The notes beneath the pieces were generated by a model. The model did no database searches and was not told the origin of the DNA. It was given only the letters and a program-made list of their open reading frames with translations. Made by a program: the position numbers and the translations under genes. From Halobacteriovorax sp. (GTDB taxonomy: Bacteria > Bdellovibrionota > Bacteriovoracia > Bacteriovoracales > Bacteriovoracaceae), in NCBI GenBank assembly GCA_020048985.1, contig JAIFLR010000044.1, positions 1-45,252 on the forward strand: a stretch of 45,252 bases of DNA, given 5' to 3'. Shown here one piece after another: positions 1 through 45,252 of this stretch. How positions within the stretch are numbered: position 1 is the stretch's first letter; every line of letters begins with the position of its first letter.

Positions 1-1
1 G

Positions 2-811
2 GAATTTGTACCCAATAAGGCCTATCCTTTACCAATGCTGGCACCCGACAAGAAGGCCGTTGTCACTTTTATCAATCACGCGACACTGCTTCTCCAATTA
101 AAAGATCTCAATGTTTTGACCGATCCCGTTTTTTCAGAAAAAATCGGGCCGGTTCAATTGTTGGGAATAAAACGCGTGAGAGGCCCTGGTTTAAAAATTG
201 AAGAGCTACCTAAAATTGATGTCATCATCATTTCTCACAATCATTATGATCACATGGATCTTGAATCACTAAAAAAACTGGATGAGAAGTTTCATCCCTT
301 GTTCCTAGTCCCTTTAGGAGATGAAAAACTTCTAAAAGAGGCCGGCATTCAGAATGTTCGTGAAATGGATTGGTGGGAAGAGCAAGTGATAAGGGAGCAT
401 AAAATAACTTTTACTCCCGCCCAGCATTGGTCTGCCCGCGGGCTCTTTGATAAATGTGAATCTCTTTGGGGGAGCTATTTTATTCATTCACCGGAATTTA
501 AGACCTATTTTTCGGGTGATACAGGATATGCAGCTCATTTCGCTAATACTCGTTTGCGCTTAGGAGCGCCGGATCTTTCTCTACTGGCCATTGGCGCTTA
601 TGCCCCTCAGGTCTATATGAAAATTAATCATATGGATCCGGAGGAAGCTTTTATGGCCCATCAGGACCTGAATTCAGGATTTTCAATCGGTATGCACTAT
701 GGAACCTTTCCACTGACCGATGAAAAAATAAATGAACCTGTTGAAAGGCTTCAAAAAATATCTAATGAACAATTTCTTGTTTTGGATCAGGGCGAGTCTC
801 GAGTTTTTTAA
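2..811 (+). CDS. Metallo-beta-lactamase fold hydrolase, NAPE-PLD/UlaG-like (5' end outside window)
   Basis: Zinc-dependent hydrolase fold of the N-acyl-phosphatidylethanolamine phospholipase D / UlaG type. Numbered from the first ATG (position 35), it carries the metal motif SHNHYDHMD (S67-D75), then H131 in PAQHWSAR, GDTG (161-164) and H221 in MHYG, so the set of metal ligands is complete. The reading frame stays open from position 35 back to the window edge, with residues that fit the usual lead-in of this family. The real start therefore probably lies upstream and the gene is 5'-truncated here; family members are commonly over 300 residues. The substrate cannot be told: a phospholipid-like substrate is possible from the family, but many members are uncharacterised. 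It meets the next gene tail to tail with a 4-base overlap. Confidence 0.8.
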   Translation, partial: EFVPNKAYPLPMLAPDKKAVVTFINHATLLLQLKDLNVLTDPVFSEKIGPVQLLGIKRVRGPGLKIEELPKIDVIIISHNHYDHMDLESLKKLDEKFHPLFLVPLGDEKLLKEAGIQNVREMDWWEEQVIREHKITFTPAQHWSARGLFDKCESLWGSYFIHSPEFKTYFSGDTGYAAHFANTRLRLGAPDLSLLAIGAYAPQVYMKINHMDPEEAFMAHQDLNSGFSIGMHYGTFPLTDEKINEPVERLQKISNEQFLVLDQGESRVF

Positions 812-1422
812 TTAGGCGTGATGTGAAATTCCCGCTGGATTCGTTCTTTTTCTTCTTCAGGGAATTTATTTCCATCAATTGAAAGATGTCCCAGATTTTT
901 CATCATTTTTATTTGGTCGGGAAACTTCATAAACTGATTACCATCAAGATTCAGTCTTTTAAGTTTTTGCAACTCTTTGAATGAGTGGGGGAGATCTTTC
1001 AGTTTATTACCCGGCAGATGCAGTTCCTGCAACTGAGTGCACATCGAAATTTCTTCAGGTAGCTTTTCCAGTCCTGAGCTTTTAATGGTGAGGAATTTTA
1101 AAGGAGCATTGATCTTTCCCAGAGGTAGAAGAAACATTCTCATGGGAGTTTCAATGATTTTCAGATTTTCTAAGGAGGGAAGGGACAAAATACTGGATAG
1201 GTCTCCTGAGAATCTTTCCCATTTAATGGAAAGCACTTTTAATTTTTCAAGGCCTCGAATTTTATCCGGGAATGTCTCGCATACCCCTTCTAGGTAAGCT
1301 TCTTCTAAATGAGGCAAATCAAAAATCTCAAGAGGGAATTGCGAATTGGGGAGAGTGAGTTTGATCGCCTTGACTTCTTCACGTTCTTTTAATGCCGTAG
1401 TGAGATTTTTATAAAGTTTCAT
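808..1422 (-). CDS. Leucine-rich repeat protein
   Basis: A 204-residue protein without signal peptide, made largely of leucine-rich repeats between about residues 38 and 186. The clearest units fit LxxLxLxxNxLxxLP, such as LQELHLPGNKLKDLP (131-145) and LKRLNLDGNQF (154-164). Such repeats form a solenoid used for protein-protein contacts; the partner is unknown. The start codon lies inside the 3' end of serB (14-base overlap), so it is probably translated by coupling as the last gene of a pgsA-serB-LRR transcript. The function is not recognisable beyond the repeat class. Confidence 0.75.
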   Translation of the reverse strand: MKLYKNLTTALKEREEVKAIKLTLPNSQFPLEIFDLPHLEEAYLEGVCETFPDKIRGLEKLKVLSIKWERFSGDLSSILSLPSLENLKIIETPMRMFLLPLGKINAPLKFLTIKSSGLEKLPEEISMCTQLQELHLPGNKLKDLPHSFKELQKLKRLNLDGNQFMKFPDQIKMMKNLGHLSIDGNKFPEEEKERIQREFHITPN

Positions 1423-2296
1423 TATTCATGAAACTTAAAGCACTTGTCATTGGCCCAAAGTTTATCCGGTAGTTGGCATTCTTTTGAACTTTTTCTTTGG
1501 CATGGATAGCGACGCCGAGTCCTGCCTTGAGTAACATTGGTATATCGTTGGCGCCATCACCAATAGCAACCACTTGATCAAGGCTTAACTTTTCTTTGGC
1601 AGCTAAATCAATAACGATCTGCTCTTTGGCCGCGGCATTGATCACAGGCCCTAATACTTTTCCAGTCAGAAGATCTCCCTCAAATTCAAGATCATTGGCA
1701 AAGAAGTAGTCCATTTTGAGTTTTTCTTGGACGCTTTTAGCAAAGTACTGGAAGCCACCCGATGCTATGGCAGTTTTGATGCCGAGACTGCGAAGAATTT
1801 GCATAAACTCCACAGTTCCGGGTGTGAAGATGAGTTTATCCAGAATGTCTTCCATGTGTTTCCGATGAAAGCCCTTAAGTAAAGAGACCCTCTCACCTAA
1901 AGACTGATCAAAATTCAGATCCCCGTTCATCGCTCTGGCCGTTATGACCTTCACTTGATCACCTACACCATGGCGAAGGGCCATTTCATCTATCACTTCT
2001 GCAGTGATGAGTGTGGAGTCCATATCAAAAATAACCAGACCCTTTTTGGACTCAAATATATTTTTGGGGATCAGGGCGATATCAATTTTATACACGTTGG
2101 ATATATTCAGCAGAGAAGCTTTAAGAGAGAGGAGATCAAGCTGCACGGATTCTATGTGATAATAGAGACCTTTCTTTTTTCTTTCTGATTTTTTAATCAG
2201 GCATTTGAAATGGGTGAGAATAGTTTTTATTTCACTTCGAAATTTATCCGGAATGATCTGGTCTGTGACACAGACAATAACATTTTCTAAAATCAC
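1409..2296 (-). CDS. serB: Phosphoserine phosphatase
   Basis: Haloacid-dehalogenase phosphatase that releases phosphate from O-phosphoserine in the last step of serine synthesis; cytosolic. HAD motif I is FDMDSTLI with nucleophile D91 and D93, motif II is the serine of ASGGF (S179), and motif IV is GDGANDIPML with D247 and D251. About 85 residues precede motif I, as in SerB proteins with an N-terminal ACT-like regulatory domain. Translation starts at GTG, which forms a GTGA overlap with the stop of pgsA. It also overlaps the downstream LRR gene by 14 bases, so the three genes look like one transcript. Confidence 0.9.
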   Translation of the reverse strand: MILENVIVCVTDQIIPDKFRSEIKTILTHFKCLIKKSERKKKGLYYHIESVQLDLLSLKASLLNISNVYKIDIALIPKNIFESKKGLVIFDMDSTLITAEVIDEMALRHGVGDQVKVITARAMNGDLNFDQSLGERVSLLKGFHRKHMEDILDKLIFTPGTVEFMQILRSLGIKTAIASGGFQYFAKSVQEKLKMDYFFANDLEFEGDLLTGKVLGPVINAAAKEQIVIDLAAKEKLSLDQVVAIGDGANDIPMLLKAGLGVAIHAKEKVQKNANYRINFGPMTSALSFMNNETL

Positions 2297-2976
2297 ACGG
2301 TGTCTCTAGTTTGCTTTTGTTCTTTTTTCGTACGTTTTTTCTCGGCGCGATTTTCCTGAAGTTTCTTAATCATATGGAATGAGTAGAGGAAAGCTGACCA
2401 GAGGGAAAGGAGCGCAGAAATATAAATCAGAATGGTTCCAATGAGAGGAAGATCCATCCATAAAAACTCATCGTAAATCATGAGCATCGGGATCGCCACC
2501 ATCTGTGTTCCCGTTTTCCACTTACCCATTGAGCTGACTGGAACGTCCACTCCTTCAGTTAAAGCGAGAAGACGCAAAGAGGTCATATACATTTCCCGAA
2601 CGACCAGGATGATCACCACAATCGGATGAACATGGTCCACTGCCAGAAGCATAATAAGAGAAGAGACGACTAAAAATTTATCTGCAATAGGGTCTAAAAA
2701 TGATCCGAAGACCGTGACGATGTTTCTTTTGCGGGCAATATAGCCGTCTAAAAAATCCGTGATACTGGCCACCACAAAAATCCAGCACGCAATGTGGCCC
2801 AGCCAAGGCTGATAGGCCAAAAGAAAGGCCGGTGTTTCTTCACTAAAATAGAGTGTTAAAACCACCACAGGGATCATCAACATTCTGAAGAATGTTATGC
2901 GGTTGGGTAGATTGTCGATTTCAAGGTCATTAATTTCCATGTAGGCCAATTTTATCAGACAATTAACTTCAAGCAA
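2293..2976 (-). CDS. pgsA: CDP-diacylglycerol--glycerol-3-phosphate 3-phosphatidyltransferase
   Basis: Integral membrane enzyme that makes phosphatidylglycerol phosphate from CDP-diacylglycerol and glycerol-3-phosphate. The CDP-alcohol phosphotransferase signature D-x2-DG-x2-AR-x8-G-x3-D-x3-D is complete at residues 74-99 (D74, D77, G78, A81, R82, G91, D95, D99). Several hydrophobic segments follow, and the tail is basic and lysine-rich. The start is uncertain. The upstream choice is a TTG at 2976 preceded at good distance by AAAGG. The ATG at 2940 gives the more usual N-terminus but has no clear ribosome site. It is the first gene of the pgsA-serB-LRR operon and is divergent from the PilZ gene. 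Confidence 0.9.
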   Translation of the reverse strand: MLEVNCLIKLAYMEINDLEIDNLPNRITFFRMLMIPVVVLTLYFSEETPAFLLAYQPWLGHIACWIFVVASITDFLDGYIARKRNIVTVFGSFLDPIADKFLVVSSLIMLLAVDHVHPIVVIILVVREMYMTSLRLLALTEGVDVPVSSMGKWKTGTQMVAIPMLMIYDEFLWMDLPLIGTILIYISALLSLWSAFLYSFHMIKKLQENRAEKKRTKKEQKQTRDTV

Positions 2977-3047
2977 AAAGAAACCTTTACCTAGCTTGGA
3001 GGAATAGTACTTAAGCTATTACAATAAGAGAATATTTGAGGTGAAAA

Positions 3048-3764
3048 ATGGAACGACGACTAAATTTGATTAAATCTGATTTTGAAAAACATGAGAAACG
3101 TGTATTGCCACGCTTCCCATTTTGCTACTTGACGTTTAAGTCCGACGAGACTGCTCGCGTATATGAAGTCAAAGACATCTCCCACACAGGAATGCAGATT
3201 TCACTTAAAGAAGAGGGGCATAATTTCCAAGCTGACTCAGTCCTGAAGGGAAGTATTCACTGGCTGGGGAAAAATTTGGACATTGCAGGAACAGTAAAGT
3301 GGTCAACCTCTAACCGCTTAGGTGTGGAGTTTGTTAAACGCCGCGAGGTGATGGAGAAGGTCCAGGACTTTTTAAATATCAAAGAAATTGTGAAACGTCT
3401 CAAGCCACTCCATAAAGTTGAAGGGGGACTAGAAATACCTCCTCGTCTTAAATACTGGCTAAGATCCGATGGGCCGGTTGAGTTATTTGTCTGGCAGCAT
3501 GGGGATGGAGAAATCGCTAAGGTCCAGGTGCTATTTTTGGAAGTTTTTGTCGAGTGGGAAGACGGCGCAGGACTTAAAACAGGTCGCATTCTTTCAAAAC
3601 GTAATGTGGATTCACCGCTTCTCACTGAAGATGAGTGGGTTTTTCAGATGGACCAAGACGCTGACGTCGAAAAACTGGTTAAAGTAAAAGAACTGATCGC
3701 TCTCATCCCTCAGGAACAACTCCCTGCGGAAGTTCAAACCTTTATGGTGCGTCAATTGAGTTAA
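3048..3764 (+). CDS. PilZ domain protein
   Basis: A 238-residue soluble protein with a PilZ-type domain at about residues 17-110: the N-terminal arginine motif (KRVLPRF) is followed by a VKDISHTGMQ strand and a later GVEFV strand. PilZ domains usually bind cyclic di-GMP and pass the signal to motility or envelope machinery. The RxxxR arm is only partly canonical (R19..R22), so binding is likely but not certain. The C-terminal half (about 120-238) matches nothing I recognise. GAGGTG precedes the ATG at good spacing. It stands alone between divergent pgsA and glpX, which has its own short upstream gap. Confidence 0.7.
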   Translation: MERRLNLIKSDFEKHEKRVLPRFPFCYLTFKSDETARVYEVKDISHTGMQISLKEEGHNFQADSVLKGSIHWLGKNLDIAGTVKWSTSNRLGVEFVKRREVMEKVQDFLNIKEIVKRLKPLHKVEGGLEIPPRLKYWLRSDGPVELFVWQHGDGEIAKVQVLFLEVFVEWEDGAGLKTGRILSKRNVDSPLLTEDEWVFQMDQDADVEKLVKVKELIALIPQEQLPAEVQTFMVRQLS

Positions 3765-3829
3765 ATCTTCATAGAGCAATTCAATTCGAGTATCATGTTG
3801 GGGATTAACTCTTTTCAGGGACTAAAAAA

Positions 3830-4783
3830 ATGAACCGAAATCTCGCAATGGAATTTGTCCGCGTAACAGAGATGGCCGCAATAGCCTCTGCACGTCTTAT
3901 GGGTCGTGGTGATGAAAAAGCCGCAGATCAGGCAGCAGTGGACGCCATGAGAGCGATGCTTGATTCTATTGATTGCGATGCCACTGTGGTGATTGGAGAA
4001 GGTGAGCGTGATGAAGCTCCAATGCTCTATATTGGCGAGAAGGTAGGAACTGGTACTGGAATTAAATTAGAAATTGCTCTTGATCCCCTTGAAGGAACAA
4101 CTGTTTGTTCAATTGGCGGACCAAATTCAATCTCCGTTATGGCGATTGGAGAAGTCGGTGGACTTTTGCATGCACCAGATACTTATATGTTGAAGCTTGC
4201 TGCTGGTCGCGAGGCCAAGGGGATGCTTGATATTCGTCAATCCCCAACTGAAAATCTTAAGCGCTTAGCTGAAATTAAAAAATGCCGTGTCGCTGATCTG
4301 ACTGCCATTATTCTGGATCGTCCTCGTCACAAAGATTTGATTGAAGAAGTAAGAGCGGCAGGTGCTCGAATCAATCTTATTGGTGACGGTGATGTTGCGG
4401 CTGCGATTTCAACTGCGACTCCAAATTCCGGCGTCGATATTCTCTTTGGTATCGGTGGAGCTCCTGAAGGCGTTATTGCAGCTGCTGCTCTTCAGTGTCT
4501 AGGGGGAGAGTTTCAGGGGATTTTAAAACCAAGAAACCAAAGTGAAATTGAACGTGCTCTTAAAATGGGTATTGATGATATTAACCGCGTCTTCAAAATT
4601 GATGACCTGGCCAAAGGGAACCTGATGTTTTCTGCCACTGGTGTGACCACTGGTAACTTCCTTGATGGAGTTATCTTTAAACCATGGGGCTGCTTAACTC
4701 ATTCACTCGTTATGAGAAGCGAATCGGGAACGATCCGTCAGATTCGTGCTGAACACCACTTTGATAAAAAACCGAGATATTAA
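3830..4783 (+). CDS. glpX: Fructose-1,6-bisphosphatase class II
   Basis: GlpX-type bisphosphatase that hydrolyses fructose-1,6-bisphosphate to fructose-6-phosphate in gluconeogenesis; cytosolic and metal-dependent. At 317 residues it has the normal family length. Metal and substrate motifs are visible: VIGEGERDEAPML (54-66, with E57 and D61) and ALDPLEGTT (83-91, with D85 and E88). A later GIGGAPEGV stretch is also typical of GlpX. It is followed after 12 bases by a START-like protein gene with its own AAAGGAT ribosome site, so the two may be co-transcribed. Confidence 0.95.
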   Translation: MNRNLAMEFVRVTEMAAIASARLMGRGDEKAADQAAVDAMRAMLDSIDCDATVVIGEGERDEAPMLYIGEKVGTGTGIKLEIALDPLEGTTVCSIGGPNSISVMAIGEVGGLLHAPDTYMLKLAAGREAKGMLDIRQSPTENLKRLAEIKKCRVADLTAIILDRPRHKDLIEEVRAAGARINLIGDGDVAAAISTATPNSGVDILFGIGGAPEGVIAAAALQCLGGEFQGILKPRNQSEIERALKMGIDDINRVFKIDDLAKGNLMFSATGVTTGNFLDGVIFKPWGCLTHSLVMRSESGTIRQIRAEHHFDKKPRY

Positions 4784-4795
4784 AAAGGATTTTAA

Positions 4796-5227
4796 ATGGC
4801 CCGCGCAGACAAAACTGAAGTTTATGATGTTCCTGTTGAAAAATTCTATCAGGCGATTATTGATTATAAAAAATACACTGAATTTGTAGATGGCTGTAAA
4901 ACTGTCGTTGTAGAAAAAGAGTCACCAGAGGGCGCAGTGGCCAAATTCACTTTGAGTATTATCAAAGAGATTTCTTACACGATTAACTTGAAGCATACTC
5001 CTAATAAAGAAGTCAGCTGGACATTGGTTACTGGTGACATGATGAAAACCAATAACGGTAAATGGACACTTAAAGATCTTGGAAATGGCAAGACTGAGGT
5101 GAACTACAATCTTGAGATTGAGTTCAAAGGGTTTCTTCCTGGTCTGGGCCTGATTGAAAAAACGTTGGTGAATACAAACTTACCAATGACCATGAAAGCT
5201 TTTTGTAAAAGAGCACAGGGACTCTAA
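4796..5227 (+). CDS. SRPBCC/START-like protein, RatA/Coq10 type
   Basis: A 143-residue single-domain protein with the START/SRPBCC pattern: VYDVPVEKFYQAIIDYKKY at the N-terminus, then alternating strands and a C-terminal helix with LPMTMKAFCKRA. The nearest families are RatA/Coq10-like polyketide-cyclase-type proteins, which bind hydrophobic ligands such as quinones or affect ribosome association. The ligand cannot be read from the sequence. It sits 12 bases after glpX and 1 base before the next small gene. Confidence 0.7.
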   Translation: MARADKTEVYDVPVEKFYQAIIDYKKYTEFVDGCKTVVVEKESPEGAVAKFTLSIIKEISYTINLKHTPNKEVSWTLVTGDMMKTNNGKWTLKDLGNGKTEVNYNLEIEFKGFLPGLGLIEKTLVNTNLPMTMKAFCKRAQGL

Positions 5228-5228
5228 A

Positions 5229-5570
5229 ATGGAAGAGAAAGAAAAAGAAAAAGACGGCAAGATTGGGGATCTTTTAAAAAAAGTCCTCACGACCGGTGTT
5301 ACTGCAGCCTTCATGACTGAAGAGGGTGTCAGGGCCGTTTTAAAAGATCTGCCTCTTCCTAAAGATATGGTTGGATCTCTTGTGGAAAATGCCAAGCACA
5401 CAAAAACAGAATTTGTTGCTTCCGTTAAAAATGAACTTAAAATGTATCTGGATAAAATTGATCTCACTAAAGAGATTGATAAAATTGCAGAGAAGTACGA
5501 TTTTGAAATTAAGGCCACTATCAGCTTGAAAAAGAAAAAGAAGGGCAAAGGTAACGAGGTTGAATCCTAG
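5229..5570 (+). CDS. Small charged protein of unknown function
   Basis: A 113-residue soluble protein that I do not recognise. The first dozen residues are strongly charged (E/K), the middle is helical and amphipathic (residues 20-95), and the tail is lysine-rich (KKKKKGKG). No signal peptide or membrane segment is present. Its ATG is one base after the previous stop, and its 3' end overlaps the YggS-like gene by 11 bases, so tight operon placement supports it as a real gene. The helical make-up could fit an oligomerising or phasin-like protein, but that is speculation. Confidence 0.65.
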   Translation: MEEKEKEKDGKIGDLLKKVLTTGVTAAFMTEEGVRAVLKDLPLPKDMVGSLVENAKHTKTEFVASVKNELKMYLDKIDLTKEIDKIAEKYDFEIKATISLKKKKKGKGNEVES

Positions 5571-6222
5571 TCAAAACCTCGCCAGGATACAAGGCCAGCT
5601 TCCCGCTGGCTCCAACCTGCTCATTGTTTCTAAAACCCGTCCATATCAAGACATTCAGGCCTATTACGATATTGGTCACCGTGACTTCGGTGAAAATAGA
5701 GTTCAGGAACTTTTAGAGAAATCTGAAATATTGAAAAGCACATGTCCAGATATTCGCTGGCATATGATTGGGCATCTTCAATCCAACAAAATTAACCAAC
5801 TTTATAGTGTTCACAATCTCTGGGCGATCCATTCGGTGGATGATCAGGATTTGCTTGAGAAGTTACTCAAGGCCGAAGCCAAGCTATCCTCGAATCTCAA
5901 TCTTTTTCTTCAGTACAACACTTCTAGGGAAGAAGAAAAATCCGGATTTGAGGACTATGAATCTCTTAAAAAAGCGGCTTTGCTTTTTCCTGCCAACTCC
6001 AAAGTGAAACTCTATGGTCTCATGACCATGGGAACTCTTCGCACCGAGAATTTTGAAGGCGAGGCAAGACGGTGCTTTCATGAATTGAACCAGATCAAGG
6101 ATCGGCTCTCTCAAGAGCTCTCTTACCCTCTCCAGACCTCTATGGGGATGAGTCAGGACTACCAGATAGCTCTGGAGGAAAAGGCCAATTGGATCCGCCT
6201 GGGAACCATGCTTTTCATCTAA
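5560..6222 (+). CDS. YggS/PROSC-family pyridoxal-phosphate homeostasis protein
   Basis: PLP-binding protein of the YggS (PLPBP) family, a single TIM-barrel related to alanine racemase that is thought to balance vitamin B6 pools rather than catalyse a reaction. The PLP lysine is K25 in LLIVSKTRP, followed by GHRDFGENRVQEL and WHMIGHLQSNK, all family hallmarks; MGMSQDY lies near the C-terminus. At 220 residues the length is normal. The start is TTG, chosen because AAAGG lies 8 bases upstream and the family pattern begins just after it. It overlaps the preceding gene by 11 bases. Confidence 0.88.
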   Translation: MNPSQNLARIQGQLPAGSNLLIVSKTRPYQDIQAYYDIGHRDFGENRVQELLEKSEILKSTCPDIRWHMIGHLQSNKINQLYSVHNLWAIHSVDDQDLLEKLLKAEAKLSSNLNLFLQYNTSREEEKSGFEDYESLKKAALLFPANSKVKLYGLMTMGTLRTENFEGEARRCFHELNQIKDRLSQELSYPLQTSMGMSQDYQIALEEKANWIRLGTMLFI

Positions 6223-6253
6223 TTTTTAGTGCCTTTTGACCGATAAGATCTAC

Positions 6254-6748
6254 ATGCGAAACCTCTCAATTACTTTTTTTATCCTGCTTGTATCAGCCGC
6301 CTCATACGGTACAGGGCCGCTGGATTGTGGAATTGAAACGACAACTCCTGCCATCCGAAAAGGCGAAGTGAAAATTGCCTACGCCTGTGAAGATTTTCCA
6401 GTGCCTGAACTCAAAGTCGAGAGAGAAGTGATCTCATTTTATGATGAAAAATCAGATCTGATTCTTCGCTCCCGTATGAGCAAGGACGATCCCGCTAAAA
6501 AAGATGTAACAATAAAATTTCGGCCTAAAGATCAGAGCGAGACAATTGAATTAGAAAAACTTCTTTATGAGTCCATCAAAGAACATCCAGGATTTAAATG
6601 TGAAGCAGATGTCTCCTACGGCGAGAGTGGAAATAAAAATGTGAACTCATGTTCACTTACGACTGGCACTCATGATCTGACTAATGAGCATCAGGCCTTT
6701 GCTCAAATGAGAATCTCAAAGCTGGAAAGTGAAGCATGCGAGTTTTGA
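6254..6748 (+). CDS. Secreted protein of unknown function, N-terminal part (probable frameshift at 3' end)
   Basis: The protein begins with a clear signal peptide (MRNLSITFFILLVSAASYGTG), so it is exported. The mature part has several cysteines (DCG, YACED, FKCEAD, NSCS) that could pair in the periplasm. I chose the ATG at 6254 rather than an in-frame TTG 18 bases earlier because it begins the signal peptide. The frame ends at a TGA formed right after a run of four T (6743-6746). Removing one T would join it smoothly to the next open frame (SEACEF then EKGLSIERW). The intact protein would be about 240 residues. No family was recognised. Confidence 0.55.
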   Translation: MRNLSITFFILLVSAASYGTGPLDCGIETTTPAIRKGEVKIAYACEDFPVPELKVEREVISFYDEKSDLILRSRMSKDDPAKKDVTIKFRPKDQSETIELEKLLYESIKEHPGFKCEADVSYGESGNKNVNSCSLTTGTHDLTNEHQAFAQMRISKLESEACEF

Positions 6749-6989
6749 AAAAGGCCTATCAATTGAGCGATGGGATGTTAAAAATAAGCAGGGCCAGGAG
6801 CTGTGTATTTTAGAGGTTTCGGCCAAATTTGAAGTCCCAAAGGAGCCACAAACCGATCTTCCTGAGCGTTTAAAAGCTTCCGCCGATGAGGCGATGGGCA
6901 AACTACTTGCTGCCACCCCCGACAAAAAGCCTGATGCCCATCAGGGAAATAAGACCGCTCGGGCCCTAAGCTTCGCTCAGGCGCCCTAA
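6729..6989 (+). pseudogene. C-terminal part of the frameshifted secreted protein
   Basis: This is an open frame whose first codons overlap the end of the preceding frame. Its sequence continues with the same character: charged strands, a further cysteine in ELCILEVSAKF, then a helical KASADEAMGK segment. The only possible start is a GTG without a ribosome site, and no signal peptide is present, so an independent cytosolic 86-residue protein seems less likely than a broken or misread single gene. The last codons coincide with a GC-rich hairpin near 6961-6986. Confidence 0.45.
6961..6986. terminator. GC-rich hairpin between convergent genes
   Basis: An imperfect stem of about 11 pairs (GGGCCCTAAGC against GCTCAGGCGCCC, one bulge and one mismatch) closes on a TTC loop. 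It lies at the junction of a plus-strand and a minus-strand gene, where a shared terminator would be expected. No T-run follows on the plus side; TTATTT follows at some distance on the minus side. This is weak evidence for a terminator. Confidence 0.35.
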
Positions 6990-6999
6990 CTTCAGAAAC

Positions 7000-7299
7000 T
7001 TAATTTAAGGGACAATCTTTAACTGCTCTGACTAACACAGAGGTCGTTTCTGGAATTACAGAACCAGTTACACAAATAATATTTCCCTTAGAAAAACTTT
7101 GAAGGTCTGCCTCCACTTCATCAGTCAGAGAAACCAGCACATTCTCCGTAGAATTGTCTACTTTGCTCACTCGTAATATGCCTTTTGAGGGCAGACTTGA
7201 AGTACTGATGACCTTAAACTTAAATTCGGCTGCACAAACATTCATCGCAGTCATGGCACCAATTATCGAAGCTAGTGCTAGGGTAGGTTTTAGTTTCAT
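7000..7299 (-). CDS. Small secreted protein of unknown function
   Basis: A 99-residue protein with a signal peptide (MKLKPTLALASIIGAMTAMNVCA, cut near AA-EFKFK). The mature part is about 75 residues, beta-rich, with two cysteines (IICVTG and VKDCPLN) that may form a disulfide. I do not recognise the family. AAGGA lies 9 bases before the ATG. It is transcribed alone, convergent with the frameshifted secreted protein and divergent from the dioxygenase gene. The roughly 200-base gap upstream holds a perfect 10-base palindrome at 7372-7381. Confidence 0.65.
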   Translation of the reverse strand: MKLKPTLALASIIGAMTAMNVCAAEFKFKVISTSSLPSKGILRVSKVDNSTENVLVSLTDEVEADLQSFSKGNIICVTGSVIPETTSVLVRAVKDCPLN

Positions 7300-7371
7300 G
7301 TTTGAAGATCCTTGTTTTTCTGAGTTTTAGAGCGCATTTTTACTCGATTGGGAGTGATATGTATAAGCTAA

Positions 7372-7381
7372 ACTTATAAGT
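7372..7381. promoter_or_regulatory. AT-rich palindrome in divergent intergenic region
   Basis: ACTTATAAGT is a perfect palindrome, and its left half also pairs with an upstream TATAAG (7362-7367). It lies in the 198-base gap between two divergent genes, a natural place for an operator. No regulator gene is adjacent, and a 10-base AT-rich palindrome can arise by chance. Confidence 0.25.
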
Positions 7382-7497
7382 CCCTGTAAATCTTCTATGG
7401 TATTTATCAGCTAGCACCCATCTAATTTTTTTTATGGACGACCCATGTCATTGGATATTATTTAGATGGTACTACGAACTTAATAGGGAGGGCCGTC

Positions 7498-8448
7498 ATG
7501 GACGCCATTCGAAAAGTACCTGAACTTAGCTTGATGAGTTTTTTGAACGGGAGCAATACGGACAAAACCCGTTTCGTGGACAATCTTTTTTCTGGTCTTA
7601 AAGATTACGGATTCATCGTTTTAGTTGATCATCCGGTTGATCACGCAGTCACTAGTAAAGCATATGACCTTATTCATGAATTTTTTCAAATGCCTGAAGC
7701 TGCTAAAAGACAATACGTTTGTAAAGAAGGCGGCGGTCAGCGTGGTTATACTGCCTTTGGTGTTGAGCATGCGAAAAATTCACCTTATCCAGATCTTAAA
7801 GAATTCTGGCATGTAGGTCGTGACGTAATAACAAATCCTGAAATGAAGAAGTACTTCCCGGACAATATTTGGCCGTCTGAAATTAAAGAATTTAAAGAAA
7901 CATTTCTTAAATTTTATAGCGCCCTTGATACCACATCAATTGTGATTCTTGATGCTCTAGGAATGGCGCTGGATCTTCCTCAGTCATATTTTCGAAATAT
8001 GATGTCGGATGGTAACTCTATACTTAGACCGATTCACTATCCTCCTTTGGATGCTCGTGCTCCTAAGAATGCCGTAAGATCTGCAGCTCATGAAGACATT
8101 AACCTCATCACTGTGATGGTTGGAGCAACATCTTCTGGTCTTGAGCTTTTAGACCGTGATGGAAAATGGCTTCCGATTAAAACGACTGACAAACAATTGA
8201 TTGTTGATTCGGGAGATATGCTCTCTCGTATTACGAATGATGTTCTTCAGGCCACTACCCATAGAGTAGTGAATCCGGATAATGCTACTTCTAACCGTTA
8301 TTCAATGCCGTTCTTCGTTCATCCAAATCCGGAGACTGTGCTTTCTTGTATTCCATCATGTGTGGGAACAGGGGAGAAGTATCCTGCGATCAACTCTCAC
8401 GAGTGGTTGCTGATTCGATTGAAAGAAATTGGTTTAATGAAAGCTTAG
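7498..8448 (+). CDS. Isopenicillin-N-synthase-like 2-oxoglutarate/Fe(II) dioxygenase
   Basis: Non-haem iron oxygenase of the IPNS/2OG-Fe(II) superfamily, 316 residues. The N-terminal half matches the DIOX_N pattern (DYGFIVLVDHP, FFQMPEAAKRQY, RGYTAFGVEHAK). The iron triad is H198 and D200 (AAHEDINLITVM) plus H255 (ATTHRVVNP), and the 2-oxoglutarate-type arginine and serine are R267 and S269 in NRYSMPFF. The substrate is unknown: relatives include ethylene-forming, gibberellin and antibiotic enzymes, and uncharacterised bacterial ones are common. A very strong ribosome site (AGGGAGGG, 5 bases before ATG) suggests high expression. The gene stands alone and ends one base from the convergent barrel gene. 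Confidence 0.85.
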   Translation: MDAIRKVPELSLMSFLNGSNTDKTRFVDNLFSGLKDYGFIVLVDHPVDHAVTSKAYDLIHEFFQMPEAAKRQYVCKEGGGQRGYTAFGVEHAKNSPYPDLKEFWHVGRDVITNPEMKKYFPDNIWPSEIKEFKETFLKFYSALDTTSIVILDALGMALDLPQSYFRNMMSDGNSILRPIHYPPLDARAPKNAVRSAAHEDINLITVMVGATSSGLELLDRDGKWLPIKTTDKQLIVDSGDMLSRITNDVLQATTHRVVNPDNATSNRYSMPFFVHPNPETVLSCIPSCVGTGEKYPAINSHEWLLIRLKEIGLMKA

Positions 8449-8449
8449 T

Positions 8450-9334
8450 TTAAAAATAACGGCGGAGACCAAATCCAAACTTGAAGTTAGTTTGAGTGGT
8501 GGTTTGTTTTCTGCCGTCTTCTTGTTCTTCTTTTGTCTGCAGACTCTCAAAGGCCACATCACTCACAAATTCCCAGGTCTCATTGAATGGGAGTGACAAA
8601 CCAAGCTTAACTGCGGGTAGCATCCCCACAGGACCTGATTGTGACAGACCCACTGTTGAAGTGTTTGAAAGACCATAGCCCAATCCAGCAGCAAGAAAAA
8701 ATTTACCTCTGGTGTACTCTTTTAAGAATTCAAAATAATAAATAATATCTGCAATCGCCATTGATCTGACAGTTATTAGGGAAGCGCTTGGATAATTGAT
8801 AACTTCTCGCTCGTATCTTAGACCAAGGTCAAACGCCATGGGACCGTAGAACTCTTTTTCGTAATAGATTTCTCCCAAGTAGCCACCGCGGTTTGAGGTG
8901 GTGGAGGGAGCGTCCGAAACTGATTCAGAAACTCCTCTCGTAAGGGCACCTTTGAAAAGCCAAGATTGCTTAAGGCGAGGAACTTCACTCTTAATATATT
9001 TTTTACGCTCAGATTCAGGTGTCAGCGCCCATAAATATTCAGTCGCTGAGTAGTAGGTCACGATCTTGCCTTTTTCAAAGGGCAGAATGGCTTCCTGATT
9101 GATGAGCTCCCACTGAGCAAAGTTTCCAGTCACATTCACGGCTTTGGCCAAAACGGAGACGTCTTCAGCAGTGAAGGTCCCTGTCATGCCCCGGATAATT
9201 CCCTGGCGTTTCCCATTTCTTGTAATGAACGTTTTTTTGGTATCTGAAACGGCTTGAATCATAATGAGTTCAAAGGCTTGAGCCGAAAAACTCACCAGAA
9301 GAGAAATGAAAATTAAGTAGTGCCTAAAACTCAT
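8450..9334 (-). CDS. Probable outer-membrane beta-barrel protein
   Basis: The start is taken at the ATG at 9334, giving a clean signal peptide (MSFRHYLIFISLLVSFSAQA); an upstream in-frame TTG at 9367 would put extra polar residues before it. The first about 100 mature residues look like a periplasmic domain. The second half alternates hydrophobic and polar residues in strands (MAFDLGLRYERE, FFLAAGLGYGLSN, VKLGLSLPF, FKFGFGLRRYF), and the protein ends in phenylalanine, as barrel proteins recognised by the BAM complex do. No named family was recognised. It lies directly downstream of the giant lipoprotein gene on the same strand with about 50 bases between, so the two may be co-expressed at the cell surface. 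Confidence 0.6.
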   Translation of the reverse strand: MSFRHYLIFISLLVSFSAQAFELIMIQAVSDTKKTFITRNGKRQGIIRGMTGTFTAEDVSVLAKAVNVTGNFAQWELINQEAILPFEKGKIVTYYSATEYLWALTPESERKKYIKSEVPRLKQSWLFKGALTRGVSESVSDAPSTTSNRGGYLGEIYYEKEFYGPMAFDLGLRYEREVINYPSASLITVRSMAIADIIYYFEFLKEYTRGKFFLAAGLGYGLSNTSTVGLSQSGPVGMLPAVKLGLSLPFNETWEFVSDVAFESLQTKEEQEDGRKQTTTQTNFKFGFGLRRYF

Positions 9335-9388
9335 GCATATATCATAGCATGTTAGTGCATTTTTCAAACGGGATAGTAGTTGAGCAGT

Positions 9389-12300
9389 TTAGTAGACGTC
9401 GTGAATTGCTTCCAGCTGGTCTCGGATCAGATCAATGTCATTAAGAGGACCAGTTTCATTTAACGCCGCCGAGTCATTTAACAAAATAATCTCAGCAATC
9501 TGGCCATTAAAATCATTGCCTCCAAAGAAGCTACCAATTAGAAAGTTTGTGGCAGCCGTTAGTTCGAAAGCAAAAATGTATTCAGTGTCATTGGCCCAAT
9601 AGGCCTGATCCAAAGTGGCGGCAAAAGAACTTGCGTTGGAGACAGTGAACGCTCCTCCGTTCTTTTTAATTTTTTGGTTAGGCAAAAATTGAACTGATTT
9701 GAGGGATCCACTGGAGATGAATTCAATCGCTCTCTGAAAAGTCGGCACACCCGCAGTGGTATTTCTGGCCAGGAAGTTATGATTCGAGAATGGGGCACCA
9801 TTTGAGTCATCACTCACAGATTTCATCACCACTATAATATATTTAACACTCATATCAGTGGTGGTTTGCATTTGCTGTAAATTATTAAATTGCATCGCTA
9901 AGCTAGAGTTTCCTCCAAACGTATTGATGAGTACTGGTCCTGTGGCACCAGAATCCGGTATGAGATCGTTGCCATTACCTGTGATATCAATCAACCGGGT
10001 GACACACTGATAAATCCCAGAGCAGGTACTGCTAGTGTAGTCGTTGCCTGAAAGACGGTAGCGGGCCAAAATATTTGAATAATACACGTAATCTTTTTCA
10101 GAGAAGGCGGGAACTGCCCACTGGTAGAGATTTCCAGCGGCGTCTGAAATAGATTGACCGAAAGAATTCAACATGGTGGTACTGACAGCAATTCCATCTA
10201 GATCAGAATGCGCATTTGAAGCAGGGACTGTGTAGCGGAAGTAAAGTGTGTTGGTTCCACTTCCTCCGAAATAGGTCGCACCAACGACCGTGGAGCCAAC
10301 AGTGAGCTCTAGCATAGGAGAACCTGCAACTGTGACCACTTCATTATAAACCAAGGTGTATTCGAGAACTTCTCCCGGTCTTAAATTATCAGGTCTGGCC
10401 GGTGTAGTAATGTTAGTGGATGTTATAGAAGAAACAGTTGGTCTGACTCCATCTACATTGATGAGTGGAACATTCATCGTTACAAAATTCAAGTTCGCAT
10501 CGTACCAGCTAGCCACCGGCCAGCCATAGGAGAACTGAATCGTTGATCCGTTGAGATTCACTGGACCTATTATATCTATTCCGTCTGTGTCTAATTCACC
10601 ATCATTGATAGTGTAATAGAAACGAAGATCAGTTGTTCCAGAACCACTTGCATATAGAGCTTCAACAATGGTTGAACCAATTTGAACGTTAACCGTTGGT
10701 GACCCGCCAGTCTCGTCAACAGTCACAACTTTATTCCATCTCAGATCAAACCAAAAAGTATCACCCGTTTTATAAGGAAGAGCTTGAATACTATAAATGG
10801 GAAGAGGATCTGCTGGATCAATCAACGCTGTAACGCCATCAATTTTGACTCCAGTGAGAGTTGGAGTCGCAAAACTCACGGTGGCACCATTAGTGCCCGC
10901 ATCGTAAATCATCGCTCCATTTTGATCAATGTAGGAAGTCGTGTTCCCAAGATCTCCCAGACCCCCAATATGAATGCCGTTGGCGTCTGAAACATCAAGC
11001 TCGACGGTGTAGCGGAAAGTAGATGTCGTTGTCGGATAGGTTCCTGCTACGAGAGTCGCATATTTTTGACTTATCCCAACAGTAATAGGAATGCGAGGGA
11101 CTGCTGTGTCAATGGTAACCGGTTCACTCCATATAACTTGAAAATCTACATTTTCATTAATGAGATAAGTTTTATTTGCCGGAGGAATGACAGCTGAAAT
11201 AGTTGGGGCAACACCATCAACTAGCACACCAGATAAGCCACCGGCGATATCTTCTTGATTCAGTTGCAGGTATGCATTGTTGCCGGGAATATCTTGAACT
11301 GTATCCAAGGCATTTAAAAAAACTGCAGACTGCATATTGATGCCATTAGTATCTAATTGGCCAGCAAGGATATCATAACTATAGGTTGTTACGTTTCCAG
11401 CAATACCAGATAGCGTTGCCACAACAGGAGTGGAGCCGATGGTGAGTTTGAGATAAGTCGTTGCAGTTGGAGTAACATCTTCCGACCAATTAAGCATGAA
11501 GGTAAGAGTTTCACCCACACCATACACACCACTTGCAGGTGGAGTGATCCCATTCACAGTGACATAAGGAACAATCCCGTCTAATAAAACGAGGGTAAGA
11601 TTTGGGAGAACCATCAGAGTATTGGCAGCATTTCCTGAGGCATCAGTGATTGCACCACCATTCAAGTCGAGCCCTGTGGTCGAAATTCCAAGCGGAGCAT
11701 CGTCGCCGGCTTTTACCTTGTAACGGAAAATTGAAGAGGTTGTGGTACTACCTGAGGCCACATAGGTTGCGTAGAGTTGAGTGAAGCCTGACATGAGGAC
11801 GAGTCTTGGTGAGCCTGTAAGGTAAGTGGGTTCAGACCAGTTCACCACAAAATTTAAATCCTCTCCAATGATGTATGTCCCATCTGCTGGAGGCGTTATT
11901 CCTGAAACTCCAGATTCAACTGCATCAATAATAAATCCAGAAACTACTGTTGCACCAAAAGTCAGTGGGGCCGCATGACTTCTTAAATCTAGAAGAGTTC
12001 CTGCAATTGAAATGATATCCACGCCGTCCAGGTCTGCGTCGCCGGCCTGAATGGTGTATCTGAAGGTAATTGAATTCGTTCCGTCGCCAGAATAATAATT
12101 GATAGTATAGTTTGTCGCTCCGACAGTGATGTCCATAGTGGGAGCAGGACCAGAGATACTGACCACTTCACTAAATTGCGCTGTTACGTATAAGTGCTGA
12201 CCTTCTATCAAAGTACCTGTGCTGCTAGTGCTAATGGAATTAATTGCAGGTGAAGTTCCATCAACTAAAATCCCTGTGGTACTGGGTGGTAAGTAGTTTA

Positions 12301-13780
12301 GAATGGCCTGTTTAAAAGCGGCATCCTGGATGTAGGCGGTACCAGTTAATTCAATCGGACCACCAAGAGTAATTCCATCCAGATCTTCATGACTAGTCGT
12401 TGGAGTATAGCGGAATACGAGGGAGCTTGTTCCTGATCCAGAGAAAAGGTTAGCATAGGCCGTAGTACTTCCTACGAGAATTGGTAAACGAATCACACCA
12501 GTCCCTACATTGGCATCAACGACACTACTAAAGTTGAGTGTGAAGTCCAGATCATCTGTCTCGAGATACATGCCATTAGTGGGCGCAAAAGTTGAAACAA
12601 CAAAAGGTCCAGTGGCAGCGTCAACCTCTAGGGTCGCAGTTGAAGGGACGGTATAGATAAGGGCCGCGTTCTGAGTTCCAGCTAAATTTTTAATTGTTCC
12701 AGCGTTGAGCTGTAAAGGGGACACAAGGTTGATACCGTCGTTATCAACATGGTTTGTTTGCACAGTGTATCTGAAGGTAAGTGCTGTTGTTCCTGATCCA
12801 CTGATGTAACTGGCCAGGACTGTGCCAGTATTGAGATTAATCGGCAAGGCCGGATTTCCTGTTACATTTACTGCCTGACTAAAAGTCACGACAAAATTCA
12901 CTTGCTGCCCGACAGTGTAAGTCGCAGGCCCCACCGGTGGCGTTACCATTGTAATGATGGGCTGAGTGACGTTAATGAGAATATTGTTCGAACTCGTAGC
13001 ATAGGTCGCTGCTGAAACAGAGTTACCGGCCTCATCAGTGATGGTTTTTCCGGTCAATGAATTTAAACTCAAAACGGTACCACTGGTGAATCCATCAACA
13101 TCAGAATCAGCGGGTTGAAGAAGGTAAGCGAACTGGAGAGTCTTAGTTCCAGAGCCTGATCTATAGCCTGCAGCGACTGTACCAGATGTTAAATTCACAT
13201 TAAAAGTTGGGACACCTGTTACAGTGACTTTTTCAGAAAAGGCTAAATAATATTTTAATAACTGATTGCTGGCATAGTTTCCACCAGTCGGTGCAGTCAC
13301 CTGGCTGAGGTAGGGAACAATCCCATCAACTCTAATCATGCTGAGTGGAATAGTTAAATCAGTAGGTACATCTGCAGTCAGAGACACACTTGGTGCATAG
13401 GTAAGTGAGCCACCATTTAATTCAATCGAAGAAGCAAAAGTAATTCCATTTGTATCAAGATCGGCCGCAGTTACAGTGTAGCGGAAAATTAAATTAGAAG
13501 TGCCGTCACCGGAATAATAATAAAAGCGGCGAGTGCTATTTCCAATTTGTGCTTCGATGTAAGGCGAGTTCGTAACATTGATTGGCAGAGGAAAGAGTAG
13601 CGAGATATCAAGATTGTCACCAAGTTTTTTCCAACCATCTTGTGGCAATACAGTTGAGAGAGTTGCATTTGGAAAATTAGGTGTGACACTTGTTTGATCA
13701 GCGCTCGTAACATCAGCAGGGCCTTGGCAGGCCTGAAATAAGAGGGACATGAATAAGATCAATAAGAGCCTAAGCATCAT
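9389..13780 (-). CDS. Giant lipoprotein with ten Ig-like repeats and a C-terminal LamG-like domain
   Basis: A 1463-residue exported lipoprotein. The signal ends in a lipobox with the acylated cysteine at C18 (LLFQAC). About ten related modules of roughly 115 residues follow (residues about 40-1220). Each has a SEPV-type strand, an A-Y-x-SGSGT turn, an FRYTV strand, an acidic D-x-DGI loop and often a DAAGN turn, a pattern seen in bacterial Ig-like or calcium-binding adhesin repeats. The last about 230 residues (ARYRLSG, DITGNGND, then FNGQIAEIILL) look like a concanavalin/LamG lectin-like domain. This suggests a long surface stalk with a binding head. The ligand and role (adhesion to surfaces or prey) are inference. 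The adjacent giant lipoprotein is almost the same length but is not a copy. Confidence 0.8.
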   Translation of the reverse strand: MMLRLLLILFMSLLFQACQGPADVTSADQTSVTPNFPNATLSTVLPQDGWKKLGDNLDISLLFPLPINVTNSPYIEAQIGNSTRRFYYYSGDGTSNLIFRYTVTAADLDTNGITFASSIELNGGSLTYAPSVSLTADVPTDLTIPLSMIRVDGIVPYLSQVTAPTGGNYASNQLLKYYLAFSEKVTVTGVPTFNVNLTSGTVAAGYRSGSGTKTLQFAYLLQPADSDVDGFTSGTVLSLNSLTGKTITDEAGNSVSAATYATSSNNILINVTQPIITMVTPPVGPATYTVGQQVNFVVTFSQAVNVTGNPALPINLNTGTVLASYISGSGTTALTFRYTVQTNHVDNDGINLVSPLQLNAGTIKNLAGTQNAALIYTVPSTATLEVDAATGPFVVSTFAPTNGMYLETDDLDFTLNFSSVVDANVGTGVIRLPILVGSTTAYANLFSGSGTSSLVFRYTPTTSHEDLDGITLGGPIELTGTAYIQDAAFKQAILNYLPPSTTGILVDGTSPAINSISTSSTGTLIEGQHLYVTAQFSEVVSISGPAPTMDITVGATNYTINYYSGDGTNSITFRYTIQAGDADLDGVDIISIAGTLLDLRSHAAPLTFGATVVSGFIIDAVESGVSGITPPADGTYIIGEDLNFVVNWSEPTYLTGSPRLVLMSGFTQLYATYVASGSTTTSSIFRYKVKAGDDAPLGISTTGLDLNGGAITDASGNAANTLMVLPNLTLVLLDGIVPYVTVNGITPPASGVYGVGETLTFMLNWSEDVTPTATTYLKLTIGSTPVVATLSGIAGNVTTYSYDILAGQLDTNGINMQSAVFLNALDTVQDIPGNNAYLQLNQEDIAGGLSGVLVDGVAPTISAVIPPANKTYLINENVDFQVIWSEPVTIDTAVPRIPITVGISQKYATLVAGTYPTTTSTFRYTVELDVSDANGIHIGGLGDLGNTTSYIDQNGAMIYDAGTNGATVSFATPTLTGVKIDGVTALIDPADPLPIYSIQALPYKTGDTFWFDLRWNKVVTVDETGGSPTVNVQIGSTIVEALYASGSGTTDLRFYYTINDGELDTDGIDIIGPVNLNGSTIQFSYGWPVASWYDANLNFVTMNVPLINVDGVRPTVSSITSTNITTPARPDNLRPGEVLEYTLVYNEVVTVAGSPMLELTVGSTVVGATYFGGSGTNTLYFRYTVPASNAHSDLDGIAVSTTMLNSFGQSISDAAGNLYQWAVPAFSEKDYVYYSNILARYRLSGNDYTSSTCSGIYQCVTRLIDITGNGNDLIPDSGATGPVLINTFGGNSSLAMQFNNLQQMQTTTDMSVKYIIVVMKSVSDDSNGAPFSNHNFLARNTTAGVPTFQRAIEFISSGSLKSVQFLPNQKIKKNGGAFTVSNASSFAATLDQAYWANDTEYIFAFELTAATNFLIGSFFGGNDFNGQIAEIILLNDSAALNETGPLNDIDLIRDQLEAIHDVY
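10110..13660 (-). repeat. Ten-fold coding repeat region of the giant lipoprotein
   Basis: Degenerate tandem modules of about 345 bases encode the Ig-like units of the lipoprotein. The repeat is clear at protein level (GSGT..FRYTV..D.DGI, ten times) but strongly diverged at DNA level, so the array is old and not a recent expansion. Units 6-8 have the most altered SGSGT turn (VASGSTTT, SGIAGN, VAGTYPTT). Boundaries are approximate. Confidence 0.7.
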
Positions 13781-13900
13781 ATAACCTATCGTTGTTATAC
13801 CATTTTACCTTAGGAGTATCTGAGGGAATGTAAGTCGTTTAAATGTGAAAATTGATCAGGGAAGTATGTTTTAACTGCCAATAAAATGGGGTGTTTTGAG

Positions 13901-13925
13901 AGGGTGAAGTCAAAGACTTCACCCT
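13901..13925 (-). terminator. Perfect 11-bp hairpin after the second giant lipoprotein gene
   Basis: AGGGTGAAGTC and GACTTCACCCT pair perfectly over 11 bases around a 3-base loop, 9 bases past the stop of the upstream minus-strand gene. The position is that of a terminator or mRNA 3' end, but no clear T-run follows, so a stabilising or attenuating hairpin is also possible. It separates the two giant lipoprotein genes. Confidence 0.5.
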
Positions 13926-13934
13926 GAATTAAGC

Positions 13935-16900
13935 TTAGTTTTTAATGAATGGAGGACGGAAGAGACCAGCATCTTCGTTCGGGTTAGCCCCAGCAAAAAT
14001 TGTTGTGCTGTCGATATTCTCGCCTTCCATGTTGAACACACCCATTGCAGGGTCACAAGTTGCGGCATTGGCAATATCAGTTCTACCAAAGCTTACGAAG
14101 GCTACATCTTTGATCCCCTGATTTCCAAAGGAACCATCAGAAGACAAGCGGTAAAGAGCACTTGGGTTATCGCGGATAGGTGCTACCCCAAGGCTCACGT
14201 AGGAGCTTAGGCTGTAGTCAGCACTTGATTCAGAAACAGTTTGGCAATCACCACAAGAAAGGGTCCAAAGAGAAGAGACTTTTCTTAGTCTAGCGGCATA
14301 CAGTTTATAAGCAACGGGGGAAGAAGTCCCTTTAGAGACGGCGAAGAGGCGGGCCTCAGTTCCGTAAGGAATGATTCTTAAACTTGAAATATCGCCATAG
14401 TTAAAATAGTCATCAGTATCCGAAGAAGCATCGACGTTGGCCGAATTATCTATCTCAAACTCATCTGCTGCAGCGGCCAAATCAACATTTATATCGTAGA
14501 CACCAATTTTATAATCCGAAGCCACCGAAGTTTTAGCAATGACCCAAGCATTGGTAGTGCTACCAGCGACCTGGATATCAAGGAGTGCATCTGAGGCCAT
14601 AATGCTTAACCAATCAGCACCCGCAGTTGCGTTGTAGGCGTAGGTTGAAGGATTCACTTTATAAAGTCTTCCTGCACTTCCTGTTTTACTGACCATGGCA
14701 ATCCAAAGATTCGTTCCATCATAATAGTTATCAAAAGCGATGGCAGCATCCATACTGGCAAGACCAGCAGTCGTTGACGGTTCAAGAATGGCTTCAGCAG
14801 TTGAAGTGCTCATGATTCCGCCCGTCGAGGCAGTGTAAACGGAGAGCTTATCGTTATTTCCACCACCCAATGAGGTATTGATAAACGGAAGGTACCAATT
14901 GCCGCCGCTCACATAGATTTTACCCATGCGGTCAGCAATGCGAGCGTTACCATCTGCCTTGGCATCAAAATAATCACCACTTCGTGCACCGTTAATCGTC
15001 ACCGTGTTACCAGCGGCAATCGCTGAGTATCCAGCAAGCAGAGGGTCGGTTGAAGCATTGATTAGGGTCGCAAGATTTGACGCCATGGTAGTGCCTGAAC
15101 AAGTACTACAAATGGTGTCGATTCCATTATAGGTTCCGAAATTAACTTCAAAGTTTCCGTTTGGAGTTTGCAGAAAAATTTCTTGAGTAATACTAGCAGC
15201 ACTCGGGTTGAAAGTAATGGAAGTGACTCCAGAAGCAGCCGTCGCTGTGCAGTCTCCACTAGGGTTACAGTTATTGATGAGTCCTAGGCCATTATAGTCA
15301 AAACCAAATTTGCCTTCATGAATATTAGGAACTGTTTTTCCGGCCGTTGCTAACAGATCAATTCTTCTGACTTGTGGGTAGAAGCTTCCGGGAGCACCAG
15401 TTTCTGAGGCAAGGTAGGCCACATAAAGCTCTGTTGCTGTTCCCGTAATAGAAAGATCTTTCACTGAATCCACGACTCCAGTTGCCAGAGGGTACATCGA
15501 GACAATGTCGGTGGCATTTAAAGTATCAATCGCTGCGCGATCTTTTACTAAAACTTTTTTAATATGAATGTCTTTATCATTTCCGATCATCGCGATGTAA
15601 GCAGCTGATGAAGTCACGCCATTGAATGTTGTAGGAGCTTCATACCAAATTGCTGTCTCAGTTCCTAGGTCACCTGGTGCATTCGCAAGTTCATCCGGAT
15701 TTGGTGCTGCCGATAGATCTTCCACGATCGCTAGGTTATTTAAAACTGTTACGGTCCAAGGAAGTGCTCCAACTGATGGGTTGGCCAGCAATGGATCATT
15801 ACAGGTTGAATCTGTAATGTTAGGCGTAGTCACTGCCGCAGCCGGATGATCTTCCACACATAGGATGAACGAGAGTGGGTTATCAGTTGCGACGTTGGTA
15901 TCTTTGATGTGTGAAGGAGTCCAAATTAAGTTCGGTCCTGTTGCTCCTACGATTTCAGTGTAGGCAATAGGAAAAGGACTTGTTAAATTATTTCGGATAA
16001 ACCATTGGTAGCGGTAAGTTTTCTCTGCCGCCACAGCTGAGGTATCGGCCAAAATACTTGATGGTGTATTACTGATACTTATTGGATTACCAACAAAAGC
16101 AAAAGTGGTTGCTGCTGAAAAGGCTGAAGGGGCGGGGCTTGAGCCGGCCGTATTCAACGTAGGAGGCGGATTTGTGTTGGTAATGGACGATATCATGAGA
16201 TTGCTTGTCGCATCTTCCGGGGTTTCTGTATCTGGATCATCCTCAATAACGATATCAAAATTTACGTTACAGGGCGTATTTCGCAACACCTGATCACAAT
16301 TAATGTCAGGAAGACCAAGAAGAAAATCCTCGGGCAGAGTGTAAGTCACGCTTAAGGGATAAGGATTTGTGTTAGTGGTTCTGGTAATTGTTCCTGAAGT
16401 TAAGGTTGCGTAACTAGGACACACACCCACAACTAGATCATCCGTACAATATCTAATTGTATAATTAAAATTATCTAATTCAGCATCTGAGACAGGTACA
16501 GAGAAAGTAATTGGCGACGAACCAACTCCCGAGCCCTCGATGGCTGCTGAAACAGACCATACACCAAGCGTTGGGGCCGATTGGTATTCATCGACACCAT
16601 TCACAGCAAAGTTCCAGGTGAGTGAACTAGAAGTCATGCCTGTTCCAGAAATAGGCGAACCGGTATCACTGATTTCTGCCTGAATCTGGTAGCTATGAGA
16701 ATTTAAATTTATCGGACCAGTTCCATTGTAACTTTCAATTCTGAAGACACACTCATAGCCGTTTCCACCACTTGGATTCCCGTTCACGTCTGTGGCTCCA
16801 GTATAGCCAGGATCTGTTTTTGTACATGTCTGAATATTTACGCCATTGTCGTAAAGGCGTATTGAGTAATCAAACTTGGTTTCATCAAATGCTGTGTAAT

Positions 16901-18329
16901 AAAAGTCATCCGATGCAAGATTAATTCTTACAGTAAAGTTTGTATCAGAAGTGACAGTACAACCACTTTTCGTTGAACCAGCAGTCGTAGGACAAGCCAC
17001 TGTAGTCAGCGTTCCAAAAGCTACTGTTGGCTTGGCGTTTTGTGGTTTAACGTTAAAGTTCCATGTCACTGGATAAGTTCCAAGCGAGCTGTTCATATCG
17101 GAAGTGGCATACTCTTGTCCAGTTGCTTCATCTACTACTCTTGCGACTAGTGTATGAGACTGAGCAGTTAAAGAAGAAGAGTTGGAGAAGATAACGGAGT
17201 TAAGAGTGGCTGCAAGCGCATCAGTTAAGCACACCTTATTATCAATGGCACTGGTGAGTCCAGAATAGACGAGTGTTCCGCCATCTAGGTAGTAATCAAC
17301 TCTCACGAAATCACTATCACCAGTATAGGTACCTTCACCACTGGCGACACTCACACAGTAGTCACCTTGAGCAACACCACCAGTAGGGATGAAGTTTAAG
17401 GTAGTAGAGGCGGTGTAGGCCACACTGTCATAGGCAGTTGTCACAGCTGCAAAGGCTGGACTCGCTGATGCAGAATAAATATCTCTATTGGTTATTTTTG
17501 AAAGAGATGGGTGAGAAACTGTGGCACTCCACTGTTGTTCGGCCACAACCTCGGCCGCAGTGTTAGTGACTCGAGCAATAATGGTATAAGCACCGATAGC
17601 AGTACCATCAACCAGGAAGGGATCAAATGCATAGACAGGATAGTTGGATCCGCTTGAACTTAAACTTCCTGCTGGAGAACTTGTAGGGAAAGTATCAGTC
17701 TCTGAATCAATTAAAACTCCCGCACGGTAAAGTTTCCAGTCGGTTCTATAACCAGCGCCAGTCATCGTGGCTCCGTTATTTTTTACCGTGAAAGAAAAGT
17801 TTTGAGGAACACTTGATGGCGTATAGGTAGAGGCGTATAGAGCTGGAGTGACTGTTGACGACTGGATAATAGGTTTAGGATTGTCATTGATTTTGACTTC
17901 AAAGCTATGGGAGTCCACGATGTTATTACTCGTGTCCTTTATTTTCACAGAAATAATATGAGTTCCAACTTCAGTCGCAAGATAACTCGGGGCAAATGAA
18001 TAAGATGTAGGTGTTGAAGGAGAAATTGAAACAGGGACACCACTAAAGATACGCTCCCACTCAACAGTGTAGGTTTGAGCGTATGGATTAGAGATCACGA
18101 TACTTAATGTAATAGGAGTCGTGTCGTTCTTATATTTTGTCAGTGAAGAAGTTGGTAAGAAAGAATCAATACTGATGAATGAGCTGGGCCCGTTCACTAC
18201 AGGGACACATGTCCTTAAAGCAGCATTGAATGCTTCGTTGGAGCCACACTCCGTCTGCTTTGTTTGAGGCACACAGGCCGCAAAAATGAGGAGTGACAAT
18301 AATAGAGCAATAGATTTGAAACCAACCAT
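13935..18329 (-). CDS. Giant lipoprotein with Ig/PKD-like domains and a propeller-like C-terminal half
   Basis: A 1464-residue lipoprotein with lipobox cysteine C19 (LLIFAAC). After an N-terminal cysteine pair (ECGS, RTCVP), residues about 50-800 consist of Ig/PKD-like beta-sandwich units with tyrosine- and threonine-rich strands (YTVEWERIF, THIISVKIKDT, SHTLVARVVDE, SYQIQAEI) and several cysteine pairs. Residues about 830-1440 change character to repeated blade-like strands (ELYVAYLASE, NLWIAMVSK, TNAWVIAKTS, EARLFAVSKG), suggesting a beta-propeller. One segment around residues 1020-1100 (about 15,030-15,270 in the window) resembles a small module found in surface and phage tail fibre proteins. 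It is probably exposed at the cell surface; the function is unknown. AAGGAAAG precedes the ATG. Confidence 0.75.
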   Translation of the reverse strand: MVGFKSIALLLSLLIFAACVPQTKQTECGSNEAFNAALRTCVPVVNGPSSFISIDSFLPTSSLTKYKNDTTPITLSIVISNPYAQTYTVEWERIFSGVPVSISPSTPTSYSFAPSYLATEVGTHIISVKIKDTSNNIVDSHSFEVKINDNPKPIIQSSTVTPALYASTYTPSSVPQNFSFTVKNNGATMTGAGYRTDWKLYRAGVLIDSETDTFPTSSPAGSLSSSGSNYPVYAFDPFLVDGTAIGAYTIIARVTNTAAEVVAEQQWSATVSHPSLSKITNRDIYSASASPAFAAVTTAYDSVAYTASTTLNFIPTGGVAQGDYCVSVASGEGTYTGDSDFVRVDYYLDGGTLVYSGLTSAIDNKVCLTDALAATLNSVIFSNSSSLTAQSHTLVARVVDEATGQEYATSDMNSSLGTYPVTWNFNVKPQNAKPTVAFGTLTTVACPTTAGSTKSGCTVTSDTNFTVRINLASDDFYYTAFDETKFDYSIRLYDNGVNIQTCTKTDPGYTGATDVNGNPSGGNGYECVFRIESYNGTGPINLNSHSYQIQAEISDTGSPISGTGMTSSSLTWNFAVNGVDEYQSAPTLGVWSVSAAIEGSGVGSSPITFSVPVSDAELDNFNYTIRYCTDDLVVGVCPSYATLTSGTITRTTNTNPYPLSVTYTLPEDFLLGLPDINCDQVLRNTPCNVNFDIVIEDDPDTETPEDATSNLMISSITNTNPPPTLNTAGSSPAPSAFSAATTFAFVGNPISISNTPSSILADTSAVAAEKTYRYQWFIRNNLTSPFPIAYTEIVGATGPNLIWTPSHIKDTNVATDNPLSFILCVEDHPAAAVTTPNITDSTCNDPLLANPSVGALPWTVTVLNNLAIVEDLSAAPNPDELANAPGDLGTETAIWYEAPTTFNGVTSSAAYIAMIGNDKDIHIKKVLVKDRAAIDTLNATDIVSMYPLATGVVDSVKDLSITGTATELYVAYLASETGAPGSFYPQVRRIDLLATAGKTVPNIHEGKFGFDYNGLGLINNCNPSGDCTATAASGVTSITFNPSAASITQEIFLQTPNGNFEVNFGTYNGIDTICSTCSGTTMASNLATLINASTDPLLAGYSAIAAGNTVTINGARSGDYFDAKADGNARIADRMGKIYVSGGNWYLPFINTSLGGGNNDKLSVYTASTGGIMSTSTAEAILEPSTTAGLASMDAAIAFDNYYDGTNLWIAMVSKTGSAGRLYKVNPSTYAYNATAGADWLSIMASDALLDIQVAGSTTNAWVIAKTSVASDYKIGVYDINVDLAAAADEFEIDNSANVDASSDTDDYFNYGDISSLRIIPYGTEARLFAVSKGTSSPVAYKLYAARLRKVSSLWTLSCGDCQTVSESSADYSLSSYVSLGVAPIRDNPSALYRLSSDGSFGNQGIKDVAFVSFGRTDIANAATCDPAMGVFNMEGENIDSTTIFAGANPNEDAGLFRPPFIKN

Positions 18330-18571
18330 AGTTTCTTTCCTTTTAATTCCGTCTCAAGCTTTATCGGACTTTTTTCTGAAATTCCTTAGGCTTGGAACGA
18401 AGTCAGAATTATGGGTTGACTCTATTGTCCCTTTCTCATGGCAGTCCAGTCAGGTATTTGACGGAATTCTTCAGGAAATCAGTGATTTACAAAGGAAGTC
18501 TGCGGAGGCAAAATTTTAGTGTCACGGCAATATTGACCATATTAGTTGGCATCCTAAACAAGGAAGGACGA

Positions 18572-19432
18572 ATGTTCTCTTTTTTAAAACCGAACCAAAC
18601 CACTACTCAGAATCAGGGTAAAGTTATTGCGCTGATGAACCAAAAGGGTGGAGTGGGTAAAACGACTATGGCCTTTAATCTTGCCCATGCGTTTGCTCAT
18701 CAAGGTAAAAAAGTTCTTTGTCTAGATATGGATCCACAGGGTAACTTCACTTCGCTATTTAATGTTGAGGTGCCTGAAAAGCACATGCACCATTTACTGG
18801 TGAATTCAGTTAAAGAGCTGAAGGCGCTTCATTCTTCAGTTTTAATTTCTGATGTCATTATGAAAACAGAACAGGAAGCGGGAGTTCATATCGATCTTCT
18901 TCCAGCTGGTCAGGAGCTGTCTGGATTTGAATTAACGGTTGCTGGAATCAATGCTCCTAGACAACTCATCTTGAAGAAATTTATTGAGAAGTATGAGCTG
19001 CGTTCTCAGTATGACGTTATTGTGATTGATGGTCCGCCAACTCTTGGTCTATTGGTGGTTAATATTTTGTGTGCCGCTGATGGTGTCCTTTATCCATTCG
19101 TTCCTGACCGTTTCTCTGAGCAGGGATTAAAAAATATTCTGCAAGTTGTCTCGGATATTGCAGAGATGGAAATCACTTCGACGCCAAAAAACCTCGGCTA
19201 TATTCCCAACCTTTTTGATGTTCGCCGCAAGCAGGCCGGATCTGACCTGGCCCATATTAAGGAAACATTAGGGGAGGCATTTGTGTACGAAGCCTTCACA
19301 AATAAGGTACAGTTCGGAAAATCATTGGCCCAGAGAAAATCTGTATTCCAGTTTAAATCATCTGAGTACAAAGATCTTCAACGTCAATTTACGATGATGA
19401 CTGAAAATGTGCAAAGGGAGCTACTCTCATGA
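18572..19432 (+). CDS. ParA/Soj-family ATPase
   Basis: A 286-residue Walker-type partition ATPase. The start is taken at the ATG at 18572 because AGGAAGG lies 4 bases upstream and the text before it has no family character. The deviant Walker A motif is NQKGGVGKTT (23-32, lysines K25 and K30), followed by CLDMDPQGNFTSLF (50-63, D52 and D54) and VIVIDGPPTLGLL. ParA proteins bind DNA as ATP dimers and position chromosomes, plasmids or protein clusters. No ParB-like gene follows, only a 79-residue protein overlapping by four bases. It may therefore be an orphan positioning ATPase rather than the chromosome-partition ParA, which usually sits with parB near the origin. Confidence 0.88.
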   Translation: MFSFLKPNQTTTQNQGKVIALMNQKGGVGKTTMAFNLAHAFAHQGKKVLCLDMDPQGNFTSLFNVEVPEKHMHHLLVNSVKELKALHSSVLISDVIMKTEQEAGVHIDLLPAGQELSGFELTVAGINAPRQLILKKFIEKYELRSQYDVIVIDGPPTLGLLVVNILCAADGVLYPFVPDRFSEQGLKNILQVVSDIAEMEITSTPKNLGYIPNLFDVRRKQAGSDLAHIKETLGEAFVYEAFTNKVQFGKSLAQRKSVFQFKSSEYKDLQRQFTMMTENVQRELLS

Positions 19433-19668
19433 AAAACAAAAATCCACTTTACGTAGTCAAAGGTAAGGATGTGCAGGAAGCAAAAGATATTTTTGATTTA
19501 GTGATTAAGAAGCTCAATCTGGAACCAGTGGTTCAGTTTATTCAGAATATGCTAAAAATGATTTTAGAGAATATCAAAAGCTACCCAACATTTTTGGCAA
19601 TGAAGAATCTCTTAGATGAGCTCGTGGTAAAATACTTTGGGATCGTTAAGAAATTTGGACTGGCCTAG
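19429..19668 (+). CDS. Small helical protein paired with the ParA-like ATPase
   Basis: A 79-residue protein whose ATG overlaps the ParA stop (ATGA), so its translation is coupled. The composition is helical and amphipathic, with many lysines and hydrophobics (FDLVIKKLNLEP, FIQNMLKMILENI). There is no signal peptide or known domain. Tight coupling suggests it acts with the ATPase, for example as an adaptor or regulator, but no homology supports that. It ends in a 4-base tail-to-tail overlap with the next gene. Confidence 0.6.
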   Translation: MKNKNPLYVVKGKDVQEAKDIFDLVIKKLNLEPVVQFIQNMLKMILENIKSYPTFLAMKNLLDELVVKYFGIVKKFGLA

Positions 19669-19934
19669 TAACTGCGGCGCTTAGGTGCTGCAGTACGGGT
19701 TCTGATACTGTCTTCCAAGTCATTTCCGAAATACTTCTCTTCAAGACTTTTTGTATCAATAGGGCTGGCACTATCTTGTGTCGGTACTTGGGTGGCAGAT
19801 ATAATAGTGACATTGTTGGCCGCTTCTTCAAGAAACTGGAGCTCCTGATTAAGTATTAAGGCTTCCTCGGCTGCATCCTGGGCCCATACAGCAGGGGTTA
19901 ACAAAAGGCCTAGAAGAAGAATTTTACTCATCAT
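19665..19934 (-). CDS. Small secreted protein of unknown function
   Basis: An 89-residue protein with a signal peptide (MMSKILLLGLLLTPAVWA, predicted cut before QDAAEE). The mature part is acidic in its first third (EEALILNQELQFLEEAANN), then threonine/serine-rich, and ends basic (TRTAAPKRRSY). No cysteine or known motif is present. It is convergent with and just touches the small partner of ParA, and is divergent from queA, so the roughly 60 bases upstream must hold promoters for both. Confidence 0.6.
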   Translation of the reverse strand: MMSKILLLGLLLTPAVWAQDAAEEALILNQELQFLEEAANNVTIISATQVPTQDSASPIDTKSLEEKYFGNDLEDSIRTRTAAPKRRSY

Positions 19935-19998
19935 GTTGGATCTCCTATGGTAAAGGATACCTACTTTTTGACCATTACCACAAGCTTGATTGAAAAAA

Positions 19999-21054
19999 AT
20001 GACTGATCTTCTGCTGCAAAACTACGATTTTTTCCTTCCTCCTGAGCTTATAGCATCTCGTCCGGTGGTAGACCGACATTCTTCCAGGCTTTTGGTCTAT
20101 GATGAGGCCAAGGACGAGGTCACTCATACTTTTTATCATAAAATCGGGGATTTTCTCCCGGCCGGCTCTACTTTGGTATTTAACAGATCCAAGGTCTTCC
20201 CATGTCGCTTGATTGGTAAAAAGACCAGCGGAGGCGAAGCAGAGGTTTTTGTGTTGTCCCTGATTAGTGATCGGGGGCTTTACCCAGGTCTGATTCGGGC
20301 CGCGGGAAAACGACGAGTAGGAGATGAGTTTCACTTCGATGGGTTAGTGGCAAAACTAAGAGAAGTGAAAGGGGATGGTACATTTTTAATTTCATTTAAT
20401 TGCTCCCACGCCGAATTAATAGCAAAACTCAACGTGATTGGGCGCATACCAATCCCTCCCTATATCCGGAATGGTGTTTCGGATGACGAGGATAAAAGAA
20501 CCTATCAAACAGTTTATGCCCAGGAAACGGGCTCAGTAGCGGCACCTACCGCAGGTCTGCATTTTTCTCACGAACTTCTGGAAAATTTGAAAACCCAAGG
20601 CCATAAACTTGCCACAGTCACCTTGCATGTGGGCGCGGGAACGTTTGCTCCGGTGAAGTCAGAAAATATTCTTGAGCACAAAATGCATGAGGAATTTTTT
20701 AGTATTGATGAAGAGAATCTCAAAGTTATTCAAGATGCTTCGTTTCGAGTGGCAGTGGGGACAACGAGTTTGAGAACTCTGGAGAGCTCATGGCGGGATG
20801 GGAATGTGCAGTTTGATCCCTCTGCAGGTCTTAAAGGCACTTCTATCTTCCTCCACCCAGGGAAAAAGGCCGAGTCCATTGACGCCCTCGTGACTAACTT
20901 TCACCTTCCAAAATCTTCCCTGATCATGCTCGTGAGTTCTCTCATTGGCAGAGAAAAAGTACTGGAACTTTATCAGCTTGCGATCAAAGAAAAATACCGC
21001 TTTTTCTCCTATGGCGACGGTATGCTGATTCTCCGTAAAGGCCGCCAAAAATAA
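19999..21054 (+). CDS. queA: S-adenosylmethionine:tRNA ribosyltransferase-isomerase
   Basis: QueA moves the ribosyl part of SAM to preQ1 in tRNA, giving epoxyqueuosine, the second tRNA-bound step of queuosine synthesis. Family landmarks run the full length: LPPELIASRPV near the start, STLVFNRSKVFPCRLIGKK, GRIPIPPYI, YQTVYAQETGSVAAPTAGLHF, THLHVGAGTF-like TLHVGAGTFAPV, and NFHLPKSSLIMLVSSLIG near the end. The start is taken at the ATG at 19999, three codons inside an in-frame TTG. It is unlinked to its partner tgt, which lies 18 kb away on the same strand in this window. Confidence 0.95.
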   Translation: MTDLLLQNYDFFLPPELIASRPVVDRHSSRLLVYDEAKDEVTHTFYHKIGDFLPAGSTLVFNRSKVFPCRLIGKKTSGGEAEVFVLSLISDRGLYPGLIRAAGKRRVGDEFHFDGLVAKLREVKGDGTFLISFNCSHAELIAKLNVIGRIPIPPYIRNGVSDDEDKRTYQTVYAQETGSVAAPTAGLHFSHELLENLKTQGHKLATVTLHVGAGTFAPVKSENILEHKMHEEFFSIDEENLKVIQDASFRVAVGTTSLRTLESSWRDGNVQFDPSAGLKGTSIFLHPGKKAESIDALVTNFHLPKSSLIMLVSSLIGREKVLELYQLAIKEKYRFFSYGDGMLILRKGRQK

Positions 21055-21148
21055 GAGTGGCAATTCTTCGCTCCTTCACAATATCATTATCGTAATAAAG
21101 TATAGTTTCTTACCTCTGAAGATGCTGGCTCGCATCAAGGATTGAATA

Positions 21149-21832
21149 ATGACTTTTCTCTACGAAGTTAAGAATCTCGATTTTAATTATCAGCTGGAAG
21201 GAATTCAATTTCAGGCACTCAAAAAAGTGAACCTGAAAGTTTCCGCTGGTGACGTCATGACGTTTGCTGGCCCGTCAGGTTCAGGCAAATCGACATTGTT
21301 GAATCTTATGGGGTTGATGGAGGAAACTTCCAACGACATGATTTTTTACAATGGCAATTGCATGGGAAGCATGGGGAATGAGGACAAGAATAACATTCGC
21401 CGATTCGACATCGGCTTTATTTTTCAAAGCTTCCATCTTTTTCCTGTCCTCACGGCCTATGAGAACATTGAATTCTTCCTCATACGCCAGGGAGTCGATG
21501 AAAAGAAACGAAAAGAATTAATTCAAGAATCAATGGAAGTTCTTGGCATCAGTGATCTGCAAAATAAACGGCCGACTCAGCTCTCGGGAGGGCAGCGCCA
21601 GCGGGTCGCTATTGCTCGCGCCTTGGCGAAGAGGCCTAAAGTCATCATCGCAGATGAACCTACAGCAAGCTTAGATCAAAAAAATGGTGAAGCCGTAGTC
21701 GATCATCTCTTTGGGATTAATAAAAAGTTTGGAACTACTATCATTGTCGCCAGTCATGATCCCATGGTGCTTCGTCATTCGCCCAAAATCATTAACCTCA
21801 TTGACGGTGAAATTCAGAAGGAGAGTCTATGA
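21149..21832 (+). CDS. ABC transporter ATPase, LolD/MacB type
   Basis: A 227-residue ATPase with Walker A GPSGSGKST (41-49), Q-loop IFQSFHLFP (91-99), signature LSGGQRQRVAIARAL (145-159), Walker B VIIADEP (165-171) and the H-loop in ASHDP. Sequence style and partners place it in the LolD/MacB/FtsE group, which drives periplasmic lipoprotein release or mechanotransmission rather than classical transport. It is the first gene of a four-gene operon (ATPase, permease, LolA-like, barrel) joined by 4-base overlaps or 1-base gaps. AAGGA lies 8 bases before the ATG. Confidence 0.88.
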   Translation: MTFLYEVKNLDFNYQLEGIQFQALKKVNLKVSAGDVMTFAGPSGSGKSTLLNLMGLMEETSNDMIFYNGNCMGSMGNEDKNNIRRFDIGFIFQSFHLFPVLTAYENIEFFLIRQGVDEKKRKELIQESMEVLGISDLQNKRPTQLSGGQRQRVAIARALAKRPKVIIADEPTASLDQKNGEAVVDHLFGINKKFGTTIIVASHDPMVLRHSPKIINLIDGEIQKESL

Positions 21833-23028
21833 TTCTTAAATTCTCTTTTCGAAATATCTGGCGTCAGCGCTCACGAGCGATTGCAGTCCTCGCGACGATT
21901 TCACTAGGTATAAGTGCTTTGATGATCTACCACGGATTTAATGCTGGGATCATGAATCAGTACCGTGAAAATACTATTCGAGCGCGTTTTGGTCACGGCC
22001 AGATTAATACCAAAGGCTACCGGGACCAGATCTGGGATAAGCCGTGGTCAAAATGGATTGATCCTTCATCCACCTTTGTTCAGGACTTGAGAGCGCGTCC
22101 CGAAGTGGAATTTGTTTTTCCCCGGATCGCTTTTTACGCACTTTTAAATAACGGCGAGAAAACCCTCTCTGGTGCTGGCGAAGGCGTCGATGGAAGAAGT
22201 GAATCAAAGTTTTTCACGACACTCAACGTGATTGAAGGAAAAATTTTATCTGATGAAGAAGAAGGAATTCTTCTCGGTAAAGGCTTGGCCGCGGCCCTGG
22301 GGCTTAAAGTTGGAGACCGGGTAACAGTACTTTCGAACACTCACGCAGGAAGCTTAAATGCAGTGGATGTGTATGTTACAGGGATCTTCTTTGCTGGGAT
22401 GAAAAGTTTTGATGATACATTTTTTAGAATTCAGCTGACTAAAGCTCAGGAACTTCTTGATACACAACAAGTGGAATCGATTGCCTTAGGTTTAAGAAAA
22501 CTTGAAGACTGGCCAATGGTGGAGAACTGGGTCAAGAGCAGTAATGATTTTGAAGCAATCCCTTTTAACGTTTTGGATAAAGTGTACTATCAAAATTCAG
22601 TAGATTTTCTTCAGGCCCAGTTCAATTTTATGTTTCTCGTCATCGTGATTATTGTTGTGCTTGGTATATTCAACACTGTGAGTACCATCATCATGGAACG
22701 TAAGGGCGAGATTGGTAACCTCAGGGCCAACGGTGATAGTTATAGGGAAGTGTTAGGGTTGCTTCTGACCGAGAGTCTAATCTTGGGCTTAATGGGTGCT
22801 ACACTGGGACTTATTATTTCTTATGTTTGTAACTTCACTCTTCTATCTCAGGGAATTGAAATGCCCCCTGGTCCCGGAATCACGAGACAATTTACCACTT
22901 TTGTAGAACTTCAACTCAGTTTCATTCCTGTTTGCTACTTAATTGGTATTTTATCAAGTTTATTTGGAACAGTTATGGCCGCAAGAAAAGTTCTTAAAAT
23001 GCCAATCACAGATCTATTAAAAGGTTAA
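21829..23028 (+). CDS. ABC transporter permease, LolC/LolE/FtsX type
   Basis: A 399-residue inner-membrane protein with the MacB/LolE layout. One N-terminal membrane segment (about 17-38) is followed by a large periplasmic domain (about 40-255) and three C-terminal segments forming the FtsX domain. That domain starts at FLVIVIIVVLGIFNTVSTI and has the coupling stretch MERKGEIGNLRANG that contacts the ATPase. The final MPITDLLKG tail is typical. It overlaps the ATPase gene by four bases (ATGA) and is one base from the LolA-like gene. Substrate release to the LolA-like carrier is inferred from this context. Confidence 0.87.
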   Translation: MILKFSFRNIWRQRSRAIAVLATISLGISALMIYHGFNAGIMNQYRENTIRARFGHGQINTKGYRDQIWDKPWSKWIDPSSTFVQDLRARPEVEFVFPRIAFYALLNNGEKTLSGAGEGVDGRSESKFFTTLNVIEGKILSDEEEGILLGKGLAAALGLKVGDRVTVLSNTHAGSLNAVDVYVTGIFFAGMKSFDDTFFRIQLTKAQELLDTQQVESIALGLRKLEDWPMVENWVKSSNDFEAIPFNVLDKVYYQNSVDFLQAQFNFMFLVIVIIVVLGIFNTVSTIIMERKGEIGNLRANGDSYREVLGLLLTESLILGLMGATLGLIISYVCNFTLLSQGIEMPPGPGITRQFTTFVELQLSFIPVCYLIGILSSLFGTVMAARKVLKMPITDLLKG

Positions 23029-23029
23029 T

Positions 23030-23716
23030 ATGAAACTGTTTCTTTTATGCCTCTCTTTCTTTATTTCTAATCTCGCCATGGCGGATGATCTTCTGATGGA
23101 GATTGATAAGTATCGCAACCCAAGTGACGCCTATTCCATGAATGTTCGAATTGTTTCAACCACTGAAAAAGAAGAATCAAGTTTTCTGGTTTATTTAAAG
23201 GGGAGTGACAAGACTCTCATTAAGGTCTTAGGTCCTAAAAAAACTCTTGGGCGCAATATGCTGATGATTGGTGAGAATATGTGGGTTTATATTCCCAACA
23301 TTCGCCGCTCAGTAAGAGTCTCATTAAGTCAGAAGCTCACTGGTGAAGCAGCGAATGGAGATATTTCTCGAATGAGATGGGCCGGGGATTACACGCATAA
23401 GATAGAGAAAAAAGATGCTAAACAGTGGCAGCTCTCACTTGAAGCAACCAAGAAAGGCCTTACCTATTCAAAAATCAATGTCTGGATTGACGCCAAGGAT
23501 AAGCGTCCGCTAAAAGCTGAATTTCTGACACTTTCTGGTAAGACCATAAAGACCGCCACTTACGAGAAATATGAAAAAGTTTTGGGCATGATGAGACCAT
23601 CACAAATTCACATTGTAGATAATCTGAAAAAGGATCAATACTCTGATATCTATATTGAGAAAATGGAGAATAAAAACTTTCCAGATTCACTCTTTACCGA
23701 AAAAAGTCTCGAATGA
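23030..23716 (+). CDS. LolA-like outer-membrane lipoprotein-sorting protein
   Basis: A 228-residue periplasmic protein with a signal peptide (MKLFLLCLSFFISNLAMA, cut before DDLL). The body matches the LolA-like sorting family, with LGPKKTLGRNMLMIGENMW, then YIPNIRRSVRVS, SRMRWAGDY and a KINVWIDAKDKRPLKAEF strand. Such proteins carry hydrophobic cargo across the periplasm in a half-barrel. Encoded just after a LolD/LolE-like pair and just before a beta-barrel, it likely receives cargo from that exporter. It is not the canonical housekeeping LolA by sequence, so a specialised lipid or lipoprotein is probable. Confidence 0.8.
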   Translation: MKLFLLCLSFFISNLAMADDLLMEIDKYRNPSDAYSMNVRIVSTTEKEESSFLVYLKGSDKTLIKVLGPKKTLGRNMLMIGENMWVYIPNIRRSVRVSLSQKLTGEAANGDISRMRWAGDYTHKIEKKDAKQWQLSLEATKKGLTYSKINVWIDAKDKRPLKAEFLTLSGKTIKTATYEKYEKVLGMMRPSQIHIVDNLKKDQYSDIYIEKMENKNFPDSLFTEKSLE

Positions 23717-24879
23717 TTTTCATTCTCCTCCTTCTACCGCTTCTTTCATGGTCTCAGGATTTTTCTCAGAAGAATTTTACTGTGGGCGCACGTAGCAGCT
23801 ATTTTTTGAACGCTGATGACTGGGACAATACTTTTCTTTATTATAATCCCGAATACACTGACGAAACATTTGGTGATTCTGTTGGTATTCGCAGGAAGTT
23901 CAAGTTAAGAGTTTTTGACTACGTTTCAAGCAATGAAAAAGTCATCATAGACCCGCTTGATGTTTCCATGGAGTTTTTTACAAACCAGAATAGTTTTCAA
24001 ATTGGATTCCTGCGCTATCAGTTTTCTGAAACCTTCGGACTTCAACTTCTAGATGTGGCAAATCCTCGAGATTACTCTGAATTTATTTTTAATGACCTGG
24101 CCTGGTCTAAGCGCTCTGTTTTTGGTTTAAATGATACCTATAAATGGAATGATTTTCAGATGCAATTTATACTCACGCTTTGGCCCAATGGGGACAGACT
24201 TCCCTATGCCGGTTCGGCTTTTGATCCGACGGGTGGGCAGATTGATTATGAAGGTGGGGTTGTGAACAGGCCTTGGTTCAAGGATCTGGAATATGGCACA
24301 CGCTTAAAGTACCTGTTTCAAAATGGACTGGATTTAAGTTTTCTTTACTACCATCATTTTAGCCGACCAACATTTCAGGATTTTAAAATCGTTGATAGTA
24401 CTCATATCAAAGCTGAACCCACCTCCGAGCTGGTGGATTCACTTGGAACCTCGGGAAGCTATGTCTTTGAAGAATGGGTCTTAAGGGCCGATGTTCTTTA
24501 TACCTTTGATGATCTCGTCCAAAAGAGCCTCATCGCTTACAAAAGACAAAACCATTTCCAGGCATTAAGTGGGGTTGATCGAAATTTTGAGAAATTTATC
24601 CTGGGGGTACAGAGTCAGAGTGATTTTACCGAAAGACGTCATTTCTTTGGACTAAGAAGTGAATACACCTACCTTGGTTGGTGGAAGCCTTCAGTTATGT
24701 TTTTTAAGAATCTTCAAAGAGATGATCAATGGTTTCAAGTAAAAAACACCTTTCTCAAAGACCAATGGGGTCTCTCCATCACTTACGACAATATCCATGG
24801 CGGCACATCCGAAAGTGACCTCTTTGGATTTTATCGCAACCAGGATCGATTATTAGTTGATACGAGTTTTACTTATTAA
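23713..24879 (+). CDS. Probable outer-membrane beta-barrel of the Lol-like operon
   Basis: A 388-residue protein with a short signal peptide (MIFILLLLPLLSWSQ) and a body rich in aromatic, alternating strands (FKLRVFDYVSS, LKYLFQNGLDLSFLYYHHF, WGLSITYDNIHGG) ending in SFTY, an outer-membrane barrel end. No named family was recognised; proteins in this operon position are often described as porin-like or DUF1302-like. The start overlaps the LolA-like stop (ATGA), so it is the terminal gene of the exporter operon and is plausibly the outer-membrane acceptor. It touches the convergent BtaA-like gene with a 4-base overlap. Confidence 0.65.
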   Translation: MIFILLLLPLLSWSQDFSQKNFTVGARSSYFLNADDWDNTFLYYNPEYTDETFGDSVGIRRKFKLRVFDYVSSNEKVIIDPLDVSMEFFTNQNSFQIGFLRYQFSETFGLQLLDVANPRDYSEFIFNDLAWSKRSVFGLNDTYKWNDFQMQFILTLWPNGDRLPYAGSAFDPTGGQIDYEGGVVNRPWFKDLEYGTRLKYLFQNGLDLSFLYYHHFSRPTFQDFKIVDSTHIKAEPTSELVDSLGTSGSYVFEEWVLRADVLYTFDDLVQKSLIAYKRQNHFQALSGVDRNFEKFILGVQSQSDFTERRHFFGLRSEYTYLGWWKPSVMFFKNLQRDDQWFQVKNTFLKDQWGLSITYDNIHGGTSESDLFGFYRNQDRLLVDTSFTY

Positions 24880-25958
24880 AGCTTCTCCAAAACACTAAAT
24901 TCATACATTCGTGTGCAATCTTCCTTGGCCAGTTTGAGATTGATCTCTTTATCGGTGACCCATGGGGATGAAATAACAAATGAAGGTTTCCTCATAAACG
25001 TTCTAATCACCATTTTAGTTTTGCTAAGGATCGAAGGGGGGAGAGAACTAAGGAAATTCGAAACCTCAGCATCACTCATGTAGGAGAAGGTATCTGAAAG
25101 TGAGTAGAAATCATGGGGAGTCTCTTTAAGCAGCTCCAGAAGGTTCTTTTGGTGAAAATGGATCTGGGTTGATGAACTTTTAATTTTATTAAAGAGCTCC
25201 TCGTCACATTCGGCCGGAAAGGCTTCCTTGAATTTTACTTTATTTAAAAAGATTAGCTGCAGAAAATAATTTCCTTTTACCCACGTGTTTTGAAAAAGAT
25301 CGTTGAATTCCTGCGAAACGTATTCAGCCGCTGACAATTGCATGGTTTTATTGTTCTTACTCCCGGCAAAGGAGCCTTTGTAGAGGAGTTTATTGGCGAC
25401 ATATTCATTCATCACGATTTTACAATAGAGATCAAATAGTTTTGGGCTCCATTTAGTTTTAGAAAGCTTTTTTTGCTCTTGAATGTCTTTAGTCTCAAAA
25501 TAGGGGGTGAGTTTACTCCAAGTGAGTTTTTGGAACAGTTTCCCTAACTTCATGAAGTGAGATTCCCAGCGACCAAGATAAATAAATCCCCTTGGACCCC
25601 AGTCTTTTTCAAATTGCTGCCAAAAGGCTCGATCTTCAATTGAGAGTTCAAGCTTTTTCATCAGCTCAATCCGCTTGCTGTTACCATTAGTGTCGAGGTA
25701 GCCAAGAAAGAAGAGGTAGTCATTATAGCTACACTTTTTAATCGCCTCATGTCGAAGCCTGAAGAGTTTTAACTGTGCCTCGGATAAATCGACAATATGT
25801 AAGTGTTTCGGATTTTTGGCCAAAAGAGGAATAACCCGGCTTCCTGATCCGCATACTGCAAAAAAAGAATTCGCGTTCTCTGGTGCTAGTCGGTATTCAA
25901 CCCACGTGTCTTCGTTCGCAAGTGAGTAGTTGAGACCGTGGAAGTATTTTTCACTCAT
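24876..25958 (-). CDS. BtaA-like 3-amino-3-carboxypropyl transferase (DUF3419)
   Basis: A 360-residue protein of the DUF3419 family, whose studied member BtaA moves the 3-amino-3-carboxypropyl group of SAM onto diacylglycerol to start betaine lipid (DGTS) synthesis. Visible marks are the SAM loop AVCGSGSRVIPLL (34-46), the following acidic strand IVDLSEAQLKLF (55-66), and SLSDTFSYMSD (286-296), equivalent to the conserved late motif of the family. Distances suit a single Rossmann fold with an inserted helical part. No BtaB-type N-methyltransferase is nearby, so the amine would stay free or be modified by another enzyme. It is the last gene of a ten-gene array and overlaps the GNAT-like gene by eight bases. 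Confidence 0.8.
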   Translation of the reverse strand: MSEKYFHGLNYSLANEDTWVEYRLAPENANSFFAVCGSGSRVIPLLAKNPKHLHIVDLSEAQLKLFRLRHEAIKKCSYNDYLFFLGYLDTNGNSKRIELMKKLELSIEDRAFWQQFEKDWGPRGFIYLGRWESHFMKLGKLFQKLTWSKLTPYFETKDIQEQKKLSKTKWSPKLFDLYCKIVMNEYVANKLLYKGSFAGSKNNKTMQLSAAEYVSQEFNDLFQNTWVKGNYFLQLIFLNKVKFKEAFPAECDEELFNKIKSSSTQIHFHQKNLLELLKETPHDFYSLSDTFSYMSDAEVSNFLSSLPPSILSKTKMVIRTFMRKPSFVISSPWVTDKEINLKLAKEDCTRMYEFSVLEKL

Positions 25959-27027
25959 GGGGAATCGCCTTTTTTACTAAAATATATTCATGAGACCAGG
26001 ACAACAACATCCACTTCTGGCTATTCTTTGCAATCGTTTCACTGGCAAGTCCAGTCCTGACCATGGCGGAGATGGTTCCTTTTTTATTCAGCTGCCATGA
26101 TTTCTGGGCCGCACTGTAGATCATTCCCGAAGAGAGCTTTAATCCCTGAAACTTTTTTCTTAATGCAATGGATTTGATGACGAGATAATCCCCGTCATAA
26201 AACGCAAAGAGAAACCCGGCAGTTTCACCATTGGGATCAACCAGAACACACGAAGGGGAGAAATCATATAGAGTCACGGCACTAGCATAGAGATTAGTGA
26301 AAGTATTCAAGTCAATCGGCTCAAAAAGAAGAGCGTCACTAAAGGCGTCATGACTAATCTCATGGAAAACGGGTAACTCTTTTTTTGTAAAATTATCCAT
26401 ATCAAAAGGTCTTAACGTAAAGCCCTGATCCTGAATGCGCTTAAATGATTTTTTGAGATGGCCGGCCCCTATGCAATAGTCTCCAATCCTAAAATGCGGG
26501 AATACCACTGAATTAAAAAAAGCATAGTCTGCGAAGCCGATATCTTTGAATAATTGAAGATACTCCGGAGGAGTCGTGGCTTCCCATTTAAAGCGGGGAA
26601 AAAACTTTTTTCCTGGTAGGGAGAATCGGTAACTGAACCACGTGTTAATATCTACCGGGGCAATGACTTCACTGATGTTTTGCGACTTAAACCAACTGAA
26701 GATTTCCTTCATGGAATAAATGAAGGCATCTTTCGCATGTGGGTTTTTGAGATCAATTTCAAAAAAGCCAATGGTTCCGTGTCCTAACAGGGTTTGGCAG
26801 GGTCTGGCACTAAAGCGCAGAAGGGCTTCCTCGGTTTGAGGATCTCTTACCAACCAAAATGTTGCTTTCTCCTGCTTACCCCAATGAATGAGTCGGGTGG
26901 TTTGCTCAGGCTTCATTAAGTCTTTGGCAAATTCGGGAGCTCTTACCTTCAAGGGTAAAGAAGTAAATGCCTCGATAAACTCGGAGTCATTTAGATCATC
27001 AAGTTGTTGTAAAACAAACTTACTCAT
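25951..27027 (-). CDS. Tandem GNAT-like acyltransferase
   Basis: A 358-residue protein with two GNAT-like halves. The C-terminal half (about 200-350) has the acyl-CoA binding motif in SIALRKKFQGLKLSS and the preceding beta-bulge strand TAGFLFAFYDGDYLVIKS. The N-terminal half is more degenerate, as in many double-GNAT or FemAB-like proteins. No signal peptide is present. It would transfer an acyl group to an amine, but the acceptor is unknown. The 4-base overlap with the upstream dikinase and 8-base overlap with the BtaA-like gene make it part of the same pathway. N-acylation of the homoserine-type amine made by the BtaA-like enzyme is an attractive guess. Confidence 0.7.
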   Translation of the reverse strand: MSKFVLQQLDDLNDSEFIEAFTSLPLKVRAPEFAKDLMKPEQTTRLIHWGKQEKATFWLVRDPQTEEALLRFSARPCQTLLGHGTIGFFEIDLKNPHAKDAFIYSMKEIFSWFKSQNISEVIAPVDINTWFSYRFSLPGKKFFPRFKWEATTPPEYLQLFKDIGFADYAFFNSVVFPHFRIGDYCIGAGHLKKSFKRIQDQGFTLRPFDMDNFTKKELPVFHEISHDAFSDALLFEPIDLNTFTNLYASAVTLYDFSPSCVLVDPNGETAGFLFAFYDGDYLVIKSIALRKKFQGLKLSSGMIYSAAQKSWQLNKKGTISAMVRTGLASETIAKNSQKWMLLSWSHEYILVKKAIPHE

Positions 27028-29747
27028 TCGTCTTCCAGTATTCGGATCTCACCTTTTGAAGCATCCATCCTGACTCTCATTCCGGTCTTAAGTTTTTTCA
27101 TTAGTCCTCCAGTCACTCCGACGATGGTTGGAATTCCCAACTCTCTTGCGACGACCGCGGAGTGAGACAGGAGGCTTCCTCTTTCAATCAGGAGCCCTGA
27201 AGTTGAAGGAAACAGTGGAACCCAGCCAGGATCAGTCCGCTCAGAGACCATGATTTCGCCATTAAGGCCTTCAGCGTCTTTGGCTTCTCTTACCACTCGA
27301 ACTATTCCTTCTACGATTCCAGGAGAGCAAGGAGTTCCAATGAGCACATTGGGATCATCGGAGACTGGTTCTTCTCCGATCAGAAGATCCTGTTCAGCAA
27401 TGATCTGAGGGAAATTAATATTCGCTCCTACAGCACCCTCAGTATAAAAACGATCAGGAGGCTGGGGGGTATTTCGGTACTCATCAAATTGTTTTTTTCG
27501 AGCGGCAGTCAGGTTTCTAAAATCAACTTCAAAGGATCGGCCTTCCTGGAAAGATGATATTTCATCAATACTGAGATAAAAAATATCCATCGGTTCGTCG
27601 ATGACTTTGATCTCGTAGAATTTTTGGCCCAGTGCCTTGAAGATCCTGCGGCAGATTCCAAAGACGTTAGTCCTCAGAAGTCTTAAGTCCTCCCTGTCCT
27701 TAACAGCAATTCGGGCCTGATTTAAAATAAAAAGATAAATTTTAAGTTTAGGACCACTTAGATTTTCATGGATCACTTTCAGGGCATTGGCCGAAGTTTC
27801 TTTTTCCCGCTCAATAATTTCATCTACAGATGTATTTTTCATCCTGACGAAACTGATAATCGCCTCAAGAGCAAAGGTTGGATCTTCATGCAGATCAATT
27901 GATTCGAGTTTAAGCTCATTAATGCAACGAAATCCATAAGCATCAATAAACTTATTAAAGTCCTGGAAAATCTCTGGGGATTTTCCAGATCTCAGCTCTT
28001 GTAGCACTTGCTTACTGGGGGTTGTGATAAACCACTCCCGAAAGACAGTATCTCCTCGGTCAATTTTTCTGGCAATTCTCATTAAAATTCTGGTGGGCTC
28101 CGTACTCGGTAGATCACCTTGGCCACTTAAGAGATCATTATAAAGAGAAGCGGAGTTATCTTTTTTAACCCATTTCTCTGTGAGGGACTTCAAGACCCCA
28201 AAGAAAAGCATACAGCGCGTATCACTGATAATGGGTGCCTTCCATTTAAAGAGCAGATCTTCGTTGAGCTGGTCATAGGCGGCAATGAGTTCTTGGATGT
28301 TTTTTGCTTTATAATCCTGTCTTTTTGCAATGGAATACACTCGCTCGAAATCTGCTTTAAATTGCGCCACTGATTTGCGCACATTGAATATGCGCCACAA
28401 ATTTCTAAAGAGGATGTAGATATTTCGAAAAAATGAATAGGGAGGTGGGTTTTTAGTAAAATCAAATAAGGCCGCTAGCTCAGGTCTGAGGTTTTGTTTT
28501 ACTCCCATCATGGTTTCCATGAAACCCTTAGAAGTGCCTGCAAAAGGAAATAGGAAAATCATTTTGTACCAGTTTCCTAAGTTGTAATAAACTCTTCCTC
28601 GAATAAGCCCTAACATATTCCTGAAAGTGATTTCATTGGCCTTGATGACATCAGCAGGGACCCCCATGACCTCGCAGTACTGCAGATACACTTGTCGGTA
28701 GGCCTTGGAAACGTGACTAAAAGTAAGGGGAGTTGTGACCCCATTATAGGATTCCGTGATATTTGAATTATCCCAAAGAATAAACTCTGCACCTTTGACA
28801 GATTTTTTATAAAATCCTTCTGGCGGAAGATTTGTTATGGGTCTGGTCTGAACACAAAAGAACTCGCCCTTTTCAAAGGCCCACTCAATATCCTGGGGAA
28901 GCCCGAGAGTTGCTTCAAGTTTGATCATGGCCTCACTAATGGTTGCGATCTGGGCATCGGTGAGAGAGGAGACTTCTTGTTTCTCTTGAGCGACTGATTT
29001 CTTTTCGAGGCCTCCTTGGGATCCTTTTACAAAGAAGAATTCTTTTTTAACTAAATGAGGCTCAATTGCAAATGCTTGGTTTGTGTCACTTGGACGTTGA
29101 ATATAATAGTGGTCTGCATCAAGCTCACCACTGACTAGTCCCTCTCCAATGCCGTAGACGGAACTCACGATCATTTGTTCGCGTTTAAGATGATGAATAG
29201 GGTTTCGACTGAAACCAACTCCTGCGATATCAGCAAAAACCATTTTTTGGATGATGACACCCATGCCAAACTTATCTGTGCTAATACCTCGCTCTTGCCT
29301 GTAGGCGCGGGCCCTTTCGGTAAAAGCAGAAGCCCAACACATTTTGATACTTAATATTATTTGCTCGATATTGGTCTGGTGAAGATAACTTGAAAATAAT
29401 CCCGCAAATGAATTGTCCGCAGAGTCTTCGCCTATACCACTTGATCTCACGGCAAAAGTGCATCCTTCCGGGAATTTTTCAGCGATCGTCTTTTTAATGT
29501 GTTCTTCCAGGGCCGGGTCCAGAGATTGACTGAGGAATAGTTTTTCCACTTCCTGGTGTGTTAGTGCCCAAAGGTTTTGATCCTTGTATTTTTTTAAGAA
29601 ATGCTCAAAAGCAGGAGTGGCGAGACAAATCCAAGGAGGAACACTAACCCCGGTATTTTCTAGCCTTGCCATGTTTGTAGCTTTCCCTCCATCGAATTGA
29701 TCTAATTCTTCGATGGGTGTCTTTGCGTGATGGATAAACTGTTTCAT
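27024..29747 (-). CDS. PEP-synthase/rifampin-phosphotransferase-like dikinase
   Basis: A 907-residue three-part enzyme. Residues 15-310 form the PPDK-type ATP-grasp domain (GGKATNMARL with K22, TFAVRSSGIGED around R101, then DIEWAFEKGEFFCVQTRP at 286-303). Residues about 320-800 form a variable substrate domain beginning DNSNITESYNGVTTPLTFS (326-344). Residues about 810-907 form the swivelling phosphohistidine domain with RGSLLSHSAVVAREL and catalytic H862. This order (ATP domain, substrate domain, His domain) is that of rifampin phosphotransferase and related enzymes, not housekeeping PpsA. It uses ATP to phosphorylate a hydroxyl, releasing AMP and phosphate, or makes a PEP-like product. The pathway substrate is unknown. 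The start is one base after the ligase/UbiA stop. Confidence 0.82.
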   Translation of the reverse strand: MKQFIHHAKTPIEELDQFDGGKATNMARLENTGVSVPPWICLATPAFEHFLKKYKDQNLWALTHQEVEKLFLSQSLDPALEEHIKKTIAEKFPEGCTFAVRSSGIGEDSADNSFAGLFSSYLHQTNIEQIILSIKMCWASAFTERARAYRQERGISTDKFGMGVIIQKMVFADIAGVGFSRNPIHHLKREQMIVSSVYGIGEGLVSGELDADHYYIQRPSDTNQAFAIEPHLVKKEFFFVKGSQGGLEKKSVAQEKQEVSSLTDAQIATISEAMIKLEATLGLPQDIEWAFEKGEFFCVQTRPITNLPPEGFYKKSVKGAEFILWDNSNITESYNGVTTPLTFSHVSKAYRQVYLQYCEVMGVPADVIKANEITFRNMLGLIRGRVYYNLGNWYKMIFLFPFAGTSKGFMETMMGVKQNLRPELAALFDFTKNPPPYSFFRNIYILFRNLWRIFNVRKSVAQFKADFERVYSIAKRQDYKAKNIQELIAAYDQLNEDLLFKWKAPIISDTRCMLFFGVLKSLTEKWVKKDNSASLYNDLLSGQGDLPSTEPTRILMRIARKIDRGDTVFREWFITTPSKQVLQELRSGKSPEIFQDFNKFIDAYGFRCINELKLESIDLHEDPTFALEAIISFVRMKNTSVDEIIEREKETSANALKVIHENLSGPKLKIYLFILNQARIAVKDREDLRLLRTNVFGICRRIFKALGQKFYEIKVIDEPMDIFYLSIDEISSFQEGRSFEVDFRNLTAARKKQFDEYRNTPQPPDRFYTEGAVGANINFPQIIAEQDLLIGEEPVSDDPNVLIGTPCSPGIVEGIVRVVREAKDAEGLNGEIMVSERTDPGWVPLFPSTSGLLIERGSLLSHSAVVARELGIPTIVGVTGGLMKKLKTGMRVRMDASKGEIRILEDE

Positions 29748-29748
29748 A

Positions 29749-32031
29749 TTATGACCTCGTCCTTATTAGCCACATAATAGCGGGGGCAACAACTACAATT
29801 AGACCGGACAGTGTGGCCACTCCCTCAATCTTTTTAAACCCCTCAGGATTTTTTATCCATTTGAGCAGCATGAATTCAAGGGCAATGAGGGGGAGAATCA
29901 TCCATACACCAAATCCTGCCATGAAGGATCCCGCCGCCATCATGCAGATAAAGAGGGTGCAGATGAAAACTGTTGGCGCAGGACCATAGTGCTGAGCATA
30001 GGTCTGGGCAAGTTTGTGCGCTTGGGGATTGAGTTTTCTGCAAATTTCAAAAGTAAAGGAGCCTCCGAAATTTGCGAGCAGCCATCCCTGAAAAGCGCGG
30101 TCAGTAATTAAACTGCTGTCAGTAGAAAGAGCGACCCAGCCATAAATGAGAAAAACAATCACTTGATGAGTAATGGCATAAACGATGGGCTCTTTATTCA
30201 GAACCTCACCGACGAAAAATTCTTTATACATGAGCCAAGCAAAAACCGACGCCATACTGAGAGTGAATCCACCTGGCCATGATTTTAACAGTCCCAAAAC
30301 TATCCCTGCCAAAACAACAAAAATAAGGATCTTGTTCATGGCAGAGGCCAGATCTGTTGTTGTCAGAAGACCTCGTGGCAGGGGGCGCGTGGGATTGACT
30401 ATTTTATCTTTTTCAAAATCTTTGACCTCATCCCCCAGTCGCAGTTGAATGAAGATGAGCGTATTGAAGAGTATGGCGGCTAAAAAAAGTGCAGGATCGA
30501 ATTCGCTTTTAAAGGAAAGGGAGGAGAGTGCTCCAAGGGTCGAAATAAAAAACAAGGCAGGAAGAGGTGACCTCTCTTGAAGATACGTCTGCCAATTTTT
30601 CAGATTACTCATTTTTTCTGTCCTGTATTTTCGTGGTAAACTTTTAATTCTATCTATTCTTGAACGGTGGCGGCGATCTCTTTGTATTTCTGTTGATGCA
30701 ATGACATCAATTTGTGGAAACTGTTTTTTGAGGGATTCACTTCTTCCTGTCAGTCCTTGACCGACAAGTACGACTTTTTGATCTTTGTTCCGGTGGATAA
30801 AGGATTTTGAGGATCCGAGAAATGAATAAACCCTCTGCTCTAAAGCGAAATCCTCACTTCTCTGCGACTGACGTCCGGCATACCAAAAGTGGCCATCTTT
30901 TTCATGGATTTTGTCACCCATGCAGTGCCACAGAGTTCCACCCTCATCACGCTCTTTAACTCCGAGATTTTGTGACGGATCCCCGATATACTCACCGGAT
31001 ACATTAGGACCACTGACCCATAAAACATCTGCCTTAAATTTATAGCGAATTTCCTTAATGGGTTTTCCAAGACAGAGAGTTTGAAAGTAACCTTGGGCGC
31101 GACTTTGTTTGAGTGCCTCCTTGGCCTCCATATAGGCCACGGGCTCGGCTTCACTTCCACCATAGAGATGTAGCACCCGCGCCTCAGGTAACTCTGTGAT
31201 GACTTTTTCCATGAGCCAGCAATCCGTCAGAGCACCACCGAATACGATGCGCTTGAGAGATTTTACTTCTCCCATCATATTTTCATCCATCAGCTTTTTA
31301 AAAAATGCGGGACCTGTAGAAATAGTCTGAAAGCCAAAAGGCCGGGCAATTTCAAAAAGCTTTTGCAAGTTTTTGCGACTCCAGCGATTAGGAATAATGA
31401 TGGAGCCTCTCCCTGTTGCCAGATGAAACAGTGCTAGATTAGGGAAGATGCACAGGTCAGGAGTTGCGAAATCTTCGGGTTCACTAGAAATAAATATATC
31501 TACAACGGTTTTAAGGTAATCATGAGTGCGCACAACACCTTTGGGGTTACCAGTGGTTCCACTGGAGAAAACCACAAAAGCATGGTGCTCAGGAGGTAAG
31601 TTTTCAACCTTAAATGTTCCTGACAAAGCAGTAGTTTCAAAATCCTTGGAAGAAAACCACAGAGGAATATTTCTTATTTCCCTTGATCGTATTCCCCAAG
31701 CTTTCCCTATGGTGCCTGTAATAAATGCTTTTGGCCTGGCGGCTTTAATGACTTCGTTGATTCGATCCACTTTAAGCCAGGGCTCAATGAAAACGATGCG
31801 AACTCCCATACCAAGAAGACCACAAATTATTCCATATAGGGCCGGGCATGGAGCAATCATGAGAAGTACTGAATCACCCGTTTTAATTTCATGTTGATTC
31901 AATTTTTTTTGAACTTTTACGCTGAGACTTAAAATCTCCTGAAATGTCCATGATCCCCAACGGATATCCGTCACCGCCATTTTCTCTGGGTGAAGTTTTG
32001 CTTTGACCTGAAAGAGTTCTATAGCGTTCAA
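29749..32031 (-). CDS. Acyl-AMP ligase fused to a UbiA-family prenyltransferase
   Basis: A 760-residue fusion. Residues 1-470 are a class I adenylate-forming ligase: P-loop FSSGTTGNPKGVV (155-167), LYGGSEAEP (289-297), MGD (371-373), YAGRQSQR (384-391), ending with RDRRHRSRIDRIKSL (451-465), which resembles the end of OleC-type and beta-lactone ligases. Residues 475-760 are a multi-pass UbiA-type domain. Its first acidic motif is GDEVKDFEKDK (533-543; D534, D538, D542; the usual leading Asn is Gly), followed by RPLPRG. A second site is FEICRKLNPQAHK (661-673), unlike the classical second DxxD. The TTG start overlaps the P450 stop (TTGA) with AGAAGG upstream. A natural start-like MSNLKNW at 474 marks the fusion point. 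Confidence 0.82.
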   Translation of the reverse strand: MNAIELFQVKAKLHPEKMAVTDIRWGSWTFQEILSLSVKVQKKLNQHEIKTGDSVLLMIAPCPALYGIICGLLGMGVRIVFIEPWLKVDRINEVIKAARPKAFITGTIGKAWGIRSREIRNIPLWFSSKDFETTALSGTFKVENLPPEHHAFVVFSSGTTGNPKGVVRTHDYLKTVVDIFISSEPEDFATPDLCIFPNLALFHLATGRGSIIIPNRWSRKNLQKLFEIARPFGFQTISTGPAFFKKLMDENMMGEVKSLKRIVFGGALTDCWLMEKVITELPEARVLHLYGGSEAEPVAYMEAKEALKQSRAQGYFQTLCLGKPIKEIRYKFKADVLWVSGPNVSGEYIGDPSQNLGVKERDEGGTLWHCMGDKIHEKDGHFWYAGRQSQRSEDFALEQRVYSFLGSSKSFIHRNKDQKVVLVGQGLTGRSESLKKQFPQIDVIASTEIQRDRRHRSRIDRIKSLPRKYRTEKMSNLKNWQTYLQERSPLPALFFISTLGALSSLSFKSEFDPALFLAAILFNTLIFIQLRLGDEVKDFEKDKIVNPTRPLPRGLLTTTDLASAMNKILIFVVLAGIVLGLLKSWPGGFTLSMASVFAWLMYKEFFVGEVLNKEPIVYAITHQVIVFLIYGWVALSTDSSLITDRAFQGWLLANFGGSFTFEICRKLNPQAHKLAQTYAQHYGPAPTVFICTLFICMMAAGSFMAGFGVWMILPLIALEFMLLKWIKNPEGFKKIEGVATLSGLIVVVAPAIMWLIRTRS

Positions 32032-33419
32032 GCTTTGACCTTCTTAATGTTTACCATACAACCTTCTTTAGGTTGCAGGGTCAAACTCATTAGATAGGTG
32101 GGGTCTTTCTCAAAAGCCTTCTCGATATCGAACTTTTTAATCATCATACTCAGGATGGTTAGCGCCTCCACCATCGCCAAATTCATCCCAATGCAAATCC
32201 TTGGGCCTGCTCCAAAAGGGATGTAGGCAAACTTCTCATGGTCTTCTCCATTTTCGAGGAAGCGCTCTGGTTTGAATGCCTCAGGTAGCTGCCAGTACTT
32301 GTGAGATCTCTGGATGGTGTAGAGGGAAACAATGACGTTCGTAATCTCGGGAATATCATACTGTTGAATTTTAGTTTGAATTTTATTTTTGCGAGAGACC
32401 CGCCAAAAGGGAGGGTAAAGCCTGATAGCTTCTTCAAAAACGGCTTTGGTATAAACTAGCTTTTCCAGTTCCTCATAGGTAGGGGATTCACCTGAGAGGA
32501 CTTGATGAACTTCTTGTTTTACTTTCTCATAAATTTCCGGATTTTTCAGAAGTTCATGCCAGGTCCAAGTCAGCGCGTTGGCAGTACTTTCATGGCCAGC
32601 GAGTAAAATATTTAACACTTCATCACGCATTTGCTGATCACTCATCTTGGAGTCTTCATCACTTCCGCTGGTTTTGATCAACATATCAAGAAAGTTTTCG
32701 GTTAGATTTTTACTCCTGCGCTCATTAATCAAGGCAAGTACTAATTCGTTAACTTTTTGAATTGAGGCAAAAAATTTCTTGGTACTTTTCAAGGGGAGCA
32801 GTTTTTCAAGTTTTATGGCAAATTTATATTTGTCTTTGATAGGGAAGGGCGCAATCAATAGTTGCAGCCAAAGGTGCCTCGATGATTGAAGGTAGGCGAG
32901 AATATCTTGTAAGGCTTGCCTTAATACGAGTGAATCATTTTCTTGCCTCTTGCCCAGAAGGCCGACACTGATAATTTCCAAAGTCATGAGATTCATCTCT
33001 TTGGCCAGATCAATCTTCTCGTTCGGTTTCCATTTATTGAGAATGGCATTCGTTTCTTTCACCATGATGGGTTGAAGTCTTTCAACTTGTTTGCTTGAAA
33101 AGCTCCCTGCCATTAGGCGGCGCTGCTTTTTCCAGACCTCTCCCTCACTAACCAGAAGTCCATTGCCAAAGATTACCCGGAAGCGGTCATAGGAGGTGGA
33201 CTTGCTATAGTTTTGAGAATCGGTTTGAAGAACTTGCTCTATTGCTTTGGCATCATTCAGCATGACGAAACGAAAACTTCCCAATTTAAAAAAAACGATG
33301 TCACCGTATTTAGAAAAAATACTTTCATACAGTTTAATGGGGTTCTTTTGGCGTTGAATAATCATGCCAATCATTTCCCAGAATGATCTTGGTCCTGGCG
33401 GTAAATTATTTTCGCTCAC
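32028..33419 (-). CDS. Cytochrome P450
   Basis: A 463-residue haem mono-oxygenase without a membrane anchor. All hallmarks are present: I-helix oxygen-binding AGHEST (274-279), ExxR at E330-R333 in EEAIRLYPP, PERF (384-387), and the haem loop PFGAGPRICIG (401-411) with thiolate C409. The style (PPGP near the N-terminus, WKKQRRLM for the C-helix) is that of CYP102/CYP4-type fatty-acid hydroxylases, so a long alkyl chain is a likely substrate. The GTG start overlaps the MBL stop (GTGA), and its stop overlaps the ligase start. No ferredoxin or reductase is encoded nearby, so redox partners must come from elsewhere. Confidence 0.92.
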   Translation of the reverse strand: MSENNLPPGPRSFWEMIGMIIQRQKNPIKLYESIFSKYGDIVFFKLGSFRFVMLNDAKAIEQVLQTDSQNYSKSTSYDRFRVIFGNGLLVSEGEVWKKQRRLMAGSFSSKQVERLQPIMVKETNAILNKWKPNEKIDLAKEMNLMTLEIISVGLLGKRQENDSLVLRQALQDILAYLQSSRHLWLQLLIAPFPIKDKYKFAIKLEKLLPLKSTKKFFASIQKVNELVLALINERRSKNLTENFLDMLIKTSGSDEDSKMSDQQMRDEVLNILLAGHESTANALTWTWHELLKNPEIYEKVKQEVHQVLSGESPTYEELEKLVYTKAVFEEAIRLYPPFWRVSRKNKIQTKIQQYDIPEITNVIVSLYTIQRSHKYWQLPEAFKPERFLENGEDHEKFAYIPFGAGPRICIGMNLAMVEALTILSMMIKKFDIEKAFEKDPTYLMSLTLQPKEGCMVNIKKVKA

Positions 33420-34249
33420 TTTCTGCCCTTTTCCATTGCAAGAGCTTTTTTATAAAGTCCTTGGTCATGGGAAGAAAGAATGACGAGTTGTGGATCTTGC
33501 TGATGAATGGTTCTGATTTTTTTTAGTGTTTCCTCGGCCTCCACCGGATTGACGTGGCCTAGTTGATTATAGATTTCAACGGGTTTTGCATAAGACTTCT
33601 CTAACAATTGCGCTTCCAGAAGAAAGGCATCTCCAGTAAAAAAGATGTTTGATTCATCTTCAATCACAACTCCCGAATGCCCTCGGGTGTGTCCAGGTAG
33701 TGAGACCATATAAATGGGGTCTGTGATTCCTTTGAGGCCCTGCGCTTTTCCAAGTCCTTTCCAGCTATCTCCTTGAGTCGTATACGTCTCAAAGAAAGGA
33801 TTTGCTTCCCAGCGGATGGGTGAGTAGCGAAATTTTTCTTTTGGGTTGTGTGGATTGTGGGCCGCATCCCATTCATCTTTCAGAACATGCACTACTGCAT
33901 CGGGAAAATCAGCGATGCCACCAATGTGGTCTGAATCAAAGTGTGTCGCAATAATATGTTTGACGTCTTTGGGGTTAAAGCCTTTTTTGATTATTTGCAT
34001 AAAGGCAGTTTCTTCAACATCAAGCTTGGGTCTCGCAAGATGATTAAATACAAAATTGGATTTAAATCTTTCTTGGTTTCGAATGTCTTTGAGACCAAGA
34101 CCAGTGTCTACAAGGATGAGACCACTATTGGATTCAATTAGGAGGCAGTGACAAACGAGATTGAACTGATCCAATTTGGGAAGCAGCCTATTTAATACGG
34201 GATGCCCCAGCGCACAGAATGAGCCACAGTTAAGGTGATGAATTTTCAT
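33416..34249 (-). CDS. Metallo-beta-lactamase fold hydrolase (lactonase-like)
   Basis: A 277-residue MBL-fold protein with metal ligands in THFDSDHIGG (H103, D105, D107, H108), PGHTRGHSG (H187), TGDAF (D207) and SSHDQG near 260. The second position of the usual HxHxDH is aspartate. It resembles acyl-homoserine-lactonase-like hydrolases, but there is no luxI or luxR nearby, so a pathway ester, lactone or thioester is more likely. It follows a 69-base gap after the acyl-ACP-reductase-like gene, the largest break in the array, so a second promoter could lie there. Its stop overlaps the P450 start. Confidence 0.78.
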   Translation of the reverse strand: MKIHHLNCGSFCALGHPVLNRLLPKLDQFNLVCHCLLIESNSGLILVDTGLGLKDIRNQERFKSNFVFNHLARPKLDVEETAFMQIIKKGFNPKDVKHIIATHFDSDHIGGIADFPDAVVHVLKDEWDAAHNPHNPKEKFRYSPIRWEANPFFETYTTQGDSWKGLGKAQGLKGITDPIYMVSLPGHTRGHSGVVIEDESNIFFTGDAFLLEAQLLEKSYAKPVEIYNQLGHVNPVEAEETLKKIRTIHQQDPQLVILSSHDQGLYKKALAMEKGRK

Positions 34250-34318
34250 GCATTCTTTTCGGATAGATTACGAAATTTAGTAGAAGAATAATATCAGAGA
34301 AGGGAAGTCTGGATTGCT

Positions 34319-36352
34319 CTAGTTGGTTCTCTTTTTTAAATTTTCCAGGGCGTATTGACGGCACAGGTCGATTTCAATTTCCTTAATTTCCCCAGTGTGG
34401 CCCATGATGCTGGAGAGGCGAATACCATGTTTTCGAGATAGCCGATCAATTTGGATGATTTTCTCATATGAGAGCTCTCGAGACAGAGAAAAACTTTCCA
34501 AGAGTCCTTCCATGGTGAGAAGGGCCGTCTCGGCCAGGCAGGCATAAACGGTTTCTCCTTCCAGACCGATGGTTTTATCGATTTTCACATTTCCCGGCAG
34601 CTCAACCTCACCGCTGGCGATAATCAGGATGTCAGGTCGTTTAGCGGCGTCCTCAAGCGAGATATCAAATGGACGGCTCACATCACACACCACACACCCT
34701 GGCTTAATGAGTTCTATATCAATGACTTTCTCTCCTTGGGCAGAAGTTGAAGTTACGATTAAATCACTCTCACCTGAATACTTATTGGGGTTGGTGGTAC
34801 CAATGATTTCTGCTTCAGGAGCAAAGGCTTTAAGCAGAGAGACAAGTTCTAAAACTTTATAAGGGCGGGGAGCTACAACAACAATTTTTTTCCACTGATT
34901 TGCGAGGACCTTGGCGCATATTTTACCAATACTTCCAGTTGCTCCGATAATCATACAGGTTCCATCAAAGCGTCCGTCAACTTTATGAACCAGTCCCATT
35001 TTCTCGATTCCAAAACTTGCTGCCCATAAAGTGGCAGCAGCGGAAAGCGTATTTCCCGTCGTCACCGGTATCGGCGAGCGCTGATTTACCGTGACCCCGG
35101 CATCCCCCACGATCTTGGTGTAGGCGCCTAAACCAATGAGCATGGCACCTCTTTTATGGGCCAGAGAGCATATGTTAGAGAGCGAGTCGTAAACTTTTTC
35201 TACTGGGGTCGTGAGGAGCATTTTAGGAGTTGCCGGAATCATATAGAGGTGACCCTCGACTTCTTTTCCGTCAAACTCTGATTTTATTCCCGAAATGGTG
35301 CAGTAGTGGTGACCCGGAACTTTGGCCGCAAGATTTTCCGCTAAATCAAGCAGTGGTGATTTATTCAGGAAACTGAGTCCTGGAATTTGCGCAATTTGAT
35401 TTTTTGAAAGTGGATGGATGATAAAAGCAAAATGATCTATTTTGGATTTTGCCAGGTCATTTGTTTGGATACGTGGCTGAATCTCAAAGGTTTGCAAGTA
35501 ATCCAGGATGTCCTCTTCAGTCAGAATTCCCCTTGGATGGGTGATATGGAGAATGGCCTCGATAACTGAAGTACTGAGGTGAGGCAAATTGGCATAGGAA
35601 GGGAACAAAATTAAAATACGCTGGGCTTTTGCCTTGATGAGTTTTTCTTCGCTTTCCTGGGAGAGGCGGTCAATGATGACAGTCTTTCCTTCAAGGTTAT
35701 TGAGTTCGGTGAATTTGAGTTGAGATTCTGTAATAAAAAAAATATCAGCATCAAAAAAACTCTTCATGGCAATGGACTTTGTTTCCACTGCACTGAAGTC
35801 TCTTTTGATTTTCTTTTTAAGTCTCATTCGTGACAAAATCGGAGCGTTAATTTTTAAAAAGGTATCTAGCCCTTTCAGCCCATTTATACTGACGGGAACT
35901 CCCATGGAAAAGAACAGATCACCGAAAACTAATTTACAATCATGTTCTTGAAAGAAAGGGAGAATATTCCATTGCACCAGACCGGTGAAAAAAGCGATGG
36001 TTTTGTTGGATAGAAAATGTTTTTCCTGATCAATAAATTTTTTAAGCGCCCAGGGAAAAGCTGCTTTTCTAAGCATATTCCCATCCAGTACTGGGGTATC
36101 CCCGGCAGCTTCCCGTATCGCCTTAACCATTGTATGGACATGAGTCTTATTTTGCTGCTTGATATCCAGAATAAAGCCGGAAAGAGCGAAGGCATCACAT
36201 TCAGAAGCATATTTTTTCACGATGAGTAGAGCAAGATCAAAATCATAATCCACCCCGATGCCTCGGATATGGATCTTATGGCCATTCATTTCGATTTCTT
36301 CATCAAAGTTATCGCTGGAACTACCAAAACTTAATTTGATAATTTCTTTCAT
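34319..36352 (-). CDS. Long-chain acyl-ACP-reductase-like protein with an extra N-terminal half
   Basis: A 677-residue protein. The C-terminal part (about 305-660) aligns by eye with cyanobacterial aldehyde-forming acyl-ACP reductase: FAFIIHPLSKNQIA at its start, HKRGAMLIGLGAYTKIV, VTTGNTLSAA, the NADPH loop GATGSIG (470-476), and YACLAETALLTMEG with C605 at the position of the acyl-thioester cysteine (Cys294 in the Synechococcus enzyme). The first about 300 residues have no counterpart in the 341-residue cyanobacterial enzyme and match nothing I know; they are mixed alpha/beta and not membrane-spanning. It probably reduces a fatty acyl thioester to an aldehyde. No aldehyde deformylating oxygenase is present. 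The start overlaps the SDR stop (ATGA). Confidence 0.78.
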   Translation of the reverse strand: MKEIIKLSFGSSSDNFDEEIEMNGHKIHIRGIGVDYDFDLALLIVKKYASECDAFALSGFILDIKQQNKTHVHTMVKAIREAAGDTPVLDGNMLRKAAFPWALKKFIDQEKHFLSNKTIAFFTGLVQWNILPFFQEHDCKLVFGDLFFSMGVPVSINGLKGLDTFLKINAPILSRMRLKKKIKRDFSAVETKSIAMKSFFDADIFFITESQLKFTELNNLEGKTVIIDRLSQESEEKLIKAKAQRILILFPSYANLPHLSTSVIEAILHITHPRGILTEEDILDYLQTFEIQPRIQTNDLAKSKIDHFAFIIHPLSKNQIAQIPGLSFLNKSPLLDLAENLAAKVPGHHYCTISGIKSEFDGKEVEGHLYMIPATPKMLLTTPVEKVYDSLSNICSLAHKRGAMLIGLGAYTKIVGDAGVTVNQRSPIPVTTGNTLSAAATLWAASFGIEKMGLVHKVDGRFDGTCMIIGATGSIGKICAKVLANQWKKIVVVAPRPYKVLELVSLLKAFAPEAEIIGTTNPNKYSGESDLIVTSTSAQGEKVIDIELIKPGCVVCDVSRPFDISLEDAAKRPDILIIASGEVELPGNVKIDKTIGLEGETVYACLAETALLTMEGLLESFSLSRELSYEKIIQIDRLSRKHGIRLSSIMGHTGEIKEIEIDLCRQYALENLKKRTN

Positions 36353-37389
36353 GTCTTTGTTCGAAGATATTCTTTTATAAGAATAGGCAAATAGGTTTTA
36401 AAGTCCGGCTCAATGAGTTGGGGATAATCGGTGTTGAGATTTGTTCGGTCCAGGTGAGCTGCTTGTTCCATATAAAAAACCAATTCTTTGGGTATTCTTA
36501 GTAATCGGAAGACTGGGGAAAAGAACTTAGTTTTTGGGATACAAATTATTTCAAGTGGAAGACCTAAACACTTCATTGATTGCTCCAAAAAGTCTTTAGT
36601 CGAGATTGGCTGCTTGGGAATCAGGTGGTAAGTGCTTAGCTCTCGCTGTTTGGGATTGAGAATTATGTGAGTGCACCAGTCAACTAAGGTGTCGACCGGC
36701 ACAACTGGCATCATGGAAGCCTTTTGTACGGGAAGAGGAAGATGTTTTAATTTATCCCGCACAATGGGAAGCTTTTTGATGTTTTGAATAAAATCAAAAA
36801 AGTAGTAAGGCCCATTATCATTATCTCTCTCTCCCGTTTGGCTATTGCCAACGATAATTCCGGGACGATGAATAATGGTTTGATATTTTTTTGATACATT
36901 CTTTCGGACCAAGTTTTCAGCTAAATTTTTACTCTTTGCATAGTTGTCAAAGAAATTTGATTTTTCCTTAATGAGATCATTTTCTAAAATATTTCCCTTG
37001 AGGACTTGATTGGCGGCATAGGTGCTAAAAAAATGAAAATATTTTAAATTAGGCAGTCTTCCCAGAAATTTAAGCACATTCTGAGTGCCTATGACGTTCT
37101 TGAGGTACGCTTCTTGAAAGGAAACATCCAATTGATAAACAGCAGCGAGATGGATCACACAATCAATCTCATTCAGTACTTCTCCCGCTGAGAATAAGTT
37201 TGTGAGTAAATCTGTCTTTTCGATATCTCCACCAAGAAAAGTGATGGAGTCAAGATCGTGAAACGTTTTTTTTGCCTTCTCCAGGCTCCCTTCTCTGACC
37301 AAAAGGAATAATTTCTCGCCTCTATCACTAAGGGATCTCACCAATCTTTGCCCGATAAACCCGGTACCGCCAATAACCAGTATATTCAT
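36349..37389 (-). CDS. Extended SDR, thioester-reductase/fatty-acyl-reductase-like
   Basis: A 346-residue NAD(P)-dependent extended short-chain dehydrogenase. The nucleotide loop is GGTGFIG (7-13), the catalytic set is the FST serine (122) with YAKSK (Y150, K154), and RPGIIVGNSQTG (175-186) with the following NGPYYFF stretch is typical of thioester-reductase and male-sterility-type fatty acyl reductases. It could reduce an acyl thioester, a beta-keto acid or an aldehyde. The choice between these cannot be made from sequence. ATGA overlaps with both neighbours (DAG-kinase-like upstream, acyl-ACP-reductase-like downstream) imply stoichiometric co-production. Confidence 0.82.
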   Translation of the reverse strand: MNILVIGGTGFIGQRLVRSLSDRGEKLFLLVREGSLEKAKKTFHDLDSITFLGGDIEKTDLLTNLFSAGEVLNEIDCVIHLAAVYQLDVSFQEAYLKNVIGTQNVLKFLGRLPNLKYFHFFSTYAANQVLKGNILENDLIKEKSNFFDNYAKSKNLAENLVRKNVSKKYQTIIHRPGIIVGNSQTGERDNDNGPYYFFDFIQNIKKLPIVRDKLKHLPLPVQKASMMPVVPVDTLVDWCTHIILNPKQRELSTYHLIPKQPISTKDFLEQSMKCLGLPLEIICIPKTKFFSPVFRLLRIPKELVFYMEQAAHLDRTNLNTDYPQLIEPDFKTYLPILIKEYLRTKT

Positions 37390-38366
37390 TGGATCATATC
37401 AATTTTATCTAAAGAGTGACTTGAACATAAAAGGGATTCTCCTTTATAAGTAAACACATCCAGGGCATTTGGGACAATAGATAAATCAATCATACTTGAT
37501 TCTTGGAAAATCTCGCCGTCTCCAAAAAAACGCAAAGGTTTTCCATCTGCACTGTTCATCGTTAATGCATCTGTTTCAAAAGAAATAAGGTTCTTATCAT
37601 CAGTCGGATAACGTCCACTCATCATTTGAAGAGTGCACTTTAAAAAATCAAATCTGTTTTGGTGAAGAAAGATGGTCACATTAAATTTTCCATCATTGTT
37701 TTTAGTCTTAGGCGCTACTTGAAACTTCCCACCGATGTACTCCTGATTATTAACCAAAATCATGGGAGAAGAGACCAGGTTATTGAGAAGAGGAGAGTCC
37801 TTTGACTCAATAAATACTTTTCTTGATTCATACGGGCTTGTCAGCATCTTTTGAGCATAAACAACGGAGTATGTTTCTTTGCCTATGGTCTTCATCATCT
37901 TTTTAAACAAAACGCTGCTTTTTCTCAAATGATCCACGGTACTGGCAACTTCGCACGCCATTCCAATTCCACCGTTGGTCATCATGTACTTTCCATTCAC
38001 TTTAATGGCGTCGATTTGTTTGGTGGTTTGGGCATTAAATATTTTCGATATTTTTTTCAGGCTATTGCTCATTCCTAACTCTTGAGCAAAGTCATTCGCT
38101 GTACCTGTTGGAAGTACCATCAGTTTAGTTTTCTTACCAACCAGATTCTGAGAAATTGTATTCATCGTTCCGTCACCGCCCACGGCAAAGATATACTCTG
38201 TCCCATTTGCTACATCTGACAAAACTTTTTCATTCAGCTCGTCCAGGTTGCTCGGATTATGAATCACCATTTCATGGCGGAAAAAGAATTTTTTTAGCTC
38301 CTCTTCTGAAAAAGCAGAATGACTTTTTGAAGAGCGTGAATTTAAATAAACTGAAATCTGGGCCAT
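37386..38366 (-). CDS. Diacylglycerol/sphingosine-kinase-like lipid kinase
   Basis: A 326-residue member of the DAGK/YegS/LCB5 family that phosphorylates lipid alcohols with ATP. The nucleotide motif AVGGDGTMN (61-69) is followed by LPTGTANDFAQELG (85-98) and, later, MTNGGIGMACEV, all typical. No membrane segment is present, so it acts at the membrane surface. AAGGA lies 6 bases before the ATG and the previous gene ends 12 bases away. In this array its substrate may be the lipid alcohol or diacylglycerol used or made by the neighbouring enzymes (inference). Confidence 0.87.
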   Translation of the reverse strand: MAQISVYLNSRSSKSHSAFSEEELKKFFFRHEMVIHNPSNLDELNEKVLSDVANGTEYIFAVGGDGTMNTISQNLVGKKTKLMVLPTGTANDFAQELGMSNSLKKISKIFNAQTTKQIDAIKVNGKYMMTNGGIGMACEVASTVDHLRKSSVLFKKMMKTIGKETYSVVYAQKMLTSPYESRKVFIESKDSPLLNNLVSSPMILVNNQEYIGGKFQVAPKTKNNDGKFNVTIFLHQNRFDFLKCTLQMMSGRYPTDDKNLISFETDALTMNSADGKPLRFFGDGEIFQESSMIDLSIVPNALDVFTYKGESLLCSSHSLDKIDMIQ

Positions 38367-38378
38367 GAAAGATCCTTA

Positions 38379-39119
38379 TTAGTTTTTTAAAACATCAAGT
38401 TTTTTATTGTGAATATCTGACAACAGGTTTGGCATTTCCGCACAAATCATAGGGATTCCAGATTCCTGTATCGGCTGACTTTTGAGATCTAAACCGACGC
38501 TTCCAACGAAGCCCAAAGCCTGAATTTTCATCATGCTAAACATCAGCTTCGTGGGGTCTTTAAGACCTCTCACCGCTGCTTGGCTTTTACGTAAAGGGAC
38601 AAAATGCGCAAATCGATAGATTGATTCAATAAAGTGTCTGGTTAAACAGTAGTAGTGAGGTTGTGATTTCAATTCTACAAGGGCCTCAAGAGAAACTTTT
38701 TTTACTTCCTCCGCATCTTGCGTATTAATAGCTTGGAGGATTTTCTTTTTATGGCTTTTCCAATCAAAAAACGAAAAGGTTTCTTGTGGGATCTTTAGCT
38801 CTGGAACTGGAGTCTGGACAAGTGGAAGAAATTCTTTGCAAAATAAATCCATGCCTTTTTTCTGATATTTCACAGCTTTTAAATCATAAAAGGCCGCAGG
38901 AAGAAGAGTTAGTCGTTCATAAGTGATGAGTTCATTAAAGATGCGATTAGATTTTCCTTGAGTCAGTTTTGAATAGATTTTCTTGCGGTCTTTGTTAATG
39001 GTAATTGATTCTTTGATGTGGCCCTGAAAACAGAAGCTGGCGTGTGATTTTGCATAACCATCAGAGGAGATGGTTACGAGTAGCCCTAAACTTAATGAGA
39101 TTACGTTGAATTTCGACAT
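38379..39119 (-). CDS. Secreted protein of unknown function at the head of the lipid array
   Basis: A 246-residue protein with a signal peptide (MSKFNVISLSLGLLVTISSDGYA, cut near KSHA). The mature part is helical and basic, with four cysteines (FCFQG, LFCKE, YYCLTR, MICAE), and matches no family I know. Only 12 bases separate it from the lipid kinase gene, so it may be the first gene of the ten-gene transcript, although it could be unrelated in function. It is divergent from tgt across a 153-base gap that contains a long inverted repeat. Confidence 0.6.
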   Translation of the reverse strand: MSKFNVISLSLGLLVTISSDGYAKSHASFCFQGHIKESITINKDRKKIYSKLTQGKSNRIFNELITYERLTLLPAAFYDLKAVKYQKKGMDLFCKEFLPLVQTPVPELKIPQETFSFFDWKSHKKKILQAINTQDAEEVKKVSLEALVELKSQPHYYCLTRHFIESIYRFAHFVPLRKSQAAVRGLKDPTKLMFSMMKIQALGFVGSVGLDLKSQPIQESGIPMICAEMPNLLSDIHNKKLDVLKN

Positions 39120-39187
39120 TCCCCATTTTAGGCCCTAAAGGCTGCTTAGGGGGTAGCGAGGGTGAATTCTTCAGGGTCCTGTCCATA

Positions 39188-39214
39188 AGTTAGTCACTTA
39201 TTAGTGAGCTAACT
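39188..39214. promoter_or_regulatory. Inverted repeat between divergent tgt and the lipid array
   Basis: AGTTAGTCACT and AGTGAGCTAACT are inverted around TATT, pairing over 11 bases with one bulged C. The site lies in the only sizeable gap upstream of the array, about 70 bases from either gene. It could be an operator for the divergent transcripts or an RNA hairpin in one leader. No regulator gene is adjacent. Confidence 0.4.
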
Positions 39215-39272
39215 GGCGGAAAAACGAAGAAAAACCATTAACGTATAGGGTTTCTCATGTTAATTTGCGCCC

Positions 39273-40385
39273 ATGTCTTTTTTCCAACTAGAAGCCCAGT
39301 CTGGCGAGGCCCGTGCCGGCCGTATTTATACCGATCACGGCGTGATTGAAACGCCGATTTTTATGCCGGTGGGAACTCGCGCCTCGGTGAAGACTTTGTG
39401 GCAAGAGGACCTGGAAAAACTTAATGCTCAGATCATTTTGGGCAACACTTATCACCTTTATTTGAAGCCCGGACATGAATTGATTGAAAGAATGGGGGGG
39501 CTCCACAAGTTTATGAGCTGGCCTCGTCCGATCCTTACGGATTCCGGTGGCTACCAGGTTTTCTCGCTTTCAGATATTAATAAACTGACGGAAGAAGGGG
39601 TCACTTTTCAGTCCCACATCGATGGATCCCGCCACTTGATTACTCCTGAGAAATCCATGGAAATTCAAAGGGCCCTGGGTTCCGATATTGTGATGGCCTT
39701 TGATGAATGCCCGAAACTTCCTGCGACCAAAGAAGCACTTCGCACCAGCATGGAGCTCACTCACCGATGGGCCGGCCGCTGTAAAACAGTTAAGCTTCAA
39801 GATCACCAGCACTTGTTTGGAATTATCCAGGGTGGACTTCACTATGACTTGCGTATGGAAAGTATGCAGGGATTAATTGAGCTTGGTTTTGATGGCTACG
39901 CTCTAGGTGGTCTTTCGGTTGGTGAAAAAAATGAAGAGATGGTTGAGTTCTGTAGAAAGTTTGTTCCGGCGATGCCAAAAGATAAACCCCGCTACTTAAT
40001 GGGAGTGGGCAAACCCTTGGATGTTTTGAATGGCATTAAGTCTGGTTTAGATATGTTTGACTGTGTGCTTCCAACTCGTAACGCGCGTAATGGTCAATTT
40101 CTTACGACTCACGGACCGCTCAATATCAAAAAGGCCCGATTCACTGAAGACCAATTACCGCCTGATCCAGAGTGTTCATGCCAGGTTTGTGGCCGATATT
40201 CACGATCCTATATACGACATTTATTTAATGTCGGGGAATATCTCGCTGGGCAGCTGATTACTTACCACAATATCCATTTTTATTTGGAAATGGTGAAAGA
40301 GGCGAGGAAGGCAATTTTTAGCGCTTCATTTGACGAATATTACCTAAAATTTTATAACAACTACTCTTCTAATCGATGGGAATAA
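39273..40385 (+). CDS. tgt: Queuine/preQ1 tRNA-guanine transglycosylase
   Basis: Tgt swaps guanine-34 of GUN-anticodon tRNAs for preQ1, the step before QueA. At 370 residues it has the bacterial length. The general acid/base aspartate is D90 in LTDSGGYQVFSL and the nucleophile D263 is in DMFDCVLPTRNARNG. The zinc site C-x-C-x2-C-x25-H is complete (C301, C303, C306, H332). No Shine-Dalgarno sequence precedes the ATG. It heads tgt-yajC-tatA, whose first two genes are linked in many proteobacteria, often followed by secDF as here. Confidence 0.96.
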   Translation: MSFFQLEAQSGEARAGRIYTDHGVIETPIFMPVGTRASVKTLWQEDLEKLNAQIILGNTYHLYLKPGHELIERMGGLHKFMSWPRPILTDSGGYQVFSLSDINKLTEEGVTFQSHIDGSRHLITPEKSMEIQRALGSDIVMAFDECPKLPATKEALRTSMELTHRWAGRCKTVKLQDHQHLFGIIQGGLHYDLRMESMQGLIELGFDGYALGGLSVGEKNEEMVEFCRKFVPAMPKDKPRYLMGVGKPLDVLNGIKSGLDMFDCVLPTRNARNGQFLTTHGPLNIKKARFTEDQLPPDPECSCQVCGRYSRSYIRHLFNVGEYLAGQLITYHNIHFYLEMVKEARKAIFSASFDEYYLKFYNNYSSNRWE

Positions 40386-40402
40386 ACACAAAGGAAATTA
40401 AT

Positions 40403-40741
40403 ATGTTCGATTTCATCATTTCATCTGCTCATGCACAAACTGCAGCAGCTCCTGCTCAGTCTCCATTTCTCCAATTCATCCCTTTCGTTCTTATTTTTGT
40501 TGTTATGTATTTTCTTATGATCCGTCCTCAGAAAAAACGTATGCAAGAAGAACAAACATTTTTGAACAAACTCTCTCACGGTGACGAAGTTTACACTAAG
40601 TCTGGAATCCTTGGAAAAGTCACAGCTATTGCTGACAAAGCAGTAACTATCGAAATCGAAAATGGCGCCAAGATGAAAATTCTTAAGTCTTACATCGGTG
40701 GATCGGCCGCTTCTATTTTTAATGCAGACGCAAAGAAGTAA
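40403..40741 (+). CDS. yajC: Sec translocon accessory subunit YajC
   Basis: Small inner-membrane partner of SecDF. The start is taken at the ATG at 40403, which has AAAGGA upstream; an in-frame ATG at 40376 would overlap the tgt end and add a non-family extension. One membrane segment (FIPFVLIFVVMYFLMI) is followed by the hallmark RPQKKRMQEEQ, then GDEVYTKSGILGKV and the MKILKSYI end. It lies 17 bases after tgt and 3 bases before the Tat gene. Confidence 0.93.
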   Translation: MFDFIISSAHAQTAAAPAQSPFLQFIPFVLIFVVMYFLMIRPQKKRMQEEQTFLNKLSHGDEVYTKSGILGKVTAIADKAVTIEIENGAKMKILKSYIGGSAASIFNADAKK

Positions 40742-40744
40742 TCT

Positions 40745-41020
40745 ATGTTTGGACTTGGTTTTGGCGAACTCATTCTAATTTTTCTTATTGCCTTGATTTT
40801 CATCGGGCCCAAAAAACTTCCTGAATTGGCCAAGGGCCTGGGGAAGGGGATCCGAGATTTTCAAAATGCAGCGAAAGGTTTTTCTGACCACATGCAAGAT
40901 ACAAGTGAAACTCCAAAATCTGAGACTCCAGTAGTACCTCAGATCGTTGACTCGGCTCAGCAGATCGAGTCAAAGCCCGCCGAAGTCAGCTCTCCTAAGA
41001 CTGAAGATCATCATTCATAA
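40745..41020 (+). CDS. Twin-arginine translocase subunit TatA/TatB family
   Basis: A 91-residue protein with an N-terminal membrane segment (LILIFLIALIFI), the hinge GPKKLPELAKGLG and an amphipathic helix, followed by an acidic, proline-rich tail. The sequence fits TatA best, although the leading GFGELILIFLIAL also recalls TatB. Tat exports folded proteins. No tatC is present, so the rest of the complex is elsewhere. It sits in the yajC-secDF cluster and ends directly at a strong terminator, so Sec and Tat accessory genes are adjacent here. Confidence 0.85.
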   Translation: MFGLGFGELILIFLIALIFIGPKKLPELAKGLGKGIRDFQNAAKGFSDHMQDTSETPKSETPVVPQIVDSAQQIESKPAEVSSPKTEDHHS

Positions 41021-41046
41021 AAGAAAGGGGCGAAAGCCCCTTTCTT
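41021..41046 (+). terminator. Strong intrinsic terminator after tatA
   Basis: A perfect 11-base stem (AAGAAAGGGGC / GCCCCTTTCTT) closes on a GAAA tetraloop, starting immediately after the tat stop codon. The A-rich left and T-rich right arms fit an intrinsic terminator that could work in both directions. It separates tgt-yajC-tatA from secDF. Confidence 0.85.
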
Positions 41047-41077
41047 AGCATTCTTCTCATTGCTCAAACCCCTTAAA

Positions 41078-41107
41078 TTGTTTACCATTTTCCGAATAAG
41101 ATATTCT
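41078..41107 (+). promoter_or_regulatory. Candidate promoter for secD
   Basis: TTGTTT (41078-41083) and TATTCT (41102-41107) are spaced by 18 bases and lie between the terminator and the secD ribosome site (GGAG, 7 bases before the ATG). A promoter is expected here because transcription from tgt should stop at the hairpin. The match to sigma-70 consensus is only fair. Confidence 0.4.
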
Positions 41108-41139
41108 CATAAGAACCCTTTAAAGATACGGAGATCACA

Positions 41140-42843
41140 ATGGCCAGGGGATGGTGGATTCGATTTAGTTTATTGGCAGCACTCACAGTAGTGGCCTTAA
41201 TGTCGGTGACCCCGACTTTCTTGAACCTCAATGAAAAGAGCTCCTTTCCGATGAAGAGTAAGATCAACCTGGGACTAGATCTCCAGGGTGGTCTCTACAT
41301 GGTTCTCGGGATCGACTTCAATAAAGTTTATCGTGACGAAGTCATTGGTAACGGGAGAAAAATGGTTAATCTTCTTAAGGAAGAAACCGTTGAAGCTCAG
41401 ATTGGTGAGCTGATCACTACTGATTCTCAAGATCCTAAGCAATCTGTTGTTCTGGCGAAGGCTACGGACGCTGACCGCGCGAAAGAAATTCTTTCCAAGT
41501 ATTTTGGAAATACAATCCGCTTAACTGCGGAAAATAACGGAACGCTGACTTACGGCCTTTCTCGTGACTTCATTAAGGAAGTCGAAGATACAGCGCTTTC
41601 AAAATCAATTGAAGTTATTCGTAACCGTATTGATGAATTCGGTGTGACCGAGCCAGAGATCGTTTCTCAGGGAACTGAGCGCATCGTGGTTCAACTTCCG
41701 GGTGTTAAAGATATCGATCGCGCTAAAGACCTCATTGGTAAAACAGCTAAGCTTGAATTCAAATTTGTAAATGATGAGCTTGCCGCTTCAATGCCAGAGT
41801 GGATGGATAAAGTTAAGAAGGCGGGAGTGGTCTTTAATAAGGGTGAGCGTTTCTCTGATTATGTGAGAAAAGTGAATGAAACTCTTGCCGCTGATCTTCC
41901 TAAAGGTTTTGAGATCGCGTTCTCAAAAGAATCCAATAAGAACACAAATGAAATTACGACGATGGATCCGTACTTGGTTGATAGCGCTACCTCTCTGACT
42001 GGTGAAGAACTTCAGGAAGCCTTCGTTCGTATGGATCAAGAGCAAAACCGTCCGTATGTAGCTTTAGAATTCAAGGCCAATGGGGCGAAGATTTTTGAAG
42101 AGATTACAGGGGCGAACATTGGAAAACGCCTTGCAATTGTTCTTGATGGAAACGTTTATTCGGCTCCAATGGTTCAAGGGCGCATTGCCGGTGGTTCTGC
42201 CCAGATTACTTTGGGTACTGGTGACTATAATACTGTTATGAGCGAGGCACGCGACCTTGCCCTTGTTCTTCGTGCTGGTGCTTTACCGGTTGAACTCGTT
42301 TTTGAAGAGCAACGTGTGGTTGGACCTTCTCTCGGTGCTGATGCCATTGATAAAGCTCAATACGCAAGTATCGTGGGAGCTTTCCTGGTTCTGGCCTTCA
42401 TGTGTTTTTATTACAAGTTCTCTGGCGTCATTGCGACTATCACAATTGTACTTAACGTCTTGTTCACACTTTCGTGCCTGATTGCTCTGGGTGCTACTCT
42501 TTCCCTTCCTGGTATCGCAGGTATCGCTCTTACAGTTGGTATGGCAGTAGATGGAAATATTTTGATCTATGAGCGTATCCGGGAAGAATTGAGACTAGGA
42601 GTTTCTCCGGTTGAAGCTGTTAAAGTTGGTTTTGAAAAAGCCTTCTGGGCAATTGCCGATGCGAACATTACAACGGCATTGGCCGGTATCTGTCTCCTTA
42701 ACTTTGGAACAGGTCCAGTACGTGGATTTGCTGTGACACTCTTAATTGGTATTTCAACTACTGTGTATACTTCTTACTTCGTCAGCAAAATCCTCTTTGA
42801 GTTGTATGTTGGTAAAGGTGCTAAGAAGAGCTTAAGTATTTAA
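41140..42843 (+). CDS. secD: Protein translocase subunit SecD
   Basis: Membrane partner of SecYEG that uses the proton gradient to finish export. At 567 residues it has N-terminal membrane segment (FSLLAALTVVALMSV), the P1 domain signature INLGLDLQGGLYMVL, and a large periplasmic part with RNRIDEFGVTEPEI and GTERIVVQLPGV. The C-terminal RND membrane domain includes IAGIALTVGMAVDGNILIYERIREE, where the aspartate is the proton-path residue. It is followed after 8 bases by secF. Confidence 0.97.
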   Translation: MARGWWIRFSLLAALTVVALMSVTPTFLNLNEKSSFPMKSKINLGLDLQGGLYMVLGIDFNKVYRDEVIGNGRKMVNLLKEETVEAQIGELITTDSQDPKQSVVLAKATDADRAKEILSKYFGNTIRLTAENNGTLTYGLSRDFIKEVEDTALSKSIEVIRNRIDEFGVTEPEIVSQGTERIVVQLPGVKDIDRAKDLIGKTAKLEFKFVNDELAASMPEWMDKVKKAGVVFNKGERFSDYVRKVNETLAADLPKGFEIAFSKESNKNTNEITTMDPYLVDSATSLTGEELQEAFVRMDQEQNRPYVALEFKANGAKIFEEITGANIGKRLAIVLDGNVYSAPMVQGRIAGGSAQITLGTGDYNTVMSEARDLALVLRAGALPVELVFEEQRVVGPSLGADAIDKAQYASIVGAFLVLAFMCFYYKFSGVIATITIVLNVLFTLSCLIALGATLSLPGIAGIALTVGMAVDGNILIYERIREELRLGVSPVEAVKVGFEKAFWAIADANITTALAGICLLNFGTGPVRGFAVTLLIGISTTVYTSYFVSKILFELYVGKGAKKSLSI

Positions 42844-42860
42844 TCGAAGGAATGATGAGT

Positions 42861-43748
42861 ATGAAAAAGATAGATTACGTTGGTAAATTTAAAGTCGCTA
42901 GTATCCTCTCCTTGGCCCTGATTATTGGGACCATCGTGTTGTATTTCACGAGAGGCCTTAACTATGGAGTTGATTTCCGTGGGGGAGTTGAAGTTCAGGT
43001 TAAGTTTAAAAATTCAGTATCTCTTGGTGATTTACGGACGGCTTTAACTGAGAAACAAGTTGCGATGTCTCAGCTACAAAGTATGGGGGATGAGTCTCAG
43101 AACGAATTCTTGCTCAAGCTTGAAACTGACAAGGGTGACCTTAACGCCATCTCAACTCAAGTGAGTTCAGTTCTGACTGAAAAGTTTGGTGTTGGAAGTT
43201 TTGAAATTCTTAAGAACGATATCGTAGGGCCTAAGGCAGGTGCTCAGCTTCGTACCTCAGCATTCAAAGCTCTGGCATGGGCGATTCTTGCGATTATGGT
43301 CTACCTTGCCCTTCGTTTTGATTACAAATTTGCTCCAGGTGCTATTGCGGCACTCCTGCATGATGTGGTGATCATTATGGGTGCGTTCATTTTGACTCAG
43401 AAAGAATTCTCTCTTCAAATTGTAGCCGCCCTTCTTGCGATCATTGGATACTCAGTCAACGATACGGTTGTTATTTATGACCGTGTAAGAGAGATTGAGC
43501 AGGCCAATCCAGGCATGGGAAGTTTTGAAATCATGAACCGTGCCCTGAATGAAACCATGTCACGTACCATCATTACTTCTTTAACAGTATTGGGTGTTTC
43601 ACTTGTGATGCTTTTTATGGGCGGATCAGTTATTCACGACTTCTTCTTTGCCATGACCATCGGTGTGATTTTAGGTGTGTACTCAACTATCTTTATCGCA
43701 GTTCCGATGACTGTTTTTACTGAGAAATATTTCAAAAAGAATGCCTAA
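42861..43748 (+). CDS. secF: Protein translocase subunit SecF
   Basis: Second half of the SecDF proton-driven export motor. Signatures are LNYGVDFRGGVEVQV near the N-terminus, then the six-segment RND domain with IIGYSVNDTVVIYDRVRE and the conserved MNRALNETMSRTIITSLTV. Three in-frame ATGs lie close together. The third (42861) is preferred because AAGGA is 9 bases upstream of it but abuts the first (42852). Its last codons overlap the following gene by eight bases. Confidence 0.96.
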   Translation: MKKIDYVGKFKVASILSLALIIGTIVLYFTRGLNYGVDFRGGVEVQVKFKNSVSLGDLRTALTEKQVAMSQLQSMGDESQNEFLLKLETDKGDLNAISTQVSSVLTEKFGVGSFEILKNDIVGPKAGAQLRTSAFKALAWAILAIMVYLALRFDYKFAPGAIAALLHDVVIIMGAFILTQKEFSLQIVAALLAIIGYSVNDTVVIYDRVREIEQANPGMGSFEIMNRALNETMSRTIITSLTVLGVSLVMLFMGGSVIHDFFFAMTIGVILGVYSTIFIAVPMTVFTEKYFKKNA

Positions 43749-44499
43749 GTTTTTCTTTTTTATCATTTTAATCTTACTTTCTCTTCCTGGGTTCTCCCAG
43801 GAAGAGAATGTTAATCCCTCCTCTGGTGGGGGACGTGTTATCATCGAAGAGCGCCCGGTTCTTCCTGAAACCGAAGCCTCTCCTCAAGATAATGCTCCCA
43901 ATGAAGATCAAGACATTCGTGATATTGAAGAGGCCCGTAAAAAGCATCTTGAAAAGATGCAAACCGTTGAAGCTGTAACGAAACCTCTGGCCGAACCGGT
44001 CCTTAATCCACTGGAAGAAATAAAGAGACTGGGCTACGAGCAGATAGGTGCAGCAGCCTTGTTAGATCAGAAAGTTTTGGCAATCATTCAAAAAACGCTC
44101 AAGCTTGGTGTGCTGGAGAAAGTTCCGCCTGCAGCTGTTAGAGTGATGATACAGGAGAAGGTGAAGGGTTCAATACTTGAAACCCTTTTTACAAAGTTTC
44201 CCAAGCTCTTAGATATTGCTGTCGATATGATGAGGAGTAAGGAAGCACTTTCGGGACTTCTTGGCATTTTAGTTCGCAAGGACGATCTCAAGACCTATGG
44301 CTACATCTGGCTTGCTGTTTTCCTTTTTGGAATATTTCTAAAAAACAGGGTCATTAAGCCCAAGTGGCCTTTCTTTAAAAGATTTCGCTATAGTGCGACT
44401 ATAAGTTTGGTATTGAATTCGATTACGATTTATCTGTTTTACAGCATGTTCTCACAAGAGCTCGCGCCGACACTTGCAATTATTTCAAAACATTTTTAG
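43741..44499 (+). CDS. Membrane protein of unknown function coupled to secF
   Basis: A 252-residue protein with a signal peptide (FFFIILILLSLPGFSQ), a proline/glutamate-rich linker (about 20-55), a coiled-coil-like charged stretch (IEEARKKHLEKMQ) and a helical middle domain (about 95-180). Two membrane segments lie near the C-terminus (IWLAVFLFGIFL and LVLNSITIYLFYSMF). The family is not recognised. The 8-base overlap with secF implies co-translation, so a role near the Sec machinery or membrane-protein assembly is possible but unproven. Confidence 0.65.
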   Translation: MPKFFFFIILILLSLPGFSQEENVNPSSGGGRVIIEERPVLPETEASPQDNAPNEDQDIRDIEEARKKHLEKMQTVEAVTKPLAEPVLNPLEEIKRLGYEQIGAAALLDQKVLAIIQKTLKLGVLEKVPPAAVRVMIQEKVKGSILETLFTKFPKLLDIAVDMMRSKEALSGLLGILVRKDDLKTYGYIWLAVFLFGIFLKNRVIKPKWPFFKRFRYSATISLVLNSITIYLFYSMFSQELAPTLAIISKHF

Positions 44500-44503
44500 C
44501 TTA

Positions 44504-45250
44504 TTAGAATTTAGGGATACAGCCGATTTTTCTATCATGGGGAGGATAGTTGGTTGAAATTCCGGTAGAGTTATTACCGCCCTGATCTACAGTTTCGTTG
44601 TTGAGTTCAGCAGCACCTTTGACTTGGTAAATTTTCTGAGTCGAAGCTTTCACGTAGGGTGAGAGTTTGTTCAAAGGGTAATAGAAGAACACTGGCACGG
44701 TAGAAACGATGGCGTCAGTTGGAACAGTAGGGACACCATTTTTCAAATAAAACCAGACTTGTTTTAAATCAGTCTCACGAATCATCAGGAAGTCATCTGG
44801 AGCTGGAAGTGGATTCCCATCTCTGTCGAAGACAGTCTCAGGCGCTTTTACACCCACATAAATGCCTTCCATATCTACGCCAATGACGTCTCTCATCGCC
44901 TTAAAGAGCGGGTTCGAGCTGTTATAGTGGGTCGAGTTGAGGCAATAAGAGCGGAAAGTTGTTTGGTCAATCCATGGGGACATGTAGTATCCCATCGACT
45001 GGGCCACGGATGGATTCCCTCCAGCTTCTTCCGTCTCTTCCGTCGTGCTCATGACTGGGAATTTCTCAAAAAAGCGTGTTGAAGCTGCAATATTACCAGC
45101 ACCAAAGTTTTTGGCCTTCTGGATAATGATGTCATTTACGTCATCATTTTGGTTCCCGTTATTGTCGTAAAATCTCGGATCGGTGTTGTCCCATAGATTG
45201 AATATCCCTGGTAGCTGCTCAAGTCTTGGGAAAAGAATATCGTCAATCAT
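44504..45250 (-). CDS. Protein of unknown function (5' end probably outside window)
   Basis: At least 248 residues, beginning at an ATG two bases from the window edge, so the true start may be farther upstream; no signal peptide is visible, which also suggests truncation. The sequence has acidic Asn/Asp-rich stretches (DNNGNQNDDVND), possible calcium-type loops (FDRDGNPLP), and ends with a cysteine near the C-terminus (KIGCIPKF). No family was recognised. It is convergent with the secF-linked membrane protein, 4 bases apart. Confidence 0.6.
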   Translation of the reverse strand: MIDDILFPRLEQLPGIFNLWDNTDPRFYDNNGNQNDDVNDIIIQKAKNFGAGNIAASTRFFEKFPVMSTTEETEEAGGNPSVAQSMGYYMSPWIDQTTFRSYCLNSTHYNSSNPLFKAMRDVIGVDMEGIYVGVKAPETVFDRDGNPLPAPDDFLMIRETDLKQVWFYLKNGVPTVPTDAIVSTVPVFFYYPLNKLSPYVKASTQKIYQVKGAAELNNETVDQGGNNSTGISTNYPPHDRKIGCIPKF

Positions 45251-45252
45251 TC

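Follow-up and report, generated by a model that had tools for sequence, protein, structure and literature searches.

On balance we lean, though only slightly, towards reading the ten minus-strand genes at 24876-39119 of the window (the whole 45,252-nucleotide stretch of Halobacteriovorax sp. DNA that was analysed), together probably with four adjoining genes, as a single locus that makes and exports a lipid-type molecule not yet described. The conserved unit consists of a core of ligase, UbiA, PPDK/PigC-like, BtaA-like and N-acylating enzymes, joined by alternative reductase, kinase and N-acylation modules. A product of lipid character is favoured, as suggested by the AAR/SDR/lipid-kinase module, the ether-lipid-like UbiA, the BtaA-like enzyme and the LolA-type or MMPL export genes. 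The preliminary description had already seen one unit, named the enzyme families and known of no described pathway, all of which stands; it had missed the four probable exporter genes, the accessory standing of the P450 and MBL genes and the alternation of modules. No described pathway with this gene set was found in the open-access literature, and no known pathway that we tested fits it. The novelty lies in the pathway, as all of the enzymes come from known families.

The coordinates of the open reading frames agree with the close packing described earlier. Overlaps of 4 bases join GNAT to PPDK, ligase to P450, P450 to MBL, AAR to SDR and SDR to DAGK, while BtaA and GNAT overlap by 8 bases; a 1-base gap lies between PPDK and ligase-UbiA, a 69-base gap between MBL and AAR and a 12-base gap between DAGK and the secreted gene. 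Two of the ten genes have non-ATG starts, TTG for ligase-UbiA and GTG for the P450. Promoter- and terminator-like sites are no commoner than in shuffled sequence (24 against a mean of 29.3 and 18 against a mean of 17.7, respectively), leaving the transcript ends undefined. No island stands out by base composition, the cluster having a GC of 0.417, the exporter genes 0.412 and the remaining window 0.431.

The family names are borne out by Pfam and profile matches, for GNAT and UbiA by way of their relatives. The gene at 24876-25958 encodes a DUF3419/BtaA-like protein (PF11899, 146.6 bits where the cut-off is 28.2), presumed to be a 3-amino-3-carboxypropyl transferase, and the family is matched by all 23 aligned relatives. 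The GNAT-type N-acyltransferase (25951-27027) matches Acetyltransf_1 (PF00583) weakly in the window (E 0.037), but 22 of 24 aligned relatives match it at E of 0.05 or below; a kinship with bacterial ceramide synthase is conceivable, though a search of open-access literature returned nothing on it. The PPDK protein (27024-29747) combines PPDK_N and PEP-utilizers domains (PF01326 and PF00391), that is ATP-binding and phosphohistidine domains, and resembles PigC and rifampicin phosphotransferase, scoring 432.6 bits against structure 5fbs, named PEP synthase in the PDB, which we take to be rifampicin phosphotransferase. Its catalytic His862 is invariant in 22 aligned sequences. In PEP synthase the His domain is followed by a C-terminal PEP/pyruvate barrel, whereas the array protein ends in its His domain (829-899 of 907), differs in its middle domain and matches no barrel family; because of this terminal His domain and missing barrel match we do not regard it as a PEP synthase, and its score against the equivalog NF004881 is 836.9 of the 883 bits required.

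The AMP-ligase/UbiA fusion (29749-32031) matches PF00501 in its ligase half; its UbiA half has no Pfam match and reaches 41.6 bits against PRK13592 (cut-off 443), while PF01040 is matched by 16 of 19 unfused UbiA relatives. The fusion is seen in 13 loci, whereas 60 have ligase and UbiA as separate genes. In the window's clade the A10 lysine position of the ligase holds Arg; of 59 readable sequences 36, that of the window among them, have Arg there, so that adenylation by the window ligase appears doubtful. UbiA prenyltransferases carry two Asp-rich motifs. The best solved match of the array UbiA, albeit weak (E 9e-7), is 6m31, an archaeal digeranylgeranylglyceryl phosphate synthase, and like the archaeal ether-lipid enzymes it keeps the first Asp motif (86 of 89 sequences); it differs in the second, in place of which all 89 have E-x-x-R-K. 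A six-gene plastid cluster has reportedly been published; the UbiA relative in L126 scores 19.6 against the EboC cut-off of 250.

The cytochrome P450 (32028-33419; PF00067, 309.6 bits) and above all the MBL-fold hydrolase (33416-34249; PF00753, Lactamase_B) are accessory to the cluster. The MBL gene occurs in 4 of 107 non-redundant loci, those of the window, L032, L033 and L034, with the metal motif H-x-D-x-D-H in all four copies. The acyl-thioester-reductase-like AAR (34319-36352) has an N-terminal half without known assignment and a C-terminal half resembling PigE-N and acyl-ACP reductase, although it falls below the acyl-ACP reductase equivalog TIGR04058 (53.8 of 449.7 bits). Its structure matches are 4ppm and 6jzu, with whose Cys its Cys605, invariant in 13 aligned sequences, aligns; we take this position to be the catalytic Cys of acyl-thioester reductases. 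There follow an SDR of the fatty-acyl-reductase type (36349-37389; NAD_binding_4, PF07993, 124.9 bits), a YegS/DAGK-type lipid kinase (37386-38366; DAGK_cat, PF00781, and YegS_C, PF19279) and a secreted protein without family or profile match (38379-39119), homologues of which occur in 12 regions.

Neighbourhood comparison found the linkage of these genes conserved, and the earlier view of one functional unit is upheld by gene order in relatives, by the core across phyla and by how often PPDK, AAR and BtaA occur together among 280 genomes. Two relatives (L033 and L034; ligase identity 53 and 59%) carry the complete set of ten with its order unchanged, eight stand in order up to the contig ends in L032, whose genome carries GNAT and BtaA on another contig, L197, and six stand in order on the short contig L195. 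Judged by record titles among the matches listed, loci with all or some of the core (AMP-ligase, UbiA, PPDK/PigC-like enzyme, DUF3419/BtaA-like enzyme and GNAT) come from about ten phyla; Bdellovibrio bacteriovorus (L129), Bacteroidota and Planctomycetes are among the carriers. At least 566 PPDK relatives were confirmed, though cluster membership need not hold for all. Among 46 PPDK-anchored loci, chosen post hoc from 79 as having 5 kb on both sides and with duplicates of other searches kept, ligase or UbiA is present in 41, BtaA in 37, GNAT in 33 and formyltransferase in 7. Over the 280 genomes PPDK occurs in 100, AAR in 82 and BtaA in 95, with the pairs PPDK and BtaA in 89, PPDK and AAR in 78 and AAR and BtaA in 79; the Fisher tests ignore relatedness. 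AAR is missing from 10 of the 88 genomes with cluster-type PPDK, a set reached by putting aside, after seeing the data, 12 low-scoring paralogues among the 100. The non-redundant set of 107 loci likewise results from dropping 12 duplicates, chosen after seeing the data. The distribution is patchy, and the position within the genus is island-like.

The strongest pointer to the chemistry is the alternation of modules, which is partly a split between taxa. Where the window has AAR, SDR and YegS kinase, other loci have a class I HMG-CoA reductase (HMGR) and a phytol/dolichol-kinase-like protein. In 76 of the 107 loci, those of at least 12 kb (a choice made after seeing the data), AAR (26) and HMGR (21) never share a locus, nor do DAGK (28) and the phytol/dolichol-kinase-like gene (20), nor GNAT (53) and formyltransferase (11); AAR and HMGR are both absent from 29 of the 76, GNAT and formyltransferase both from 12.

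Four plus-strand genes at 21149-24879 are probably the exporter of the cluster, because they are joined to it in other genomes. They encode an ABC transporter ATPase (21149-21832; PF00005), an FtsX/MacB-type permease (21829-23028; PF02687 and PF12704) whose gene overlaps that of the ATPase by 4 bases, a LolA-like periplasmic protein (23030-23716; PF17131), all three probable exporter components, and a 388-residue protein with a signal-peptide-like start and no Pfam match (23713-24879), putatively outer-membrane-like, whose gene overlaps the BtaA gene at its 3′ end by 4 bases. An ATPase homologue adjoins cluster genes in L063, and in L064 and L065 one lies between GNAT and BtaA. Of the 107 loci, 10 have a homologue of the 388-residue protein, and in 7 of these ABC, FtsX and LolA are present too. 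Close LolA homologues (above 280 bits) are found in 37 of the 280 genomes, and 34 of those 37 also have cluster-type PPDK; the 37 were separated from 67 matching genomes at a score gap, a cut made after seeing the data, and at the original threshold PPDK is present in only 44 of the 67. Among the 280 genomes, close LolA is absent from the nearest relatives of the window (G210, G229 and G275). The role of LolA-type proteins suggests an outer-membrane destination.

We propose the following scheme, in which the order of steps and the product are inferred. AAR and SDR would convert an acyl thioester to the aldehyde and then the alcohol, the YegS/DAGK lipid kinase would phosphorylate a hydroxyl, and the PPDK/PigC-like enzyme would carry out a second ATP-driven phosphorylation or activation. 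UbiA may then move the activated chain onto an acceptor handled by the fused ligase domain, after which the BtaA-like enzyme would attach a 3-amino-3-carboxypropyl group from SAM, the amine of which would be acylated by GNAT or, where the formyltransferase is present, formylated instead. The P450 and MBL may tailor the product, and the ABC-FtsX-LolA-OMP system would carry it towards the outer membrane. Tentatively, and at a confidence short of even, we would generalise this to an exported class of alkyl aminolipids in many phyla, reduced, twice phosphorylated in the manner of phytol salvage, linked by UbiA through an ether or another kind of alkyl bond and capped with a 3-amino-3-carboxypropyl group that is N-acylated or N-formylated, with the alcohol coming from an acyl thioester by AAR/SDR or by an HMGR repurposed to a new substrate. 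Phytol salvage consists of phytol kinase, phytyl-phosphate kinase and UbiA, and HMGR-type loci likewise bring together a kinase-like gene, the phosphotransferase and UbiA; the second kinase is unrelated, however, and a long-chain substrate would be presumptive. Betaine-lipid loci carry the N-methyltransferase BtaB, and a betaine-lipid reading was dropped since, despite the DUF3419 enzyme, the array has no separate methyltransferase (BtaB) family among its ten proteins and has many further enzymes. Bacterial sphingolipid synthesis needs serine palmitoyltransferase, and no aminotransferase family was matched among the ten proteins; this reading was dropped as well. Should the product be an envelope lipid, current maps lack a lipid class, and many genes carry misleading labels such as PEP synthase or HMG-CoA reductase; for each step the alternative modules supply a prediction that can be tested.

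The locus might instead make a diffusible secondary metabolite with a lipid tail, such as an antibiotic, pigment or signal, with the ABC or MMPL genes as an efflux pump, which we hold to be unlikely though worth weighing. The PPDK protein resembles the prodiginine/tambjamine enzymes PigC and RedH (307.7 and 313 bits) and AAR resembles PigE (155.6 bits over positions 2-360 of 837), but these scores lie far under the cut-offs of 1300 and 1350 and below that of 850, AAR lacks the aminotransferase half of PigE, and a prodiginine reading was accordingly dropped. The tailoring-like, patchy P450 and MBL, the patchy distribution and island-like position, and an MFS efflux gene adjoining the Planctomycete locus L117 would suit such a metabolite; the array contains no PKS or NRPS family, and the association of LolA-type proteins with the outer membrane argues against it. 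The OleABCD olefin/beta-lactone pathway was also dropped: the ligase is OleC-like, but scores 100.4 of 850 and 94.6 of 900 bits, and no OleA or OleB (thiolase, alpha/beta hydrolase) family occurs among the ten proteins.

An isoprenoid or quinone pathway was considered and not kept, and we judge it improbable; in it the ligase would activate an aromatic acid for prenylation by UbiA, with mevalonate supplied by HMGR in the loci that have one. UbiA family membership and the HMGR genes adjoining UbiA in many loci speak for it. The catalytic Glu, Lys, Asp and His are invariant in 15 aligned cluster HMGR copies. Pocket residues for comparison were taken from an excerpt of PMC3875450, and according to an excerpt of PMC9500038 Lys735 salt-bridges the HMG carboxylate. 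Aligned with the human enzyme and 6hr7, none of 23 cluster HMGRs keeps the equivalent of Lys735, with Lys or Arg one residue before that position in 11. Because this carboxylate-binding Lys is lost and DXR, of the MEP pathway, is present in 13 of 14 genomes with a cluster HMGR, the enzyme looks repurposed, which warns that an HMGR gene alone is no proof of a mevalonate pathway. The replaced second UbiA motif and the placement of the only HMGR of the window's genome on another contig likewise count against the isoprenoid pathway. Finally, a chance row of unrelated metabolic genes on one transcript is hardly credible: tight packing is frequent among bacterial genes and the secreted gene belongs to no known family, but the conserved linkage, both in gene order among relatives and in a core whose genes lie together across about ten phyla, as judged by record titles among the matches listed, already contradicts it.

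The proposed model of biosynthesis and export draws on how gene modules alternate, on the active sites and on the exporter. From these we infer an acceptor, a step order and a product; on balance we lean slightly towards a product that is lipid-type and exported, while any exact order of steps is doubtful. What we claim as new is the pathway: every known system tested fails a defining feature, and searches of open-access papers found no description of the pathway.

The ten minus-strand genes at 24876-39119 almost certainly form a real unit. The preliminary description had drawn them as an array of closely joined ORFs, and all ten, together with all nine junctions, agree with the checked ORF coordinates. 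Families were assigned with Pfam and NCBIfam; the GNAT assignment leans on relatives, 22 of 24 aligned ones matching Acetyltransf_1 at E 0.05 or better, as does that of UbiA, with PF01040 matched by 16 of 19 separate relatives. When the ligase-UbiA protein was used as query against 290 genomes of the phylum (threshold 1e-10), 137 matched, many of them, judging by scores, only through general AMP-ligases, and 39 regions were fetched: the window apart, the 29 top matches, plus ten that were weaker or partial. L033 (ligase identity 59%) and L034 (53%) carry all ten genes in the window's order, and L032 (62%) carries eight, reaching both contig ends. The 69-base gap between the MBL gene and the acyl-thioester-reductase-like gene (AAR) is also found in L034 and measures 56 bases in L033, 43 in L032, 68 in L198 and 14 in L195; distant loci keep many cluster genes with order and strand shuffled. 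Across 280 genomes of the phylum scored for co-occurrence, the PPDK-like gene (PPDK) is present in 100, AAR in 82 and BtaA in 95, with PPDK and BtaA shared by 89, PPDK and AAR by 78, and AAR and BtaA by 79 (Fisher tests 2e-43 or less, relatedness ignored).

Going by record titles, the core of the unit recurs, whole or in part, beyond the phylum. When a collection of 84,980 species was scanned once with the PPDK alignment as query, at least 566 relatives were confirmed, and 79 loci were kept; among the matches listed, the nearest named relatives of the window's PPDK are Bacteriovoracaceae MAGs. PPDK with at least one further core gene occurs, among the matches listed, in Bdellovibrionota members, Bacteroidota, Planctomycetes, Gemmatimonadetes, Verrucomicrobia, Acidobacteria, Riflebacteria, Melainabacteria, Geobacteraceae and Ectothiorhodospiraceae, as labelled by record titles that are mostly those of MAGs and may be wrong in places. 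In the 46 listed loci that extend 5 kb to either side of PPDK, UbiA was counted in 38, the ligase in 40, BtaA in 37, GNAT in 33 and a formyltransferase in 7; 33 combined UbiA, ligase and BtaA with an N-acylating gene, and none of UbiA, ligase, BtaA and GNAT was found in two (L103 and L127). On a contig titled Bacteroidetes (L146), a cluster of the HMG-CoA reductase (HMGR) type is adjoined by a P450 and a secreted-protein homologue (205 bits), a combination that reflects either gene exchange or a mixed bin. In L117, a Planctomycete version, the neighbours of the core include a sulfotransferase-like gene, a P450 and an MFS efflux gene.

The strongest pointer to the reactions is that thioester-reducing, kinase and N-acylating genes are swapped for unrelated ones of like chemistry. 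Clustering of unlabelled neighbour proteins yielded a class I HMGR in 23 loci (PF00368, E 2e-116 in L126), a formyltransferase in 13 (PF00551 in L097), the MMPL family, and a phytol/dolichol-kinase-like membrane protein (24 ORFs of 164 to 790 aa; 3 of 11 match CTP_transf_1 weakly), which by its signature we take to be of that kind. Over 76 larger loci, three pairs never shared a locus: AAR (26) with HMGR (21), the lipid kinase DAGK (28) with the kinase-like gene (20), and GNAT (53) with the formyltransferase (11); 29 of the 76 lack AAR and HMGR alike, and 12 lack GNAT and formyltransferase alike. The alternation is partly a taxon split.

The cluster HMGR is likely repurposed, with some other acyl thioester as its probable substrate. 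In an alignment of 15 cluster HMGRs the catalytic Glu, Lys, Asp and His never vary, and PMC3875450 names the pocket residues. None of 23 cluster HMGRs keeps the equivalent of Lys735, the HMG-carboxylate-binding Lys; in 11 of them Lys or Arg lies one residue before that position, so that a loss of charge is not proven. DXR of the MEP pathway was found in 13 of the 14 HMGR-cluster genomes searched (G297 being the one without), and the cluster copy is the sole HMGR in 11, with two HMGRs in G292, G297 and G301. The genomes of the window, L129 and L119 have no DXR and one HMGR each, away from the cluster and of another class by motifs.

In PPDK, whose nearest solved relative is 5fbs, His862 is invariant in 22 sequences; a role as PEP synthase was rejected because no barrel follows the His domain. 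Cys605 of AAR is invariant in 13 sequences and aligns with the Cys of 6jzu. Of 89 UbiA sequences (best PDB match 6m31), 86 have the first Asp motif, and in all 89 the second is replaced by E-x-x-R-K. The ligase A10 motif, seen in 59 of 85 candidate ORFs, carries Arg in 36, Lys in 22 and Ala in 1; readable HMGR-type loci have Lys in 15 and Arg in one (L089), the window type having Arg. Ligase and UbiA are separate in 60 loci and fused in 13, including one Planctomycete (L123), and the fusion links their two steps. The AHL-lactonase-like MBL protein (33416-34249) reads H-x-D-x-D-H against the usual H-x-H-x-D-H, the second metal His being Asp in all four of the window and its three nearest relatives. 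Over its N-terminal half (first ~300 residues), the AAR protein (34319-36352) had no Pfam family and no solved structure among the listed hits.

The probable exporter comprises four tightly packed plus-strand genes at 21149-24879 (ABC ATPase, FtsX/MacB permease, LolA_like and a 388-aa protein that matches no Pfam family; spacings -4, 1 and -4 bases), ending 4 bases inside the BtaA gene. In L064 and L065 GNAT and BtaA stand on either side of these four, which adjoin GNAT in L063; the complete set occurs in 7 of 107 loci (the window, L042, L053, L063, L064, L065 and L113), with partial sets in more. Of 280 genomes, 37 have a LolA homologue above 280 bits, and 34 of these also carry cluster-type PPDK; at the original threshold, 44 of the 67 genomes with LolA have PPDK. 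A close LolA was not found in G210, G229 and G275, the window's closest relatives, which means either that export works differently in them or that the exporter is tied to the cluster more loosely than proposed. An MMPL/RND gene, present in 11 loci, is perhaps an alternative to the ABC-type exporter. Seven loci without AAR (L046, L050, L051, L055, L056, L058 and L061) have an ~860-aa FtsX-type permease and an ~303-aa DAGK-like gene beside the core.

In the window, exporter and cluster sit between queA (19990-21054) and tgt (39273). Among tgt regions of 25 genus genomes, queA precedes tgt by 28 to 1412 bases in 12, tgt is adjoined by the cluster's secreted gene in 5 (window included), and 8 have neither within the fetched flank; in G216 and G225, where queA lies upstream of tgt, a divergent cluster is found elsewhere in the genome. 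GC content differs little between cluster and surroundings. This gene order fits a putative gain of the cluster by insertion. Exporter and cluster part queA from tgt, a YajC-like ORF, secD and secF (39273-43748), tgt being named by Pfam and the others by reading. Elsewhere in the window, consecutive minus-strand ORFs of 1463 aa (9389-13780) and 1464 aa (13935-18329, without a Pfam hit) show no clear paralogy (E 0.002 for the best local match), and both have lipoprotein-like starts.
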